Source: Brucella haematophila (GTDB lineage: Bacteria; Pseudomonadota; Alphaproteobacteria; Rhizobiales; Rhizobiaceae). From it: a stretch of 64,000 nucleotides of DNA. Shown here in pieces: positions 1-64,000 of this stretch. The stretch covers positions 186,001 through 250,000 of the forward strand of contig NZ_VCPE01000001.1 in NCBI RefSeq assembly GCF_005938105.1, given 5' to 3'. The notes under the pieces are model-generated. The model did not search any database. It was given only the letters and a program-made list of their open reading frames with translations, and was not told the origin of the DNA. Each line of letters opens with the position of its first letter. The first letter of the stretch is position 1. Position numbers and translations under genes: made by a program.

Positions 1-438
1 TTCCGTCCGACGCCTGCCGCATGGCGTGACGACGTGTTGGCCGAAAAGTGGCGCAAGGTGCGCGCGGTTCGCCGTGTCGTGACCGGCGCGCTGGAGCTGG
101 AACGCGCAGACAAGCGCATCGGTTCGTCGCTGGAAGCAGCGCCGGTGGTCCATATCTCCGACAAGAGCCTGAGCGATTCGCTCGATGGTCTCGATTTTGC
201 GGAAATCTGCATCACCAGCGGTATTGCGTTTAGCGATGCTGCGGCACCGGAAGGCGCTTTCACGCTTGGTGATGTGAAGGGCGTGGCCGTCGTGCCTGCT
301 CGTGCCGAAGGCGAAAAATGCGCGCGTTCGTGGCGCTACACCACGGATGTGGGTTCCGACCCGGAATTCCCGGAAGTGTCGGCGCGCGATGCCGAAGCGC
401 TGCGCGAATTGAAGGCGCTCGGCAAGCTCGAAGCCTGA
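1..438 (+). CDS. ileS: Isoleucyl-tRNA synthetase, C-terminal fragment (5' cut by window edge)
   Basis: The frame is open from base 1 and ends at TGA 436-438. The visible 145 residues contain the anticodon-binding/C-terminal signature of IleRS: Trp-Arg, then '[20 protein letters not shown]', followed by a domain ending in a short acidic tail. The family charges tRNA-Ile with isoleucine in the cytoplasm. The catalytic Rossmann core (HIGH, KMSKS) must lie upstream of the window. The C-terminal zinc-finger seen in some IleRS is absent, as in many alphaproteobacterial enzymes. A strong terminator follows 12 bases after the stop. Confidence 0.93.
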
Positions 439-450
439 TAACAGAGATTG

Positions 451-489
451 CAATCCGCTCCGGTTTCATCCGGGGCGGATTGTTTGTTT
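451..489 (+). terminator. Rho-independent terminator of ileS
   Basis: CAATCCGC (451-458) pairs with GCGGATTG (475-482). An inner CCGG/CCGG pairing closes a short loop, and the stem is followed by the T-rich TTTGTTT. Confidence 0.85.
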
Positions 490-690
490 GTGCGACAGGG
501 GTTGCGGTCTCGCGCGTGAACATGGTGAAATAGCGGTTAATGCCGGATTGCCGCATGAGTTCCTCTCATGTACAAGGCAGTCCTCGAATAAATTTACGAT
601 CTGCCTTGGAGTTGCCGGTTTTTTGAGGCAAGGCACGCTGGAGCAAGCCTCGCGAACAAAGAATCGACAGGCGTAAAAGAAGTGGCGCTA

Positions 691-1365
691 ATGAAGATTG
701 ACGGACGAGTTCTGATACTTATGACGGCTGTAGCGGGTCTTTCGCTGTCAGGCTGCATGTCTTCGCCAACCTATGGAACGGACAAGTCGTCGGGCGCGCA
801 GCTCTTCGACGACGTTTCCAATATGGCGAGCTTCGGTCAGGGCAAGAACAAGAAAGAGCGCATCGACTACAAGCCGCGTCCTGATCTTGTGCGTCCTTCT
901 CCGGGCGATAAGGGTCAGTTGCCTGCACCGCAGGACAGTGTCGCAAGCGCTGGCGGTGCAAACTGGCCGGAATCACCGGAACAGCGCCGCAAGCGTCTGC
1001 GTGATGAAATCACCGCCAACCGTGACAATCCGAACTTCGTGTCGCCGGTCGAGGCTGACGGTCCGGTTGCAAGCAATCTGCAGACCGCGCTGCCGGGCGG
1101 TAACAGCCGTCGCGAAGAATATAACTCCCGTCTGCCGACCGTCGATCCAAAGAAGATGGCGGCCATCAAGGCAGAGCGTGCGCAGCAGGCGCAGGGTTCG
1201 GCCACAAACCGCAAGTATCTGAGCGAGCCGCCGCTGGCCTATCGTGAACCTGCATCCACCGCCGCTACCGGCGAACTGGGTCAGGACGAGGCGCAGAAGG
1301 AACGCGAGCGCAAGAAGGCCGCTGGCAAGTCCAACGGCTGGCGCGATTATCTGCCCTGGAACTAA
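691..1365 (+). CDS. Putative outer-membrane lipoprotein, function unknown
   Basis: A 224-residue secreted lipoprotein. The N-terminus MKIDGRVLILMTAVAGLSLSGC is a type II signal peptide with lipobox L-S-G-C and lipidated Cys22. The mature part is polar, rich in Pro, Lys, Arg and Gln, and probably largely disordered, with a conserved-looking stretch (NWPESPEQRRKRLRDEI) near residue 90. No enzymatic motif is visible. ATG 691 is chosen because GAAG lies 8 bases upstream; a GTG three codons earlier (682) is possible. It stands alone after the ileS terminator and is followed by its own terminator. Many rhizobia and brucellae carry an unnamed lipoprotein gene beside ileS; that link is from memory. 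Confidence 0.75.
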   Translation: MKIDGRVLILMTAVAGLSLSGCMSSPTYGTDKSSGAQLFDDVSNMASFGQGKNKKERIDYKPRPDLVRPSPGDKGQLPAPQDSVASAGGANWPESPEQRRKRLRDEITANRDNPNFVSPVEADGPVASNLQTALPGGNSRREEYNSRLPTVDPKKMAAIKAERAQQAQGSATNRKYLSEPPLAYREPASTAATGELGQDEAQKERERKKAAGKSNGWRDYLPWN

Positions 1366-1394
1366 GTTCCAGAAATTCTCTATATCGGTTTAAG

Positions 1395-1432
1395 CAGCCA
1401 TGGCGATATAAGCGCTATGGCTGTTTTATTTT
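1395..1432 (+). terminator. Rho-independent terminator of the lipoprotein gene
   Basis: CAGCCAT (1395-1401) pairs with ATGGCTG (1417-1423), immediately followed by TTTTATTTT. Confidence 0.75.
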
Positions 1433-1590
1433 GAGTATAGTGTGAAGGTTTTCTGAGTGGGCAGGTAGTACCCGCAGAGAATACATTACAATTTTGTAAT
1501 CTTGAGCATCATGACTTCTATTTGATTTCGATCAAAGACTTCTTGTCTGTATGGAGCATGATAAGGCATCGGGTTCAAAGGTATAGTTCA

Positions 1591-2151
1591 ATGAGCAGCG
1601 CAAACACGATCTGGGACAGCCGTAACGGTTATGGTGTTGTCTCCCGCAGCTTTCACTGGCTGATGGCGTTGCTGTTTTTATGGCAGTTCATTTCGGCTGT
1701 TCTGCACGTTCTGGCGCGGGGCAGTGCGGTTTTCACGTTTTTCTGGTCGGCACACCAACAGCTCGGCTTTGCATTGCTGGTTCTGGTTCTGCTGCGTGGC
1801 GTCTGGGGCCTTCTCAATACGGGTCGCCGTCCGCATAAGGACGGCCTGATGGGTAAGGCCGCAACGCTCGGCCATCTGGGCATTTATGCGCTGATGTTTG
1901 CTATTCCGGTCCTCGCGCTGATCCGCGCCTATGGTCGCGGGCGAAGCTTTTCCTTCCTCGGCATGCCGATCTTCGATCCGGCTGGTGTGCAAAACGAAAC
2001 GCTGAACAGCATTGGCAGCGCACTGCATGGTCCGCTTGGCTGGGCTTTGCTGGCGGCCATCGTCTGCCATGTATTCATGGCGCTTTTCCACCATTTCGCA
2101 CTGCGTGACGACACGTTGCGTCATATGACTGGTCATAAGCCGAGGGGCTGA
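1591..2151 (+). CDS. Cytochrome b561 family di-heme membrane protein
   Basis: A 186-residue integral membrane protein with four hydrophobic segments and the b561/YodB/YceJ-type His layout: SFHWLMA near residue 20, a His in SAHQQLGF, a His in LGHLGIY and CHVFMALFHH near the C-terminus. The family carries electrons between quinone and periplasmic partners through two b hemes. ATG 1591 is chosen because AAAGG lies nine bases upstream and the b561 domain starts right after it; the longer frame from 1522 adds 23 residues with no domain. It is convergent with the next gene, 13 bases apart. Confidence 0.88.
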   Translation: MSSANTIWDSRNGYGVVSRSFHWLMALLFLWQFISAVLHVLARGSAVFTFFWSAHQQLGFALLVLVLLRGVWGLLNTGRRPHKDGLMGKAATLGHLGIYALMFAIPVLALIRAYGRGRSFSFLGMPIFDPAGVQNETLNSIGSALHGPLGWALLAAIVCHVFMALFHHFALRDDTLRHMTGHKPRG

Positions 2152-2164
2152 CGGTTCCCGTGCC

Positions 2165-2782
2165 TTATAGGAATTTGAGGATAAAGAAGCCCGGCAGAAC
2201 ACATAAGGCGGCGCAGAGACAATAGGTAAAGCCGAAGCAACTAAGCCAGATTCTGGCTCGTTCGGTCTGATCGTTGTTTATTGGCGTGGGCGGTTTTTTT
2301 GGGCGAGCGCGCGAAAAGACCTTGGAAAGGGCTGCCGCCAGTCCAATGACCAACAAGGCCACAACCAGAAATACCAGTTCGATGAGATAGATGGATCGGG
2401 TCACGAGACCTGTTCCATAAGCCCAGCTGTATATTTGTCTCTGGAAAGACAATGGCCCGAACGTCAGCAACAGCGAGAGGGCCGCAACGCTAATGAGACC
2501 GAGGCGTCTCATCGTGACGGCGACAGGCTGCGATTGACGATTTTCAAACTCTGTGAACTGGCGGCGATAGGTTCGGGTCTGAATCCAAGGCATGTAAATA
2601 ATCGCGATGAAACCAACCAGAATGTAATTCAGCATATCTTCCGCCGAGATTGCCGAATCCGGATAATATTTATTGATGAGAATGATTGCGCCCAGCCAGC
2701 CGAGAAGCAGCACGGCGACGAGCAGCATGACAAGCGCGAAAACCAGGAAATTCTGTCGGCGGCTTCTTGTGGGTACGGACAT
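2165..2782 (-). CDS. Hypothetical integral membrane protein
   Basis: 205 residues with about five predicted membrane helices (residues about 12-35, 49-66, 92-110, 128-150 and 183-203) separated by short basic loops. The Arg- and Lys-rich loop before the last helix (SRARPKKP) suggests a cytoplasmic side. No family is recognised. It starts 6 bases after the tadA stop on the same strand, so it is probably the second gene of a tadA operon. No catalytic residues can be named. Confidence 0.75.
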   Translation of the reverse strand: MSVPTRSRRQNFLVFALVMLLVAVLLLGWLGAIILINKYYPDSAISAEDMLNYILVGFIAIIYMPWIQTRTYRRQFTEFENRQSQPVAVTMRRLGLISVAALSLLLTFGPLSFQRQIYSWAYGTGLVTRSIYLIELVFLVVALLVIGLAAALSKVFSRARPKKPPTPINNDQTERARIWLSCFGFTYCLCAALCVLPGFFILKFL

Positions 2783-2788
2783 AACGAT

Positions 2789-3262
2789 TTAGCGCTTGTC
2801 GCGGAAAAAATCCTTGAGGATTTTCTGCGCTTTGCCTTCCGAGAAGCCCGGATAGATCTCCGGCACATGATGACAGGTCTGCTGGGTGTAGAAGCGGGGG
2901 CCGTGTTCGACACCGCCGCCTTTGGGGTCGGAGGCACCGTAATACAGGCGGCGGATGCGCGCAAAGGAGATCGCGGCAGCACACATCGCGCAGGGTTCCA
3001 GCGTCACATAGAGATCGCAGTCGATCAGCCGTTCCGATTGCAGGGCTTCACCGGCCTGCCGGATGACCAGCACCTCGGCATGGGCGGTCACGTCGTTGAG
3101 TTCCCGCGTGCGGTTTCCGGCGCGGGCGATGATCTGCCCGTCATGCACAACAACGGCACCAATCGGCACTTCACCGCGCGCACCTGCGGCGCGCGCTTCA
3201 TCCAGCGCGGCATCCATTGGGGTTGCTATGTCGGTAACGGTTGCGGAGGCCGCCTTTTTCAT
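2789..3262 (-). CDS. tadA: tRNA-specific adenosine deaminase
   Basis: A 157-residue cytidine/deoxycytidylate-deaminase-fold enzyme that converts A34 to inosine in tRNA-Arg(ACG). The zinc site is complete: HAE (about residue 61, His ligand plus proton-shuttling Glu) and PCAMC (about 90-94, two Cys ligands). The substrate-side motif GEVPIGAVVV is also present. ATG 3262 is chosen over GTG 3268 because GGAG lies five bases upstream of it. It is divergent from rluB across about 200 bases that must hold both promoters. Confidence 0.95.
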   Translation of the reverse strand: MKKAASATVTDIATPMDAALDEARAAGARGEVPIGAVVVHDGQIIARAGNRTRELNDVTAHAEVLVIRQAGEALQSERLIDCDLYVTLEPCAMCAAAISFARIRRLYYGASDPKGGGVEHGPRFYTQQTCHHVPEIYPGFSEGKAQKILKDFFRDKR

Positions 3263-3468
3263 GTGCACTCCATTTCATGCGCGCCCATTTCATTGCACGG
3301 ATCGGGAAATTTCGCTCGCAAGCACTGGAGCGATTTGTTACTGCATAATTCTCGAAATCGAAACCGATTTGCGAACAGATTTATACGGCGTTTTCGTTCC
3401 AGACATTCCTTTGCCTGCTTTCGACGGTGCAAGGTGACACGGAAACGCTGCTGAGAGGCCAATACCAG

Positions 3469-5376
3469 ATGACTAAAGACGACGATAATAAGGGCGGCAA
3501 GCCGCCTCATGGCCGTAACGGACGCCCCGGTGGCGCCGGCGGCGGGCGCTCGGGTGGCTCCAAGGGTGGTTCGGGACGATTTGATCGTTCTGATCGCCCC
3601 GAACGTTCCGACCGATCCGATCGCCCGGGCCGTGACAGCCGCCCGCGCCGCGATGATGGCGACCGGGACGATGCACGCCGCGCTGGTCCGCGCCGGGGTG
3701 CCCCGCGCGACGTGGAAGTCGAAGAGGATACGAGCGAACGTATTGCCAAGCGTCTGGCGCGTGTCGGCATCGCTTCGCGCCGCGAAGCCGAAACGATGAT
3801 CGCTGCTGGGCGTATCGCGGTAAACGGCAAGGTGCTGGATAGCCCTGCGGTCAATGTGAAGCGCACCGACGTCATCACCGTCGACGGCAAGCCGCTGAAG
3901 CAGGCTGAACGCACCCGCCTGTGGCTTTACCACAAGCCTGCCGGTCTCGTGACCACCAATCGCGATCCGGAAGGTCGCCCGACCGTGTTCGATGCACTGC
4001 CAGCTGAAATGCCGCGTGTGCTGTCGGTTGGTCGTCTCGACATCAATACCGAAGGACTTCTGCTGCTCACCAATGATGGCGGGCTGTCGCGGGTTCTGGA
4101 ACTGCCGTCTACCGGCTGGCTGCGCCGTTATCGCGTGCGCGCCCATGGCAAGGTTACGCAGCCACAGCTCGATGAACTGAAGAACGGTATCGCTGTCGAT
4201 GGCGTGTTCTATGGCAGCATCGAAGCCGAGCTTGAACGCGTTCAGGGCGCGAATGTCTGGATCAATATCGGTCTGCGCGAAGGCAAGAACCGTGAAGTGA
4301 AGAACATTCTCGGCGCGCTCGGTCTGACCGTCGGCCGCCTGATCCGCGTATCCTTTGGCCCGTTCCAGCTTGGTGATCTTGAAGAAGGCGCTGTGCGCGA
4401 AATCAAGGGCCGCACGCTGCGCGACCAGCTTGGCGACAAGCTGGTTGAGGATTCCGGTGCCGATTTCGATGCGCCGATCTTCAACGAGTTCTCCAATGCC
4501 GCCGTGCAGGGCCGCACCCGTCGCGAGATGGAAGAAGCCCAACCGGAGCAGGAAGGCGAAACCCGCCGCGCACCACGTGAGCGCGAATGGATTTCCAGCC
4601 GTCCAGAACGTCGTCGCGGACGCGAAGACAAGACGGAGAAGGTTGAACCGCGCCGTCGCGGCAACGCCAATGTCTGGATGGCGCCCGGTGCGCGTCCAAA
4701 GGGTGAAAAGGCCGCTGCCAAGCCTGCGCGCGTCGAACATCAGGTGCCGCATCGCGGCGCAAAGTTCAGCGGCGACATGCAGGTGCGTCCGCGTCGTTCG
4801 GACGATGCCGAGCAGGGTCGCGACGAGGGTGGCGAACGCCGTTACAACAAGCGTTCGGAAGGCCCGCGTTCAAGCGGTCCGCGTGCTGGTGGCAAGCCGG
4901 GAGCGGAAGGCCGCTCTTACGGCGCTCGTTCTGAGGGCCCGCGTTTTGAAGGTTCGCGCTCTGAAGGCGGACGTCCGGAAACGCGCGAAAAGCGTGAAGA
5001 CGGTCACAAGGAACGTCGCCCCGGCAAGCGCGAGCGCGCCGAGCTGCGCGATGCCGCTTCCGGTGAGCGCTCGCAGGGTGGTTTTGAGGGTCGCAAGACG
5101 TTCAAATCCGATAAGCCATACAAGTCCGACAAGCCGGGCGGTGCACGTGGCGAGGGTCGCTTCGGCGGTTCCGATCGCGATACGCGTTCGGGCGCACGCA
5201 GCGGTGCCGGTCCACGCAGTTTCAGCGATGGTCCACGTCGTGGACCTGACGGCGGAAAGCCAGCAGGTAAATCGGGCGGTAAGCCAGGCGGACGCCCGGG
5301 TGGCAAGCCTAGCGGCGGGAAGCCAGGTGGCGGCGGTGGCAGATCGGGAGGCGGCGGTGCGGATCGTCGGCGGTAA
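3469..5376 (+). CDS. rluB: 23S rRNA pseudouridine synthase (RsuA/RluB family) with long low-complexity tails
   Basis: 635 residues against about 250-290 for the family core. Residues 1-85 are an Arg/Gly/Asp/Ser-rich disordered tail. An S4 RNA-binding domain (about 90-140) follows, then the synthase domain with catalytic Asp191 in [17 protein letters not shown] and the C-terminal [14 protein letters not shown] motif. Residues from about 330 to 635 are a second disordered, strongly basic tail full of RSEGPR, GGKPGG and KSDKP repeats. The enzyme converts U2605-region uridine of 23S rRNA to pseudouridine in E. coli RluB; the exact target here is not shown. ATG 3469 follows GAGAGG. The 3' end overlaps rsmD by 20 bases. 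Confidence 0.93.
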
Positions 5377-5917
5377 GTTTCGCGGTCGCCCGCTTGTAAC
5401 ACCGTCCACCAACGCCATTCGCCCCACCACGGACCGCACGCGCGAGAGCCTGTTTAATGTTCTCGCGCACAGCTTCCCCGACAAGGTGGAAGGTGCGCGT
5501 GTGCTTGATCTATTCGCAGGCACCGGCGCGCTCGGTCTTGAAGCCCTTTCGCGCGGTGCGCGTTACGCGACCTTCGTGGAGGAATCCGCGGAAGGCCGTG
5601 GGCTTTTGCGCCAGAATGTCGAGGCGCTTGGCCTGCAAGGTCATACGAAGATTCTCCGGCGTGACGCCTGCCAGCTTGGCATTGTCGGCACGATGGAGCC
5701 GTTCGATCTGATCTTCGCCGATCCGCCTTATGGACGGCGCATGGGAGAAAAAGCATTTTTGTCGGCGCTTCAGGGCGGCTGGCTTAATCCTGACGCACTT
5801 TTGGTGCTTGAAGAGGCAGCTGAAGCTTCGCTTGAGCTAGACGAACAATTTGTTGTGCTTGACGAGCGCAACTATGGCGGCACAATCATTCGGCTCATCC
5901 AGCTCAAAGCCGATTGA
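5357..5917 (+). CDS. rsmD: 16S rRNA (guanine966-N2)-methyltransferase
   Basis: 186 residues. It starts with [12 protein letters not shown], the RsmD N-terminus, then [13 protein letters not shown], the SAM-binding motif [19 protein letters not shown] (about 52-70) and the N6/N2-methyltransferase motif DPPY (about 120). It methylates G966 of 16S rRNA. The GTG start at 5357 is set by homology and by GGGAGG five bases upstream. It lies inside the end of rluB in another frame, so translation is probably coupled. Pairing of rRNA-modifying rluB and rsmD is common in alphaproteobacteria. Confidence 0.93.
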
Positions 5918-5992
5918 GATGATTTGCAGCGGTGTTTGCCGCCGCGTTCTTTTTGTTCGGCGACGGTGTCGCCGATATTGATTTGAAGCATG

Positions 5993-6013
5993 CCGCCCGG
6001 AAAGGCCGGGCGG
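5993..6013 (+). other. GC-rich hairpin in the leader of the M16 peptidase operon
   Basis: CCGCCCGG (5993-6000), loop AAAGG, CCGGGCGG (6006-6013): a perfect 8-bp stem ending 14 bases before the GGAG ribosome-binding site of the next gene. It is not followed by a T-run, so it is more likely a leader or mRNA-stabilising structure than a terminator. Confidence 0.5.
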
Positions 6014-6041
6014 AAATGAAACCGATTGGAGATGTCGCTTG

Positions 6042-7586
6042 GTGAATAACACCTCCCTCCGACGCCTGTTGTTATCGACCGCTCTTGGTTTCGCGCTGGC
6101 TTTGCCGCTCGCAACCGGCTCCGTTGAAGCTCAAAATCAACCAGCCACCCAAACTGATGCCGCTAAGCCGGCCCCTGCGCCGCAAGCGCAAGGCGATCAG
6201 GCCGCTCTGCCTGAAATTACCCAGTCTGACGGTGTCAGCAATTTCACCTTGCCCAATGGCCTGAAAGTCGTGGTCATCCCTGATCATCGCGCGCCGGTGG
6301 TGACGCAGATGATCTGGTATCACGTTGGCTCGGCTGATGAAGTGGCGGGTGTTTCCGGCATTGCGCATTTTCTTGAACATCTGATGTTCAAGGGCACGAA
6401 GACCCACCCGGCAGGTGAGTTTTCGTCCAAGGTCGCCTCGATCGGCGGCGAGGAAAACGCTTTCACCTCTTATGACTACACCGCCTATTACCAGCGGGTT
6501 TCGCCAGAAGCGCTGGAAATGATCATGGGTTTTGAGTCGGACCGGATGGAAAATCTGGTTCTGAACGAGGAAGCCGTGACGACCGAGCGCGAGGTCATTC
6601 TGGAAGAACGGCGCATGCGCGTTGATTCCAACCCCGCTGCGATGCTGAGCGAGAACACCGATGCCGTGCTCTTCTACAACCACCCCTATCGCAAGCCGGT
6701 TATCGGCTGGCGTCAGGAAATGGAAAAGCTGAGCCTCAAGAACGCCATCGACTTTTATCAGCAATATTACACCCCGAACAACGCCACGCTGGTCATCGCC
6801 GGTGACGTGACGCCGGAACGCGTGCGTGAACTGACGCTCAAGACCTGGGCCAATGTGCCGAAGCGCGCTGAAGTTCTGCCGTGCGACCGCCCGCAGGAAC
6901 CCGAAAAACATGCGGCCCGCGTGGTGACGCTGCATGATGCGCGCATCAGCACGCCGTCGTTCCGCATGTCCTGGCTGGTTCCGTCCTATGCCAATGAAAA
7001 GCGGTTCCCCGATGTGAAGCCGGGTGATGCGCCGGCACTTGATCTGTTGGGTGAAATTCTCGGCGGTTCGTCCCGTTCGCGCCTCTATCAGACGCTGATC
7101 GTCAAGAACAATATCGCCGCCAATACGGGTGCGACCTATAGCGGTGACGCGCTCGATGACGGCACATTCTCCGTCTACGGCGCGCCGCGCGACGGCGCAA
7201 CGCTGGGCGATGCCGAGAAGGCGGTGGAAGCCGAACTGGCGCGGATCGTCAAGGACGGCGTGACCCAGACCGAACTGGATCAGGCGCGCAACCGCTTCCT
7301 GAAGGCGGTGATTTTTGCCCGTGACAGCCAGGCTGGTATGGCGCGGATTTATGGTTCGACGCTTTCGGTCGGCCAGTCGGTTGAAGATATCCAGAAATGG
7401 CCGGATCTCATCAAGTCCGTGACGGTCGATCAGATTCGTGACGTGGCGGAGCGATATCTCGTCAAGGACCAGTCGGTGACCAGTTATCTTCTGCCACCGA
7501 ATGCCGAGCCGGAAAATGCCCGTGAGAACCCCAACGCGCCCGCAAACGGTGCCAGCGGCAATGGTGCAGAGGGAGCGATCCAGTGA
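6042..7586 (+). CDS. M16 family zinc metallopeptidase, catalytic subunit
   Basis: 514 residues with an N-terminal signal peptide (LLLSTALGFALALPLATGSVEA) followed by an Ala/Gln/Pro linker. The insulinase-type inverted zinc motif HFLEH is intact at about 109-113, with the downstream Glu expected in NLVLNEEAVTTEREVILEERR (about 170-190). It therefore should be an active periplasmic peptidase of the pitrilysin/PqqL class. GTG 6042 (or TTG 6039) follows GGAGA. Its stop overlaps the next start by four bases (GTGA), making a tightly coupled pair. Confidence 0.9.
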   Translation: MNNTSLRRLLLSTALGFALALPLATGSVEAQNQPATQTDAAKPAPAPQAQGDQAALPEITQSDGVSNFTLPNGLKVVVIPDHRAPVVTQMIWYHVGSADEVAGVSGIAHFLEHLMFKGTKTHPAGEFSSKVASIGGEENAFTSYDYTAYYQRVSPEALEMIMGFESDRMENLVLNEEAVTTEREVILEERRMRVDSNPAAMLSENTDAVLFYNHPYRKPVIGWRQEMEKLSLKNAIDFYQQYYTPNNATLVIAGDVTPERVRELTLKTWANVPKRAEVLPCDRPQEPEKHAARVVTLHDARISTPSFRMSWLVPSYANEKRFPDVKPGDAPALDLLGEILGGSSRSRLYQTLIVKNNIAANTGATYSGDALDDGTFSVYGAPRDGATLGDAEKAVEAELARIVKDGVTQTELDQARNRFLKAVIFARDSQAGMARIYGSTLSVGQSVEDIQKWPDLIKSVTVDQIRDVAERYLVKDQSVTSYLLPPNAEPENARENPNAPANGASGNGAEGAIQ

Positions 7587-8938
7587 AGACCATGATCATG
7601 CTGAACTTCAAACGCGTTTTTGCTTCTCGCGGTCCGCGTTCGCTCGCAAGCGCTCTGGTCGCATCCATGGCGCTTCTCATGATTTGCGCGCTGCCGGCGC
7701 GCGCCATCGAGATACAGGAAGTCGTTTCGCCAAAGGGCATCCGCGCCTGGCTGGTGGAGGACAATTCGGTGCCGCTGGTTTCCATGCGCTTCTCGTTCAA
7801 GGGTGGCACGTCGCAGGATCCGGCTGGCAAGGAAGGCCTCGCCAATCTGATGACCGGTCTGTTCGATGAAGGCGCCGGTGATCTCGATTCTGATGCGTTT
7901 CAGGAGCGGATCGATAATCTGGGCGCGGAAATGAGTTTCACTGCCACGCAGGATGCTGTTGCTGGCGGTGTTCGCATGCTGGCCGAAAATCGCGATGCGG
8001 TGACCGATCTGGTGGCGCTGGCGGTGAACAAGCCGCGCTTCGACCAGCCTGCCGTTGACCGCATTCGCAGCCAGGTCGTGGCAAGCATTGAGGCGGCGCA
8101 GCGCAATCCCGGCACCATCGCATCGCGCCGTTTTGCCGAAGTGCTTTATGGCAACCATCCTTATGCGCGGCCAGATGAAGGTACGGTCAAATCGCTTCAG
8201 GCGATCACCCGCGACGATCTCGTGGCGTTCCATCGCAAGAATTTTGCCCGCGACCGGCTGATCGTCGGCGTGGTCGGTTCCATCAACGCCAAGGATCTTG
8301 GCGTGATGCTCGACAAGGTGTTCGGCGATCTGCCCGCAGCGGCGGAACTGGTTCCGGTGCCTGATGTCAAGCTGGCTCTCGGCACCACCACCAGCCTTTC
8401 CTTCGATATGCCCCAGACGTCGATCCGGTTTGTCTATCCGGCAATCCCGCGCAAGGATCCGGACTTCTTCGCCGCTTATCTGATGAACCACATTCTGGGT
8501 GGCGGCTTCACCTCGCGGCTTTATGCCGAAGTGCGTGAAAAGCGCGGTCTCGCCTATTCGGTTTCTTCGCAGCTGGTGTTGCACGACCACGTGTCCGCTT
8601 TGGCGATCTCCACGGCGACGCGCCCGGAGAAGGCGCAGGACTCGCTCAAGATCATTCGCGAGCAGGTGGCTGCCATGGCTAGTGACGGTCCGACCGAGGC
8701 AGAGCTTGCCGCCGCAAAGAGTTTCCTCAAGGGATCCTATGCGGTGAACAATCTCGATTCTTCGGGAGCCATTGCGGAAACGCTGGTCAGCTTGCAGGAT
8801 GCGGGACTACCGCGTGATTATATCGACAAGCGTTCGGTGCTTATCGATGCCGTGACGCTCGATCAGGTCAAGGCCATTGCCAAGAAGCTTCTCGAAGCCG
8901 AACCGGCGATATTGATTTACGGACCCGCTAAGAGTTGA
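7583..8938 (+). CDS. M16 family peptidase-like protein, probable non-catalytic partner
   Basis: 451 residues with signal-anchor-like N-terminus (SALVASMALLMICALPARA). The fold is M16 throughout (NGN-type start KGIRAWLVEDNSVPLVSMRFSF; C-terminal KRGLAYSV, the Arg/Tyr element that binds substrate carbonyls). The zinc motif is replaced: the HxxEH position reads LANLMTGLF with no His or Glu. This is the usual arrangement of heterodimeric M16B peptidases, one active and one R/Y-bearing chain (known for Sphingomonas SPH2681/2682). It is translated from a GTG overlapping the upstream stop. Confidence 0.9.
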   Translation: MKTMIMLNFKRVFASRGPRSLASALVASMALLMICALPARAIEIQEVVSPKGIRAWLVEDNSVPLVSMRFSFKGGTSQDPAGKEGLANLMTGLFDEGAGDLDSDAFQERIDNLGAEMSFTATQDAVAGGVRMLAENRDAVTDLVALAVNKPRFDQPAVDRIRSQVVASIEAAQRNPGTIASRRFAEVLYGNHPYARPDEGTVKSLQAITRDDLVAFHRKNFARDRLIVGVVGSINAKDLGVMLDKVFGDLPAAAELVPVPDVKLALGTTTSLSFDMPQTSIRFVYPAIPRKDPDFFAAYLMNHILGGGFTSRLYAEVREKRGLAYSVSSQLVLHDHVSALAISTATRPEKAQDSLKIIREQVAAMASDGPTEAELAAAKSFLKGSYAVNNLDSSGAIAETLVSLQDAGLPRDYIDKRSVLIDAVTLDQVKAIAKKLLEAEPAILIYGPAKS

Positions 8939-8960
8939 GGCTCTGCGATATTCGGGCAAT

Positions 8961-9100
8961 GGCGGCCTGCAAATGGCGTGGTTTGAGTTTATGCGTATGA
9001 TCTCGTCCGAAAAGTCTGCAACTTTTCGGGATCATACGACTTCCGGTGCTCATGTACTTTAAGTACACTCCGCTCCTGTTCTCAAACCTCACCATTTTCG
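8961..9100 (-). repeat. Bru-RS-like palindromic repeat, copy A, with a nested hairpin insertion
   Basis: Read on the minus strand this matches the element at 63004-63091 over two blocks: CGAAAATGGT...GAGAAC.GGAGCG.AG.GTACTT...GTAC.TGAGCACCGGAAG, and GCCATTTGCAG.CCG. Between the blocks this copy carries about 60 extra bases. Most of them form a perfect hairpin: CGTATGATC (8994-9002) with GATCATACG (9030-9038), and CCGAAAAGT (9007-9015) with ACTTTTCGG (9021-9029). It fills the gap between the M16 pair and the patatin gene. Assignment to the Brucella Bru-RS family is inference from memory. Confidence 0.7.
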
Positions 9101-9153
9101 GCCCTCCATAGCCCGATCTCATCAGAGCCTAAGGCGCCTCTCAAGAGGATAAA

Positions 9154-10020
9154 ATGTTGGATAATGCCATGCCATCCACGCCCCGCATTGCCGTCGCTTT
9201 CGGCGGTGGCGGAGCGCGGGGCATTGCGCATCTGCATATCATCGAAGCTCTCGATGAGCTGGGCATCAAGCCTGTCGCCATTGCCGGGTCGTCCATCGGA
9301 TCGATTGTCGGCGCTGGCATGGCGAACGGCATGAGCGGCAAGGAAATACATGACTATATGGCGGCGATCTTTAATCGCCGTTCAGAAGTGGCGCGCCGCA
9401 TGTGGCAGACGCGTCCATCCCGCTGGGTCGAGTTGTTAAAGGGCGGCTTTCGTGTCAGCCAGTTCAACATCGAGAAGATCATCGATGTGTTTCTGCCCGC
9501 ATCGCTGCCGGACAAGGTCGAAGATCTCAAGATTCCGATGAGCATCACTGCGGCAGATTTCCACGCCGCGAAGGAAGTTCAGATCGTCGATGGGGATTTG
9601 CGTTCTGCAATCGCCGCTTCCTGTGCCATCCCCCCGGTCTTTGCGCCTGTGCGCCGCAATGGCCGCATTCTGGTCGATGGCGGCCTGTTCAACCCGGTGC
9701 CGTTCGATCTGCTTTTCGACAAGGCGGATATCGTCATCGGCATTGATGTTGTAGGCGCGCCGCCCGGTGACGACGATTATATGCCGACGACATTCGAAGC
9801 AGTTATTGGCGGCAATCAGCTCACCATGTGCTCGATCATCGAGAACAAGTTCCGCATTCGGCCACCGCATATTTTCCTGCGACCGGATGTCGGCCGGATC
9901 GGGCTGCTCGATTTCCTGAAATTCGATCAGATACTCACCCAGAGCGTCGGTGTTCGCGAAGAGCTGAAACAGGCCCTCGATCGCATTATCGAGGGCGATA
10001 ATCTTCCGACACTGTCTTAG
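9154..10020 (+). CDS. Patatin-like phospholipase (RssA-like)
   Basis: 288 residues with a complete patatin catalytic site. There is an oxyanion loop GGGGARG (about 18-24), a nucleophile elbow GSSIG (Ser near residue 48) and the dyad Asp in VDGGLFNPVP (about 170). No signal peptide or membrane anchor is visible, so it is likely a cytoplasmic or peripheral lipid acyl hydrolase. AAGAGGA sits eight bases before the ATG. It is convergent with the antiporter gene, 9 bases apart. Substrate is not predictable from sequence. Confidence 0.88.
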   Translation: MLDNAMPSTPRIAVAFGGGGARGIAHLHIIEALDELGIKPVAIAGSSIGSIVGAGMANGMSGKEIHDYMAAIFNRRSEVARRMWQTRPSRWVELLKGGFRVSQFNIEKIIDVFLPASLPDKVEDLKIPMSITAADFHAAKEVQIVDGDLRSAIAASCAIPPVFAPVRRNGRILVDGGLFNPVPFDLLFDKADIVIGIDVVGAPPGDDDYMPTTFEAVIGGNQLTMCSIIENKFRIRPPHIFLRPDVGRIGLLDFLKFDQILTQSVGVREELKQALDRIIEGDNLPTLS

Positions 10021-10029
10021 ATAGCCACC

Positions 10030-11874
10030 TTATTCGGCGGGAATTGCATCTTCCATCGTATCATCATTGGCGGCAGGCGACGGCGCATCGACCGTTTTGT
10101 CGATACGCTGGCCTTCGCGCGTTGGCTTGACCAGAGGTTCAGGCGTGACCGGCTTGTTGAACAGCAAATGCCGTCCGGCCATGATGCCTTCAGAGGCCTG
10201 CACATGCAGGCGATCCTCATCGCGCTGGCGCACATCCTCGCGGATGGCATAGGCGCTATTTTCCGCCATGCCCAGACCTTCCAGCGCGCGCTGACCGAAG
10301 AGCAGACCGGATTCGAAGGTTTCGCGCAGCTCGTATTCCACGCCCTGCGCCCGCAGCTGCAAAGTATGCTCGCGATCATAGGAGCGCACAAACAGGCGCA
10401 CATCCGGATAGTCCGACTGGATCAGATTGACGATATGGTTCGTCGTTTCCTTGTTGTGGGTACAGACCGCAACGATCTTGGCCTTGCGGATGCCGGAAGC
10501 TTCGAGCACGTCCTTGCGGGTGCCGTCGCCGAAATAGATGCGGAAACCGAACTTGCCAGCGGCGCGCACACGGTTGGGCGACTTGTCGATCACCGTCACG
10601 TCGATGCCGCCCGCCAGCAGGATCTGCGATGCAATCTGGCCGTAACGGGAAAAGCCGATCATCAACACGTCGGAACCCGCACCTTCGAAATCCTCTTCGA
10701 TTTCATCGACGGGCTTGTCCTTGATCAGAAGCTTCGAGCCGATGGCCACGGAAAGCGGGGTGAGCGCCATGGACACGGTGACAGCCGCCACCAGTTCGGA
10801 GCCAAGGGCGCTAGAGATGATTGCGGCGGCGGAAGCAGCCGAAAACAGCACGAAGGCGAACTCGCCGCCCTGCGGCAGCAGGAAGGCGATGCGCACGGCA
10901 TCATTATGGCTGGACCGGAAGATGCGGCAGAGCACATAGATGACGGCGATCTTCGCCGCCATGAAAACCGGCACGGCCAGAAGGATCGTCTTCCAATATT
11001 CGAGAATCACACTGAGATTGAGCGACAGGCCCACAGCGACAAAGAACAGGCCGAGGAAAATACCACGGAACGGTTCGATATCGGCTTCCAACTCGTGGCG
11101 ATAGGAGGACTCGGCCAATAGCACGCCAGCGATGAACGCGCCCATGGCCATGGACAGACCGGCTGCCTGCAACAATCCCGCCGATCCCAGCACGACGAAC
11201 AGGGCAGCAGCAATCATGACCTCGCGCGCACCGGTATTGGCGATGATCCGGAACATCGGATTGATCAGATAGCGCCCGGCAATGACGAGTGCAGCAATGG
11301 CGGCTACTGCCGTTGCCAGATGAAAGCCCGCGCTTGCCTGCGAAGGCTCATTGGGCGACAGGGCGGGAATAATCGCCAGAATTGGAACGATGGCGAGATC
11401 CTGAAACAAGAGGATCGCGAAGGCGCGCTGTCCGTGCTTCTGGTTGGTCTCGGCGCGATCTTCCAGCACCTGCATGGCGAAGGCTGTCGAAGACAGGGCC
11501 AGACCGAAACCGATAATGATTGCAGCTTCCGGGTTTAGGCCTGCCAGATAGATTCCGAGCCCCGTCAGAACCGCGCCGCACAAGAGAACCTGCGCCGCGC
11601 CCAGCCCGAAGATCGCATGACGCAGCGCCCAGAGCCGCGACGGCTTCAGTTCGAGGCCGATGATGAAGAGCAGGAACACCACGCCCAGCTCGGAAAAGTG
11701 CAGGAATTCCTCACCGTCGGCGATGAGGCGCGCAACGGGTCCGATCGTGATGCCGGCAGCCAGATAGCCCAGCACTGTGCCAAGCCCCAGACGCTTGAAC
11801 AGCGGCGCGGCGATGATGGCACCGCCAAGGATCATTAGGGCCTGTAGGTAGAGATTTCCACCGGTCGGAATCAT
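10030..11874 (-). CDS. Kef-type monovalent cation:proton antiporter (CPA2) with RCK/TrkA-N domain
   Basis: 614 residues from ATG 11874. An N-terminal domain of about 12 membrane helices (about 5-390; GAAIIAAPLFKRLG, GVVFLLFIIGLEL and the LALSSTAFAMQVL antiporter motif) is followed by a cytosolic NAD-binding RCK domain (GSDVLMIGFSRYGQIASQIL, about 420-540). It should export K+ in exchange for H+ with nucleotide control, as in KefB/KefC. The TldE frame begins divergently 238 bases away. The 47 extra N-terminal codons available upstream are polar and not homologous, so the internal ATG is preferred. Glutathione gating cannot be judged from sequence. Confidence 0.88.
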   Translation of the reverse strand: MIPTGGNLYLQALMILGGAIIAAPLFKRLGLGTVLGYLAAGITIGPVARLIADGEEFLHFSELGVVFLLFIIGLELKPSRLWALRHAIFGLGAAQVLLCGAVLTGLGIYLAGLNPEAAIIIGFGLALSSTAFAMQVLEDRAETNQKHGQRAFAILLFQDLAIVPILAIIPALSPNEPSQASAGFHLATAVAAIAALVIAGRYLINPMFRIIANTGAREVMIAAALFVVLGSAGLLQAAGLSMAMGAFIAGVLLAESSYRHELEADIEPFRGIFLGLFFVAVGLSLNLSVILEYWKTILLAVPVFMAAKIAVIYVLCRIFRSSHNDAVRIAFLLPQGGEFAFVLFSAASAAAIISSALGSELVAAVTVSMALTPLSVAIGSKLLIKDKPVDEIEEDFEGAGSDVLMIGFSRYGQIASQILLAGGIDVTVIDKSPNRVRAAGKFGFRIYFGDGTRKDVLEASGIRKAKIVAVCTHNKETTNHIVNLIQSDYPDVRLFVRSYDREHTLQLRAQGVEYELRETFESGLLFGQRALEGLGMAENSAYAIREDVRQRDEDRLHVQASEGIMAGRHLLFNKPVTPEPLVKPTREGQRIDKTVDAPSPAANDDTMEDAIPAE

Positions 11875-12111
11875 GCTGCGCGCTCTTGTGGTTCGGAGAC
11901 GGACGGGTCTCGCGACTTGAGGATTTGGAGAAATGTGGACGGGCCTGCCTTGATGCCCCTCGATTTCGGCAATATAGAAACAAGATATGGCTGCAATCAG
12001 CCCGATGTCGACCAAATTGACGATATTTTTTTAGCAAGTCCCGGTCACGACCCGTTGCACATTGCAATGTCCGGTCAGGCGGAGGCGAGCTTGCCAAAGC
12101 GGGATTGTGCA

Positions 12112-13455
12112 ATGATTTCAGATAATTCGGCGGGAAAGCTGGTCGAGCGTGCGGCCCAGTTGGTGAAAGCTGCCGAACGTGCGGGCGCCGATCATGCTGA
12201 CGCTGTCGTGATGCGTGCCCGCTCTGTCAGCGTCTCGGTGCGGCTTGGCAAGGTTGAGGGAACCGAATCGTCGGAGAGCGACGATTTTGCGCTGCGCGTT
12301 TTTGTCGGACGGCGGATCGCCAGTGTTTCCGCCAATGCGGGCGCCGATCCCGACCGTCTGGCGGAGCGCGCCGTCGCCATGGCGCGCGTTGCACCGGAAG
12401 ATCCCTATGAACAGCTTGCCGATCCGGCGCTGCTGGTGAAGTCGCCGCGCGATCTTGATCTTTACGACACGACCGAAATCGATACGGAACGTCTGACGCA
12501 GGATGCGCTGGCGGCAGAAGCGGCGGCGCTCGCGGTCAAAGGCGTGACGAATTCCGGCGGCGCGGGCGCATCGCGCAGTCTGGGCGGGCTGGTGCTTGTC
12601 ACCTCCACCGGCTTTGCCGGTCATTATGCCGCCACGCGTTTCGGACGGTCGGTTTCGGCCATTGCGGGCGAAGGCACAAAGATGGAGCGCGACTATGATT
12701 TCAGCTCGCGGCTGCATTTTGCCGATCTTGATACGCCAGACGCCATCGGGCGTCGCGCCGGGGAGCGCGCGGTGCGCAGGCTCGGCGCACGGCAGGCGAA
12801 GACCGGACCGGTCACGGTGGTTTATGATCCGCGGCTGGCGCGGGGCATCGCCGGGCATCTGGCGAGCGCTATCAATGGCGCTTCGGTTGCACGCAAGACG
12901 AGCTTTCTGCGCGACAGTCTGGGCAAGCAGATATTGAAGCAGGGCATCACGGTGACAGATAATCCGCTGCGTATGCGCGGATCGTCGTCCCGTCCCTTCG
13001 ACGGCGAAGGCATTGAGGGGCAGCCATTGACCATGGTTGAAGACGGCGTGCTCAAGCACTGGCTGTTGTCCGGTTCCAGCGCCCGCGAACTGGGCCTGAC
13101 CGGCAACGGACGCGGTGTGCGCTCCGGTTCCGGTGTTTCGCCTGCCTCGACCAATTTTGCCATTGAGCCGGGCACGCAATCGCCGGAAGATCTCATCCGC
13201 GCTGTTGGCACGGGTTTCTATGTGACGGAAGTTTTCGGCCAGGGCGTCGATATGATCACCGGCCAGTATAGCCGCGGCGCTTCCGGCTTCTGGATCGAAA
13301 ATGGCGAACTTGCCTATCCGGTCAGCGAAGTCACCATCGCGTCGAACCTGAAGGACATGTTCCTCAATCTGACACCGGCGTCGGATATCGACCGCAATTT
13401 CGGGATGACTGCGCCGACCCTCGTAATCGAAGGCATGACACTTGCCGGAAACTGA
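12112..13455 (+). CDS. pmbA: TldE/PmbA family metalloprotease-like protein
   Basis: 447 residues, the usual TldE length, aligned over the whole family: AGADHADAVVMRARSVSVSVRLGKVE at the start, GEGTKMERDYDFSSR in the middle and the C-terminal TGQYSRGASGFWIENGELAYPVSEVTIA. TldD/TldE form a heterodimeric protease that processes peptide antibiotics and antitoxins (microcin B17, CcdA); the zinc site is in TldD, which is not in this window. ATG 12112 is chosen for length and a GGGA element upstream; the open frame extends back to 11917 with no homology. Its end overlaps the next gene by 14 bases. Confidence 0.88.
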   Translation: MISDNSAGKLVERAAQLVKAAERAGADHADAVVMRARSVSVSVRLGKVEGTESSESDDFALRVFVGRRIASVSANAGADPDRLAERAVAMARVAPEDPYEQLADPALLVKSPRDLDLYDTTEIDTERLTQDALAAEAAALAVKGVTNSGGAGASRSLGGLVLVTSTGFAGHYAATRFGRSVSAIAGEGTKMERDYDFSSRLHFADLDTPDAIGRRAGERAVRRLGARQAKTGPVTVVYDPRLARGIAGHLASAINGASVARKTSFLRDSLGKQILKQGITVTDNPLRMRGSSSRPFDGEGIEGQPLTMVEDGVLKHWLLSGSSARELGLTGNGRGVRSGSGVSPASTNFAIEPGTQSPEDLIRAVGTGFYVTEVFGQGVDMITGQYSRGASGFWIENGELAYPVSEVTIASNLKDMFLNLTPASDIDRNFGMTAPTLVIEGMTLAGN

Positions 13456-14239
13456 CAAACACAGCGAAACGCGTGAAGAGCTGGCGCTGTTGCGCGATGC
13501 AGCCCGTGAAGCCGGGCGCATCGCGATGCGCTATTTCGGGCGCTCGCCTGAAGTCTGGTTGAAGGATGGTCATTCGCCGGTCAGCGAGGCCGACCTGGCA
13601 GTTGATCGCTATCTGAAAGACGTGCTTCTGACGGCGCGGCCTGATTATGGCTGGATTTCCGAAGAAACCGGCGACGAGCGCGCCAAGGCAAAGCGGCGGC
13701 GGGCTTTCGTCGTCGACCCTATCGACGGCACCCGCGCTTATATTGCCGGTCAGGACCAGTGGTGCGTGAGCATCGCGATTGTCGAGGATGGCAGGCCGAT
13801 TGCCGGGGTTCTGGTATGCCCGGTTCGCAAAGAACTGATCGAGGCCGGGCACGGACTTGGCGCGGTGCAAAATGATGCGCCGATCCACGTCAAATTGCCG
13901 CCGGAAGGCGAGAAGGTCACCATCGCTTCGGCGCGCAACATGACCGCCGCGCTGCCGGAAAAATGGCGTGACAGGGTCAAGCTGCACGCCTATGTGCCGT
14001 CGCTCGCCTATCGTATTGCGATGGTGGCGCGGGGCGAGATCGCTGGCACCTTCATTCGGCCAAATTCGCATGATTGGGATCTGGCTGCAGCCGATCTCAT
14101 CTTGAGTGAGTCGGGCGGGGCTATTCTGACAAACGATGCTCTTCCGCTCATTTATGGCGGTCCGACGCGGAGCCATGGGGCTCTTGTCGCGGCCAGCGGG
14201 AATTTGCTGCGTGAAATGTTGAGTGTTGTCGCGGAGTGA
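13442..14239 (+). CDS. Inositol monophosphatase-family phosphatase, CysQ-like
   Basis: 265 residues with the Li+-sensitive phosphatase metal site: EETGDE (about 74-79), DPIDGTRAYIAG (about 90-101) and SHDWDLAAADLILSESGG (about 210-227). The overall layout (AREAGRIAMRYFG, SPVSEADLAVDRYL) fits 3'(2'),5'-bisphosphate nucleotidase (CysQ) better than inositol phosphatase, but that is inference. The TTG start at 13442 overlaps the end of tldE; no better in-frame start with a Shine-Dalgarno is visible. A second family member (hisN) lies at 59.6 kb. Confidence 0.85.
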   Translation: MPETDKHSETREELALLRDAAREAGRIAMRYFGRSPEVWLKDGHSPVSEADLAVDRYLKDVLLTARPDYGWISEETGDERAKAKRRRAFVVDPIDGTRAYIAGQDQWCVSIAIVEDGRPIAGVLVCPVRKELIEAGHGLGAVQNDAPIHVKLPPEGEKVTIASARNMTAALPEKWRDRVKLHAYVPSLAYRIAMVARGEIAGTFIRPNSHDWDLAAADLILSESGGAILTNDALPLIYGGPTRSHGALVAASGNLLREMLSVVAE

Positions 14240-14288
14240 CCGTTGGGTTAATCATGCCGCGAACCAAAATTGTTCAGGGATTATTGTC

Positions 14289-14540
14289 ATGAGTGTCGAA
14301 GGCGACAAAAAGCAGCTTCTTCATCTGGTGTTCGGCGGCGAGCTGTCGAAGCTCGGGACCGTGCAGTTCCGCGATCTCGAAAACCTCGATATCGTCGGCA
14401 TCTATCCCAACTACGAATCCGCAAAGACCGCCTGGAAGGCCAAGGCCCAGCAGACCGTCGACAACGCCCATATGCGTTATTTCATCGTGCACCTGCATCG
14501 GTTGCTCGATCCCGAAGGTGTGACGCTGCAGGCGGACTGA
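14289..14540 (+). CDS. DUF4170 family protein
   Basis: A short cytoplasmic protein of 83 residues matching DUF4170: QLLHLVFGGEL, then DIVGIYPNYESAKTAWKAKAQQTVDNAHMRYFIVHLHRLLDP. No function is established. ATG 14289 is preferred over an upstream in-frame codon at 14223 because the homologous region begins there. It precedes the acyltransferase, waaA and lpxK genes with 5 bases or less between stops and starts, which is the typical rhizobial arrangement and suggests a link to envelope synthesis. Confidence 0.85.
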   Translation: MSVEGDKKQLLHLVFGGELSKLGTVQFRDLENLDIVGIYPNYESAKTAWKAKAQQTVDNAHMRYFIVHLHRLLDPEGVTLQAD

Positions 14541-14545
14541 GCAGT

Positions 14546-15358
14546 TTGCCCGGTCCAGACCAACATACAACCGAAGGCGAAGAGCGTCCGGTCCAGTCAG
14601 CGGTAGAACCCGTCAGGCGCAAGAAAAAAGACGGCTTTGCGAAGCGTCTTTGGAAACGCGTGCGCGGGCCGCTGACGCAGTCGGCTGTCGTCAAAACGAT
14701 ATTGGTCTGGCTGATTACGAGCTATTTCAAGCTCGTCTATTACACCAATACACGTCTGGAAGGATCGGCCGACCCGCAGGCGCTGGTCGGCAAGGATGAT
14801 CCTTTCATCGTGACCTTCTGGCACGGCCAGCACCTCATGGGGCCATTCATCTGCCCCAAGGGGATCGAACTCGTTGCCATGTTCTCGCGCAGCGCCGATG
14901 CGGAGCTGAATGCCCGCGTGGCGGAAAAGCTGGGGCTGATGACGGTGCGCGGTTCCGGCGGACGCAGTTCACGTGCGAAGCCGGAAAAGGGCGGTGCGCG
15001 TGCGCTCCTCACCTTGAAGAACGCGCTGAAAAAAGGACAGTCGGCATCGATCATCGCCGACATTCCCCATGGCACGCCGCGTGAGGCGGGCGAGGGGATC
15101 ATTTTGTTGGCGAAATTGTCCGGGCGACCAATCATTCCGGTTGCTTATGCCTTCTCAAGAAACCATGTTTTGGAGAAGTCGTGGGACAAGACGACGATTC
15201 CACTGCCTTTTGGACGGTCGGTTGTTGTGCGCGCCGACAATGTCTGGGTGGATGCCGACGCCGATGAAACGCAACTGGAAGAAAAACGCATGGAACTGAC
15301 GCGCCTGCTGAACGATGCCACGGAGCGCGCCCATGCGGCATTGGAGAAAGCGAAATGA
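14546..15358 (+). CDS. DUF374 / lysophospholipid acyltransferase-like protein
   Basis: 270 residues. After a basic N-terminus (RRKKKDGFAKRLWKRVRG) comes one hydrophobic segment (about 50-62). The DUF374 core follows, with FIVTFWHGQHLMGPF carrying the acyltransferase His, RSADAELNARVAEKLG, and IIADIPHGTPREAGEGIILLAKLSGRPIIPV. The family is LPLAT-related and found beside Kdo/lipid A genes; acyl transfer onto lipid A or a relative is inference. The TTG start at 14546 is the only reasonable start after the DUF4170 stop. Its TGA overlaps the waaA ATG (ATGA). Confidence 0.82.
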   Translation: MPGPDQHTTEGEERPVQSAVEPVRRKKKDGFAKRLWKRVRGPLTQSAVVKTILVWLITSYFKLVYYTNTRLEGSADPQALVGKDDPFIVTFWHGQHLMGPFICPKGIELVAMFSRSADAELNARVAEKLGLMTVRGSGGRSSRAKPEKGGARALLTLKNALKKGQSASIIADIPHGTPREAGEGIILLAKLSGRPIIPVAYAFSRNHVLEKSWDKTTIPLPFGRSVVVRADNVWVDADADETQLEEKRMELTRLLNDATERAHAALEKAK

Positions 15359-16695
15359 GCGAACGCTGGGCGCGCAATCTATTGTCAGCCTATCGTATGT
15401 TCGGCTCCGCCGCCTATCCCTTCATGGGGCCTTACATTGCCTATCGCGCATCGCGCGGCAAGGAAGAGCGGCAGCGTCGCGGTGAGCGTTATGGCAAGTC
15501 AGCTGTCGCCCGCCCGCAGGGGCCGGTCATCTGGGCCCATGCCGCCAGCGTTGGCGAAAGCGTCGCCATTACACCGCTGATCGAAAGCATTGCCGCAACC
15601 GGCATTCATATCGTGATGACGACGGGCACAGTGACGTCCGCAAAGCTTGTGGCCGATCAGCTGGGCTCCAAGGTCATCCATCAATATGCGCCGCTCGACC
15701 TGCAACCGGCGGTCAATAATTTCCTCAATCACTGGAAGCCGGACCTCGCCATTGGCTGCGAATCCGAAATCTGGCCCGCAACGGTGCTGTCGCTCGGTGG
15801 TCGTCATATTCCGCAGGTGCTGGTCAATGGCCGCATGTCGGATCGCTCTTTTGCCAGATGGCAGAAACGGCCTGCGCTGGCCGAAGCCCTGTTTGAAAAT
15901 TTCGCACATGTCGTGGCCCAGTCGGAACTCGACGGTGACCGTTTCCGTGCGCTCGGTGCGCGCCCGGTCAGTGTCTCGGGCAATCTGAAAGTCGATACCG
16001 TGCCTCCGCCTGCCGATCCGCAGGCCTTGTCCACATTACAGCGGCAGATTGCCGGACGGCGCAGCTGGGCGGCGATCTCCACCCATGACGGCGAAGAGGC
16101 AATCGCTGCCGAAGTGCACCAGATGCTGAAGGTACGCTATCCGCATCTCGTGACGATCATCGTGCCGCGTCATCCGGATCGCACGCCTGCAATCGAGGCG
16201 ATGCTGGCGGAGAAGGGGCTGAAAGTCACCAAGCGCAGCAGCGGCTTGGCCGTAGAAGCGGATACCGATATTCTGCTGGGCGATACGATTGGCGAAATGG
16301 GGCTTTATCTCCAGCTGACCGAGATAGCATTCATCGGCAATTCGCTGACCAAGGAAGGCGGACACAATCCGCTGGAACCGGCCATGATGGGCACAGCCGT
16401 CCTGACTGGCAAGAATGTGCAGAATTTCCGCGAGTCCTTCCAGCGCCTGATCAAGAACGGCGGCGCACGCATCGTGAAGGACCGGAACATGCTCGCCGGG
16501 GCGATCAATTTCCTGTTCAACAATCCGCAGCATCTGCGCGGCATGATCAATGCGGGCGTCAACACCGTCAAGGATATGCGCGGTGCGCTTGACCGTACGC
16601 TGGTCGCACTGGAACCTTTCATCCAGCCGCTTGTGTTGCAGGCGCAGTTCCCCGGCAATCGCAACGAGGTTGCCTACGTCCACGGCGGCATCTGA
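15355..16695 (+). CDS. waaA: 3-deoxy-D-manno-octulosonic acid (Kdo) transferase
   Basis: 446 residues, standard for WaaA/KdtA. It has a N-terminal membrane-associated helix (LLSAYRMFGSAAYPFMGPYIAYRASRGKE), then VIWAHAASVGES with the catalytic-region Glu, IHIVMTTGTVTSAKL, and the GT-B C-domain with NSLTKEGGHNPLEPAMMGTAVLTG. It transfers Kdo from CMP-Kdo to lipid IVA at the inner membrane. It starts by ATGA overlap with the acyltransferase and is followed after 1 base by lpxK. Mono- versus bifunctional activity cannot be told from sequence. Confidence 0.95.
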   Translation: MSERWARNLLSAYRMFGSAAYPFMGPYIAYRASRGKEERQRRGERYGKSAVARPQGPVIWAHAASVGESVAITPLIESIAATGIHIVMTTGTVTSAKLVADQLGSKVIHQYAPLDLQPAVNNFLNHWKPDLAIGCESEIWPATVLSLGGRHIPQVLVNGRMSDRSFARWQKRPALAEALFENFAHVVAQSELDGDRFRALGARPVSVSGNLKVDTVPPPADPQALSTLQRQIAGRRSWAAISTHDGEEAIAAEVHQMLKVRYPHLVTIIVPRHPDRTPAIEAMLAEKGLKVTKRSSGLAVEADTDILLGDTIGEMGLYLQLTEIAFIGNSLTKEGGHNPLEPAMMGTAVLTGKNVQNFRESFQRLIKNGGARIVKDRNMLAGAINFLFNNPQHLRGMINAGVNTVKDMRGALDRTLVALEPFIQPLVLQAQFPGNRNEVAYVHGGI

Positions 16696-16696
16696 T

Positions 16697-17719
16697 ATGG
16701 CGAGCGAAGCGCCGCCATTCTGGTGGGAAAAGCCCGACTGGCGGGCAAGATCATTGGCCCCGGCAGCGTGGATTTACGGCTCTATCGCCGGGCGACGCCT
16801 GATCCGCTCCGAACCACCGCGGATTAGCCTGCCCGTTCTCTGTATTGGCAATTTCACGGTCGGCGGCGCAGGCAAAACCCCGACGGCAATTGCCTTTGCC
16901 AAAGGCGCAAAGGCGCGGGGGCTGAAACCGGGCATCGTCTCACGCGGCTATGGCGGCAGCTATCAGGGCCTGCATGTGGTGGACCCGGGGCACGACAGCG
17001 CCCGTTATGTCGGTGATGAACCGCTTTTGCTTGCACGCCATGCGCCGGTTGCGCTTTCTCCTGATCGGGTGAAAGCGGCGCAGTATCTGCAATCGCTCGG
17101 CTGCGATTTCATCATCATGGATGACGGGTTCCAAAGTGCGCGTCTTCATGCCGATTTTGCGCTGTTGGTGGTGGATGCGGGGCGGGGGATCGGCAATGGC
17201 CGTGTTATCCCGGCAGGTCCGTTGCGTGCGCCGCTGACCGACCAGATGCGCAAGACCGATGCGCTGCTGCGGATCGGCAAGGGCGATGCGGCGGATTTCG
17301 TGATCCGTCAGGCGGCCCGAGCCGGACGACCGATCTATGAGGCAAAGCTCATTCCATCATCGACGGCAACGGTGGCGGGCCAACGCTGGCTGGCCTTTGC
17401 CGGTATCGGCAATCCGGACAAGTTCTATGCAAGTCTTGCCCAGGCAGGCGGTACGATTGCGGAAACGCGCTCGTTTCCTGACCATCACAGCTTCGAGCCT
17501 GACGAAATTCGCGATCTGATCGATACGGCCCGCCGCAGCGGTCTGAGCCTGATCACCACGGCGAAGGACCACGTGCGTCTGGCGACCATGGTCGGTGTAC
17601 CGGCTGAATTTCTGTCGAAACTGGCGGTTCTTGATATCGATCTGAAATTTGAGCGCTCGGACGCGCTCAATCATATCCTCGATACGGTGATCGAGCGCTT
17701 TAAAAGCCGGTCGTTATAA
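16697..17719 (+). CDS. lpxK: Tetraacyldisaccharide 4'-kinase
   Basis: 340 residues. Walker A GNFTVGGAGKTP (about 51-62), the LpxK-specific SRGYGG (about 83-88) and the DDGFQ motif (about 139-143) are all present. It phosphorylates the 4' position of lipid A disaccharide on the cytoplasmic face of the inner membrane. The ATG at 16697 lies one base after the waaA stop, and the N-terminus (ASEAPPFWWEKPDWRARSLAPAAWIYG) is typical of the family's membrane helix. Last gene of the envelope operon; convergent with DUF2093. Confidence 0.95.
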   Translation: MASEAPPFWWEKPDWRARSLAPAAWIYGSIAGRRLIRSEPPRISLPVLCIGNFTVGGAGKTPTAIAFAKGAKARGLKPGIVSRGYGGSYQGLHVVDPGHDSARYVGDEPLLLARHAPVALSPDRVKAAQYLQSLGCDFIIMDDGFQSARLHADFALLVVDAGRGIGNGRVIPAGPLRAPLTDQMRKTDALLRIGKGDAADFVIRQAARAGRPIYEAKLIPSSTATVAGQRWLAFAGIGNPDKFYASLAQAGGTIAETRSFPDHHSFEPDEIRDLIDTARRSGLSLITTAKDHVRLATMVGVPAEFLSKLAVLDIDLKFERSDALNHILDTVIERFKSRSL

Positions 17720-17724
17720 GTAAC

Positions 17725-17964
17725 TCAGGCCTTCTTGCGGCTGCGCATTTCCGGATTGAACTCAAGCTCGCGCTCGAAGGAAATGTGGCCGGTTGCATAG
17801 GCTTCCTGCCGCGCAACGCTCCAGTATTTCAGCTCGTCCAGCGGAATTTGCGCGCCAGTAACGGCACAAAGCACATAGGAACCGTGCTTGACGATTTCAT
17901 AGTCGCCGTCGAGATAACGCAGGACAGCTTCGGAGGATGAGCGGGGCGATTCAAATCTGTTCAT
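17725..17964 (-). CDS. DUF2093 family protein
   Basis: A 79-residue protein matching DUF2093 across its length: VLRYLDGDYEIVKHGSYVLCAVTGAQIPLDELKYWSVARQEAY, ending in a basic tail. The function is unknown and it is restricted to alphaproteobacteria. AAAGG lies ten bases upstream of the ATG. It lies between lpxK and mutL, 84 bases downstream of the mutL stop on the same strand. Confidence 0.88.
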   Translation of the reverse strand: MNRFESPRSSSEAVLRYLDGDYEIVKHGSYVLCAVTGAQIPLDELKYWSVARQEAYATGHISFERELEFNPEMRSRKKA

Positions 17965-18048
17965 ATGTGTAAAACCTTTGCGCTGGATTCTAGCAAGTGC
18001 AAACCTTGGCGTCCAGCGGTGCTGGATGAGCAGCTGTAAGAAAAGACA

Positions 18049-19941
18049 TCAACGCCTTCCGAAAAGCCGCTCGATATCGCTCAGCTTCAGTTCGATATAG
18101 GTCGGGCGTCCGTGATTGCACGTGCCGGAACCGGGCGTTGCCTCCATTTCGCGCAGCAATGCGTTCATTTCTTCCGGCTTGAGGCGGCGTCCGGAGCGCA
18201 CCGATCCATGGCAGGCCATGGTGGCCGCGACATGGTTGAGCATGGCCTTCAACCCGTCAGAGGTTTCATGCTCGGCAATCTCGTCAGCCAGATCGCGGAT
18301 CAGCTGCTGCACATTCATTTCGCCCAGCATGGCTGGCGTCTCGCGCACAGCGATGGCGCCGGGACCGAACTGCTCCACGCCCAACCCGAACCGGGCCAGC
18401 GTTTCGGCATGGCTTGCCAGCCGCTCGGCATCTTCTTCGGGCAAATCAACGACTTCCGGGATCAGCAGCATCTGTCCCGGTATCGGGCGGGAATGCAGCG
18501 CGTTCTTGAGCGCCTCATAGACCAGCCGTTCATGGGCCGCGTGCTGGTCCACGATGACAAGGCTGTCCTCGGTTTGCGAGACGATGTAATTGGCATGAAT
18601 CTGTGCTCGGGCAGCGCCCAGCGGCTTTTGCTGCAACTCGACCGGGGCTTCGCTCATCGTCGCGCGCGCATCGGCTGTCGGAATGTTTACGACGTCGATT
18701 GTCGCCTGCTCGCTTTCGTGAAACGCGGATGCATTGCCGAAATCGAGGGGCCCCAGATCGAGAGGCCGGTGCGCCGGATGTGCGGTCTGGGGTGACCATT
18801 CGCTTCGAGGCGTGGGTCGGTCAGTTCGCCAGCTCGTGGAGGCATAGCTGCTGGATGCGGCGTGCGCGCTTGACGAGGGCTGTGGTTGAAACCCTTCTGC
18901 GCGAAAGGCTTGCAACATGGCTTCCGCACCGCTGGTTGCCGGGCGGATGCCGGATTGGGCCAGCGCTTGCTTGATCGCGCCGACGATGAGACCACGCACC
19001 AGACCGGGATCGCGGAAACGGACATCGGCCTTGGCCGGATGCACATTCACATCGACCAGTGCCGGATCGAGCGTCAGAAACAGCACCGCGACCGGATGGC
19101 GGTCTCGGGCAATGACATCGGCATAGGCCCCGCGCAGCGCGCCAAAAATCTGCTTGTCGCGCACCGGGCGACCATTCACATAAGCGAACTGGTGCTGCGC
19201 ATTGCCGCGATTGTGGGACGGTATGCCGACAAATCCAGCGAGTCGCACGCCGTCACGCTCTGCATCAATGGCCAGCGCGTTTTCGCCGAAATCCTGACCC
19301 AGAACCTGCCCGATGCGTTCCAGCGTGGCATCGGCGCCCGTGCCGGTCGCAGGCATTTCCAAAGGCGAGCGGTCGGTGCCTGACAGCGAAAAGCGCACAT
19401 GCGGAAAGGCAATGGCGATGCGCTTCAGCACATCTGTGATGGCGGAAGCTTCGGCGCGGTCGGTCTTCATGAATTTAAGACGGGCGGGCGTCGCATAAAA
19501 CAGGTCGCGCACTTCGGCTATCGTGCCGCGATTGAGTGCGGCAGGGCGCGGGCCTTCGAGATGCCCGCCAGAAACGGAAACCTCGAAACCGGCATCCGCG
19601 TCCTGCGGACGCGATTTCAGCGTCAGCTTGGCGACTGAGCCGATGGAGGGCAGGGCTTCGCCGCGAAAGCCGAGCGCTCGAATATCGTGCACGTCGTCGG
19701 AAAGTTTGGATGTGCAATGGCGCGAAACTGCAAGCGGCAGCTCATCAGCGGGAATGCCGGAGCCGTTGTCGGTGACGCGCAGCAGCGTCTTGCCGCCGCC
19801 GCCGGTCACAACCTCGATGCGGGTCGCGCCAGCGTCGATGGCATTCTCGACAAGTTCCTTGATCACGCTGGCGGGCCGTTCGATGACCTCGCCTGCCGCG
19901 ATCTGGTTGATGATGGTTTCGCTTAAGTGTCGAATGGGCAT
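18049..19941 (-). CDS. mutL: DNA mismatch repair protein MutL
   Basis: 630 residues. The GHKL ATPase N-domain has [27 protein letters not shown] (about 14-40), DNGSGI and [11 protein letters not shown] Pro/Ser-rich linker (about 340-430) leads to the dimerisation/endonuclease domain. The metal-binding motif [12 protein letters not shown] (from about residue 465) matches DQHA-x2-E-x4-E, with ACHGSVRSG and CNHGRPT further on, so this MutL should have nicking activity, as in organisms that lack MutH. It acts with MutS in mismatch repair. Confidence 0.96.
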
Positions 19942-20049
19942 GCGGCGATTATAGGCAGATTCGCAGGCCGCGGTAATAGCACCGGGCAGCTTCTGAACCG
20001 AACCTTTGAAACCGCAGGACTGATGCCTGCGGTTTGCTGTGGAACAGCG

Positions 20050-22080
20050 TCAGGCCGCCTGAGCTTCAGCCTCTTTGTTGAGGCCGAGCTGAATTGCGGG
20101 TGCAGGGTATCCAAGCAGGAAGCCTTGCACCTGATTGCAGCCTTCTTCTTGCAGAATATCCATCTGCGACTGCGTTTCGACACCTTCGGCCAGCACGGGA
20201 ATATCGAGGCTTTGGCCGAGCGCCAGAATGGCGCGCACGAAGGCCTTTGACTGCACATTCTGTTCCAGATCGGTGACGAAGCTGCGGTCGAGCTTGATCT
20301 TGTCGAAGGGGAAAGAGCGCAGCGTCGCCAGCGACGAATAGCCGGTGCCAAAATCGTCAATCGCGATGCTGACCCCAAGCGCCTTGATCTCCCGCAAGAT
20401 ATGCAGGGCGCGGGCCTGATCGCGAATGATCGCGCTTTCGGTTACTTCCAGTTCCAGAAGTCGCGGCGACAGACCGGTCTCGGTCAGGATATCCTGAACC
20501 GTTTCCACGAGGCCGGTATGGCTGAGCTGTAGCGGGGAAATATTGACCGCGATCCTGCGGGCAACGGGCCAGCTTGCCGCTTCCCGGCAGGCCGCACGCA
20601 ACACCCATTCGCCAAGCTGAGTAATGACGCCGGATTCCTCGGCTATCGGAATGAACACGGTTGGCGGAACCAGACCCTGCACGGGATGACGCCAGCGCAG
20701 CAGAACTTCATATCCCGATACGCCGCCATCCTTCATGCTGCGTTGCACCTGGAAATTCAGGAAGAACTGGTTTTCGTCAATAGCCGTCCAGATGTCGCGG
20801 GCCAGCGCTGCGCGCTTGCGTGCCGCTTCATCCATGCTGCTTTCATAGTAACAGATCTTGTCTTCAATGCTCTGCTTGGCGCGGTACATCGCCATGTCCG
20901 CATTGGACAACAGCTTTTCCACATCGTCGGCATCGGTCGGATAGATCGCGATACCAAGGCTCGCGCCGGGGCGGACAACGGCATTGCCGAGGTCGACAAG
21001 GTCACAAAGCGCGGTATTGAGGCGTGACATGAAGCTGCGCAGGTCGTCTTCGTCCTCAAATGTCTTCAGGGCTGCAAATTCATCGCCGCCAAAGCGACCG
21101 ATCAGCTCACCGCTTTCCAGATGCTCGGTCATGCGGGTAGAAATCTCGCAGAGCAGTCTGTCACCAGCAGCATGACCATAGAGGTCGTTGACTTCCTTGA
21201 AGCGGTCCAGATCGATGCCGATCAGCGCAATACGATAATGGCCGTTATCGGCATTGATCTTCTCGCGGTTCAGGCGCTCGACAAACTGGGTGCGGTTTGG
21301 CAATCCGGTCAGCGAGTCATGGCGGGCGATATGTTGCAGTTGTCGCAAGTTGGACGACTGGACGTGGCTGTCGATCAGATAGCTGGCCAATGCCGTGCAA
21401 AGCACGAGCAGGCCAACACCGCCAACCGAAATGGCAAGCGTAAACTTATCGGCCAGCGCGGCCTCTTGCAGATAGTTCATAGGGGTGACGGACAGCGCAG
21501 CCATGCCGGTAAAGTGCAGGCTGACGATGGCTGTCGTGAAAGTCAGAACCGCCAGACGGTAAGAGGTCGGGTAGCGCAAGCGCATCAAAACCTGACCGGA
21601 CAGCGAACCGAAAAATATGGCAAGCACGATGGACGCGTAGAAATAATTCATGTTCCATTCGATCAGCCCATCAACGCGATAAGCCAGCATGCCGATATAG
21701 TGCATGGCGGCAATCGAAGCGCCGACCATGGCGCCGCCAATGACCGGGGCGAAACGCGGAAAGCTGCCGGTCATGACCACGAAGCCGATCCCGGTGCCGA
21801 CAACGGCAATCACCAGCGACAGAATGGTCAGGTCTGGCAGCAGCACGACGGGCGCGCTCGGCTCATAAGCCAGCATGGCCACGAAATGTGTGCTCCAGAC
21901 GGTCGAGCCTGATGCGATCGCTACAAGAAAATGCCAGCCATAGCGAACAGCACCATGGCATTTCGCTGCCTTGCGGACGAGATTGAGCGTGATCGCTGAA
22001 CCGATGAGGCAGATCAAGGCTGCCAACGTTGTCAGCCATGCTTCATGTTGCGTGGTGATACAATTGAGAACGGTAATCAT
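20050..22080 (-). CDS. MHYT-GGDEF-EAL membrane protein (cyclic di-GMP metabolism)
   Basis: 676 residues. Seven membrane helices (1-238) carry the three MHYT repeats, as THFVAML (64-70), MHYIGM (126-131) and LHFTGM (188-193), proposed to bind copper and sense gases such as O2, CO or NO. The GGDEF domain has an intact RFGGDEF (329-335) but no RxxD inhibitory site just upstream. The EAL domain reads EVL (458-460) with the other catalytic residues present: ELEVTES (E546), DDFGTGYSS (575-583) and KLD (596-598). Both cyclase and phosphodiesterase activity look possible. An AT-rich 537-base region lies upstream. Confidence 0.93.
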   Translation of the reverse strand: MITVLNCITTQHEAWLTTLAALICLIGSAITLNLVRKAAKCHGAVRYGWHFLVAIASGSTVWSTHFVAMLAYEPSAPVVLLPDLTILSLVIAVVGTGIGFVVMTGSFPRFAPVIGGAMVGASIAAMHYIGMLAYRVDGLIEWNMNYFYASIVLAIFFGSLSGQVLMRLRYPTSYRLAVLTFTTAIVSLHFTGMAALSVTPMNYLQEAALADKFTLAISVGGVGLLVLCTALASYLIDSHVQSSNLRQLQHIARHDSLTGLPNRTQFVERLNREKINADNGHYRIALIGIDLDRFKEVNDLYGHAAGDRLLCEISTRMTEHLESGELIGRFGGDEFAALKTFEDEDDLRSFMSRLNTALCDLVDLGNAVVRPGASLGIAIYPTDADDVEKLLSNADMAMYRAKQSIEDKICYYESSMDEAARKRAALARDIWTAIDENQFFLNFQVQRSMKDGGVSGYEVLLRWRHPVQGLVPPTVFIPIAEESGVITQLGEWVLRAACREAASWPVARRIAVNISPLQLSHTGLVETVQDILTETGLSPRLLELEVTESAIIRDQARALHILREIKALGVSIAIDDFGTGYSSLATLRSFPFDKIKLDRSFVTDLEQNVQSKAFVRAILALGQSLDIPVLAEGVETQSQMDILQEEGCNQVQGFLLGYPAPAIQLGLNKEAEAQAA

Positions 22081-22617
22081 GGAGTGGATTGGCCCCGATA
22101 GCCCTATTAAACGAGGTCAGGGCATTGAACTGCCCAAAGTGATCGGCTTGGTGCAAATGTCGTTCAGTTCTGACGCGACAGATAAACCTGGCTGTTTAGG
22201 TGGTCATTACAAATGCAGAGACTCGATGGAAACCGAGCGGCCGATATACTCAGATCGTATCAGCGCACAGCGGCGCATCATTGTCGTGTAACGCATCATA
22301 GCCTCTAGAAACCCAAGCCCTAATTTATGGTTCCTTTGGTTGCATAGCAATTACTGATTAGCGGTTAACGCGAATATCAAGATTGTGGGCAAATGAAAAT
22401 TTTCACAAGAATGTTATGAAAAATAGCCCACTATTGTGGGGTTTTTGGCGGTGAAGCGACATTGTTTATGCATTTCTGATATTGCGAAGCTTAATAAAAA
22501 AACCATAAGAATTACATCTATAGGTAGTATCGCTTTTAGGTAATTACTGGAACCTCTTGGTTCCGTGCTTAAATTCCGTTATTGCAGATATTGTTTATAT
22601 AACGGGGGATATCGGAC
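22081..22617. other. Long AT-rich divergent intergenic region
   Basis: 537 bases with no credible gene between the divergent c-di-GMP protein and double hydrolase genes. It is much more AT-rich than its surroundings from about 22300. It contains the palindrome GGAACC-TCTT-GGTTCC (22549-22564) 53 bases before the hydrolase start, and GGGGGATAT just before that ATG as ribosome-binding site. It must hold both promoters; no recognised operator or riboswitch is seen. Confidence 0.6.
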
Positions 22618-24393
22618 ATGGGCGACGGCGTGGAGAGTATTTCATCTTCCAAGCCCCTGGATGGCATGGCGGCGGCCAGTCCGATTGTCTTTTCCGACAC
22701 TCTGGGGCTGTTTCAGCGGGCCGCTGGCCCATTTCTCGATACGGTTGTCGTCTTTGCAAGCCCCTGGGGGCTGGAAGAACTTTGCACCACGCGGAAATTC
22801 TGGCGCATCATTGCCGACAGGTTGGCGAGCCGTGGAATTGCGTCGCTTCGCTTTGACTGGCCGGGCACTGGCGACGCGCGCGATGACATCGACTTTTCTT
22901 CCGGGCTGGAACTCTGGCGAAAGACGCTGATCGAAGCGGCGGACAAGGCGCGGCTTTTGTCGGGCGCAAGCCGCGTGGTAATCATTGGGCAGAGCCTTGG
23001 TGCGGCAGTCGCCGCCGAAACGGGGCCGCGTATCGAAGGTCTGGAAGCGCTGGCATTGTTGTCTCCGGTGATTTCCGGTCGGTTTTACACGCGTGAGCTG
23101 GCGGTGTGGTCGAGTATGGTCGATGCCGATCTGGGCCTTCCCGATGCGCAGCGGATCAAAGGGGCGGTTTCCATCGCGTCTTTGACGATGACGCCGGAAA
23201 TTGCGACTGAAGTGAAGAAGATCAATCTTCTTTCGTTGCCAGAAAAGCCTGCGGACAAATGCCTTCTGCTCGCAAGGATCGACCGCCCGAACGATGCGGA
23301 ACTGGCAGCGCAGCTCGAAACGCTGGGCGCGGAAGTCACCGTGGAAGCCTTCACCGATTACGACAAGCTGATTTCCAATCCGGTTATTTCGCGATTGCCT
23401 TTAAATGTTGCGGATCGACTGGTCGATTGGGCGGTGGCGCTTGCCGGTTCCAGACCGGCACGGAACAGTGCCGATGAAAGCGGTCTCGGTGGGCAGATCG
23501 CGGGCGACGGCTTCGTCGAAACGCCGGTGGCATTCGGTGCGAACAACCGTCTGTCGGGTGTTCTGTGCGAGCCTTTGGGTGAAAGGAAGGGGCAGACCGT
23601 CCTGTTCCTGTCGTCTTCTTATGATCGGCGCGTCGGATGGGGACGGACCACCGTTGACATGGCGCGCAAGCTGGCGCGAGACGGTGTTCCGTCGCTCCGC
23701 TTCGACATTTCCAATGCCGGTGACAGCCCGCCCAATCCGGGCATGCCGGAACAGGTGCTTTATACGCACGCGCCGGAGGCCGATGTGGCCGATGCGCTCG
23801 ATTATCTGGACGGGATTGGGCTGGGGCGTCCGGTGTTGGCCGGACGTTGCAGCGGTGCATTTCTTGGGCTGCACTGTGCAGTGCTGGACGAGCGGGTATC
23901 GGGCGCGGTGCTGGTCAATCCGGTGACATTCTATTGGGCGCCAGAGCTTTCAGTCGACGATGTCGTGCGCGAGGGCAATCGCACGCTGGAAGACTATGGC
24001 AGCCGTGCCATGCGTCTTGATACGTTCAAGCGTTTGTTCCGTGGAGAACTCGATATTCGCGCCATCCTGCGCAATATTGTGCGGGGTGTTAGCGGGCGGG
24101 TGCTTGGGCTGGCGCGCAAACTCTTGCGCAGTCGCACGGTTGAAGGCCGGGCGATCTATTCCGCTTTCGATGAATTGAAATTGCGGCAGGTGCCGCTGAC
24201 GCTGGTCTATGCTGAAAAAGACACTGGTCGCGAGCATTTCAATTATTATTTCGATCAGGTGGGCGACAAGGTGCAGCGCTTCGACAATGTGAGTGTCGCG
24301 ATCATTCCCGACGCCGATCACAATCTGACGCCGGAACATGCGCGCACGGTCTATATCGATGCGATCCGCTCGCTGGCTTTGAACGCTGGTTAG
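22618..24393 (+). CDS. Tandem alpha/beta-hydrolase protein with an atypical second nucleophile
   Basis: 591 cytoplasmic residues forming two alpha/beta-hydrolase domains. Domain 1 (about 25-275) has SLRFDWPGTGDARD and a normal elbow G-Q-S-L-G with Ser126, but no His is seen at the usual place near its end. Domain 2 (about 300-591) has SLRFDISNAGDSPPNP, an elbow G-R-C-S-G with Cys411 at the nucleophile position, Asp535 and His568. The two halves are similar to each other, suggesting duplication and divided roles. It converges on the carrier-protein operon; a thioesterase-like role there is inference. The stop codon TAG is formed by the adjoining repeat. Confidence 0.85.
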   Translation: MGDGVESISSSKPLDGMAAASPIVFSDTLGLFQRAAGPFLDTVVVFASPWGLEELCTTRKFWRIIADRLASRGIASLRFDWPGTGDARDDIDFSSGLELWRKTLIEAADKARLLSGASRVVIIGQSLGAAVAAETGPRIEGLEALALLSPVISGRFYTRELAVWSSMVDADLGLPDAQRIKGAVSIASLTMTPEIATEVKKINLLSLPEKPADKCLLLARIDRPNDAELAAQLETLGAEVTVEAFTDYDKLISNPVISRLPLNVADRLVDWAVALAGSRPARNSADESGLGGQIAGDGFVETPVAFGANNRLSGVLCEPLGERKGQTVLFLSSSYDRRVGWGRTTVDMARKLARDGVPSLRFDISNAGDSPPNPGMPEQVLYTHAPEADVADALDYLDGIGLGRPVLAGRCSGAFLGLHCAVLDERVSGAVLVNPVTFYWAPELSVDDVVREGNRTLEDYGSRAMRLDTFKRLFRGELDIRAILRNIVRGVSGRVLGLARKLLRSRTVEGRAIYSAFDELKLRQVPLTLVYAEKDTGREHFNYYFDQVGDKVQRFDNVSVAIIPDADHNLTPEHARTVYIDAIRSLALNAG

Positions 24394-24494
24394 AGCGGTT
24401 CCGGTTAAAACGGAATCGTGGAACCGCTCTATCTATTTGTTTTTACGCATTATCCCACGCAAAACCGCTACGCACTTTTGCTGGAAATGCTCTA
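24391..24494. repeat. Rhizobial-type intergenic palindromic element filling a convergent gap
   Basis: 104 bases: TAGAGCGGTTCC (24391-24402) pairs with GGAACCGCTCTA (24420-24431), then TTTGTTTTTACGCATT and a second half ending in TGCTCTA (24488-24494). The first TAG is the stop of the double hydrolase and the last CTA is the TAG stop of the GH2 gene. Architecture is shared with the element at 27919-28024. Similar elements are abundant in Rhizobiales genomes (from memory). Confidence 0.75.
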
Positions 24495-26942
24495 AAACCA
24501 GACAGTTCGCGACGATCCGGCAATGCGAATTTCGCCGCACGGTTTGCCTTCGCCATCATGGCGGGGGAGAAGTGCGACACGCTTCGTCACGCCGGGGGCG
24601 AGATGGAACCAGCTTTCCGCCGCTCTCCAGCCTTCCGCGTCGATGCTGACCGATTGCGCCAGCACGGATGTGCTCAGATCGAGAAACCAGTTGCCGCTGT
24701 CTTCCACGACACTGCATTCAATTGCGGCATCGTGGAAAGCTTTGGTGCGTCCCTGCGGAAAATGAAAAGCCTCCGCAATCGTGGCTTCGCCGCGTTTCAA
24801 CCGGGCAACCGTCACGTCATGGGCCGGAGGGCCGAAGCGATAGGCATAAGTTGTGTCGAAAAATGCGCCGAACAATTCGGTCGCCGGTATTGTAACGGCT
24901 GAACGGGCTGAGAGCGAAAGATCGCGGCGACCGCTCACGACCGGCTGTGCACCGGCGCGCAGGCAGGCGAGTTCGAGTGTCAGGTCGGCGGTATGGGGTT
25001 GTTCATTCAGGACGTGAATGGCCAGCCCGTTGACGCCTTCGTCGGTCAAGGCAACCTGAACCGGACGAAACGCGCGTTTCAGCCCATGCCATGCGGGTTT
25101 CGGTTCGCAGGTCGCATCGACCACGCCCCAGCCAGCACCCGGCAACACGTCCTGAAATGTCCAGACCAGAGCGCCAAAACAGGTGCTTGCCGGTCGCCGC
25201 CATTCGGCAAAGGTCGCCTCCATCACTTCCGCCGTAACGGCGCGGGAAAGATGGAGATATTGCTCCATGTCCTCCCGCCGCAAGCGGGCAGGGTCGTAGC
25301 CATAGAGCATTTCCAGATAGGCATCGCGCACGTCTTCGAAATCCCACGACACGCCGCGATCACGCGGAACACGCGCTTTCCAGCGCGGATCATGGACTGC
25401 GGGCACGTCAAGATGCGCCTTGAGCGTGCGCGCTTCTGGAACATTGGAGAAAGCCAGACTTTCGGTCGCAAAGCGCACTTCGGCGCGGCGCGCATCGTCC
25501 AGTGGTCGGCAATAGGCGCTGACGCCGTAATAATGGCTGACGCCTTCATTGCTGATGAAGGGCAGTGCCCCATCGCAGGGCGAATTCGGCACATAAGGAA
25601 TGTCAGGGCAGAACTCGCGCACGATGGCAGGCAGAATTTCTTCGGTCAGCGCGCCTTTCCAGATTGTCTCGGGCAGGCCCATCATGGCACCCTGCTGGTA
25701 AATCTCGCTGCCGCCGCACAACACAGTCAGTGAAGGTGCATGGCGAATGGCGCAAAGAAGCTGTCGTGCTTCATCCTGTACTTTGGCGACGAAGCCTTCA
25801 TCTTTCACCGGGTAGTCGAAATTGGCAAACATGAAGTCCTGCCAGACCATGATGCCGAGTTCATCGCAAAGGGCATAAAAGTCCGGCGTTTCATAAGCCG
25901 TAATGCCGCTGATGCGCAGCATGTTCATGCCCGCATCCTGCGCGAGCTGCAACCATGGTTGATAGTCGGCGCGTGCGCCCGGCAGGCGGACAATGTCGGC
26001 AGAACTCCAGACCGCGCCGCGACAAAAGACTTTCTCGCCGTTGATCACCAGCGCGAATGATTTCCCGTCCGAGCCGCGATCAACGCCGATGCGGCGAAAG
26101 CCGGTGCGCCCGAGCGGCTGCTTTTTGGCGTCGATGGATAGTTCCACATCATGGAGCGTCGGCGCGCCATGAGTGTGCGGCCACCATGGTTCCACAGCGG
26201 GAATGGTCAGTTTTGCCTGCCAGCGACCGTCTGCTTGTCTGTCACAGGTGATCTGCGAACCTGCGCAATGCAGGGCCAGATTTTCAGCCTTGCCCGCGTA
26301 GGTAAAACTGACGGTAACTTCTCCGTCGCCATTTTCATGAAGCGTGGATTGGATGGCAATGTCGGTAACAGCTTCCGCGTCGGCTCGGCTGATCGTCACC
26401 GGACGCCAGGGGCCGACAGCATGAACTTCCGGGCACCAGCCCGGCATATGACCAAGCGCTGTCATGCGGATGAGGCGTAAGCCCTGCGTGTTCATCAATT
26501 GCGTGCGCCAGCGCGCACGCGGGCCCTTCTGCTCCAGCCGGGGACCAAGAGCACGGAAGCAGAGCGCCAGCTCATCCGCGCCGGTCAGCGTGACCGGCAA
26601 GTCGTGGGCGAGGAACATGCTGTCGCTGGTGCAAACCAAAGCGCCGTTCAAATAGATTTCGCAAATCGTGGCAAGACCTGCAAAATGCAGCATTGCCTCA
26701 CCGGGCGGCTCGGAGAGGTCGAGAAAATACCACGCATCCTGATTGTTCAGCGGTGTTGGAGCAGTGCGGCTGAAGTGTCCTGCCTTTTCAAGCGCTTCTG
26801 CCACCGTTCCCGGAACCGGCGCATCGAGATACGCCCGATTGCGCAAGACATCGCCCGGCGTTGCGGCCTCATTGGCTGCGGTCAGGAAAAGCCGCCAGCC
26901 CTCATTGAGCGGGCGGCTCGTGGCAGTTTGTTCAGGCAGCAT
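24492..26942 (-). CDS. Glycoside hydrolase family 2 protein, beta-mannosidase-like
   Basis: 816 residues. The order is jelly-roll sugar-binding domain (about 10-180; PVPGTVAEALE, FAGLATICEIYLNG), Ig-like domain, then the TIM-barrel (about 290-600) with RRIGV, MLRISGITAYETPDFYALCDELGIMVWQDF. The acid/base Glu in LCGGSE (about 413) and the probable nucleophile Glu in RFATESLAF (about 494) are both present, so it should be active. No signal peptide is visible, so it may work in the cytoplasm on a small glycoside. ATG 26942 overlaps the DUF1839 stop; TTG 26963 with AGGAG five bases upstream is an equally plausible start. Last gene of the carrier-protein operon. Confidence 0.88.
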   Translation of the reverse strand: MLPEQTATSRPLNEGWRLFLTAANEAATPGDVLRNRAYLDAPVPGTVAEALEKAGHFSRTAPTPLNNQDAWYFLDLSEPPGEAMLHFAGLATICEIYLNGALVCTSDSMFLAHDLPVTLTGADELALCFRALGPRLEQKGPRARWRTQLMNTQGLRLIRMTALGHMPGWCPEVHAVGPWRPVTISRADAEAVTDIAIQSTLHENGDGEVTVSFTYAGKAENLALHCAGSQITCDRQADGRWQAKLTIPAVEPWWPHTHGAPTLHDVELSIDAKKQPLGRTGFRRIGVDRGSDGKSFALVINGEKVFCRGAVWSSADIVRLPGARADYQPWLQLAQDAGMNMLRISGITAYETPDFYALCDELGIMVWQDFMFANFDYPVKDEGFVAKVQDEARQLLCAIRHAPSLTVLCGGSEIYQQGAMMGLPETIWKGALTEEILPAIVREFCPDIPYVPNSPCDGALPFISNEGVSHYYGVSAYCRPLDDARRAEVRFATESLAFSNVPEARTLKAHLDVPAVHDPRWKARVPRDRGVSWDFEDVRDAYLEMLYGYDPARLRREDMEQYLHLSRAVTAEVMEATFAEWRRPASTCFGALVWTFQDVLPGAGWGVVDATCEPKPAWHGLKRAFRPVQVALTDEGVNGLAIHVLNEQPHTADLTLELACLRAGAQPVVSGRRDLSLSARSAVTIPATELFGAFFDTTYAYRFGPPAHDVTVARLKRGEATIAEAFHFPQGRTKAFHDAAIECSVVEDSGNWFLDLSTSVLAQSVSIDAEGWRAAESWFHLAPGVTKRVALLPRHDGEGKPCGEIRIAGSSRTVWF

Positions 26943-27912
26943 CGCGACCAAGTTCTGTTTCAAGCGCTCCTGTCATGCGATCCCATGCATCGGCGGCAGG
27001 CACCAATGCGCTTGCCAGCGTATCGAACTTCTTGCGCATCACCGCGCGGGCAAGCTGGAACTGTACGGCCTTGGCGGTTTCGGCAATCTGGATAGCGTCG
27101 GCAGCAGCAGCGGTAAAACGCTTGCCTTCGCCCAGCCATTGCAGATGGCTTGCGGCCAGTTCGAAATTCGCGCCGAGCTGGCGCAGCGTGTTGAAGGCAT
27201 ATTTGTGGAAGAAGCCGAAGGGACGTTCGGCAATCGCTTCCACCTGTGCCGGAAAAACAGTTGCGAAAGCGCGGATCGGATTGTCCTTGGGCCTGCGCGC
27301 AAAGTGGCGCGGCAACAGAATTTCCGCCACGCGCCGCTGATGCGCTTCGGTCGGCACATCCTTCGGGAATTTCGCAAATTCCGTATAGGGCAGGAAGGGC
27401 AAGTCGGCTTCCGTCAGATGACGCTGGAAAACGCCGTCGAAATCCTCGCCCTCCAGATGGTAGAAGCCGCCATTATGGAAATAATCGAGCGAACGGTTCT
27501 CTACATCCATGCGGTTGATCGCGATGGTGGTTTTGCCATGCTCGGTGCGATAGCTCACGCCATGCGTATCAGGCATGAAATAGCTGTCCATCTCGACCAT
27601 GCACAGCCGTCCGCGCGCGATCTGTTCCGCGATATGGCCTTCCACACTGTCGAAGATGGCAAGCTCCGTCGCCCGCACGCCATAGAGCGCTTCGAGGTCT
27701 TCCAGCGGCACCTTGAAGAAGGTGAACTGGTCGCCCTCGAAATCCTGCGTCAGGGTAAAGCCCAGCATCGCTTCGGGAGCGACCCGAAGCGACGCCAGCA
27801 CTTCGATCCAGAGATCGACATAGCAATTGGTTTCAGGCCAAATGCGTGTCTGCGCATGCAGCGCATGCGGCGCGTAGCCTTCTGGCGAGATATGCGGAAA
27901 GACTGCCTGCAT
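26932..27912 (-). CDS. DUF1839 family protein
   Basis: 326 residues, cytoplasmic, matching DUF1839. It contains NCYVDLWIEVLASL near the start, a central GDQFTFFKVPLEDLEALYG, then GRLCMVEMDSYFMPDT..YRTEHGKTTIAINRMD and a helical C-terminal half. The middle resembles the cysteine-peptidase-like BtrH fold used for aminoacyl transfer in butirosin synthesis; that resemblance is from memory and weak. No biochemical role is known. It always tends to occur beside the amino acid:carrier-protein ligase. Here it is separated from that gene by a repeat element and overlaps the GH2 gene. Confidence 0.8.
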   Translation of the reverse strand: MQAVFPHISPEGYAPHALHAQTRIWPETNCYVDLWIEVLASLRVAPEAMLGFTLTQDFEGDQFTFFKVPLEDLEALYGVRATELAIFDSVEGHIAEQIARGRLCMVEMDSYFMPDTHGVSYRTEHGKTTIAINRMDVENRSLDYFHNGGFYHLEGEDFDGVFQRHLTEADLPFLPYTEFAKFPKDVPTEAHQRRVAEILLPRHFARRPKDNPIRAFATVFPAQVEAIAERPFGFFHKYAFNTLRQLGANFELAASHLQWLGEGKRFTAAAADAIQIAETAKAVQFQLARAVMRKKFDTLASALVPAADAWDRMTGALETELGRDAA

Positions 27913-27918
27913 GTCGCT

Positions 27919-28024
27919 TTAGAGCACGTTCCAATCTGATTGAGTCAGACCTGCGCTCTCATCCCTTCTATTTTAAGCACAATCTTATCGACCTTCGGTT
28001 CACTCCGGTCGGATTATGCTTTAA
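27919..28024. repeat. Intergenic palindromic element inside the carrier-protein operon
   Basis: About 106 bases between the ligase and DUF1839 genes. It opens TTAGAGCACGTTCC, closes its first hairpin near GCGCTCT (27953-27959), continues with TCTATTTTAAGCACAAT and ends with a second hairpin (CGACC-ttcggttcactcc-GGTCG) and ATGCTTTAA. The ligase stop codon TAA lies in its last bases. Layout resembles the 24391-24494 element (AGAGC hairpin, T-rich middle, TGCT(C/T)TA end). Confidence 0.65.
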
Positions 28025-28929
28025 CCCCACAATTCGTTGCGTACGCTCTCCGGCCAGGCTTTGACGTCGAGACCATGGTGATGGAACAGCGCCAGCGCGA
28101 TGCGTTCCAGCCCGAAGCCGACGCAAGCCGTGTGCGCAACTTCGCCGTCATGCTGCGACAAGCCCCACTTCACACCGAACTGGTCCTGATGATAGTTGAA
28201 GCTCATGCAGGCGGTTGGCTTTTCGACGCTGGTGATCGGGATCAGCAGTTCGAATTTCAGGTTCTGGTCGCGCTGGTTGTTGACCAGCATGCGTCCTGCG
28301 CGTCCGAAGAAGGGATCGTTCGCCACGTCGATTTCAACCGGCAGGCCAACCTTCTTCATCATGTCGGTGCCGCGCTCTATCCAGAGCTGGCGGAATTCCA
28401 TCACGTCGGCTTCCGTGCCCATGCGCACATATTCGCGCATGCGGAACAACTGCTGGCGGGCAGGGTCCACCGAAGGTTCATGACGGAAGCAATAGGATTG
28501 CAGGTCATAGAGGCCGCCGCCTTGCGGCAGCGGACCGCGCTTGGCAATCGTTGGATAGAGCGGATAGCAGGCGGCGGGCGTCAGGACGATGTCCGTTGCC
28601 TTCTGCTCCAGCGTCCAGTCTTCGCCAGCATCCATGCATTTGATGAGGTTGATATGGTCCAGCTCGCAACCGCAGAAACTGTGCACCGTACCGGCCAGCT
28701 GCGGGAAGCTCTTCATATAGCCGCTTTTTTCAAAGTAAGCGCGATTGAGGCCGGGCGGGAAGCGGATCGCTTCTGCGCCATCAGCGCCGCCGGTGCGGTC
28801 AACGAGGCGCTCGAAGGCGACGATAACATCTTCAAACTGGCCGGAGCGCCCGTAAAGGCCGTCCACGCCGGTTTCAATCAGCAGTCCGGCATCGAAAAGC
28901 CGGTTGAGAAAAGATCTTTGCGCGTCCAT
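28021..28929 (-). CDS. Amino acid:[carrier protein] ligase (truncated SerRS-like)
   Basis: 302 residues, a class II synthetase catalytic core without the tRNA-binding coiled-coil of SerRS. Motif 2 is [22 protein letters not shown] (148-169) and motif 3 [11 protein letters not shown] (271-281). The zinc ligands expected from the Bradyrhizobium enzyme Bll0957 map to Cys121, Glu166 and Cys269, with the same spacing as the published Cys131/Glu176/Cys279 (recalled). Such enzymes adenylate Gly or Ala and load it on the phosphopantetheine arm of a small carrier protein, not on tRNA. It lies 4 bases after the flavoprotein gene. Which amino acid it uses is not readable from sequence. Confidence 0.93.
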
Positions 28930-28933
28930 GGCG

Positions 28934-30106
28934 TTATCCCAAGAGGCTGGTGTTCTGTTTGTGAATGAGCAGCATGGTGGCCGTGTTGCCGAGGATGCGC
29001 TCGTTGGAAATCATGAGCTGGGCCGAATGCGCATCGCGCAAATGACGGCCAAGGCTGTAGGGCGTGCCGTTCTTGTAGCCCATGATGCCGCACACCAGCA
29101 TGGCGTGGTTGATGACCTGCAAAATCGTCTGCGAGGCAGCGACCTTCAGATTGTTCATCGCGATGGCAAAGCCCATGGACGCAAGTTTGTCCGCGTCGTG
29201 CTTCGCGTCCTTATAGGTCTTGAGGCAGGCGACGATTTCCGACTTCAGCATTTGCAGCATGTTGGAGGCTTCGGCGACGCGCAAAGCGCCCGGCTGCGGT
29301 GCGCCCGGATTGCGGCGTGCTGCGGCGCGCACGAAAGCCTGCGCGCGGTTCACGGCATCGACGGCGATGCCATACCAGAGCGAACTCCACAATGTATGCG
29401 ACTGTGCCAGCATGGACTGCGCTGCAATCTCGGCAAACGGATGCGGCAGGATCTGCACCTTGTCCGCTTCGCCCCGGAACACAAAGCCTTCCGAACAGGT
29501 GCCACGCATGCCGAGCGTGTCCCATTCATTGGTCTTTTCCAGCGTGTACTGGTCTTTCCGGAAAACGGTCATGACCTGATCGGACGAGGCCGCATCCTTG
29601 TGTGAACGCGACGTGATCAGGATGGCATCGGCATAAACGCCATAGGAAATAACCGTGGCGTTCTTTTCCAGACGGCAGGTGTCGCCATCGATTTCGATTG
29701 CGCAGATGGAATTGCGCAAATCGCCGCCAATGCCGCCTTCCGTGGTCGCCGAGGCAAGCAGCAACTGATCATCCGCGACGTCACGCATGAAGTTGCGATG
29801 CCATTCGACCGATTGCCCGTGCTCCACCAGGCTGGACAGCTTGATGTGGTGCATGGCGAATATCATCGCGCTTGCAGCACAGGATTGTCCCAGAATGCAG
29901 CACAGTTCTGCAATCTGGTCGATCTCGGCGCTTTCGCCGCCCAAATCGCGTGACACCTGAATGCCGAGCAATCGCTCGGTCTTCATCGCATCAATGGCTT
30001 CCTGCGGAAAGCGTCCTTCCTTGTCGACGCTATCGGCAAATTTTCCGGCGATGGCTGCTACGCGACCGGCACGCTCGGAAAGACTATTCCCCCCGCCTGC
30101 ATTCAT
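28934..30106 (-). CDS. Acyl-CoA dehydrogenase-family flavoprotein of the carrier-protein operon
   Basis: 390 residues with the ACAD three-domain layout. It has a helical N-domain ([30 protein letters not shown]), a beta domain ([33 protein letters not shown]) and a C-terminal four-helix domain. The usual catalytic Glu near the C-terminus is not obvious; [22 protein letters not shown] occupies that area. It begins in TAATG overlap with the carrier-protein gene, so it most likely acts on an aminoacyl or acyl thioester bound to that carrier, as PltE/PigA flavoproteins act on prolyl carriers. That role is inference. Confidence 0.88.
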
Positions 30107-30357
30107 TACGCGGCCTCATTATCCTTGAGGATGGTGGTGATCGTCTGTTCAATCGCGCTGATGCTTGCAAACGACTTGCGATTGAGAAACTGGTCCGGAA
30201 ATTCGATGTCGAACTTGTCTTCAAGGCCAAGCATCAGCTGCACCGAGGCGAAAGACGACAGGCCAGCCGTATAAAGATCGGCATCGTCTGCGATGTCGGT
30301 CACGGCTATGGGCAATCCGCCAACTTTGGTCAGAAGTTCCCGAATAGATTCATTCAT
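30106..30357 (-). CDS. Dedicated small acyl/aminoacyl carrier protein
   Basis: 83 residues, acidic, four-helix carrier-protein fold. The phosphopantetheine site is AGLSSFASV, with Ser35 at the position of the ACP DSL serine. Helix II (VQLMLGLEDKFDIEFPDQFL) and a terminal helix follow. It should be modified by the host phosphopantetheinyl transferase and then loaded with an amino acid by the ligase two genes downstream. GGGGAAA precedes the ATG by ten bases. First gene of the minus-strand operon; two GGTGCAC sites lie just upstream. Confidence 0.92.
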   Translation of the reverse strand: MNESIRELLTKVGGLPIAVTDIADDADLYTAGLSSFASVQLMLGLEDKFDIEFPDQFLNRKSFASISAIEQTITTILKDNEAA

Positions 30358-30734
30358 GGTTCATTTCCCCGCGTTTGGTGCACAGATCGACGGGAGCGTC
30401 TTCATCCGGTGCACCATTTGCCTATGTTAGCTCTTGAAGGTCTACAACCCCTGCTTGAGGCGATATTAGTATCAGGAAGCCTTTATATTATGTTGACAGG
30501 ACGGGGCGGTTGTCGGTCAAATGTGCAAAGCGTCGCATATAGTTAAATATTGATGATGGTTACCGCCGCTGTTGATCTGCAAGATCAGGCCAAAGTTGGG
30601 AGAAAGTTTCGTATAAATTCTTTTCTGCGCCTTTAAATTTTTCGAAGGGAATATTCATATTACTTTGTTGAGAAAATAATATTATTTGGTAAAGATAGGA
30701 GAAATACGCAATAGAGTGGCCATGAAGTCTTGAA
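30358..30734. promoter_or_regulatory. Divergent promoter region of the carrier-protein operon and AEC transporter
   Basis: 377 bases, AT-rich toward the transporter. Two copies of GGTGCAC occur at 30377-30383 and 30408-30414, 31 bases apart (about three helical turns), upstream of the carrier-protein start. The core GTGCAC is itself palindromic, so they could be operator half-sites; no regulator gene is adjacent. A 32-codon frame (MNIPFEKFKGAEKN..., minus strand near 30655-30560) is present but has no ribosome-binding site. Confidence 0.4.
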
Positions 30735-31670
30735 ATGATCGATATCATATACGTTATTACGCCGATATTCGCGCTCATGGCATTTGGTTTTCTTGCGGTG
30801 AAGGCGGGTTTATTTCCGACCTCTGGCGTTGGTAGTCTCATCTCCTTCGTGAATAATTTTGCAACGCCCTGTTTGCTGTTCTACTCGATTACGACGAGCG
30901 ACTTTCGTTCCGCCTTCGATCTCAAGATCATCGGGCCGTTTTATGTGGCAGCGATTATCTGCTTTGTGCTTGGCATAACGATTGCCCGCAAAGTCTATAC
31001 GAACCGTCCCGGCGAAAGCGTGTCTGTCGGTTTCACCGGTACATTCACCAACACTGTGCTGATTGGCTTGCCGATCATGACGCGCGCTTATGGCGATCAG
31101 GCGCTGCCGGTCACTTTGTCGATCATCGGCCTGCATGGGGCTATCCTGCTGACGGTCGGCATGATGACGATGGAGCTGGTACGCCGCGACGGTGAGGTTT
31201 TGAGCAAGACAATCATTGTTGCCCTGCGCCGTATTGGTTCCAATCCGCTCATCTGGGGCATTGCCACCGGCATTATCGGCTCTAGCCTTGGCCTCCAACT
31301 GATAGAGCCTGCGGATGCGTTTTTCTCGATGATGGCACAATCGGTCGTGCCGGTCTCGCTGTTCGGCATTGGTGGCGCGCTGACACAATTCAAGCTCTCG
31401 GAAAACTGGAAACAGGCTCTCATTGCATCGATCATCAAGCTGATGGTGCATCCGGCGCTGGCCTATGTCCTGATGATCTGGGTGCTGAAAGTGCCGGTGG
31501 AAACCGCGCGTTATGGTGTGTTGCTCGCGGCCATGCCAGCCGGGGTGAATGTCTATATTTTCGCGACCTATTATAATCGCGCCTCCGGTGTGGCGGCCAA
31601 TGCTATCCTCATCGGCACACTGCTTTCAGCAGTCACCATGTCTTTCTGGCTCTATGTTCTCGGCAGTTAG
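30735..31670 (+). CDS. AEC (auxin efflux carrier) family transporter
   Basis: 311 residues with about ten membrane helices in two inverted five-helix halves (1-150 and 165-311). Typical features are NNFATPCLLFYSI in helix 2, GFTGTFTNTVLIGLPIMTRAYG with the crossover region, and the C-terminal AAMPAGVNVYIFATYYN. The family exports or exchanges small organic anions. It is divergent from the carrier-protein operon; exporting that pathway's product would fit but is unproven. GAAG is the only weak ribosome-binding site near ATG 30735. Confidence 0.88.
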   Translation: MIDIIYVITPIFALMAFGFLAVKAGLFPTSGVGSLISFVNNFATPCLLFYSITTSDFRSAFDLKIIGPFYVAAIICFVLGITIARKVYTNRPGESVSVGFTGTFTNTVLIGLPIMTRAYGDQALPVTLSIIGLHGAILLTVGMMTMELVRRDGEVLSKTIIVALRRIGSNPLIWGIATGIIGSSLGLQLIEPADAFFSMMAQSVVPVSLFGIGGALTQFKLSENWKQALIASIIKLMVHPALAYVLMIWVLKVPVETARYGVLLAAMPAGVNVYIFATYYNRASGVAANAILIGTLLSAVTMSFWLYVLGS

Positions 31671-31697
31671 TGCGGGGCCGGTTGGCTCTCACACCTG

Positions 31698-32594
31698 TCA
31701 GACCGCGCGTCTGCGCTTCATGGTGATTTCGTAGCGTTCCCACCCGACAAGCACAAAGCTGGAAGCGACGATCAGCAAGGCGCCGACGAAGACGTTCGTT
31801 GCGGGGACTTCTGCCCAGATCGCGTAGCCGTAGACAAAGGCCCAGATGAGGCCGGTATATTCGACGGGTGCAAGTGCCGATGCGGGCGCGTGGCGGAAAC
31901 CTTCATAAAGAAGATATTGGCCAAGCGTGGCGATCAGGCCGAGGCCGAACATCAGCGCCCAGCCCATGGCGTCGGGCCATTGCCAGATCCACGGAAAGGA
32001 AACCGCGCAGGCGATGCCAAAGATCAGGCTCGTGGCGAACATCTGGGTCAGCGTTGTTTCGCTGCGGCTGACAAGCCGGATCAGGATCGTGCTCCATGCC
32101 CAGCAAAAGCCGGCCACCACGCACATGATGGCGGGGATCAGGTTTGGCGAATGACCGGGATTGGCCGCGATGAGAACGCCGACGAAGCCGCCGAAACAGG
32201 CGATCCAGCGCCCGGTTCCAATCCGCTCCTTCAAAACAAGAATGGACAGGAACATGACCATTATGGGCGCGGAGAAATAGAGCGTGGTCAGTTCGGCAAG
32301 ACCGAGAAACTTGGCTGCATTATAGAACAAAAGCCACGCGAACAGCATAAGCCCGGGGCGCAGCACAAGTGTTCCGCGATAGGGGCTGTGCATGATCGAC
32401 GGGTGGCGATAATGGCGCACCAGAACGCCGGTAATTACCACAATGACCAGACTGCGCATGAAGAGGATTTGCGGCACGGCATAGATGGCGACAAGCCACT
32501 TTACCAGTGCATCCTGCAAGGCAAAGCATGCATAGCCCGCCGATGCCAGCGCAATTCCGACCAGCGGCTTCGTTTCCTGCATGCCCGTTGACAT
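31698..32594 (-). CDS. EamA/DMT superfamily transporter
   Basis: 298 residues, ten membrane helices as two EamA repeats (about 10-145 and 155-285). Characteristic pieces are ALASAGYACFALQDALVKWL, LTTLYFSAPIMVMFLSILVLKERIG and the second-half LAPVEYTGLIWAFVYGYAIWAEVP. It is probably a metabolite exporter; the substrate is unknown. Convergent with the AEC gene, 27 bases apart. Confidence 0.88.
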   Translation of the reverse strand: MSTGMQETKPLVGIALASAGYACFALQDALVKWLVAIYAVPQILFMRSLVIVVITGVLVRHYRHPSIMHSPYRGTLVLRPGLMLFAWLLFYNAAKFLGLAELTTLYFSAPIMVMFLSILVLKERIGTGRWIACFGGFVGVLIAANPGHSPNLIPAIMCVVAGFCWAWSTILIRLVSRSETTLTQMFATSLIFGIACAVSFPWIWQWPDAMGWALMFGLGLIATLGQYLLYEGFRHAPASALAPVEYTGLIWAFVYGYAIWAEVPATNVFVGALLIVASSFVLVGWERYEITMKRRRAV

Positions 32595-32759
32595 AATGAC
32601 CCGCCAAACCCGTTATTATTCAACGAGCTGTTACTCCCGGCGCAGAGCAATGTCATGTCAAAAATAATGATCGATTGATCAGGGTTTCTGACAGGACGCG
32701 CACGCAGTTTTTTCCACTCATGCGTGCGGTAATACTCGGGTTTCCATGCAATGTTGAAA

Positions 32760-32804
32760 ATTGTTTTCTGAAAACAATGTAAAATACGACATGTGCCGTA
32801 TTTT
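32760..32804. promoter_or_regulatory. Two adjacent palindromes upstream of the autotransporter gene
   Basis: ATTGTTTTCTGAAAACAAT (32760-32778) is a perfect 19-base palindrome around a central T. Two bases later AAAATACG (32781-32788) and CGTATTTT (32797-32804) form an 8-bp inverted repeat with an 8-base spacer. They sit in a 303-base AT-rich gap (32595-32897), about 95 bases before the autotransporter start. They look like dimeric-regulator operators; no regulator is identified. Confidence 0.45.
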
Positions 32805-32897
32805 GTTAAATGTTTCTGTATGTCTATTCGATGACCTCTTGTCGTAAATACATTTTAGTGACAAATAAAATAAGAATTTCGGGGCAAGGGGGACGTT

Positions 32898-35800
32898 GTG
32901 CGGTCGGGGACACTGGCGGGGGCGCTTGGCGCGTCGGGATGGCGTTATTTTTGTGCGATGTTGCTGGGGCTTTTTGCCTTGATATTCGGCTCATTGGCGG
33001 CTCAATCTGCGCCGACGGCAGGCTCACTAACGATGATTGTGAGAAAGGATATGCCAGCCAATGGCTGGCTTCCGGCAACTGGCGACGGCATAACTTTCTC
33101 AATTACACCCGATCCGCAGCATGGTAGTGTTACAAGCTTAGATACTAGTACGGGCTTCTTTGTCTATACGCCTGCACCAGGTTTTATTGGAAGTGACACT
33201 TTTAACTATCAGGTAACAGATGGTGCCAGTTTTGCTTCGGGCGTTGTTACACTCAATGTGATTGACGAGCCAAAAGTAACGTCAGTGGCAGTCCCTGCGT
33301 CTGGCTACTACAAAACCGGCGATGTGTTGACGTTTTCGGTAGCATTTGACCAAAATGTGTTTGTGACAGGGGTTCCATCTGTACCTATCCTTATCGGTAC
33401 AACCACGCGCAGTGCGACTTATAAGTCAACAATTGGAAATAACGTTCTAACTTTTTCCTATACTGTCGAGTCTGGTGATAAGGATACAGACGGGATTAGT
33501 CTTGGCTCAGCGATAGACTTGAATGGCGGCGCCATTCAAGCCATCGGCGGGCTGTCAGCCAATCGCACATTTGTTAATGTTGGCGCGACGAACGGCGTAC
33601 TTGTCAATGTAAGCACGCCCACATTGAGCATCACGAATTCGTCGTCACCTTTCGATAATGTCCAGTTGCTCGTGGTTACTTTTTCTGAGGGAGTGACGGG
33701 GCTTTCAGAAAATGATTTTATTTTGACAACAACGGGTACTGTCGGGGCGACCCCTACATTGTTGCCGATGGGGAGCAGTTTGGTCTATTTGCTTCAGGTT
33801 GTTGTTTCGGGTAGCGGATCGGTTATGGTAAGTCTCCCTGCGGGAGCTGTTACAAATGCCGACGGAATTGGCAATATCGCATCCAATGTCTTGAATGTAC
33901 CGATAATGCAGTCAGCCGATGCGAATTTGCAGAACCTCATTCCCAGCGCGGGGACGTTAGCGCCTGCCTTTGACCCCAACACGATCTCTTATACGCTGAA
34001 TGTAGCAAACGACGTCGAGACAATTACTTTTACCCCAACGCTTTCGGATACGAGGGGTGCGGTTGTCATCAACGGGGCAACAATACCCAATGGAACGGCC
34101 ACCCCTGCAATTAATCTGGCGGTTGGAAGCAATACGGTTACCACCACAGTAACCGCGCAGAATGGAACCACCACGAAGACTTATACTGTCAACGTTATCC
34201 GCGCGCAGTCGGGCAATGCCGATCTGGTGGGTCTGGTACCGAGCGCGGGAACTTTGGATCCGGCATTTTCACCCGGCAATACGGCCTATTCGTTGACGGT
34301 CCCTAACGGAACATCGTCGTTACAACTGACACCCACATCCGCTGATCCAACGGCCACCATTGCGGTCAATGGAGCAACCGTACCATCTGGTAGTGCGAGC
34401 ACTGCACTACCGCTTGGCATCGGTACCACGACCCTGACGGCTGTCGTCACGGCGCAAAATGGAACAACGCGCAGCTATACGGTAAATGTCACCAGAGCTG
34501 CGTCAGCGGATGCAACGCTTGCTGGCCTCGTTCCCAGTGTTGGCTCGCTGGACCCGGCATTTGACAAAGAGACACTCAGCTATTCTATCAATGTTGAAAA
34601 CACGGTCGAGAGCATAACCTTCGCCCCAACAGTTTCCGAACCCTCCGCTCGCATAACCGTTGCAGGGGGCAGCGTTGCGTCGGGAAGTTCAAGCGCTCCC
34701 ATAGGGCTGACTATTGGTGCGAACACGGTTTCGATTGTCGTGACTGCACCAAGTGGGGCTAACCGCAGCTACACGGTTGTGGTCAACCGTGCGGCCATGG
34801 TTTTCCCCGACCCGACGCTCGATCCGGAAGTAATCGGTTTGTTGAACGCGCAGACAAGTGCCGCACGACGCTTTGCACAGGTTCAAACCCGGAATTTCCA
34901 AAACCGGCTTGAGCAGTTACATGATGAAGGCGACAGGCGAAGGTCTAGCCTCGGTGTGCGGCTTGGCAGTCCATCGACCGCACAGCAACCGGAAGACCCG
35001 GCCAATCCCTCGTCGTCAGCATCATCGGCAGGGATTTCACCTCTCGGCTATGCCCCCGAAAAGCGCGACAGCTTTCCGGGCAAGGCTATTGGCTTGAAAG
35101 AGCCGGAGCAGCCTGCGCCGACTATCGATCCAGACCTTGGGCCATTCGCATTCTGGAGTAGCGGCTTTGTGAACTTCGGTCAGCGCGATAGCGGTAAGGT
35201 CGATCTGGACTATACGCTTGTCGGCGTGAGTGGCGGCATTGATTACCGGTTCTCGGAACGCTTCGTGGCGGGCTTCGGTGTCGGATACGGGCGGGATCGC
35301 ACAGATATTGGCGACAATGGCACGGAGAGCCGCGCCAATGCCTACAGCGCTGCGGTCTATGGTAGCTTCAAACCGATCGACAATTTCTTTATCGATGCGC
35401 TTGTCGGCGGCAGCATTCTCGACTTTGACTCCACCCGTTTCATCACGGCAGATGGCAGTTTGACCGACGGCAAACGTGATGGCCATCAATTGTTCGGATC
35501 GCTGACGGCTGCTTATGAATTCCGTCAAGCAGCATGGTTGGTCTCACCTTATGGCCGGATGGAAATGTCGCGCTCCTGGCTTGATGGCTATTCCGAAGGT
35601 GGCGAAAGCATCTACCGGCTGACCTATGGCGATCAGACCGTGGACACTGTCACAGGTGTGGTTGGTTTGCGCGCCAATTACGCCATCGACTACACATGGG
35701 GGCGTCTGACCCCCGGTGTCCGCGCTGAATATGCTCATGATTTCCAGGGTTCCAGCCGGGCCGCCATGGGATATAGCGCGCTTGGCGGGCTTCCCTATGC

Positions 35801-35963
35801 ACTCGATGTTGAAGGCGAGAGCAGCGATAGCGCCAATGTGGGCCTGTCGCTCGATTTCAGCTTTGATAATGCCTGGACCACAGGCGTCGAGTATCGAACC
35901 GGCTTCGGTGGTTCTGGCGCGCGAGACCACGCGATAGCACTGCGGGTTGGTGCGAAGTTCTAA
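32898..35963 (+). CDS. Autotransporter adhesin with cadherin-like beta-sandwich repeats
   Basis: 1021 residues. The N-terminal hydrophobic signal (YFCAMLLGLFALIFGSLAAQSA) is followed by a cadherin/Big-like domain (FVYTPAPGFIGSDTFNYQVTDG, about 85-115) and two Ig-like segments. Three cadherin-like beta-sandwich repeats (from residue 340) come next, then a Ser/Pro linker and a C-terminal autotransporter barrel (about 755-1021) ending RVGAKF with terminal aromatic. It should be exported by the Sec and type Va routes and act at the cell surface, perhaps in adhesion. GTG 32898 has AAGGGGG six bases upstream. Base use is more AT-rich than its neighbours up to about residue 600, suggesting separate history of the passenger. 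Confidence 0.9.
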   Translation: MRSGTLAGALGASGWRYFCAMLLGLFALIFGSLAAQSAPTAGSLTMIVRKDMPANGWLPATGDGITFSITPDPQHGSVTSLDTSTGFFVYTPAPGFIGSDTFNYQVTDGASFASGVVTLNVIDEPKVTSVAVPASGYYKTGDVLTFSVAFDQNVFVTGVPSVPILIGTTTRSATYKSTIGNNVLTFSYTVESGDKDTDGISLGSAIDLNGGAIQAIGGLSANRTFVNVGATNGVLVNVSTPTLSITNSSSPFDNVQLLVVTFSEGVTGLSENDFILTTTGTVGATPTLLPMGSSLVYLLQVVVSGSGSVMVSLPAGAVTNADGIGNIASNVLNVPIMQSADANLQNLIPSAGTLAPAFDPNTISYTLNVANDVETITFTPTLSDTRGAVVINGATIPNGTATPAINLAVGSNTVTTTVTAQNGTTTKTYTVNVIRAQSGNADLVGLVPSAGTLDPAFSPGNTAYSLTVPNGTSSLQLTPTSADPTATIAVNGATVPSGSASTALPLGIGTTTLTAVVTAQNGTTRSYTVNVTRAASADATLAGLVPSVGSLDPAFDKETLSYSINVENTVESITFAPTVSEPSARITVAGGSVASGSSSAPIGLTIGANTVSIVVTAPSGANRSYTVVVNRAAMVFPDPTLDPEVIGLLNAQTSAARRFAQVQTRNFQNRLEQLHDEGDRRRSSLGVRLGSPSTAQQPEDPANPSSSASSAGISPLGYAPEKRDSFPGKAIGLKEPEQPAPTIDPDLGPFAFWSSGFVNFGQRDSGKVDLDYTLVGVSGGIDYRFSERFVAGFGVGYGRDRTDIGDNGTESRANAYSAAVYGSFKPIDNFFIDALVGGSILDFDSTRFITADGSLTDGKRDGHQLFGSLTAAYEFRQAAWLVSPYGRMEMSRSWLDGYSEGGESIYRLTYGDQTVDTVTGVVGLRANYAIDYTWGRLTPGVRAEYAHDFQGSSRAAMGYSALGGLPYALDVEGESSDSANVGLSLDFSFDNAWTTGVEYRTGFGGSGARDHAIALRVGAKF
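33915..34797 (+). repeat. Three tandem passenger repeats in the autotransporter
   Basis: Repeat starts at 33915, 34218 and 34506, each about 96-101 codons. Every unit opens with AD(A/L)xLxxL(I/V)PS.G(T/S)L.PAF, continues with a Y(T/S)LxV.N strand and ends with (R/K)(T/S)YTV.V.RA, the pattern of the cadherin-like beta-sandwich family. The nucleotide identity is only moderate, so the duplication is old. Confidence 0.8.
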
Positions 35964-35965
35964 TC

Positions 35966-35993
35966 AAAAAGGCGGCCGTCAGGCCGCTTTTTT
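35966..35993 (+). terminator. Rho-independent terminator of the autotransporter gene
   Basis: GCGGCC (35972-35977), loop GTCA, GGCCGC (35982-35987), then TTTTTT; an A-run precedes the stem. It lies 3-30 bases after the stop codon. Confidence 0.9.
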
Positions 35994-36080
35994 CTTATTA
36001 TCCGCACTCGTTCTTCATTTGACGGAACAAAAGTGACGCCGCACTATTTATAAGGTGAGCAATTATTAGCCGGATGCACT

Positions 36081-37997
36081 ATGGACCGTTATGGTGGGGT
36101 TCCTAATCGAAATCTGCCGTTGAATGCAGCGCAAACGAGATTACCCACTCTGGCCGCAATGGCCGGGGTCATTGCCGTGTTCTATTTTGCCAAAGATGTT
36201 TTTCTGCCGCTGGCCATTGCGATCCTGCTGACCTTCATGCTCGCGCCGATTGTCGCTTTCCTCCGAAGGTTGCGGCTGCCGAGGCTGGTGGCAATCATCA
36301 CCAGCGTTGCTGGCGGTTTTCTGATCATTGCCGTTTTCAGCGCGATTCTGGCCTTTCAGGTAACGGAAGTCGGGCAGAATATTGCAACCTACCAGTACAA
36401 CATCATCGAAAAGATACGGAACCTGAAGAAGGCAGGCACGGAAGGCGGGATTATCGACCGTCTGAACCGGTTTGCCGAAAGGGTGGGCGCCGAGATCAAC
36501 AGTCCGGAAGATAAGCCCGACGTTCCGGGCATCAATCCGGAGCCGGAAAGAAAGCCGGTTCTGGTCGAGATATTCTCGCGTCGAAGCCCCATTGAAACAC
36601 TGGAAAGCATCATAGGACCACTGGTCAGTCCCTTGGCTACAACTGGCCTCGTCATCGTGGTCGTTGTGTTCATGTTGCTCGAAAGGGAGGAACTGCGCGA
36701 CAGGTTCATCCGGCTTGTCGGCTATGGCGACCTGCACCGAACCACCGAAGCCCTTCAGGAAGCTGGTAGTCGTGTAGGCCAGTATCTGCTGACGCAGCTT
36801 ATGGTCAACATCGCTTATGGTGTTCCATTGGGTATCGGCTTGTGGTTGCTTGGCATACCCAATGCGCTGTTGTGGGGCATGCTCGCCATTGTCTTGAGGT
36901 TTGTGCCCTACATCGGACCAGTCATCGCTGCGGTGATGCCGATCTTTCTGGCCTTTGCGGTTTCTCCCGGCTGGACCTTGCTCATCTGCACGATTGCGCT
37001 TTTCATTGTTGTGGAACTCATCAGCAACAATGTAATCGAGCCTTGGCTCTATGGGTCGAGAACTGGCCTGTCTCCACTGGCAATCATTGTTTCTGCCATT
37101 TTCTGGGCGTGGTTGTGGGGGCCTGTGGGGCTGGTGCTCTCCACCCCTTTGACGGTTTGTCTTGTTGTTCTGGGTCGGCATGTGCCGCAGTTTGAGTTCT
37201 TCGAGATCTTGTTCGGTGACGAACCGGTTCTTGATCCCGAAGAGCGGCTCTATCAACGCCTGCTTGCTGGAGACCCTATTGAGGCGACAGACAATGCGGA
37301 AGAGATACTCGAAGAGAAGTTTCTGGTTGAGTATTATGGCACGGTTGCAATTCCAGCCCTTCTTCTTGCCGAACAGGACAGGGCGCGTGGCGCGCTGAAC
37401 GACAAGCAGCTCGACGATGTGACGAACAGCGCAAATATGCTGGTTGCCAATCTTCGCATGATTGCCAATGAAGAACTCGACAATGATGAAGATGTCACCA
37501 TTGAAACTGCTTCGGATGAAAAGGCCAAGATTGAATTGCCATCAGGTGATGGAAAGGTGGTCGTTAGCATTGGTGGGCATGATGCGCTGGACGACATAAC
37601 TGCTGAAATGGTGGAGCAGACGCTATCGGTTCAGGGCGCGCAAGCCACTGTGATTGGTCATGCGGGACTGTTGCCAAGCCAGTTGAGCAAAGAGGCGATT
37701 GCAGGGGCATCGGCTGTCGTTGTTTGTTATCTGAATGTGGAATCTGCTATACGCTGCAGATTTTCAATCCGCAGGCTCAAGCGTTTTAATCCGGATGCGC
37801 TGGTTGGCGTCGCAATATGGTCGCTTGAGTCAGCCAAAAGTGGCAAGGAAGGCGCGCAGCTTCAGGATAGAATACAAGCAGACTTTGTGTCGTCCGAGAT
37901 CGTTGACGTTGTGATTAATTGTCTTTCGGATCAGGAGCCTTCAAAGCTGCGGGCTTCTGCATCAGTAGGTGCAAAACGTCCATCATCGCGTGATTAG
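36081..37997 (+). CDS. AI-2E family transporter with a C-terminal cytosolic extension
   Basis: 638 residues. Residues about 20-375 are a PerM/AI-2E core: helices in pairs, a large loop at about 110-165, LLTQLMVNIAYGVPLGIGLWLLGIPNALLWG, and NNVIEPWLYGSRTGLSPLAIIVS with WGPVGLVLSTPLTVCLVVLGRH. Known members export quorum signals or other small molecules, or act as Na+/H+ antiporters. Residues about 385-638 are an extra soluble part: a helical acidic segment, then VVVSIGGHDALDDITAEMVEQTLSVQGAQATVIG, which resembles a Rossmann or B12-binding-like fold without the DxHxxG motif. The function of that extension is unknown. Confidence 0.85.
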   Translation: MDRYGGVPNRNLPLNAAQTRLPTLAAMAGVIAVFYFAKDVFLPLAIAILLTFMLAPIVAFLRRLRLPRLVAIITSVAGGFLIIAVFSAILAFQVTEVGQNIATYQYNIIEKIRNLKKAGTEGGIIDRLNRFAERVGAEINSPEDKPDVPGINPEPERKPVLVEIFSRRSPIETLESIIGPLVSPLATTGLVIVVVVFMLLEREELRDRFIRLVGYGDLHRTTEALQEAGSRVGQYLLTQLMVNIAYGVPLGIGLWLLGIPNALLWGMLAIVLRFVPYIGPVIAAVMPIFLAFAVSPGWTLLICTIALFIVVELISNNVIEPWLYGSRTGLSPLAIIVSAIFWAWLWGPVGLVLSTPLTVCLVVLGRHVPQFEFFEILFGDEPVLDPEERLYQRLLAGDPIEATDNAEEILEEKFLVEYYGTVAIPALLLAEQDRARGALNDKQLDDVTNSANMLVANLRMIANEELDNDEDVTIETASDEKAKIELPSGDGKVVVSIGGHDALDDITAEMVEQTLSVQGAQATVIGHAGLLPSQLSKEAIAGASAVVVCYLNVESAIRCRFSIRRLKRFNPDALVGVAIWSLESAKSGKEGAQLQDRIQADFVSSEIVDVVINCLSDQEPSKLRASASVGAKRPSSRD

Positions 37998-38040
37998 TTT
38001 CGTCTCGACCATTTGAAGCCAAGGCCCCCAACAACAACGC

Positions 38041-38169
38041 TCACCACCCGGTCGAATGGGCAGAGATTTGCGTGCTTGCCATTTCGTATCGAAACCGCTC
38101 CGCGATGGACCAAGCCAGGAATAGCGCACAAGCCACAACAACCGTGGCCACATAAGTGTTCGGGTTCAT
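38041..38169 (-). CDS. Possible 42-residue single-span membrane protein
   Basis: The translation reads MNPNTYVATVVVACALFLAW followed by SIAERFRYEMASTQ and a polar tail. One clear membrane helix (about 6-22) precedes a charged segment. There is no good ribosome-binding site (CGGATAATCC only) and no homology can be assigned, so this is a candidate only. The rest of the 391-base gap 37998-38388 shows no gene. Confidence 0.4.
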   Translation of the reverse strand: MNPNTYVATVVVACALFLAWSIAERFRYEMASTQISAHSTGW

Positions 38170-38388
38170 TGGATTATCCGATGTTCAGTAATTGCAGCGC
38201 AAATACTTATCGGTGATGTTGCTGACAAGCTTCAATAAGACATGGCTGCTATGCGCGGTCGCATAAAACATCGCTTGTGCTAAAAAGGACCGTTCTCAAT
38301 TCCTTCGAAAGCCTGAAAGGCGGATAGTGACAGCGCGTCTGGTCGTGCTATCACTTGTCGCAAAGAAATTGCTGCCTGGGAGGAGCGA

Positions 38389-38592
38389 ATGGCGACGAAT
38401 TCTGTAAAAGGCCCTGCGTCCTATTTTCCGTCTATAGAGGCGAAATACGGGCGTCCGATAGCGGAGTGGAAAGAGCTGATCCGCAGCCAAAGCGGTAAGA
38501 AGCACATGGAGCTGGTCGCATGGCTCAAGCAGGAACATGGCATGGGCCATGGTCATGCCAATGCCCTTGTCGCTGACACACTGCGCGAGTGA
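38389..38592 (+). CDS. DUF4287 domain protein
   Basis: A 67-residue protein matching DUF4287: GPASYFPSIEAKYGRPIAEWKELI, then KHMELVAWLKQEHGMGHGHANALVADTLRE. The family is small, cytoplasmic and of unknown function. A very strong ribosome-binding site (GGAGGAG) ends 3 bases before the ATG, and a terminator follows 45 bases after the stop, so it is a monocistronic unit. Confidence 0.88.
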   Translation: MATNSVKGPASYFPSIEAKYGRPIAEWKELIRSQSGKKHMELVAWLKQEHGMGHGHANALVADTLRE

Positions 38593-38637
38593 TTGCTCGC
38601 TAACCTTGGTTCAGCAGATTTTGCATTCGTGTAGATG

Positions 38638-38670
38638 GCGTCAATCCAACGAATTGGATTGACGCTTTTC
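38638..38670 (+). terminator. Terminator of the DUF4287 gene
   Basis: GCGTCAATCC (38638-38647), loop AACGAATT, GGATTGACGC (38656-38665), then TTTTC. The T-run is only on the plus-strand side. Confidence 0.85.
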
Positions 38671-38677
38671 GCGGTTA

Positions 38678-40684
38678 TTAGAGGTGATCGCGCGGAATGG
38701 TCTGGTTCCATTCGCGGGTCGTCACCGCTTCACCATTTTCCTTTGCCGTCAGCACGCCGGAAATATAGAAATTTGTGGCGTCCGAATGCATTTTCGTAGT
38801 GCTTTCGATATCGATCATCCAGCCTTCGCGGCCCATCTGATAGGCCTGTGTCAGCACATAAGATGCCGATAGCGGGTCATTGTCATTGATGCGCAGTTCA
38901 CGCTTGAGGCTGTGGCTCAATTGCGTGCCGAGATCGTCAAAGCGCAAAATGCCTTCGCCGAACAGACCACCAATGCCTTCCGTCACATAGAGCGTTTCGC
39001 CGGTAACGTGATCCTGTTCGGTCCAGCGGCGCACGCTGCCCGGATCAAGCTGGGTCATCGGTGTTGCAGGACCATGCGCGGGCTTCTGGAAGGAAACCTT
39101 TGCATCGTCGGCAGACGGCTGACGTACAGGCAGGTCGAGAACCGACGTGGCTGTGTCGAGCGTCAGGGTCACACGCTTTGGCGATGGCCAGACCATCGGC
39201 CAGTAGCCGGTCGCAACCGAAAGACGGATGCGATGTCCCTTCTTGAAGCTGTAGCCGCTATCGTTGAGCTTGATCGCGATCTCATAGGTCTTGCCCGGTA
39301 CCAGCATTTCCGGCTTGTCGTGGCCGTTGATGTGGTTGAGGTTGAAGACCTGATAGCTGACGCGGGTGATACGGCCATCGGGCAGAACATCGCTCAGACG
39401 CAGCGAAACCTGTGCAACCGGCTGATCGACGGTGAATGTCAGGCGAGCAATGGGCGCGCCCAGAATTTCGAGGTCTTCGGCGAGAACAGCGGTGTCGAAG
39501 TTGAGCGAGCCGCCATCGTCAAGACGCTGATCGGTCGGGTGTTCGCCGGGGCAACCCGTTGCCATCCATTCGCCACCGGCCTTGCCATGGCTGCTTGGCG
39601 AAGAGATGGACAATATGCCCTTGGCAGCATCGGCCTTGCCCAGCGTGAAGTCAGCGCCGAGCGCGAAAGGCTTCGGCATGATTTCAGTCGACGGCCAGTT
39701 CTTTTCGCCAACCCAGCGACCATTGGTGAAATCGCGTGAGCCGGTTGGTTCGATGGTATCGCAGACATAGGCGCGCAGCTTCGGCTCGTCCATGATGCCG
39801 GTCTCTTTGCCCTTGAGCCACTGGTCCCACCAGCGCACGGCTTCCTGCAAGAAGCCGATTGCCGGACCCGGCAGACCGTCCTGCGGATAGACATGGCCCC
39901 ATGGGCCGATAATACCACGCGCAGGAACCTGAAGGTTTTCAAGCAGGCGCGGAACGGCATTGGTGTAGCTGTCGGCCCATGCGCCAATGGCGAGAACCGG
40001 GCACTGGATTGCAGACCAGTCTTCGCAGACCGAGCCATGCTTCCAATATTCGTCGTAATGCTGGTGTTCGAGCCAGAGAGCAGGGAAGAATGGCAGACGC
40101 TCCAGACGTTCAATCCATGCATCACGCCAGCCAGCACCCACAATCGCCGGATCGAGCGGACGCGACTGGTAGGCGAGCATGATCGTGCCCCACCACAGAT
40201 TATCATTGAGCAGCAGGCCGCCCATGTAGTGGATGTCGTCGCGGAAACGGTCGTCGGTCGAATAGGCGGTGATGATCGCCTTCAATGCAGGCGGACGGCA
40301 GGCTGCAACCTGGAGACCGTTGAAACCGCCCCAGCTCTTGCCCATCATGCCGACATTGCCACTGCACCATGGCTGCTCAGCGATCCAGGCGATGACTTCG
40401 AGTGCGTCGTCCTGTTCCTGCTGGATATATTCATCGGCCATATGGCCATCGGATTCGCCCGTGCCGCGCATGTCAACGCGGATCGCGGCATAGCCGTTCT
40501 GCGCGAAATAGCCGTGCATTGGTTCATCGCGGCCACGTGTGCCGTCGCGCTTGCGGTATGGAATATATTCGAGCACGGCAGGAACGGGATTTTCCTCGGC
40601 GCCTTCAGGCAGCCACAGGCGCGCACCAAGACGGGTGCCATCCTTGAGAGTGATCCACAGATGCTCGGTAATGTTGACGGTCAT
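38678..40684 (-). CDS. CocE/NonD family hydrolase (X-Pro dipeptidyl-peptidase S15-like)
   Basis: 668 residues, no signal peptide. An alpha/beta-hydrolase domain (about 1-310) has YIPYRKRDGTRGRDEP, AAIRVDMRGTGESDG and nucleophile elbow GKSWGG (Ser near 126). The acid and base are probably Asp in GAWADSYTNA and His in GPWGHVYP. A jelly-roll C-terminal domain (about 340-640) follows, as in cocaine esterase and glutaryl-7-ACA acylase. It cleaves an ester, amide or X-Pro bond. It is the last gene of a peptide-importer operon, 58 bases after the ATPase gene, so it probably hydrolyses the imported compound. ATG 40684 is preferred over TTG 40702. Confidence 0.88.
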   Translation of the reverse strand: MTVNITEHLWITLKDGTRLGARLWLPEGAEENPVPAVLEYIPYRKRDGTRGRDEPMHGYFAQNGYAAIRVDMRGTGESDGHMADEYIQQEQDDALEVIAWIAEQPWCSGNVGMMGKSWGGFNGLQVAACRPPALKAIITAYSTDDRFRDDIHYMGGLLLNDNLWWGTIMLAYQSRPLDPAIVGAGWRDAWIERLERLPFFPALWLEHQHYDEYWKHGSVCEDWSAIQCPVLAIGAWADSYTNAVPRLLENLQVPARGIIGPWGHVYPQDGLPGPAIGFLQEAVRWWDQWLKGKETGIMDEPKLRAYVCDTIEPTGSRDFTNGRWVGEKNWPSTEIMPKPFALGADFTLGKADAAKGILSISSPSSHGKAGGEWMATGCPGEHPTDQRLDDGGSLNFDTAVLAEDLEILGAPIARLTFTVDQPVAQVSLRLSDVLPDGRITRVSYQVFNLNHINGHDKPEMLVPGKTYEIAIKLNDSGYSFKKGHRIRLSVATGYWPMVWPSPKRVTLTLDTATSVLDLPVRQPSADDAKVSFQKPAHGPATPMTQLDPGSVRRWTEQDHVTGETLYVTEGIGGLFGEGILRFDDLGTQLSHSLKRELRINDNDPLSASYVLTQAYQMGREGWMIDIESTTKMHSDATNFYISGVLTAKENGEAVTTREWNQTIPRDHL

Positions 40685-40742
40685 GATCGGTTCCAATTTC
40701 AATAAAGAGCAGCCGGTGCGGCATTAGCGCCGCATCGGTAGT

Positions 40743-42350
40743 TTAACTGGCAGCACGTGCTTTCAGGATGTCGTCCAGCCAGTCACGGCGCAGCTCCGGA
40801 ACGGATGTGATAAGCTGCTCCGTATAGGGCTCATAAGGCGGTTCGAAGATTGCCTTCGTGGTGCCGGTTTCGACCACCTTGCCCTTCTGCATCACCATGG
40901 TGCGGTCGGCGAGCCGACGGACGACGCCAAGGTCGTGGGTGATGAAGAGATATGACACGTGCAATTCGTCCTGCAACTTGCGCAGAAGTCTGAGAATTTC
41001 CTCCGCGACAAGCGGGTCGAGCGCCGAGGTCACTTCATCGCAGATGATGAGATCAGGCTTGGCGGCCAGCGCACGGGCGATACACACACGCTGTTTCTGT
41101 CCGCCCGAAAGCGCGCCCGGCAGGCGGCTTGCGAAATCGGCAGGCAGGCCGATGAGTTCAAGCAGGCGCTTGACCTCAATCTCGCGCTGGTCCTCATTCA
41201 TGCCGAAATAGAACTTCATCGGACGACCGATGATTTCACCAACGGTCTGGCGCGGGTTCAATGCCACGTCGGGCAGCTGGTAAACGAGCTGAATGCGGCG
41301 CAGTTCTTCACGGCTACGCTTTTTGTAGTTCGCTTCCAGCCGCTGCCCGGCAAGCGTGATGATGCCGCTTGAGTGCGGCGGCAGGCCGGCAATGATGCGC
41401 GCAAGCGTCGACTTGCCGGAACCGGATTCACCCACAACTGCAAGCGTTTCACCGCGACGGATATAGCAACCCACATCGGTCAAAACGAGCTTCTTGCCGT
41501 AATAGGCGGTTGCGTTCTTCACTTCGAGCAGGATTTCGCCGGTCTTGTGCTCGGCCTGTTCGCCCGAAATGCTGGCTTCACGTTCAGACACCAGACGCTG
41601 GGTATAGTCCTGCTTGGGTGCTTCGAGAATTTCTTCCGCAGAACCAAGCTCGACCATCTTGCCATGACGCAGAACCATGATGCGGTCGGCGATCTGCGCT
41701 ACCACTGCAAGGTCATGCGTGATGTAAAGAGCGGCGGTGTTGTAGCGCTGGATCAGGCTGCGCAAGAGTGCCAGCACCTCGATCTGGGTCGTCACATCAA
41801 GCGCGGTGGTTGGCTCGTCCAGCACCAGAATATCCGGGCGGCAGGACATGGCCATGGCGACCATGGCGCGCTGCAACTGGCCACCGGAAACCTGATGCGG
41901 ATAGCGGTCGCCAAAATTGTCCGGGTCTGGAAGCTGTAGCGCATGCAGCAGTTCCAGCATCCATGCCTTTGCTTCGGCTTTGGTCATGAGGCCGTGATAA
42001 AGCGGCCCTTCCATGATCTGATCGCCGATGCGATGCGCCGGGTTAAACGACGCTGCCGCACTTTGCGCCACATAGGCAATGCGTGCGCCGCGCGCCTTTT
42101 CGCGGGTCTCGCGGGTGCCGTCCATCAACGAAATATCGTCAACGACAACGGTGCCTTCCGCGATTCTACAACCGCCGCGGCCATAGCCCATTGCGGCCAG
42201 ACCAATGGTGGACTTGCCTGCACCGGACTCTCCAATGAGGCCCAGCACTTCACCACGCTTTAGCGTCACATCGACATGATCGACAAGCGTTGCGCCATTG
42301 GGTGCTTTGACGACGAGGTCGGAGATTGAAAGAACGATATCCTTGCTCAT
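40743..42350 (-). CDS. Peptide/opine-type ABC transporter, fused double ATPase
   Basis: 535 residues containing two nucleotide-binding domains of DppD/DppF type. Domain 1 has Walker A GESGAGKST (about 40), signature VSGGQLQR and Walker B ILVLDEP. Domain 2 has GESGSGKST (about 318), LSGGQKQR and LIICDEV. Walker B of domain 2 ends in Asp-Glu-Val rather than Asp-Glu-Pro but keeps the catalytic Glu. It powers the import system encoded by the three genes upstream and overlaps the permease gene by ATGA. Confidence 0.93.
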   Translation of the reverse strand: MSKDIVLSISDLVVKAPNGATLVDHVDVTLKRGEVLGLIGESGAGKSTIGLAAMGYGRGGCRIAEGTVVVDDISLMDGTRETREKARGARIAYVAQSAAASFNPAHRIGDQIMEGPLYHGLMTKAEAKAWMLELLHALQLPDPDNFGDRYPHQVSGGQLQRAMVAMAMSCRPDILVLDEPTTALDVTTQIEVLALLRSLIQRYNTAALYITHDLAVVAQIADRIMVLRHGKMVELGSAEEILEAPKQDYTQRLVSEREASISGEQAEHKTGEILLEVKNATAYYGKKLVLTDVGCYIRRGETLAVVGESGSGKSTLARIIAGLPPHSSGIITLAGQRLEANYKKRSREELRRIQLVYQLPDVALNPRQTVGEIIGRPMKFYFGMNEDQREIEVKRLLELIGLPADFASRLPGALSGGQKQRVCIARALAAKPDLIICDEVTSALDPLVAEEILRLLRKLQDELHVSYLFITHDLGVVRRLADRTMVMQKGKVVETGTTKAIFEPPYEPYTEQLITSVPELRRDWLDDILKARAAS

Positions 42351-43174
42351 CGATCAGCTCCCTGCGTGGTCGTGCGTCCGGCCAGAAGCCAGTCCACGAC
42401 GAGGTTGACGCCAACAGTGAGAATGGCGATTGCAGCCGCCGGGAACAGCGGTGCGTAGAGGCCGTAGAGAATAGCCTGCTGGTTGTCCTTCACCATGCCG
42501 CCCCAATCCGCAAATGGCGGCTGGATGCCGAGGCCAAGGAACGACAGACCGGCCACGAAGAGGAAGGTGAAGCAGAAACGCAGGCCGAATTCCGCGATCA
42601 GCGGCGGCAGCGTATTCGGCAGGATTTCACGCCAGATCAGCCAGCCGAGACCTTCGCCGCGAAGACGGGCGGTTTCGGCATATTCCAGCACATTGACGCC
42701 CTGCGCCACAATGCGCGCCAGACGGAACACGCGGGTGGAATCGAGCAATGCGATGGTGATGATCAGCACCGGCAGCGACGAACCGAGCGCCTGAAGGATG
42801 ACGAGCGCCGAGATGAGCACCGGAATGCACATGACGGTATCGACGATGCGCGACAGGATCGTATCGACCCAACCGCCGAAAATGGCGGCAAGGAAACCGA
42901 GCGGTACACCGACGCTGAACGACAACAGCGATGCAGCCAGCGAAACGCCAATCGACATTTGCGCACCAAAGAGCAGGCGCGAGAGCATGTCGCGGCCATT
43001 CTGATCGAGACCGAACCAGAACTGGGCCGATGGTGGATCAAATGGTGCGCCGACAATATCTTCCTGACCATAAGGCGCGATCATCGGGCCAAACAGGAAC
43101 ATCAGGAGGCAAAGGGTGACGATGGCGAGACCGACCCACGCCGTCAGGGGAATAGATTTCTTCATTGTCTTCAC
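42347..43174 (-). CDS. ABC transporter permease, DppC-like
   Basis: 275 residues with an N-terminal helix, a periplasmic segment (DIVGAPFDPPSAQFWFGLDQNGRDMLSRLLFGAQMS, characteristic of DppC/OppC) and five more helices. The EAA loop reads EYAETARLRGEGLGWLIWREILPN. It forms the translocation pore with the DppB-like subunit. It overlaps both neighbours by four bases (ATGA). Confidence 0.93.
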   Translation of the reverse strand: MKTMKKSIPLTAWVGLAIVTLCLLMFLFGPMIAPYGQEDIVGAPFDPPSAQFWFGLDQNGRDMLSRLLFGAQMSIGVSLAASLLSFSVGVPLGFLAAIFGGWVDTILSRIVDTVMCIPVLISALVILQALGSSLPVLIITIALLDSTRVFRLARIVAQGVNVLEYAETARLRGEGLGWLIWREILPNTLPPLIAEFGLRFCFTFLFVAGLSFLGLGIQPPFADWGGMVKDNQQAILYGLYAPLFPAAAIAILTVGVNLVVDWLLAGRTTTQGADR

Positions 43175-44118
43175 CGTGGGTGCCTCAGGCGCGGATTGAG
43201 CGCGATGGCAGCGACATCGGCGATGATATTGAGAATGACATAGGCCGCACCGAAGACGAGGGCCGCAGCCTGCACAAGCGGAAGGTCACGCTTGGAAACG
43301 GCGTCAACCATGAAGCGGCCAAGGCCGTTATAGTTGAAGACCGCTTCGACAAGCACCACGCCGGTGATGAGGTAAGCGATGTTGAACGCCACCACATTGA
43401 CGATAGGCGCTGCCGCATTGGGCAAAGCGTGCTTGGTCACAACGCGCTTGGTGCGCAGACCTTTCAGATAGGCGGTTTCAACATAGGCCTGATCCATAAC
43501 CGACAAAACGGCGGTGCGTGTCATGCGCATCATCTGCGCAACGGTCACCAGAACCAGCGTCAGTGCGGGCAGGGCAGTGGCCTGAATCCATTCAAGGAAT
43601 GTCATGCCTTCATAGGTATCGGCAAGGCTTGGCAACAGGTTGAAGCGGATCGAAAGGAACAGGATCAGCAAAAGGCCGAGGAAATATTCTGGCAGCGAAA
43701 CGAAGGCGAGCGCCACGATATTCACAACGCGGTCGAAGATGCCGCCGCGCTTTACCGCAGTGATGAGGCCAAAGAGAATGGCGATCGGGACGCTGATGAC
43801 CGCTGCAAAGGCTGCAAGCGCCATCGTATTCCAGAAACGCGGCCACAGGAGATCGGCAACCGGTTGCTGATTGGCAAGCGAGGTGCCGAGATCGCCGGTC
43901 ACGAAACCTGCCAGCCACGCGAAATAGCGTGCGAGGACCGGTTGATTGAGGCCGAGGCTTTCGCGCAGCGTCGCAAGCGCTTCCGGCGTGGCATTCTGAC
44001 CGAGAATGGCGGACGCCACGTCACCCGGCAGGATCTGCGTGCCGGCGAAAATCAACGCCGACACGAGGAACAGCGTGAGGAGCCCGAGCCCCACACGCTT
44101 GATGATTAGAACGAACAT
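43171..44118 (-). CDS. ABC transporter permease, DppB-like
   Basis: 315 residues. The N-terminal LIIKRVGLGLLTLFLVSALIF and GQNATPEALATLRESLGLNQPVLARYFAWL are DppB/OppB signatures. Six helices follow, with the EAA loop YVETAYLKGLRTKRVVTKHALPNAAAPI. It starts immediately (0 bases) after the binding-protein stop. Confidence 0.93.
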   Translation of the reverse strand: MFVLIIKRVGLGLLTLFLVSALIFAGTQILPGDVASAILGQNATPEALATLRESLGLNQPVLARYFAWLAGFVTGDLGTSLANQQPVADLLWPRFWNTMALAAFAAVISVPIAILFGLITAVKRGGIFDRVVNIVALAFVSLPEYFLGLLLILFLSIRFNLLPSLADTYEGMTFLEWIQATALPALTLVLVTVAQMMRMTRTAVLSVMDQAYVETAYLKGLRTKRVVTKHALPNAAAPIVNVVAFNIAYLITGVVLVEAVFNYNGLGRFMVDAVSKRDLPLVQAAALVFGAAYVILNIIADVAAIALNPRLRHPR

Positions 44119-45696
44119 TTATGCTTCCAGCCAGACTTTTTCGGCAAGGCGCGCACCCATCAGATTGAACATCGGATGCGTGGTCACGCCCTTGAGCTTC
44201 TTGGAGGTGGCGTCGAGATAGTCGCCGAACATCGGAATAAGCGCGCCACCATCATTGCTGATCATGGCCTGCAATTCGGCGTAGATTTCCTTGCGCTTGG
44301 CTTGATCGAGCATCGCACGGGCCTCAAGCAGCTTGGCGTCGAAATCAGCGCTCTTCCAATGCGTATCGTTTTGCGATGCGTTGGATGCATAAGCGACCGA
44401 CAGGGCCTGATCGGCGGTCGGGCGACCACCACGATAAGACATGCAGAACGGCGCCTTCATCCAGACATTGTCCCAATATCCGTCTGCAGGTTCACGCTTG
44501 ATATCGATCTCGATACCCGACTTGGCGGCGGCGGTGCGGAAGATCGCAGCGGCATCGACAGCGCCCGTGAAGGCTGCATCGGAAGCAGACAGCTGGATTT
44601 TCAGCGAATCCATGCCGGCCTGTTTCAGATAGAACTTGGCCTTTTCCGGGTCATAGGCGCGCTGCGGCAGTGCTGCGTCAAAGAACGGGTCGGTGCTCGG
44701 GATCGGGTTGTCGTTGCCCAGACGTCCATAGCCGCGCAAGGCGGTCTTGAGCATCTGTTCACGGTCGATGGCGTGCTTGACGGCAAGACGGACATTGTTG
44801 TCGGTGAACGGTGCCTGCGTGCAATCCATCAGGAAGGAGAAGTGCTGGCCGCCGGACGACTGGACGATGTTGAGGTTCGGATTGCGCTTCAACAGATCGA
44901 CGGTCTTGAAGTCGAGCTGGTTGATGGCGTGCACCTGACCGGACATCATGGCGTTGGTACGGGCAGACACATCATTGATAACGATGACTTCAACTGCATC
45001 AACCCATGCCGTGTTCGGCTTCCAATAGCTTTCATTGCGCGTGAAACGCGAACGCACACCCGGTTGGAAACGCTCGAAAACGAAAGGTCCGGTGCCGACC
45101 GGCTTGTTGAAATCGGTCCAGTCTTTCGGAACGACGAGGAAGTGATAATCGGACAGGATGTAAGGCAGATCGGCATTACCGCTCTTCAGCGTGATCTTGA
45201 CCGTGCCAGCATCGACCTTGGCGACATCGGTGAATTCCGATGCGAGCGAACGCGCGCCAGATGTGGTTTCACCGCGATGCAGGTTGATCGAATAGATGAC
45301 GTCGTCGGCGTCAAGCGTCTTGCCGTTATGGAAGGTCACGCCCTGACGAACCTTGAAGGTCCATTCCTTGGCGTCGGCTGATGGTTCCCAGCTTTCGAAC
45401 AGCTCAGGCACAGCCTTGTTATTGGCGTCGATTTCGACAAGGCCGTTCATCAGCATGTAGGCCTGATTGACCGGAACCCAGTCCTTCAGAAGGCGCGGAT
45501 CGAAATTGTCGGTCGTGCTGCCGCCGCCGATGCCGAGCTTGAGCACTCCGCCTTTCTTTGGCGCGCCTTCGCCTGCCGCCGCAGCGGGCGAGGTGATCAG
45601 GCCGCTCATACCGGTGATGCCCACCAGACCGAGGCCGGCTGCGCCCGCCATGAAAGAACGACGCGTCAATTGAAACTGGCTTTTTTGCTCAGGCAT
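44119..45696 (-). CDS. ABC transporter substrate-binding protein (family 5), Tat-exported
   Basis: 525 residues with a twin-arginine signal (LTRRSFMAGAAGLGLVG, cleavage likely after SPAAAA) and a DppA/OppA-type fold: GVLKLGIGGGSTTDNFDPR, ESWEPSADAKEWTFKVRQGVTFHNGKTLDADDVIYSI, and FTDNNVRLAVKHAIDREQML. Tat export implies folding before secretion. The ligand should be an oligopeptide, opine or similar amide. The AGGGG ribosome-binding site precedes the ATG. First gene of a five-gene operon ending in the CocE-like hydrolase. Confidence 0.93.
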   Translation of the reverse strand: MPEQKSQFQLTRRSFMAGAAGLGLVGITGMSGLITSPAAAAGEGAPKKGGVLKLGIGGGSTTDNFDPRLLKDWVPVNQAYMLMNGLVEIDANNKAVPELFESWEPSADAKEWTFKVRQGVTFHNGKTLDADDVIYSINLHRGETTSGARSLASEFTDVAKVDAGTVKITLKSGNADLPYILSDYHFLVVPKDWTDFNKPVGTGPFVFERFQPGVRSRFTRNESYWKPNTAWVDAVEVIVINDVSARTNAMMSGQVHAINQLDFKTVDLLKRNPNLNIVQSSGGQHFSFLMDCTQAPFTDNNVRLAVKHAIDREQMLKTALRGYGRLGNDNPIPSTDPFFDAALPQRAYDPEKAKFYLKQAGMDSLKIQLSASDAAFTGAVDAAAIFRTAAAKSGIEIDIKREPADGYWDNVWMKAPFCMSYRGGRPTADQALSVAYASNASQNDTHWKSADFDAKLLEARAMLDQAKRKEIYAELQAMISNDGGALIPMFGDYLDATSKKLKGVTTHPMFNLMGARLAEKVWLEA

Positions 45697-45790
45697 TCTG
45701 TACCCCTGTGTTTAAGTCATAGCTTATCGGCTTTTGCGGGTGGGGTAGCTTACTGTAGCCCTTATTTTCAAGGGTTGATGTCGGATTTCT

Positions 45791-45813
45791 GGGTATGACT
45801 TTTAAGCATACCC
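45791..45813. promoter_or_regulatory. Inverted repeat upstream of the peptide-importer operon
   Basis: GGGTATG (45791-45797), 9-base spacer ACTTTTAAG, CATACCC (45807-45813), about 95 bases before the binding-protein start. It could be an operator; there is no following T-run to make it a terminator. Confidence 0.35.
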
Positions 45814-45945
45814 CCATGCGAAATGTGTGTCTTGGCATTTGCGCGAACAGGAATAAAGGAGCGTCCAACAGTACCGGCAGGGGCGCTTTTCCGTAAGGGA
45901 AGCTGTCCCTGCTTTTTCAGATTTGGATGATCCTGGAGATCGAAA

Positions 45946-46212
45946 ATGGGTTTGCCGGATGTTATCGGCTTGGTGGGCGCGTTCTTTTACCTTCTTGGCT
46001 ATGCGCTGATTCAATTGCGTATTTTTACTGTCGACGATCCGGTCATTCCGCTGCTGAATGTGCTGGGCGGCGTCGCCCTGATCTATTCGCTGGCTTGGAA
46101 CTTCAACCTCGGCTCCTTCATTTCGCAGGTAGCCTGGCTGGTTATTACCGTTTTCGGGTATATCCGCTTCCGCATGGTGTCGCGCCGCCGCGCCGCACTC
46201 CCGCAGGAATGA
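45946..46212 (+). CDS. Small membrane protein, CBU_0592-like family
   Basis: 88 residues with three hydrophobic segments: DVIGLVGAFFYLLGYALIQL, IPLLNVLGGVALIYSLAWNF and SQVAWLVITVFGYIRF, then a basic tail. The pattern matches a widespread small membrane family of unknown function (CBU_0592). GGAG lies eight bases before the ATG. Convergent with the LysR gene. Confidence 0.75.
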   Translation: MGLPDVIGLVGAFFYLLGYALIQLRIFTVDDPVIPLLNVLGGVALIYSLAWNFNLGSFISQVAWLVITVFGYIRFRMVSRRRAALPQE

Positions 46213-46236
46213 TGCGTTTCGCCGGCCCGATCATCT

Positions 46237-47133
46237 TTACGTGATCGGATCGGTTCCATTGCTTGCAATCAGCCAGTCGGCCACTTCCCGCACGATTTTG
46301 CGTTGGTGACGGTCGGCAGGTCGCATCAGATAGAAATAGGCGTCCGACCGCATCATGTGGCTGTGTACGGGCACCAAAGTCCCGCTCGCAAGCTGTTCCT
46401 TGATCAGCCATGTCCAGCCGAGCGTGATGCCGATGCCTTGCGTTGCCGCGGCGACGCAAAGGCCGTAATCGCCAAGCCGCCATTCCAGCGCGCCGGCGGG
46501 CGGCGACAGTTTGGCATCGTGCCACCATTCCGGCCATCCCTGCCATTCGCGCATTGTATCTTCGATAGCAAGCAGCACCGGCGCTTCCTGCTCCATGATA
46601 TTGGGCACGCCCGGTGCCGATACCGGCACAACTTCCTCTCGACCCAGCACTGTGAGATTGACGCCGATGGGGCGCTCTTTGCGATAGAACAATGCAAGAT
46701 CGAACTCATCGAGGCGCAGGTGGGCGACGTCATCCGTCACGCGCAGCCGGATTTCAATGCCTGAGATCTCTGCCTTCAACTTGCCTATGCGTGAGAGAAA
46801 CCATTGGTCGGCAATGCCGCGCGAACAGGCGATGGTGATCTGCCGGGGGCCGATCCACGCCCGAAGGCCATCTGTGACAGCGCTGAGATCGCCAAGCAAT
46901 CGACTGACTTCGGAGGCATAACTTTCGCCGATGGCGGTCAGCTGTACGCCGACGGGCAGACGATTGAAGAGCTTGGAGCCGATGAAGGCTTCCAGCTTGC
47001 CGATCTGTCGGCTGACAGCGCTCTGTGTCAGGCCCAGCTCCAGACCTGCACGGGAGAAACTGCCAAGTCTGGCCGCGCTGTCGAAAACCACCAGCGCATT
47101 GAGCGGCGGCATGGATTGACGACCGACTGCCAC
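46237..47133 (-). CDS. LysR-family transcriptional regulator (GcvA-like)
   Basis: 298 residues. The N-terminal winged HTH reads PPLNALVVFDSAARLGSFSRAGLELGLTQSAVSRQIGKLEAFIGSKLFNR (about 8-60), close to GcvA/AmpR types. The effector-binding domain follows (about 95-290). It starts at GTG 47133 with GGGAG upstream; ATG 47112 is an alternative. Its targets are not evident: neighbours are a small membrane protein and a hypothetical gene on the same strand. Confidence 0.88.
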   Translation of the reverse strand: MAVGRQSMPPLNALVVFDSAARLGSFSRAGLELGLTQSAVSRQIGKLEAFIGSKLFNRLPVGVQLTAIGESYASEVSRLLGDLSAVTDGLRAWIGPRQITIACSRGIADQWFLSRIGKLKAEISGIEIRLRVTDDVAHLRLDEFDLALFYRKERPIGVNLTVLGREEVVPVSAPGVPNIMEQEAPVLLAIEDTMREWQGWPEWWHDAKLSPPAGALEWRLGDYGLCVAAATQGIGITLGWTWLIKEQLASGTLVPVHSHMMRSDAYFYLMRPADRHQRKIVREVADWLIASNGTDPIT

Positions 47134-47257
47134 AGTTGACTACTCCCGTTTGCCAGAAGGCATGAATTGAAATTTCGGTTTGGTTTTGTGTATCCGAACC
47201 GTGTTCGTCAAGCCCTCTCAGGGAATATCCAACCGCTCAGAGAAACGGTTCGCCAGC

Positions 47258-47629
47258 CTAAGACGCTTTCAGTGCGGCGATATCTTCGAGCAGAGCGGAA
47301 GCGTTTGCGGATAAGGTGCAGCCTTTTTCACCGAGATAGCGCACGGCATTGCGTGCCGAGGTGCGATCCGTCGCATTGCCTATGAACGTTGTCAGCGAAT
47401 CTTTGAACTCCAATACGATATTTTCTGTGCCACGCATGGTGCGATAGTCGACGCGTGACACGCTGGAATATGGCTTGGAGCGTAGGCGAAAAAGCCGGAA
47501 TTCAATGCGGTCATCATGGAGCGTTAGCCGCGGCCCGATGTTGTTATGGCCCCAAGCTATCCAGGGAAGCGCTTTCCATCCGCCGAAAGATGCCTTCAGC
47601 GGTATATTCAGTGAATTCTGCTCGTTCAT
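47258..47629 (-). CDS. Hypothetical protein with a possible PH-like fold
   Basis: 123 residues, soluble. The core RLTLHDDRIEFRLFRLRSKPYSSVSRVDYRTMRGTENIVLEF has the alternating strands of PH-like or bPH domains, followed by an Ala-rich helix. No family is assigned with confidence. It starts at ATG 47629 with AGAAG upstream and lies 124 bases from the LysR gene on the same strand. About 217 bases toward the RidA gene hold nothing recognisable. Confidence 0.6.
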   Translation of the reverse strand: MNEQNSLNIPLKASFGGWKALPWIAWGHNNIGPRLTLHDDRIEFRLFRLRSKPYSSVSRVDYRTMRGTENIVLEFKDSLTTFIGNATDRTSARNAVRYLGEKGCTLSANASALLEDIAALKAS

Positions 47630-47846
47630 TGCTTCTAGCTAATGGAAGAACTGAACGGAGGAAAGTCGATTGTCGACAGACACTGAATGCCGCATTGGTC
47701 AAAGTGGCTACGGTTGATGTCGTGTTGTGTGGGACAGACCAAACAGAAGCCGATCTGTCCATATTTTCAGCGTCTGGTGCACCAAAACTGCGCGCATAAG
47801 AATGGCCGCTATAAACCGCAGCGGCGATGATCGACGGTGCTGCCGA

Positions 47847-48233
47847 CTATGGATTGCGCACGGCCATTGCCGTGACTTCAACCCGCATTTCCGGGGTAGC
47901 GAGGCCTGCAACGCCCACGGCACAACGAACCGGAAACGGCTTTTTGAAAAAGCGCAGATAGACTTCGTTAAAAGCCGGGCGTTCATTGATGTCGGTCAGA
48001 TAGATCGTCAGGTGAATGACATTCGCCAGACTGCTGCCCGCCTTTTCGAGCGATGCTTTGAGGCTATTCAGCGTGCATTCGCTTTGAGCGGTTATGTCGC
48101 CGGTCTCCATGGAACCATCTGCCCGGATGGGAACGTGGGTGGTCACCAGGAAATTGCCGATGCCTGCGACATCGGAAGAAATCTCGCTTTCGTCCGTATC
48201 CTCAAGGAAATAGGGCGTTGTGCTGTTTGTCAT
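47847..48233 (-). CDS. RidA family (YjgF/YER057c) protein
   Basis: 128 residues of the RidA fold: VAGIGNFLVTTHVPIRADG, CTLNSLKASLEKAGSSLANVIHLTIYLTDI and the C-terminal RCAVGVAGLATPEMRVEVTAMAV. The Arg (in VRCAVGV) that binds the imine carboxylate and the late Glu are present. RidA proteins hydrolyse reactive enamines/imines. ATG 48233 is chosen because GGAGAAGG lies directly upstream; four further codons are available. Divergent from the MFS gene. Confidence 0.88.
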   Translation of the reverse strand: MTNSTTPYFLEDTDESEISSDVAGIGNFLVTTHVPIRADGSMETGDITAQSECTLNSLKASLEKAGSSLANVIHLTIYLTDINERPAFNEVYLRFFKKPFPVRCAVGVAGLATPEMRVEVTAMAVRNP

Positions 48234-48510
48234 GGCCTTCTCCAATCGTTGGCAAGCATCTGTATCCTGTGACGCGGTTTTCGGATAAGTTACGCGTTAA
48301 AACAAGCAGCCAGAGCATTGTTATGGCTCAAACTGCATGCGAATTACTTTTTTGCCATGCTTTGGTAAGGACTGACCCGTGTGAGGTCGCGATAATGTGT
48401 AGTCACGCGGTGCGTAAGCTATTGCGATGGTGGTTTGCTGGGGCTAGAAGCGGCGCAAGAGCGCGAGGCTTCCTTCACAACGGCGGCCAATTCTGGTCTG
48501 AAAGCAATCC

Positions 48511-49974
48511 ATGACTGAAAAACACTCTCATCGCGGGCTGGTTGTCGCCGCGATTATGGCAAGCATGGCCATGATCGCCGTCGAAGCAACGATTGTGTCG
48601 ACCGCGATGCCGCAGATCGCAGCGCAACTTGGCCAGCTTAATCTGTATTCCTGGGTGTTCTCGTCATTTCTTTTGACCCAGACGGCGACGACTGTGGTGT
48701 TTGGAAAGCTCGCCGATATCTATGGGCGAAAGCCGGTTCTCGTCGTTGGCATTGCCCTGTTCTTGGTCGCTTCGGTGCTGGCGGGCTTTGCATGGTCGAT
48801 GCCGTCGATGATTGTTTTTCGGCTTTTGCAGGGCATCGGGGCAGGGGCGATCCAGCCTGCGGCCATGACCGTAGTGGCCGATCTTTTTCCGGGAGCGCAA
48901 CGCAGCAAGGTTCAGGGATATCTTGCCAGTGTCTGGGCCTTGTCAGCCGTTGTCGGTCCGTTGCTTGGTAGTCTGATCATTCACAATTTGAGCTGGGCTT
49001 GGGTGTTCTGGATCAATGTGCCAGTCGGTATTCTGGCCGCATCCGGCTTTCTCCTTTTCCTGCATGAAGAGAAGCGGTCAAGTCGCGTATCGGTTGATGT
49101 GCTTGGCGCGGCACTTTTCGCCGTCTCCATCTCCTCCCTGATGATTGCACTCACGCTCATGGAGAGCGCGGTTTCGCTGGAGGGAATTCTTGCGCTAGCG
49201 CTTTTCGGTGTTTCGCTGGTCGCCTTCATCTGGCAGGAGCGCCGCGCGAAGGAGCCGATGGTTGCGCCTGATTTGTGGCTGAAGCGTCCCATCGCGTTCT
49301 CCAATCTTGCGGTTTTCCTGGCGAGTATGTCGATCATGGGACTGACAACATTCCTTCCGATGTATGTGCAGACGGTTCTCAACCGTTCTCCGGTGGTCGC
49401 GGGCTTTGCCCTGACCATGTTGCTGCTGGGCTGGCCGTGCGGAGCGACGATTGCATCGCGACAGTTTACGCGTTTCGGATTGCGTCCAATCATGATTGTG
49501 GGCAGCATCTGCATTCCGATCGGAACGTCGCTGCTTGTCATGCTCACCCCATCCAGTTCAGCCACACTCGCTGGGGCCGGTTCTTTGATCATGGGGTTCG
49601 GTATGGGGCTGCTCAACATCGGGGCGCTGATCCTGACACAGGACAGCGTGAGCTGGTCTGAGCGTGGGAGTGCCACGGCATCGAACGTCTTCTCGCGCAA
49701 TTTGGGCAGTACGCTTGGAGCGACTGTTCTGGGAGCGGTGCTGACCTACGGTCTTGCGAACGCCAATCACGGTGAGGCGATTACGTCAGAACAACTTCGC
49801 GACCTGTTGAATGGTGCGGAGATGTTGATGGACCAGCAGGCGCTTCGGCTTGCACTTCAAAATGCGCTGCACGCGACCTTTGTGGCGATGATGCTGATTG
49901 CGGTCTTGATTGTGCCAATCTGCCTTTGTGTCCCACGGGTCAAAAAGACCTATGAAGAACAAGTGGTGACCTGA
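48511..49974 (+). CDS. MFS drug-efflux transporter, DHA2 (14-helix) family
   Basis: 487 residues with 14 membrane helices. Motif A is GKLADIYGRKPVLVVG (about 68-83) and motif C GYLASVWALSAVVGPLLGSLI. Motif D1 near the N-terminus reads VEATIVSTAMPQIAAQLG, typical of EmrB/QacA proton antiporters. It should expel hydrophobic or cationic drugs. No partner membrane-fusion protein is nearby. A strong terminator follows. Confidence 0.9.
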   Translation: MTEKHSHRGLVVAAIMASMAMIAVEATIVSTAMPQIAAQLGQLNLYSWVFSSFLLTQTATTVVFGKLADIYGRKPVLVVGIALFLVASVLAGFAWSMPSMIVFRLLQGIGAGAIQPAAMTVVADLFPGAQRSKVQGYLASVWALSAVVGPLLGSLIIHNLSWAWVFWINVPVGILAASGFLLFLHEEKRSSRVSVDVLGAALFAVSISSLMIALTLMESAVSLEGILALALFGVSLVAFIWQERRAKEPMVAPDLWLKRPIAFSNLAVFLASMSIMGLTTFLPMYVQTVLNRSPVVAGFALTMLLLGWPCGATIASRQFTRFGLRPIMIVGSICIPIGTSLLVMLTPSSSATLAGAGSLIMGFGMGLLNIGALILTQDSVSWSERGSATASNVFSRNLGSTLGATVLGAVLTYGLANANHGEAITSEQLRDLLNGAEMLMDQQALRLALQNALHATFVAMMLIAVLIVPICLCVPRVKKTYEEQVVT

Positions 49975-50004
49975 GCGTTCAGCAAGATCGGCCGGAAAAG
50001 CGAA

Positions 50005-50042
50005 AAGCCGTCGACTTTCATCCAGTCGGCGGCTTCTTTTTT
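50005..50042 (+). terminator. Terminator of the MFS transporter gene
   Basis: AAGCCG-t-CGACT (50005-50016) pairs with AGTCG-g-CGGCTT (50024-50035), followed by CTTTTTT. Confidence 0.88.
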
Positions 50043-50069
50043 CAAAACCAACGAGGTTTTTAAGGTCGA

Positions 50070-50414
50070 TTATTTGTAAGCGGAAACCACGATCTCAATC
50101 AGCGTGTCGCCGCCCAGATCGGCAACGCCAACGGTTGCACGAGTTGGCAACAGCGAAGGATCGATCCATTCCTTCCAGACCTTATCCATTTCAGGCTTCT
50201 TGTTGAGATCCGTTACGAAGATGGTGGCTGCCAGAAGCTTGGTCTTGTCCGTGCCAGCCTGCGCCAGATAGCTGTCGAGCTTGGCGAGGATTTCGCGGGT
50301 CTGCCCGGCCATATCCAGGCTTTCGTCGTCACAGGTGGTTCCACCGACATAGACAATGCCGTTGTGCTCGACGACGCGATGCATGATCGGCGTCTGAATG
50401 AAACGCTCAGCCAT
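50070..50414 (-). CDS. RidA family protein linked to the amine-oxidase operon
   Basis: 114 residues, complete RidA: VEHNGIVYVGGTTCDDESLDMAGQTREILAKLDSYLAQAGTDKTKLLAATIFVTDL, then PTRATVGVADLGGDTLIEIVVSA with the substrate Arg. It lies 12 bases after the flavin oxidoreductase gene on the same strand. Oxidases that act on secondary amines or amino acids release imines, so a RidA deaminase is a fitting downstream enzyme; this assignment of role is inference. Confidence 0.9.
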   Translation of the reverse strand: MAERFIQTPIMHRVVEHNGIVYVGGTTCDDESLDMAGQTREILAKLDSYLAQAGTDKTKLLAATIFVTDLNKKPEMDKVWKEWIDPSLLPTRATVGVADLGGDTLIEIVVSAYK

Positions 50415-50426
50415 AGTTTAATCCTT

Positions 50427-51914
50427 TCAGATGGTTGGGGAATTTTCCGGTTGCTCGCCGGTAACGGCGAAAACAGCATCGGGGGTTTGAGGAAGTGCTG
50501 CGATTTCGCTGAGCGGCACCGGTTTCACCGGGGCACGCAGACGATAGAAGCCGACCGTTTCCGGCGCGCGGTTTTGCACCTCGGCCAGAATTTCCGTGAC
50601 AGTGGAACTGCACATGCGACCCTGACAAGGCCCCATCCCGCAGCGGAACATGGTTTTCAGTTGGTTCGGGCCGGCGATGTTACAGGTCGCCGCGTCGCGG
50701 ATTGCGCCTGCGGTCACTTCCTCGCAACGGCAGACAATCGTGTCTCTGTCTACCGGTGCGCGAAATGCCTGTGCAGGCAGGTAGAGCGCATCGATAAAGG
50801 ATCGCCCGCGTTCAAAGCGCCGCGCCTGCGCACGCAGCTTTGCGATTTGCGAACTCAACGTTGTGGCCAATGCCGGAAAGATATCCCGACAGGCCGCGAG
50901 CGCAGCGATACGTCCGCTCTGTTCGGCAACCAATGCACCGCCAATGCCGCTGCCGTCACCAGCAATATAGATGGACGGAACAGACGAACGACCATTCTCG
51001 TCGAGTTGTGGTTGAAAACATTTTTGGCTGTCGTTCCACACAAGCGCGCAGCCGGAAGCATTGGCGAGATTGTTATTGGGGATCACACCCTGATGCAGGA
51101 ACACGCTATCGACAGCAAGCCTGTGCATCTTGCCTTTTGCCGAAAAGCAGATCGCTTCCGCTTCGTCTTTTCCTTCAATGACGATATCGGTGACACCGGA
51201 ATAAACCGGTACCGACTTGCGCACCTTCAAAAGCAGGGAAAGCCCCTTCAAGGCATAGGGGGAGAAAAGGAATGAGAGCAGGTTTGGCGCAGCTTTCGCG
51301 TAATTTGCGCCGGGCGTCGTATCGAGCAGAGCCGCAACCTTGCCCCCCGCCTGTAACAGCTGCGCGGCGAACATGTAGAGCAGCGGACCGGTTCCTGCCA
51401 GAACCACACGTCCGCTGGGCAGGAGGCCGGAAGTCTTCAGTGCAATCTGTGCCGCGCCAACGGTCATTACACCCGGCAATGTCCAGCCCCTGACAGGCAT
51501 CGGGCGCTCCATCGCGCCGGTCGCGAAGATCGCCCGGCGCGCGGGGACAATCCCGCTCTTGCCGCCCACTGACACGCGCAGCGCCACGCTGTCGCCGCCA
51601 TCCTGTGGTTCCACGCTCCAAACGAGGGCCTGCGGCACATAGGTGGCATTGCTGGCGATGAATGCTTTCAGGACTTCTTTGCCCCGCCAGTAGTCGGTGC
51701 CGAGAAACGGTCTGCGGGCAGTCGTATTGTGTTCAATGCCACGGTAAATCTGGCCGCCGGCGGCTGGGTTTTCGTCGAACAGAACCACGTTGGCGCCAGT
51801 GGCGCTTGCCTCTGCGGCTGCCGACATGCCTGCCGGTCCGGCGCCGATAATGGCGAGGTCGTAGGCCGCGTCGAGCGCATGAATATCGGAAATTCTCTTG
51901 AGCATGGTCGTCAC
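50427..51914 (-). CDS. FAD/NAD(P)-dependent oxidoreductase, OoxA/HcnB-like, with BFD-type iron-sulfur domain
   Basis: 495 residues. FAD-binding YDLAIIGAGPAGMSAAAEAS (about 18-37), the ATG motif IFATGAMERPMPVRGWTLPGV, a second dinucleotide fold GRVVLAGTGPLLYM, and IYIAGDGSGIGGA. The C-terminal BFD-like domain supplies four Cys: CRC and CGMGPC, with CQGRMC following. It is the alpha-type subunit of opine oxidase or cyanide synthase-like complexes. GTG 51914 overlaps the stop of the 2Fe-2S gene (GTGA); ATG 51905 is the alternative start. Confidence 0.9.
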   Translation of the reverse strand: MTTMLKRISDIHALDAAYDLAIIGAGPAGMSAAAEASATGANVVLFDENPAAGGQIYRGIEHNTTARRPFLGTDYWRGKEVLKAFIASNATYVPQALVWSVEPQDGGDSVALRVSVGGKSGIVPARRAIFATGAMERPMPVRGWTLPGVMTVGAAQIALKTSGLLPSGRVVLAGTGPLLYMFAAQLLQAGGKVAALLDTTPGANYAKAAPNLLSFLFSPYALKGLSLLLKVRKSVPVYSGVTDIVIEGKDEAEAICFSAKGKMHRLAVDSVFLHQGVIPNNNLANASGCALVWNDSQKCFQPQLDENGRSSVPSIYIAGDGSGIGGALVAEQSGRIAALAACRDIFPALATTLSSQIAKLRAQARRFERGRSFIDALYLPAQAFRAPVDRDTIVCRCEEVTAGAIRDAATCNIAGPNQLKTMFRCGMGPCQGRMCSSTVTEILAEVQNRAPETVGFYRLRAPVKPVPLSEIAALPQTPDAVFAVTGEQPENSPTI

Positions 51915-52216
51915 AGTTCCACCCGACGCGCGCCGGTCTGCGAAGAAATGACCATTCCATCGACCACGGGCGTCATGCAGGCCTGGCGGTTCTGAACACC
52001 ATCAATGGTGACCAGACACTCAAAACAGATACCCATCAGGCAATAAGGCGCTCGCGGCTGATTGCCAACGACACTGTCTCTGAGCCGGGTGATGCCCTCT
52101 CCAAGCAGCGCTGCGGCGACAGTTACATTGGCAGGCACCGTCAAGGTGCGCGCATCGAATGTGATCGTCACGGTTTCCTCTGGTGTCTCAGTTTTCAGGA
52201 ACATTTTAGGAGACAT
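51911..52216 (-). CDS. Small 2Fe-2S ferredoxin-like subunit (SoxA/HcnA-like)
   Basis: 101 residues. Cys ligands are spaced C-x4-C-x2-C-x12-C in APYCLMGICFECLVTIDG..RQAC, the plant-type ferredoxin pattern. ATG 52216 is set by an excellent GGAGG ribosome-binding site; it overlaps the upstream gene by 11 bases. It is expected to carry electrons between the two flavoproteins of the complex. Confidence 0.9.
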   Translation of the reverse strand: MSPKMFLKTETPEETVTITFDARTLTVPANVTVAAALLGEGITRLRDSVVGNQPRAPYCLMGICFECLVTIDGVQNRQACMTPVVDGMVISSQTGARRVEL

Positions 52217-53321
52217 GAAACCTCCGGCCGGAGAACGCATCACCAGCAAGTTGTTTGGCATCGGCTGCTATTTCCTGCGCCACGATCAGGGCGTGGTTGG
52301 CTGCAAGCGTGACGCCAGAATGGCACATGACGACATACGCGCCCTTGTGGCTTTCGGATTGTTCGTAGACAGGCAGGCCGTCCGGTGTCTTGACCCGAAA
52401 CCCGGCCCAACTGCGAATGACATTGACATTGGCCAGATGCGGGAACGTCCGCACCGCTCGGTTGGCGAGAACTGCACTGATATCCTGATTGGTGGCGATC
52501 CGATCCGTATGGATTTCCTGACTGTCGCCGATCATGACGCCGCCTTCATCCGCTTGCCGCAGCGTCGCCGCCGTATAGGGAAAGAAGGGCGCGCATTTCT
52601 CGGTTACAAGAATTTGACCTTTGCTGCGCACAACCGGCGCTTCAAGACCGACACTCTTGGCGAGCTCTGCATTGCCGTTGCCCGCAGCCAGAACGATGCG
52701 TTCGGCAAAGACCTCGCCCCATGCACCGCTTAACAGAAAGCCACCGTTTTGCGGGGTGATGGACGAGACTTCACAGTGCGGTTCGTAGGACGCGCCGAGT
52801 TTGATCATGCCCGTATGCAAGGCGCGAAACAGGCGCAGTGAATTCACGTCGCCATCCATCGGCGAATAGATCGAGCCGATCACATCCCGACCGATGGAGG
52901 GGACCATCCTGGCCGTTCCCTGATGGTCGAGCACAACATGTTCCGGGGCGTCATTGCCAAGCTCCCGTGCTACTGTTGCGACGTCTTCGGCAAACATTTG
53001 AAGCTCGCGCTCGTCGAGGCAGAAGGTAAAAGCACCGGTCTGTTTCAACGCCACATCAAGCCCGGTCACATCCCGCAACTCGTCTGCGAAAGCGGGCCAC
53101 AGGCGCGCAGATTGCATTGTCCAACGGGCATAGTGTGGTGCCCCTACGCCTTTGCCCTGTACCCAGATGAGCGCGAAATTGGCGCGGGATGCGCGCAGGG
53201 ACAGGTCTTCTCCATCGAGAAGCATTGGACGCAGACCAGATCGGGCGAGACCCCAGGCGATGGCAGAGCCCACCAGTCCCGCTCCGATAATGATTATGTT
53301 TTGGTCCGGCAATCTGCGCAT
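52206..53321 (-). CDS. FAD-dependent amino acid/amine oxidase subunit, OoxB/HcnC-like (DAO family)
   Basis: 371 residues. The N-terminal dinucleotide site is IIIIGAGLVGSAIAWGLARSG (about 9-29), with the DAO-family C-terminal SWAGFRVKTPDGLPVYEQ and HSGVTLAANHALIVAQEI. It should remove hydrogen from a C-N bond of an amino acid, opine or sarcosine-like substrate. ATG 53321 is preferred over TTG 53333. It is the first gene of the oxidase trio and lies directly after a decayed binding-protein gene, suggesting that a transporter once preceded it. Confidence 0.9.
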   Translation of the reverse strand: MRRLPDQNIIIIGAGLVGSAIAWGLARSGLRPMLLDGEDLSLRASRANFALIWVQGKGVGAPHYARWTMQSARLWPAFADELRDVTGLDVALKQTGAFTFCLDERELQMFAEDVATVARELGNDAPEHVVLDHQGTARMVPSIGRDVIGSIYSPMDGDVNSLRLFRALHTGMIKLGASYEPHCEVSSITPQNGGFLLSGAWGEVFAERIVLAAGNGNAELAKSVGLEAPVVRSKGQILVTEKCAPFFPYTAATLRQADEGGVMIGDSQEIHTDRIATNQDISAVLANRAVRTFPHLANVNVIRSWAGFRVKTPDGLPVYEQSESHKGAYVVMCHSGVTLAANHALIVAQEIAADAKQLAGDAFSGRRFHVS

Positions 53322-53359
53322 TCGTAAATTCAATCTGTTGTCACAGCGTCGTCAGGGTT

Positions 53360-53381
53360 GGGCCTGACGAGAGTCAGGCCC
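53360..53381. other. Perfect hairpin between the oxidase operon and the binding-protein remnant
   Basis: GGGCCTGAC (53360-53368), loop GAGA, GTCAGGCCC (53373-53381). It has a 9-bp stem and tetraloop but no T-run on either side. It may be the remains of an inter-gene structure of a transporter operon. Confidence 0.55.
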
Positions 53382-53393
53382 GATTGTGTTGGC

Positions 53394-53841
<448 letters not shown>

Positions 53842-53860
53842 ATTTTCCTTCCTCCGCTGT

Positions 53861-54061
53861 TTAGGGCAGTCGCCCGCTGCCATCCTCGTGGTGGCGAACC
53901 ATGTATTTGCGGATCAATAAATCAAGCGCGTCTCTGGCTTCTGCCTCAGTCAAGTGTGCTTGAACATGTCCGTCAATCACGACGACTTCGCCACTGAACT
54001 TATCGAAAACGGACCAGGTGTTGTCGGCTTCTTGCCGGACCTCAAAACCATTCTCAATCAT
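53861..54061 (-). CDS. Small hypothetical protein
   Basis: 66 residues: IENGFEVRQEADNTWSVFDKFSGEVVVIDGHVQAHLTEAEARDALDLLIRKY. It has a beta-strand start (VFDKFSGEVVVIDG) and helical end. No known domain. ATG 54061 is chosen for its strong GGAGG upstream; a longer frame to 54241 lacks homology. Probably in one unit with the next small gene. Confidence 0.7.
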   Translation of the reverse strand: MIENGFEVRQEADNTWSVFDKFSGEVVVIDGHVQAHLTEAEARDALDLLIRKYMVRHHEDGSGRLP

Positions 54062-54268
54062 GGCATTCCTCCGCGCCACTACCGCTGCCGCCCGTTTCGA
54101 GCCTGTTGCTTTTTCCCCGCTCGAAGCGTTTGAGAAAAGTATCAGCGCATCGTGAGCTGGTGTCAGTTGCTGTAGCTCCCCCGAGGAAGCTAAACGAAAT
54201 TGCCCTGCGTTCGTTCCGGGCAACAAATCACATGGCGTCATGGAAAGGTGCGGCGTGGGCCGTTACGT

Positions 54269-54421
54269 TCAATCGTCCAGTCTGGGTTGAACGCCGATAT
54301 GGGTGTTGCCCCATGTGGGGTCGATACCGTGATAGGTGTCGTATAGGCGTATACCGAGCGCCGTCAGGAGAATAACGCCTCCGAGCACAACGATTGAGGC
54401 AACGAGTTTTTCAGAGTTCAT
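54269..54421 (-). CDS. Small single-span membrane protein
   Basis: 50 residues, MNSEKLVASIVVLGGVILLT followed by ALGIRLYDTYHGID and a polar tail. One membrane helix spans residues 6-24. It uses a normal stop (TGA) but has no clear ribosome-binding site. Codon use is normal for the window. No family is recognised. Confidence 0.5.
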   Translation of the reverse strand: MNSEKLVASIVVLGGVILLTALGIRLYDTYHGIDPTWGNTHIGVQPRLDD

Positions 54422-54547
54422 GAGCGGTTGTTCTGATTGTTTCGATCTGAAGTGCCGTTTGACATATTAGAGGCAACTGGAATAGCTTTTAATACGTGAT
54501 GCGACGAATCTAAGATCGATGCCCGCCTCGGTAACTTCCTCATAAAT

Positions 54548-55645
54548 ATGGAAAAAATAATGGATAGTGCAGTGCTTTTCCTGCATGCACGCGGACGGTC
54601 GGCCGATGAGATAAGAAATCTGGATTGGAGCAAAAATCCGATTGGGGAGCCGGATCACTGGCCAGCACCGCTCGTCACCGCTGTGCAGATGATGCTCGCC
54701 TCACACTTCCCCAAGGCAATTGTCTGGGGGCCTGAGTATACGACGATCTATAATGACGGCTTTCGGCAGATTCTCGGCGAGAAAGAGAACTGCATGGGCG
54801 CATCCTTCCGCGATATCTGGGCGGAAGTATGGGACGAGTTGCTTCCGATGATTGAGCGCGCTTATGCCGGAGAAGCGACATTTATTGAAGACTTTCCGCT
54901 GGTTATCGACCGCCACGGTTACTCCGAACAATGCTATTTTACATTCTGCTACAGCCCGATTTTTGATGAAAAAGGGCGTGTTGCCGGGATGATCGATACG
55001 GTCATCGAGACCACCTCCAAGGTAGAATCCGAAAAGCATGCCAGGATCCTGAATGCGGAGCTGGCGCATCGGATAAAGAATACTTTTAGTGTGGTTTCAG
55101 CGATTGCGAGCCAGACCTTCAACAACAATGCAGATGACGATGTGATCCATACATTTACCAGGCGACTTTTTGCACTGGGGAATGCCCATGATGTCCTGCG
55201 GCTTGGGAAAAGTTCGGAAGGTTCACTGCGGGAGATTGTGAACGGCATTACAAATGCGCTGGCGGTCAGCGACCGGGTCCGGCTTGAAGGCAGGGATATT
55301 ATGATCGGCCCGAAAGGGGCGTCCACACTGTCGCTACTCATTCACGAACTGACCACCAATGCGATCAAATATGGGGCGCTTTCCAATGATAGCGGCCATG
55401 TGCAGTTGCTGGCGAAGGTAACGAAAGGCCAGAACGAGCCGACCTTAACGCTTTTCTGGAAAGAGATGGATGGTCCGACTGTTGTAAAGCCGCAAAAGTC
55501 CGGATTTGGTTCGAAGCTGATCAGAATGGGGCTTCTGGGTTCGGGTGAAGTCAAGTCGGATTTCAAGCCTGAAGGCTTTGCGGCAGAGTTCTCCGCCCCT
55601 CTCCGGCAATTGCAGGGCGAGGGGCGGCTCTTCGATTCTACTTGA
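54548..55645 (+). CDS. HWE-family histidine kinase with N-terminal PAS-like sensor
   Basis: 365 residues, soluble. A PAS-like domain (about 40-155; FPKAIVWGPEYTTIYNDGFRQILG) is followed by the HWE dimerisation segment ELAHRIKNTFSVVSAIASQTF with phospho-acceptor His174. Next come the N-box HELTTNAIKYGALS (266-279) and the WxE signature LFWKEMDGP (Trp304, Glu306). HWE kinases are typical of Rhizobiales and often feed the general stress response (PhyR/EcfG). No response regulator is adjacent. Start could be ATG 54548 or ATG 54560; neither has a strong ribosome-binding site. Confidence 0.9.
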   Translation: MEKIMDSAVLFLHARGRSADEIRNLDWSKNPIGEPDHWPAPLVTAVQMMLASHFPKAIVWGPEYTTIYNDGFRQILGEKENCMGASFRDIWAEVWDELLPMIERAYAGEATFIEDFPLVIDRHGYSEQCYFTFCYSPIFDEKGRVAGMIDTVIETTSKVESEKHARILNAELAHRIKNTFSVVSAIASQTFNNNADDDVIHTFTRRLFALGNAHDVLRLGKSSEGSLREIVNGITNALAVSDRVRLEGRDIMIGPKGASTLSLLIHELTTNAIKYGALSNDSGHVQLLAKVTKGQNEPTLTLFWKEMDGPTVVKPQKSGFGSKLIRMGLLGSGEVKSDFKPEGFAAEFSAPLRQLQGEGRLFDST

Positions 55646-55687
55646 TATGGCGATACTGGGTGGGTTTGGCTGCAAGGCAGCGCAAAT

Positions 55688-56014
55688 TCACCGCACTTCG
55701 AGTACCTCTCCGCTCCGGCTATCGATGACGACGCGCATGTCATTGTCGTCTCGATCTATGCCTCTGACCACGTACACATTTCGGCGTCTGGAAACGCTTT
55801 CCACCTCATCCATGCCTTCGTTGCGCGCAATTCTTGCTGCTCGACGCTCGCTGATTGTTTCGCCGTAATCACGGCGATCACGATGCATTCTGCGGTCATC
55901 ATCTGGATTGACCTGAATGCCGTTTGGTCCGATTTCAATGCTTTGCGCTTGTGCCGGGACGGTGGACACAAGGGCTGTCACTATGACTGCTGCGATTGCC
56001 GAAAACCTGTACAT
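55688..56014 (-). CDS. Secreted PepSY-like protein
   Basis: 108 residues with a signal peptide (MYRFSAIAAVIVTALVSTVPAQAQ), an Arg/Asp-rich middle (DDRRMHRDRRDYGETISERRAARIARNEGMDEVE), then VYVVRGIDRDDNDMRVVIDSRSGEVLEVR. The C-terminal strand pair with 'VxIDxxSGxVL' is the PepSY pattern. It resembles the C-terminal part of the 61640-62035 protein. Periplasmic location is expected; function unknown. Confidence 0.72.
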   Translation of the reverse strand: MYRFSAIAAVIVTALVSTVPAQAQSIEIGPNGIQVNPDDDRRMHRDRRDYGETISERRAARIARNEGMDEVESVSRRRNVYVVRGIDRDDNDMRVVIDSRSGEVLEVR

Positions 56015-56250
56015 GGCAATTATCCATTATTCGTTTAGCGCCCGCCGCAATAATGAACGAGATACCCAGCCGCCGGTTCCTGACGCGACGGTCAACTCTC
56101 TTAACAAAACGACACATTCAGCAGTACGTAAGATGGATAGGTAGCACGCTAAGCAGTTCGTGTGTCATCATCAAATAAAATGAACTGTTGAAGCGGATAT
56201 ATTGTGCTAATGCACCTCACCATCGATAGCAGTATGGAAATATTCAAAAG

Positions 56251-56379
56251 ATGGAATGGATTCCGGTATTCTTGATCGCGTTCAAGGTTCTCGTGTTGGG
56301 CGCGGCCATGTTCTTCGCCATCAAGTTTCACTACGATGAAGATAAAAAGAAGAAGAATAGCGAAAAAGGCGGGACGTAA
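56251..56379 (+). CDS. Possible 42-residue membrane protein
   Basis: The translation is MEWIPVFLIAFKVLVLGAAM, then FFAIKFHYDEDKKKKNSEKGGT. One membrane helix (4-24) is followed by a strongly charged cytoplasmic tail. The Shine-Dalgarno is weak (AAAAG). The combination of helix plus Lys-rich tail is typical of real small membrane proteins, but this call is tentative. Confidence 0.45.
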   Translation: MEWIPVFLIAFKVLVLGAAMFFAIKFHYDEDKKKKNSEKGGT

Positions 56380-56471
56380 GCGCCCGCCGTGGTGCTTAGA
56401 AATGATGCTCCGTCTGAGGCGGAGCACGCTATCATCTTGCTGAGGTAGGCGCCGCTGGCTACAAGTGCGCC

Positions 56472-56663
56472 ATGATTTCATTTCCTTGGTGGGTTACCGT
56501 TCTCGTTATTATGTCGATCTATTGGCCGGTTACCGTGATGGTAGCGGTGGCGATAGTCGTGACAGCATTTCTTGGAACAAAGAGCATCGGCTGGCGGCTG
56601 GCGTGGATCGCGTTGGCGGCACTGATCGTAGCGCCAGTCATATGGTTTTACACGATACTATAA
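56472..56663 (+). CDS. Small membrane protein with two spans
   Basis: 63 residues almost wholly hydrophobic: PWWVTVLVIMSIYWPVTVMVAVAIVVTAFLG, then WRLAWIALAALIVAPVIWFY. Two membrane helices are joined by a short basic turn (TKSIGWR). No clear ribosome-binding site. No family recognised. A 7-bp hairpin (56406-56426) lies upstream. Confidence 0.5.
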   Translation: MISFPWWVTVLVIMSIYWPVTVMVAVAIVVTAFLGTKSIGWRLAWIALAALIVAPVIWFYTIL

Positions 56664-56781
56664 AGGCAGTGCTCGGCTTACCGCCGTCAGATTGTACATC
56701 GCGTGGATTTCGACCCACGTATAGGTCTGGGTAAACCATCCGCATATGCCGCGCCTCCTCGTTTGCAAAAAGGTAGGGCGC

Positions 56782-57078
56782 TTACTGTTGGCGTCTGGTC
56801 GTGTGGTCGGATTCTGGCGCAATCATTGATTGGCGTTTGAAGTAGGCGTTGACGCGGCGTTCGCTGCGGTGATGCAGCCAATAAACCGCAATGGGCAGTA
56901 TAATGAATCCCGCGCAAGTTACACGAAATATCCAGATTGCTCCGGTCGTGCCAAACAGCTTGAGGACCAAAATACCCAAGGGCGCGTTGCTTTGAGTTGG
57001 ATCGACGAAGATAATGCCAAGCAAGCCAGCCGGTATAAACCCCGCCGCTAGCAAACGAATTTTCCAAATGTCACTCAT
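56782..57078 (-). CDS. Small hypothetical membrane protein
   Basis: 98 residues with two or three hydrophobic segments (IRLLAAGFIPAGLLGIIF, LGILVLKLFGTTGAIWIF, VTCAGFIILPIAVYWL) and a basic C-terminal tail (HHRSERRVNAYFKRQ). GGGAGG precedes ATG 57078 by six bases. Family unknown. Confidence 0.65.
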   Translation of the reverse strand: MSDIWKIRLLAAGFIPAGLLGIIFVDPTQSNAPLGILVLKLFGTTGAIWIFRVTCAGFIILPIAVYWLHHRSERRVNAYFKRQSMIAPESDHTTRRQQ

Positions 57079-57134
57079 ATCGCGCCTCCCAACTGAGGAG
57101 GGAACTTATATTTTCGTGTAAAATCAGTCACGGC

Positions 57135-57370
57135 TTATTTGCGGCGTCCAGCCAAGGCGTCTTCGCCTTCCTGTTTATGATCGCGGCAGAACCAGAGCTG
57201 AGCCGTAGCGGTCTTGTAGCCGAACGATCTCCATGCTTTGCAGCCTTCGCATCGCAGTAGTGCTCAAAGAGCTTTCCGCTCTTTGAAGGGGTGATTCTAT
57301 CGTCCTTGAAATCGCTGATTGAAGTACCAATAGCTATGTTCAAGACAGGTTCAACGAACCTAAAGAGCAC
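57135..57370 (-). pseudogene. Frameshifted gene for a small Cys-rich (possible zinc-binding) protein
   Basis: In one frame the minus strand reads DFKDDRITPSKSGKLFEHYC then DA. A one-base shift near 57260 continues as EGCKAWRSFGYKTATAQLWF, then CRDHKQEGEDALAGRRK and TAA at 57135. Joined, the two parts give a CD.EGC...WFCRDH pattern: four metal-ligand-like Cys/His and Trp/Phe anchors, resembling short Cys/His proteins of rhizobia. The unshifted frame gives a compositionally odd tail, so it is unlikely to be the real product. Either a true pseudogene or a base-call error. Confidence 0.6.
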
Positions 57371-57424
57371 TACTTTTGTGTAACGCTTCCAGTCTGTAAG
57401 CCATTGATTTGTTTGGGGATCGAA

Positions 57425-57499
57425 TGGTGGGCGTAACAGGGATTGAACCTGTGACCCCTACAATGTCAATGTAGTGCTCTCCCGCTGAGCTATACGCCC
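57425..57499 (-). tRNA. tRNA-Val (anticodon GAC)
   Basis: On the minus strand: acceptor GGGCGTA pairs with TACGCCC, the D-arm is GCTC..GAGC, and the anticodon stem CTACA/TGTAG encloses loop TTGACAT, so the anticodon is GAC. The T-arm is ACAGG-TTCAATC-CCTGT and CCA is encoded. All stems are perfect, so it should be functional. It reads valine GTC/GTT codons. Confidence 0.95.
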
Positions 57500-57622
57500 A
57501 TTCGATGTGCCGCATACACCATATCGCGTTGCGGCCGTCAATGGCCTTTTTTGAAGTTTTTTCGTCTTTTTGTTGAAGACTTTTCAAAAGCCCGGAAAAC
57601 CGCGACTTGGCCGGTGATCGCC

Positions 57623-57985
57623 TTAGGCGGCGATCAACATTTTTTCGATTTCGTTCACCAGGTCACGCAGGTGGAATGGCTTGGAAAGCACTTTCGCATC
57701 GCGCGGGGCGTCAGAATCAGGGTTCAAAGCAACGGCAGCGAATCCCGTGATGAACATTATTTTCAGGTCGGGATCGATTTCCGTTGCACGGCGCGCGAGT
57801 TCGATGCCGTCCATTTCCGGCATAACGATGTCGGTCAGCAGCAGTGAGAACGGCTCTTCCTGCAGTCGTTCATAGGCGCTGGCGCCATTATCGAAATGTG
57901 TTACGTGATAGCCCGCCTTTTCCAGTGCCTTCACGAGGAAGCGGCGCATATCGTTGTCGTCTTCAGCAAGAAGAATTCTTTTCAT
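57623..57985 (-). CDS. cpdR: Response regulator CpdR
   Basis: 120 residues, a receiver domain only. Phospho-acceptor Asp52 lies in LLLTDIVMPEMDG, with acidic pair ILLAEDDNDM, Thr in FITGFAAVAL and Lys in VLSKPFH. The length and the sequence around these match CpdR, which in Caulobacter and Sinorhizobium is phosphorylated via CckA-ChpT and, unphosphorylated, directs ClpXP to degrade CtrA. ATG 57985 is the conserved start; an ATG seven codons upstream (58006) has a better GGAG site. Confidence 0.9.
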   Translation of the reverse strand: MKRILLAEDDNDMRRFLVKALEKAGYHVTHFDNGASAYERLQEEPFSLLLTDIVMPEMDGIELARRATEIDPDLKIMFITGFAAVALNPDSDAPRDAKVLSKPFHLRDLVNEIEKMLIAA

Positions 57986-58229
57986 TGGTCCGTCCGAATT
58001 TCCCATCGTTCGCTCCAGTGCTCGGGCAGCGTGAACGATTCAATTTTCCACTCTAGAAAACGCTTCTTTGGTAAATATGAAATGAATGCTCGCGCGAATG
58101 TTAATTGTTATGGCATGCATTTGGCAACAAGCTGTCATTTGTGACGGGATTGCCGCAGTTTTCGGTTCATGATCGAATTCGGAACTAACTGTTGGTATTT
58201 GCACCGGCGCAGCGGTTGACGTAATTTGC

Positions 58230-58304
58230 CTAGTGGTCTGATTCCAACATTTGCATCCCTTGGTTCAAGCGCTGAGCAAATGTTGGAATCAAAAAGACCA
58301 CTAG
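58230..58304. repeat. MITE-like hairpin element 1
   Basis: Outer arms CTAGTGGTCT (58230-58239) and AGACCACTAG (58295-58304), and inner arms GATTCCAACATTTGC (58240-58254) and GCAAATGTTGGAATC (58276-58290): a 25-bp stem with a 4-A bulge on the right side and a 21-base loop. It shares its CTAGTGG ends and layout with the neighbouring element. No coding content. Confidence 0.8.
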
Positions 58305-58317
58305 CAAGTATGTGTAT

Positions 58318-58395
58318 CTAGTGGATTTTTCGAATTTGACGTTTGAAACAGCGTATGTGTCAGTCGGGATTCAAACGTCAAATTCAATCCACTAG
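58318..58395. repeat. MITE-like hairpin element 2
   Basis: Outer arms CTAGTGGATT (58318-58327) and AATCCACTAG (58386-58395), inner arms GAATTTGACGTTTGAA (58332-58347) and TTCAAACGTCAAATTC (58370-58385): 26 bp with a 4-base bulge on the left side. The loop is 22 bases. It starts 13 bases after element 1. The inner arms differ from those of element 1. Confidence 0.8.
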
Positions 58396-58453
58396 CCCGG
58401 CGGCGTGCTGTGTCCAGTCACCGCGAAGATGACATGCATAAACGGATCAAAAT

Positions 58454-59344
58454 ATGAGTTTGGAGCGTGATTTCAGCCTGATACCGCCTTTCGAGGTGAA
58501 TGCTCCGGCGGAGCAGCGAATTCCGTTCGTATTCAACTCGCCGCATAGCGGTCGCTATTATCCGCAATCCTTTCTGGAATTATCCCGCCTCGACAGCCTT
58601 AGTATCCGCCATTCGGAAGATTGTTATGTCGATGAGTTGTTCGCTTCTGCCGTCCGACTCGGTGCGCCATTGCTCAAGGCGCATTTCCCGCGCGCATTTC
58701 TCGATGTGAATCGCGAAGCCTACGAGCTTGATCCGCGCATGTTCACCGAAACGCTGCCGCCTTTCACCAACAGCCAGTCGGCACGGGTTGCCGGTGGGCT
58801 GGGCACTGTGCCGCGTCTGGTGGGCGAAGGACAGATGATCTATTCGGGACGTATCCCGCTTGCTGAAGCTTTCTATCGTATTGAAGATCTCTATAAGCCC
58901 TATCACCGCACGCTTGAAGGCCTGCTGCAATCGACCCGCCAGCAGTTTGGCTATGCGGTTCTGATCGATTGCCATTCCATGCCGGGCGGCGTGCGTCCGG
59001 GGGAAGTGGCTTCGCGCCCTGATTTCATCATCGGGGACCGGTTTGGTCGCTCTTGCAGTGAGCGCCTCACACAGGCGGCTATCGAGCTGTTGCGGGATCT
59101 CGGCTACACGGTTGCGCATAACAAGCCCTATGCGGGTGGTTTCATCACCGAGCATTACGGTCGCCCAGCCGTTGCGTGCCATGCCTTGCAGATTGAGATT
59201 AATCGCAGTCTCTATGTAAACGAGCAATCGCTGCACAAGCTTGCGGGCTTCGATACTTTATGTGGCGATCTGCATCAGTTCCTGAGTGATCTCACATCCT
59301 TGCCGGACGATCTGTTTATCGCACCGCCGCTCGCTGCCGAATGA
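58454..59344 (+). CDS. N-formylglutamate amidohydrolase
   Basis: 296 residues. The family begins PFVFNSPHSGRYYPQSFL (His and Ser region), followed by SEDCYVDELF with metal-binding Asp/Glu, FPRAFLDVNREAYELDPRMF, YAVLIDCHSMPG and ITEHYG...ALQIEINRSLYV. It hydrolyses N-formyl-L-glutamate to formate and glutamate, the last step of one histidine degradation route, or related N-formyl amino acids. No hut genes are beside it here. It follows the two hairpin elements; its promoter must lie in or after them. Confidence 0.9.
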   Translation: MSLERDFSLIPPFEVNAPAEQRIPFVFNSPHSGRYYPQSFLELSRLDSLSIRHSEDCYVDELFASAVRLGAPLLKAHFPRAFLDVNREAYELDPRMFTETLPPFTNSQSARVAGGLGTVPRLVGEGQMIYSGRIPLAEAFYRIEDLYKPYHRTLEGLLQSTRQQFGYAVLIDCHSMPGGVRPGEVASRPDFIIGDRFGRSCSERLTQAAIELLRDLGYTVAHNKPYAGGFITEHYGRPAVACHALQIEINRSLYVNEQSLHKLAGFDTLCGDLHQFLSDLTSLPDDLFIAPPLAAE

Positions 59345-59417
59345 GATGTTGGGCACGGCGTCGCACAAATGCGACAAGCCTATGGTAAGTCTAGGCAATC
59401 CAAGTCAGCATGCAGAT

Positions 59418-59503
59418 AAAAAGAACCGCGCTCGTACGATACGAACGCGGCCAAAGACTAGGGAGGAAATGCCCCGAAAGGCATCGACAGGAAGACCTGT
59501 CTA
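59418..59503 (-). ncRNA. mmgR: mmgR (alpha-r8 / suhB-motif)-like small RNA
   Basis: Minus strand. A structured transcript starts near 59503 with GACTAGACAGG. It forms a GACAGG/CCTGTC hairpin, an ATGCC/GGCAT hairpin and a single-stranded TTTCCTCCCT, then ends in a terminator hairpin CCGCG-TTCGTA/TACGA-GCGCGG with TTCTTTTT. Length is about 85 bases against 77 for S. meliloti MmgR, and the position upstream of, and opposite to, hisN matches that sRNA and the suhB RNA motif (from memory). MmgR binds Hfq and affects polyhydroxybutyrate storage. The CCTCCC stretch could pair with ribosome-binding sites. Confidence 0.75.
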
Positions 59504-59509
59504 GTCTTT

Positions 59510-59538
59510 AAGCTACGCGCTAAAGCTGGTTGCGTCAA
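59510..59538 (-). promoter_or_regulatory. Sigma-70-type promoter of the mmgR-like sRNA
   Basis: Minus strand: -35 TTGACG (59538-59533), 17-base spacer, -10 TAGCTT (59515-59510). This sets transcription start near 59503, which agrees with the folded RNA. Confidence 0.55.
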
Positions 59539-59637
59539 GAAAATGCGCATCTTTTTTGGGCGAATTTTTTCTTGCTCAATAATTGAGCAAAATTAGCATG
59601 GATGCACAAGTTGCAGCCATGTCTTGGAAACAGGAGA

Positions 59638-60426
59638 ATGGGGTTGCTCATCGACAAGGCATTTTTTTCCGAAGTGGCAGCGGCAGCAGCGGCTGAAACT
59701 TTGTCGCGCTTTCGTCAGTTGAACGAGGTGGACAACAAATACAGTGTCGGATTCGACCCTGTTACCGAAGCGGACCGGGCTGCGGAACGGGCGATTCGTG
59801 CCGTTATTGGCCATCGTTATCCGGAACACGGTATTCTGGGCGAGGAATACGGCCCGGAAAATACCGACCGCAGCCATGTCTGGGTTATCGATCCCATAGA
59901 TGGCACTCGCGCCTTTATCTCCGGTCTGCCGGTCTGGGGCACGCTGGTCGGCCTGACGGTCGATGGTGATGCACGCGCCGGGATGATGTCGCAGCCGTTT
60001 ACAGGAGAGCTGTTCTATAGCGACGGCGAGGGCTCCTATTTGCTGCGCGAAGGCGATGGTGATGAGCCGCGCCGTCTTTCCGTGCGCAAGGGAGCCACCT
60101 TGGCGGATGCGACGCTGTTCACGACGACACCAGCGATGTTCAAAGGAGATAACCGCAAAGGGTTTGATCGGCTTGAAAGCGCCGTGCGCCTGTCGCGTTA
60201 TGGCGTCGACTGCTACGCCTTTGCGATGCTTGCAGGCGGCTATGTCGATATCGTCGTTGAGGCCGGCTTGCAGCCTTATGATATTGTGGCGCTGATCCCG
60301 ATCATTGAGCAGGCAGGTGGCGTGGTCACTCGTCGCGATGGCGGGCCTGCCGAAGAGGCTGGTGATATTGTTGCAGCCGCAACGCCGGAACTGCACAAGG
60401 CCGCGCTCGATTTGCTGAACGGTTAA
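59638..60426 (+). CDS. hisN: Histidinol-phosphatase (inositol monophosphatase family)
   Basis: 262 residues. The metal and catalytic motifs are GEEYG (about 68-72), DPIDGTRAFISG (about 84-95), and AGLQPYDIVALIPIIEQAGGVV near residue 217. The substrate-loop sequence and the position after the mmgR-type sRNA match rhizobial HisN, which releases phosphate from L-histidinol phosphate. The ATG 59638 has AGGAG only 3 bases upstream; TTG 59644, with 9-base spacing, may be the true start. Confidence 0.85.
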   Translation: MGLLIDKAFFSEVAAAAAAETLSRFRQLNEVDNKYSVGFDPVTEADRAAERAIRAVIGHRYPEHGILGEEYGPENTDRSHVWVIDPIDGTRAFISGLPVWGTLVGLTVDGDARAGMMSQPFTGELFYSDGEGSYLLREGDGDEPRRLSVRKGATLADATLFTTTPAMFKGDNRKGFDRLESAVRLSRYGVDCYAFAMLAGGYVDIVVEAGLQPYDIVALIPIIEQAGGVVTRRDGGPAEEAGDIVAAATPELHKAALDLLNG

Positions 60427-60434
60427 AACACTTC

Positions 60435-60480
60435 GGGGAATCGGTCTGACAGGCTGATTCCCCGTTCCTGCCTGTCAGAC
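60435..60480. terminator. Convergent terminator region with two exclusive hairpins
   Basis: GGGGAATC (60435-60442) pairs with GATTCCCC (60456-60463); alternatively GTCTGACAGGC (60444-60454) pairs with GCCTGTCAGAC (60470-60480). The two stems overlap and cannot form together. The second includes the stop codon of the minus-strand hydrolase. No long T-run follows. Confidence 0.5.
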
Positions 60481-61479
60481 GCCGGAGAACTCCGGCTCGA
60501 TGGTTTCCGGCATGGTTTCGACGTCCGACGATCCGGGAATGAAGGCGTCGAAGGCGGCCCAGAGCTGCTCGCGATAAAAATCGGCTTCCTGCAACAATTC
60601 GTGGCGTCCGCCGTCGATCGTAATCAGTGAAACATTGCGGGTGCGCGCAGCAAAGCGTTCAAGCACCGGCGTTGAGACAACGCGTTCGTCGCCCGCTGCA
60701 ATGATCAGCACAGGCACGCTGGGACTTTCTTCATAAAAATCCGGCTGATTGATGCGGCGCGCCGTTTCGAGTGCACCCCACACCCAGCGCACTGTCGGTC
60801 CGCCTAGCGCCAGATCTGGAAAGAGACGCGTGATTTCCGTATTGCGCATAAAACGCGCAGGGTCGCTGGTCAGCGGGTTTCCGGCAAAGGGGCGTGCGGT
60901 CAGCCTTTTTCCGCCCGAGGCGTAGAGCGTTCCAAGCCCGACGCGCCGTAGTGTGGCAGCCAGGCGGCGGACGACGTCGTCACTCAGTTTCTGTGTGGCA
61001 AGCCCCATGAAAGGCGCACACAACACCATGCGTGTGATACGGGACGAGAGACTGCCCATCGAGGCCAATGCCACCATGGCGCCGGAAGAATGGCCGAGAA
61101 TGTAGAAGGGCGGCGGACAATCGGGCAGAACAATATCGGTCAGAAAGTGATCGAGATCTTCCTGATAGTCGTCGAAACTGCGGACATAGCCGCGAAGCCT
61201 GTCCCGCAGCAACCGGTGCGAGCCGCCCTGGCCGCGCCAGTCGAAGGTGGCAGCGACAAAGCCGCGTGCCGTCAGCTCGCTCATCGTCTCGAAATATTTT
61301 TCGATGAATTCGTTTCGGCCTTGCAGCACAATGACCGTGCCGCGCACCGGGCCTGATTCCGGCTTCAGAATGCCATAACGCAGCGTTCTGTCAGGATAAT
61401 CGGAATGACTCGTGAAAAAGCCCGACTTTATGCCATGCGGAATCGGATTCGCATCGGTTTCGAACAGTAGTTCCGACAT
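60475..61479 (-). CDS. Alpha/beta hydrolase, lysophospholipase L2 / monoglyceride lipase-like
   Basis: 334 residues. The serine hydrolase 4 layout is seen: TVIVLQGRNEFIEKYFETMSEL, ATFDWRGQGGSHRLLRDRLRGYVRSFDDYQEDL, nucleophile elbow GHSSGA (Ser near 131), IIAAGDERVVS with Asp and DGGRHELLQE with His. No signal peptide. PldB-like lysophospholipid or acylglycerol hydrolysis is likely. Convergent with hisN. Confidence 0.88.
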   Translation of the reverse strand: MSELLFETDANPIPHGIKSGFFTSHSDYPDRTLRYGILKPESGPVRGTVIVLQGRNEFIEKYFETMSELTARGFVAATFDWRGQGGSHRLLRDRLRGYVRSFDDYQEDLDHFLTDIVLPDCPPPFYILGHSSGAMVALASMGSLSSRITRMVLCAPFMGLATQKLSDDVVRRLAATLRRVGLGTLYASGGKRLTARPFAGNPLTSDPARFMRNTEITRLFPDLALGGPTVRWVWGALETARRINQPDFYEESPSVPVLIIAAGDERVVSTPVLERFAARTRNVSLITIDGGRHELLQEADFYREQLWAAFDAFIPGSSDVETMPETIEPEFSGV

Positions 61480-61639
61480 CCGTTGCGCAGCCTTTCCCGA
61501 ATGATAATGCCCTGATCATCTCGAGTATTATGCGCGAAATGATGACAAAAAGTAACCGGAAGTTCGCTTCCGAACTTCCGGCCAAAGGATCGTCAGGTGC
61601 AAGGGACGTTGCGGCCAGACGTTCCGACTTCTCAAACTT

Positions 61640-62035
61640 TTAGTAACCGCCGGGGCGGCGTTCGCCGACGATACGACCGGAGAAGGCATCGACCATAACG
61701 ATGACGCGACGACCATTCGGACGTGTGGCGCGGACCATATAGGTGTCGCGATCCCGGCGCATGTCGCCGACTGCATAGCCGCGGCGTTCCAGCATGCGGG
61801 TTACGTCGCGCGGGCGCAGCGTATCGCGATTGCCCCAATCAGGGCGGCGATCCGGGCGACCATAACCGGGCGGCGGAGGCGGAGCATCCGGGCGCGGCGG
61901 GCGTGGGCGATAACCATCATTGTTGTCGTAATACTGAACCTGGACGCGCAAACCCGAGCTGTCAGCGAGGGAAGGGGTCGCAAAGCCGGTAGCGACGGTG
62001 GCAAGTGCGGCAAAAGCGAGAACAGCTTTTTTCAT
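61640..62035 (-). CDS. Secreted Pro/Arg-rich PepSY-like protein
   Basis: 131 residues. Signal peptide (MKKAVLAFAALATVATGFATPSLA), then a Pro/Gly/Arg-rich stretch (YRPRPPRPDAPPPPPGYGRPD), then RDVTRMLERRGYAVGDMRRDRDTYMVRATRPNGRRVIVMVDAFSGRIVGERRPGG, the PepSY-like strand pattern. AAGGATC lies seven bases before ATG 62035. It resembles the 55688-56014 protein, so the two may be distant paralogues. Periplasmic; function unknown. Confidence 0.75.
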   Translation of the reverse strand: MKKAVLAFAALATVATGFATPSLADSSGLRVQVQYYDNNDGYRPRPPRPDAPPPPPGYGRPDRRPDWGNRDTLRPRDVTRMLERRGYAVGDMRRDRDTYMVRATRPNGRRVIVMVDAFSGRIVGERRPGGY

Positions 62036-62244
62036 AACCGTGATCCTTAATAAAACCTGTCGAGCGACAGGCATGACGGGACATTTATTAGCCCCAAGCA
62101 GATGAACGCTCGCGGAAGATGATGTTCATTTTGGGTTCACTGTGCGGTTGCTCCCAAAAATGTAGGCTCCTATGGATCAGGAGTTGTTACGTGAAGTGAC
62201 ATGCCGTGTAGGCAAGGTGAGAGAGATTGTTGTTTGAGAACGGC

Positions 62245-62273
62245 CTTGAAAAGCAAAACAGCCATTCCCAAAT
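62245..62273 (+). promoter_or_regulatory. Candidate heat-shock (RpoH/sigma-32) promoter of the hsp20 gene
   Basis: CTTGAA (62245-62250), 16-base spacer, CCCAAAT (62267-62273). This resembles the alphaproteobacterial RpoH pattern CTTG...CC.AT. It would start a leader of about 145 bases that contains the ROSE-like structure. Confidence 0.45.
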
Positions 62274-62343
62274 GAGTTTTGCGGTCGCCAAAAAGGGGCC
62301 GCCGGCACCAAGGAATTCGCCATTAAGGGAGTTTCGCCGCCAT

Positions 62344-62426
62344 GCATGACCGTGAAACCGCAGAGCGGTTTTCGAAATCGGTCATGCCGAACCATGCATC
62401 ATGTCGCTCTGAAGGAGGGCTAACAC
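62344..62426 (+). promoter_or_regulatory. ROSE-type RNA thermometer in the hsp20 leader
   Basis: Hairpin 1: GCATGACCG (62344-62352) with CGGTCATGC (62379-62387), enclosing AAACCGC/GCGGTTT. Hairpin 2: 62403-62420 pairs GUC-CUCU with AGGAG-GGC around loop GAA, leaving G406 (of U-C-G-C-U) bulged opposite the ribosome-binding site AAGGAGGG (62412-62419). A bulged G in UYGCU facing the Shine-Dalgarno is the diagnostic feature of ROSE thermometers of small heat-shock genes: translation is blocked at low temperature and freed on heating. Confidence 0.72.
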
Positions 62427-62897
62427 ATGCGTCACGTAGATTTTTCCCCGCTTTATCGTTCCACGGTTGGTTTCGACCGGCTTTTCACCATGCTTGATTC
62501 GCTCGCTTCGCCGGAGGGCACCCAGTCCTATCCGCCGTATAATATCGAGCGCACGGGTGAGAACACCTATCGCATCACCATGGCCGTTGCGGGCTTTTCC
62601 GAAAGCGAACTCGAAATCGAAGCCCATCGCAACCAGTTGACCGTGAAGGGTCAGAAGGCTGACGAAAATGCATCCGATATCGGTGAAGTGCTTTATCGCG
62701 GTATTGCTTCGCGTGCTTTCGAGCGCCGCTTCCAGCTTGCCGATTTTGTCGAAGTCGCCGGTGCAAGCCTCAAGAATGGCCTCCTGCACATCGACCTCAA
62801 GCGCGAGATTCCTGAACAGATGAAACCGCGCAAGATCGAAGTCGCCAAAGCTGGTTCCGATAGCGCTCAGCAGATCGAAGCCAAAACCGCGCACTAA
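62427..62897 (+). CDS. ibpA: Hsp20/alpha-crystallin family small heat-shock protein
   Basis: 156 residues. N-terminus FDRLFTMLDSLAS, then the alpha-crystallin domain (about 38-130) beginning YPPYNIERTGENTYRITMAVAGFSESELEIEAHRNQLTVKG and ending GLLHIDLKREIPE. The C-terminal flexible tail has KPRKIEVAK, with IEV standing for the IxI/V motif. It is an ATP-independent holdase that keeps unfolding proteins soluble. Translation should be heat-controlled by the ROSE-like leader; transcription possibly by RpoH. Confidence 0.93.
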   Translation: MRHVDFSPLYRSTVGFDRLFTMLDSLASPEGTQSYPPYNIERTGENTYRITMAVAGFSESELEIEAHRNQLTVKGQKADENASDIGEVLYRGIASRAFERRFQLADFVEVAGASLKNGLLHIDLKREIPEQMKPRKIEVAKAGSDSAQQIEAKTAH

Positions 62898-62925
62898 GTG
62901 CGGATAAGCCTGTAGAAATAAGAAA

Positions 62926-62955
62926 GGCGGCGCTGCAAAGCGCCGCCTTTTCTTT
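62926..62955 (+). terminator. Terminator of the hsp20 gene
   Basis: GGCGGCGCT (62926-62934), loop GCAA, AGCGCCGCC (62939-62947), then TTTTCTTT; AAA precedes the stem. Confidence 0.93.
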
Positions 62956-62973
62956 ATGCCAACCGGAGTGTTG

Positions 62974-63114
62974 GTGTCTGAATCAAAAAGCGACAGGCCG
63001 TGGCGAAAATGGTGGTTTCGAGAACCGGAGCGCAGCGTACTTTTGGGTACGTGAGCACCGGAAGCACAGAAATTGCCATTTGCAGACCGGCATGGCGACG
63101 TTTGGATCAGACAC
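62974..63114 (+). repeat. Bru-RS-like repeat, copy B, with terminal inverted repeats
   Basis: GTGTCTGAATCAAA (62974-62987) and TTTGGATCAGACAC (63101-63114) form imperfect inverted ends. Inside, 63004-63091 matches copy A (8961-9100, other strand): CGAAAATGGT, GAGAACCGGAGCGCAG, GTGAGCACCGGAAG and GCCATTTGCAG. This copy lacks the nested hairpin seen in copy A. It ends exactly before the stop codon of the aldolase gene. Confidence 0.7.
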
Positions 63115-64000
63115 TCAAGCGATCATATCGCCGAACCGGTCCACATCCTCTTCCGTGTTGGCGAAGCTGGTCACGAAGCGTGCGAAAATCTCGCCCTCAC
63201 CGATGCGGTTTTCTTCCGAATGCGGCGGGTTCCAGTCGTAGAAGATCGCTCCGGCATTGCGCAGGCGGTCATAGACCGACTGTTTCATGATGGCGAAGAC
63301 TTCATTGGCTTCCGGCTTCCAGGCAAGGCGCATTTGGCTGGACGCGTTGACGTGGCCTGCAAGGCGGGTTGCCAGTGCATTGGAATGACGTGCCAGTTCC
63401 AGCCACAGACCGTCTTGCAGATAGGCGTCGAACTGGGCTGCCACAAAGCGGGTCTTGGAAAAAAGCTGTGCTGCGCGCTTGCGAATGAACGGCAGATCCT
63501 TTGCGCGCGCCGGGTCCATGAACACCAGCGCTTCCGCGCACCAGCAGCCATTCTTGGTGCCGCCGAACGAGACGATATCGACGCCTTGCTTCCATGTCAT
63601 TTCGGCTGGCGTCAGGCCGAGCGTGACCAGAGCATTGGCAAAACGTGCACCATCCATATGTAACGGCAGACCGGCATCGCGGCAGATTTCGGAAATAGTG
63701 GCGATTTGTTGCGGTTGATAGAGCGTACCGACTTCCGTAGCCTGCGTGATGCTGACGGCCATTGGCTGTCCGGCATGGACGAAAGCCGGGTTGAAGCGCT
63801 TCAATTCCCGCTTGAGCAGTTCAGGGTCGATACGACCGAGCGCGCCATCAATGGGGTGAAGACGTGCGCCGCCGGTGAAATATTCGGGCGCGCCGCACTC
63901 ATCCTCTATGACATGTGCTTCGCGGTGCACCAGCGAAACGCCGCCCGGACGGTTGACGCTGGCCAGCGCCAGCGAGTTGGCAGCCGTTCCGGTGCCGACG
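63115..64000 (-). CDS. ltaE: Low-specificity L-threonine aldolase (5' end beyond window)
   Basis: Open to the window edge; stop TGA at 63115-63117. The visible 295 residues hold most of the fold-type I PLP enzyme. They include VGTGTAANSLALASVNRPGG with the phosphate-binding region, the H-R-E-A-H motif, EDECGAPEYFTGGARLHP, HMDGARFANAL with the PLP-ring Asp, and SFGGTKNG with the Schiff-base Lys. It splits L-threonine or allo-threonine to glycine and acetaldehyde. A Cys (KNGCWCAEA) follows the Lys. Confidence 0.9.
   Translation of the reverse strand, partial: VGTGTAANSLALASVNRPGGVSLVHREAHVIEDECGAPEYFTGGARLHPIDGALGRIDPELLKRELKRFNPAFVHAGQPMAVSITQATEVGTLYQPQQIATISEICRDAGLPLHMDGARFANALVTLGLTPAEMTWKQGVDIVSFGGTKNGCWCAEALVFMDPARAKDLPFIRKRAAQLFSKTRFVAAQFDAYLQDGLWLELARHSNALATRLAGHVNASSQMRLAWKPEANEVFAIMKQSVYDRLRNAGAIFYDWNPPHSEENRIGEGEIFARFVTSFANTEEDVDRFGDMIA

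What the first reader, a model, noticed from the sequence alone, without database searches (positions are those of the whole stretch)
26932..30357. Orphan aminoacyl-thioester pathway: carrier protein, flavoprotein, amino acid:carrier ligase, DUF1839 and GH2 in one operon
Seen: five minus-strand genes, coupled by TAATG overlap, a 4-base gap, one repeat-filled gap and a stop-start overlap. Known: truncated SerRS-like enzymes load Gly or Ala on such carriers and not on tRNA (Bradyrhizobium and Agrobacterium enzymes); the product of these operons has not been identified, as far as I recall. Inferred: the ACAD-like flavoprotein may oxidise the carrier-bound aminoacyl or a later acyl group, DUF1839 may transfer it (its middle resembles aminoacyl-transfer BtrH-type folds), and the mannosidase-like enzyme would trim or release a sugar-bearing product. 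Zinc ligand spacing (Cys121, Glu166, Cys269) equals that of the studied enzyme, so the ligase should be active.
Basis: partly seen in the sequence, partly recalled or inferred. Interest (0 to 1): 0.85.

Follow-up and report, generated by a model that had tools for sequence, protein, structure and literature searches.

The report
Amino-acid decorator operon, probably polysaccharide
A conserved set of bacterial genes loads an amino acid onto a small carrier protein and most likely attaches it, perhaps after oxidation, to an amino sugar of a cell-surface polysaccharide; the role of this kind of ligase is still unproven, and the evidence here gives specific tests.

Summary
The five genes are real and correctly read. 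They form a strict module: all five occur in the same order in 12 of 12 DUF1839 genomes of a 299-genome sample, and in 79 of the 80 best named loci (the 80th is cut by a contig end). The ligase also occurs without DUF1839 (9 of 21 genomes).

A sixth partner was missed: a two-domain alpha/beta-hydrolase (22618-24393, +) with an invariant Cys nucleophile, present in all 12 DUF1839 genomes and in 0 of 16 tested others. Of four copies not beside the operon, three lie next to Wzx, Wzy or Wzz polysaccharide genes; in a relative it is fused to a Wzx flippase.

The DUF1839 model matches, over its length, CcbD (joins a carrier-bound amino acid to an amino sugar), CtaG and AziU3. The GH2 has the Ser-Glu doublet of subfamily GH2_14, not the Asn-Glu of beta-mannosidases. 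The flavoprotein lacks the ACAD catalytic Glu.

Best reading: carrier-dependent N-aminoacylation of an amino sugar of a Wzx/Wzy polysaccharide. A 2010 note added in proof (PMC2922099) predicted much of this; the fold match, sixth partner, Wzx link and active-site details are added here. Acceptor and oxidation product are unproven.

The parts
30106..30357 (-). carrier protein (CP), 83 aa, phosphopantetheine Ser35 in an L-S-S-F motif
   Evidence: PP-binding, NF005480 PRK07081; Ser35 96 of 96
28934..30106 (-). ACAD-fold flavoprotein, 390 aa, catalytic Glu replaced (Ile366; Ser236 at the alternative site), His237 invariant
28021..28929 (-). amino acid:carrier protein ligase, 302 aa, class II SerRS-like core without tRNA-binding domain, Zn ligands C121/E166/C269
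27913..28020 (-). dispersed repeat of about 105 bases inserted between ligase and DUF1839 genes
   Evidence: 10 matches in the own genome, itself included; same place in L073, absent or shorter in most relatives measured
26932..27912 (-). DUF1839, 326 aa, papain-like carrier-dependent amide synthase candidate (C30, H146, T128 or D157)
24492..26942 (-). GH2 glycosidase of GH2_14-like type, 816 aa, acid/base E413 preceded by S412, nucleophile E494
22618..24393 (+). two-domain alpha/beta-hydrolase (hydr2/hydr1-like), convergent; C411, D535, H568 invariant in domain 2; domain 1 lacks a conserved nucleophile

Best explanation
A carrier-protein pathway that puts an amino-acid-derived acyl group on an amino sugar of a Wzx/Wzy-type surface polysaccharide. 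(1) The SerRS-like ligase activates a small amino acid and loads it on the carrier (shown elsewhere for relatives; inferred here). (2) The flavoprotein modifies the carrier-bound aminoacyl group. With its ACAD catalytic Glu gone, and with no beta-carbon if the amino acid is glycine, N- or C-alpha-oxidation (monooxygenase or oxidase) is more likely than alpha,beta-dehydrogenation (inferred). (3) DUF1839 takes the acyl group on Cys30 and passes it to the amine of an amino sugar in the cytosol, as CcbD does in lincosamide synthesis (inferred from fold, Cys and partners). (4) The GH2, which by eye has no signal peptide and whose Ser-Glu site may admit a C2-substituted sugar, trims or edits the decorated glycan (inferred). 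(5) The Cys-type alpha/beta-hydrolase acts on the same glycan at or near the Wzx flippase, as acyl-transferase or editing hydrolase (inferred from fusion, neighbourhood and phyletic pattern).
Against: No chemistry was tested. A fold match does not show function, and AziU3, also matched, is not an amide synthase as far as I recall. The DUF1839 triad is not settled. Glycosyltransferase (GT4-type) genes lie near only 4 of 10 scanned loci. Polysaccharide-type families also occur near ligase-only control loci (Wzz 3, GNVR 2, a glucosamine-transferase-like family 2, of 76 neighbours), so neighbourhood alone is weak. One hydrolase copy (L155) showed only DUF2155 in the one neighbour scanned. Both tested GH2_14 enzymes cleave unsubstituted pNP-galactoside (PMC12243196, passages), which does not call for an amino sugar. 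In the window no polysaccharide export gene adjoins the operon; a GT/Wzx-rich locus lies about 50 kb beyond the window end on the same contig, with no shown link.
Confidence: 0.5

Rival explanations
1. The product is a small diffusible aminoacyl-sugar or pseudo-peptide (lincosamide- or butirosin-like), made by ligase, carrier, flavoprotein and DUF1839; the GH2 removes a protecting or carrier sugar and the alpha/beta-hydrolase releases it.
For: The three full-length structural neighbours of DUF1839 all come from natural-product pathways (pathway names partly recalled). The five genes include no glycosyltransferase, and two transporter genes (Mem_trans, EamA) lie just upstream.
Against: The hydrolase partner is fused to, or sits beside, Wzx-type flippases and other polysaccharide genes in several genomes; the module is widespread and conserved across rhizobial genera, more like an envelope function.
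Confidence: 0.25
2. O-aminoacylation (ester) of a surface polymer, Dlt/Alm-like: the Cys alpha/beta-hydrolase is the final transferase and DUF1839 only relays or edits the acyl group.
For: Invariant Cys-Asp-His in hydrolase domain 2 (59 of 59 each for C411, D535, H568) and fusion to Wzx would suit a transferase on a lipid-linked glycan.
Against: The CcbD-like fold of DUF1839 points to amide formation. No MBOAT- or DltD-type transferase was seen among the single proteins scanned.
Confidence: 0.12
3. The flavoprotein is a true dehydrogenase acting on alanyl-carrier (to dehydroalanyl), with a catalytic base other than the usual Glu.
For: In the profile search acyl-CoA dehydrogenases score above nitrososynthases, Foldseek ranks both mixed together, and an invariant His237 could be a base.
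Against: The position of the ACAD catalytic Glu is Ile (98 of 101) or Val (3 of 101), and Ser, Ala, Thr or Cys stand at 236, which I take (from recall of other ACADs) as the other base site.
Confidence: 0.1

Closest known systems
Amino acid:carrier protein ligases of Bradyrhizobium and Agrobacterium (Bll0957, Bll6282, Atu2573; names partly recalled) and their neighbourhood as described in the 2010 note of PMC2922099
   Same: Same ligase family, same Zn ligands, same neighbours (ACP, redox enzyme, Atu2574-type protein, glycosidase); same predicted amide bond to a surface amino sugar.
CcbD/LmbD of lincosamide synthetase (and CtaG; BtrH by literature)
   Same: Fold over the full length, Cys at a helix start, carrier-bound aminoacyl donor encoded beside it.
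   Different: About 9-15% identity; donor loaded by an aaRS-type ligase; the His/acid partners of the Cys are unsettled and may be permuted; acceptor unknown.
GH2_14 glycosidases (BmGH2_14, SdGH2_14; PMC12243196)
   Same: Ser-Glu doublet, Trp of beta-mannosidases replaced; both reported members lack signal peptides.
   Different: Direct sequence comparison with those two was not made; here Gly at the Trp position in 77 of 92, Ser (window) in 13, Pro in 2.
DltABCD and AlmEFG aminoacyl decoration systems
   Same: Amino acid loaded on a stand-alone carrier and moved to a surface polymer (recalled).
   Different: Adenylation-domain ligases there (recalled), SerRS-like ligase here; papain-like transferase and flavoprotein here.

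Membership tests
amino acid:carrier protein ligase (NF005479) | score above the curated cut-off | tested here: met
   513.2 bits, cut-off 357
amino acid:carrier protein ligase (NF005479) | Zn ligands Cys-Glu-Cys | tested here: met
   C121, E166, C269, 107 of 107; aligned to a Bll0957-type chain
amino acid:carrier protein ligase (NF005479) | no tRNA-binding domain; carrier gene nearby | tested here: met
   302 aa, core only; CP two genes upstream
amino acid:carrier protein ligase (NF005479) | aminoacylates the neighbouring carrier, not tRNA | not testable with these tools
   needs enzymes
CcbD/CtaG/BtrH-type carrier-dependent amide synthase | two-domain papain-like fold | tested here: met
CcbD/CtaG/BtrH-type carrier-dependent amide synthase | nucleophilic Cys at start of first long helix | tested here: met
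   C30, helix 30-41; 92 of 93, exception Arg in L047
CcbD/CtaG/BtrH-type carrier-dependent amide synthase | Cys-His-Glu/Asp triad in canonical order | tested here: inconclusive
   PMC10318531 (passages) reports C(T/S)H for DUF1839, which would be C30-T128-H146; but C30-H146 (116 apart) is near the Cys-His spacing of CtaG (C11, H128 in the titles), so C30-H146-D157 is also possible; no coordinates were inspected
acyl-CoA dehydrogenase | catalytic Glu | tested here: not met
   Ile/Val at 366 and no Glu at 236; rests on a profile alignment of falling confidence at the C-terminus
class D flavin monooxygenase (nitrososynthase-like) | ACAD fold without catalytic Glu, oxygenase activity | tested here: inconclusive
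   single-sequence search ranks DnmZ first, but the profile search ranks dehydrogenases first and the fold search mixes both; activity not testable
GH2_14 | Ser-Glu doublet instead of Asn-Glu | tested here: met
   S412-E413; 91 of 92, one Asn in L046
GH2_14 | Gly in place of His/Trp near C2/C3 | tested here: inconclusive
   position 345: Gly 77, Ser 13 (window included), Pro 2 of 92; equivalence of the column is from alignment only
GH2_14 | sequence clustering with the two tested members | not tested
   their sequences were not fetched
GH2_13 beta-mannosidase | Asn-Glu doublet and Trp | tested here: not met
   although beta-mannosidases are the nearest solved relatives
Dlt/Alm systems | adenylation-domain ligase loading the carrier (recalled) | tested here: not met
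   ligase is SerRS-like

The most novel reading that the evidence does not exclude
A new kind of surface-glycan modification: glycine, loaded by a tRNA-synthetase-derived ligase, is oxidised on its carrier by an ACAD-fold oxygenase (to an N-hydroxy, imine or glyoxylyl form) and joined by a papain-fold enzyme, possibly with a permuted catalytic site, to an amino sugar of a Wzx/Wzy polysaccharide, giving a redox-active, metal-binding or cross-linkable adhesin.
Probability: 0.2. Interest if true: 0.85.

Novelty: new variant of a known kind. Interest (0 to 1): 0.62.

Why it matters
Amino acid:carrier ligases were characterised in 2010 (as cited in PMC2922099) with no known role, and in the searches made here I saw no later paper naming one. 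The module defined here (six partners, a carrier-dependent amide-synthase fold, a glycosidase that may admit amino sugars, a Wzx-linked Cys hydrolase) points to a product class and to simple tests in rhizobia. It would also give a setting for GH2_14-type glycosidases, whose two tested members were slow on the model substrate (PMC12243196, passages), and a function for DUF1839.

Tried and rejected
Chance linkage: rejected (12 of 12; 80 of 80 for ACAD, ligase and GH2; the same 18 of 35). Mirror-tree correlations among the six proteins over 11 loci are high (r 0.64-0.94; at most 1 of 999 permutations reached any of them), but species relatedness alone could give this; for four loci the hydrolase was taken from elsewhere in the same genome. 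Functional tie to EF-P lysylation: EpmA- and EpmB-like genes (labels recalled; class II synthetase and radical SAM by Pfam) lie upstream in 47 of 80 loci but not in the window stretch examined; kept as a passing note. A PDB sequence search with the DUF1839 alignment gave only one weak partial hit, and with the single protein none, so the relation rests on the model. Rfam found nothing in 20000-33000. Promoter-like sites were 6 against a shuffle mean of 2.9 (sd 1.8), terminator-like sites 6 against 7.8; not used. Neighbour counts: I gave 86 of 98 listed neighbours of 10 DUF1839 loci, and 76 of 99 listed neighbours of ligase-only loci (dropped: mostly contig-edge genes, and all of L056); L045, L048 and the window were not in the first set, and each answer lists only the 25 commonest families. 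The first gene caller was poor and was replaced. The ACAD model is of moderate confidence (pLDDT 78, weak in its C-terminal part), so its fold search was not used to choose between dehydrogenase and oxygenase. BtrH was not among the listed structural matches. In 299 genomes, 16 further genomes have weaker ligase matches below the cut-off, none with DUF1839; they were barely studied.
Full report
Observation. The operon is as described. CP (30106-30357), ACAD-like flavoprotein (28934-30106), ligase (28021-28929), DUF1839 (26932-27912) and GH2 (24492-26942) are all on the minus strand, joined by a TAATG overlap, a 4-base gap, a 108-base gap and a stop-start overlap. Pfam and NCBIfam confirm the families (DUF1839 has no NCBIfam match); the ligase scores 513 bits against a cut-off of 357. 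The 108-base gap is a dispersed repeat with 10 matches in the own genome, itself included. Among the closest named DUF1839 relatives are Ochrobactrum strains (98% identity), so the window is probably from that genus, which taxonomists now often join to Brucella (recalled).

Conservation. In an even sample of 299 genomes of the phylum, the ligase family is over its cut-off in 21 (16 more have weaker matches) and DUF1839 is found in 12; those 12 all have the ligase over cut-off. In all 12 the order is CP-ACAD-LIG-DUF1839-GH2. GH2 of this type (E below 1e-200) occurs in exactly these 12; two further genomes have only distant GH2 matches near 1e-41. A scan of named genomes found at least 516 relatives of DUF1839 and kept the best 80, nearly all titled as Rhizobiales genera (two only as Proteobacteria), so this set is biased to close relatives. 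Of these, 80 of 80 have matches to ACAD, ligase and GH2, and 79 to CP, the last being cut by the contig end. Within the genus, the same 18 of 35 genomes hold DUF1839, ligase, GH2 and the alpha/beta-hydrolase; carrier and flavoprotein were not searched there, and two of the 18 (G300, G306) have some of these genes in pieces. Nine ligase genomes over cut-off lack DUF1839 and have other partners, such as AMP-ligase and SDR genes.

A sixth partner. The convergent gene at 22618-24393 (+) encodes two alpha/beta-hydrolase domains like 'hydrolase 2' and 'hydrolase 1' of exosortase-A systems (below their cut-offs). It is in all 11 other DUF1839 genomes and in none of 16 compared genomes without DUF1839 (9 ligase-only, 7 of the same family with neither; 16 of the 287 without DUF1839 were tested). 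In L052 and L053 it directly follows GH2 on the same strand. Domain 2 has an invariant C411, D535 and H568 (59 of 59 each), while the Ser position of domain 1 is Ser in 9, Gly in 45 and Arg in 5, so the active site is of a Cys type. In L044 the protein is fused to a Polysacc_synt_3 (Wzx) domain; 8 of 46 copies in the named survey have a similar length. Four copies are not next to the operon. Their scanned neighbours are Wzy, Wzz, a GH10 and Wzx (L153); Wzz, a protein without match and, a little further, a WecG-type transferase (L154); Wzx and ManC (L156, about 9 kb from the operon); and DUF2155 only, in the one neighbour scanned (L155). L064 has ManC, a Wzc-type protein, a flippase-like protein and a glycosyltransferase next to a second DUF1839 and a hydrolase copy.

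GH2. Its nearest solved relatives are beta-mannosidases, but the Asn before the acid/base Glu is Ser in 91 of 92, and the residue at the mannosidase Trp is Gly (77), Ser (13) or Pro (2). Nucleophile E494 and acid/base E413 are invariant (92 of 92). These traits fit subfamily GH2_14, whose two tested members lack signal peptides, cleave pNP-galactoside slowly and show no mannobiose or mannotriose activity; the authors suggest room for substituted substrates (PMC12243196, passages and part 1 of section 23). I did not compare sequences with those members, and I judged the absence of a signal peptide by eye. That both act on an unsubstituted galactoside does not favour an amino sugar.

Flavoprotein. 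It is an ACAD fold. The position of the catalytic Glu of short- and medium-chain ACADs is Ile (98 of 101) or Val (3), and the alternative site (236, from recall of other ACADs) is Ser, Ala, Thr or Cys. Sequence and fold do not decide between dehydrogenase and oxygenase relatives: the single sequence finds DnmZ first, the profile finds dehydrogenases first. If glycine is the substrate, as recalled for Bll0957, alpha,beta-dehydrogenation is impossible for lack of a beta-carbon.

Ligase. Zn ligands and core match Bll0957. Amino acid specificity was not tested.

Prior work. PMC2922099, note added in proof (section 17 read whole, other passages), already linked the ligase to ACP, a redox enzyme, the Atu2574 protein, a glycosidase and liposaccharide genes, and predicted amide ligation to an amino group on a surface sugar, with probable monooxygenation of the aminoacyl group. 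My reading agrees with it. New here, as far as the papers seen show, are the structural match to CcbD/CtaG, the sixth partner with its Cys site and Wzx link, the GH2_14-like site, the missing ACAD base and the strict co-occurrence counts. I saw no experimental follow-up (one search listed 25 of 1,009 papers, and most listed papers were not opened). Atu2573 appears as one hub gene of an Agrobacterium co-expression module in PMC11941606 (one passage), with no function. The library lacks most subscription journals, and the 2010 PNAS paper itself was not read (recalled, and as cited in PMC2922099).

Limits. No acceptor, amino acid or oxidation product is shown. Glycosyltransferases of the GT4 type lie near 4 of 10 scanned DUF1839 loci (7 of 86 neighbours) and are not among the 25 commonest families for 76 control neighbours, but Wzz appeared 3 times and other envelope-type families twice among those controls. 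In the own genome the best Wzx lies in a GT-rich locus some 50 kb beyond the window, with no shown link. Agrobacterium's unipolar polysaccharide is thought to hold amino sugars (PMC4018554, passages), which makes it a possible acceptor, untested.

Noticed in passing
27913-28020: Dispersed repeat of about 105 bases between ligase and DUF1839 genes; 10 matches in the own genome, itself included.
   Followed up: yes
L106:4170-5234, L124:5329-6381, L127:3443-4012: EpmA-like and EpmB-like genes (47 of 80 loci each) and a divergent efp (45 of 80) lie upstream of the operon: two tRNA-synthetase-derived systems side by side.
   Followed up: partly
L047:10434-11420 and L064:88-1125: One genome has a DUF1839 copy that lost C30 and T128 inside the operon and an intact second copy next to polysaccharide genes.
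   Followed up: partly
L059:10472-13806 and L060: Ligase-only operon type with an esterase, an 85-aa protein without Pfam or NCBIfam match, an AMP-ligase and an SDR; L061-L063 have Cys/Met-metabolism PLP enzyme and homoserine O-succinyltransferase-type genes near flavoprotein and ligase.
   Followed up: no
L054:8584-9459: Protein without Pfam or NCBIfam match next to the ligase of a DUF1839-less locus; a relative is in L061.
   Followed up: no
13442-17719: Lipid A and core genes (inositol-phosphatase-like, DUF374, Kdo transferase, LpxK) about 5 kb beyond the alpha/beta-hydrolase.
   Followed up: no
30735-32594: Two transporter genes (Mem_trans +, EamA -) just upstream of the operon.
   Followed up: no
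32898-35963: Autotransporter with cadherin-like repeats.
   Followed up: no
L161 (own contig, 293-313 kb): Polysaccharide locus with Wzx, a PF00953-type transferase and several glycosyltransferases, a candidate acceptor pathway.
   Followed up: partly
30106-30357: Residue before the phosphopantetheine Ser is Ser or Thr in 94 of 96 carriers, not the usual Asp (usual motif recalled).
   Followed up: partly
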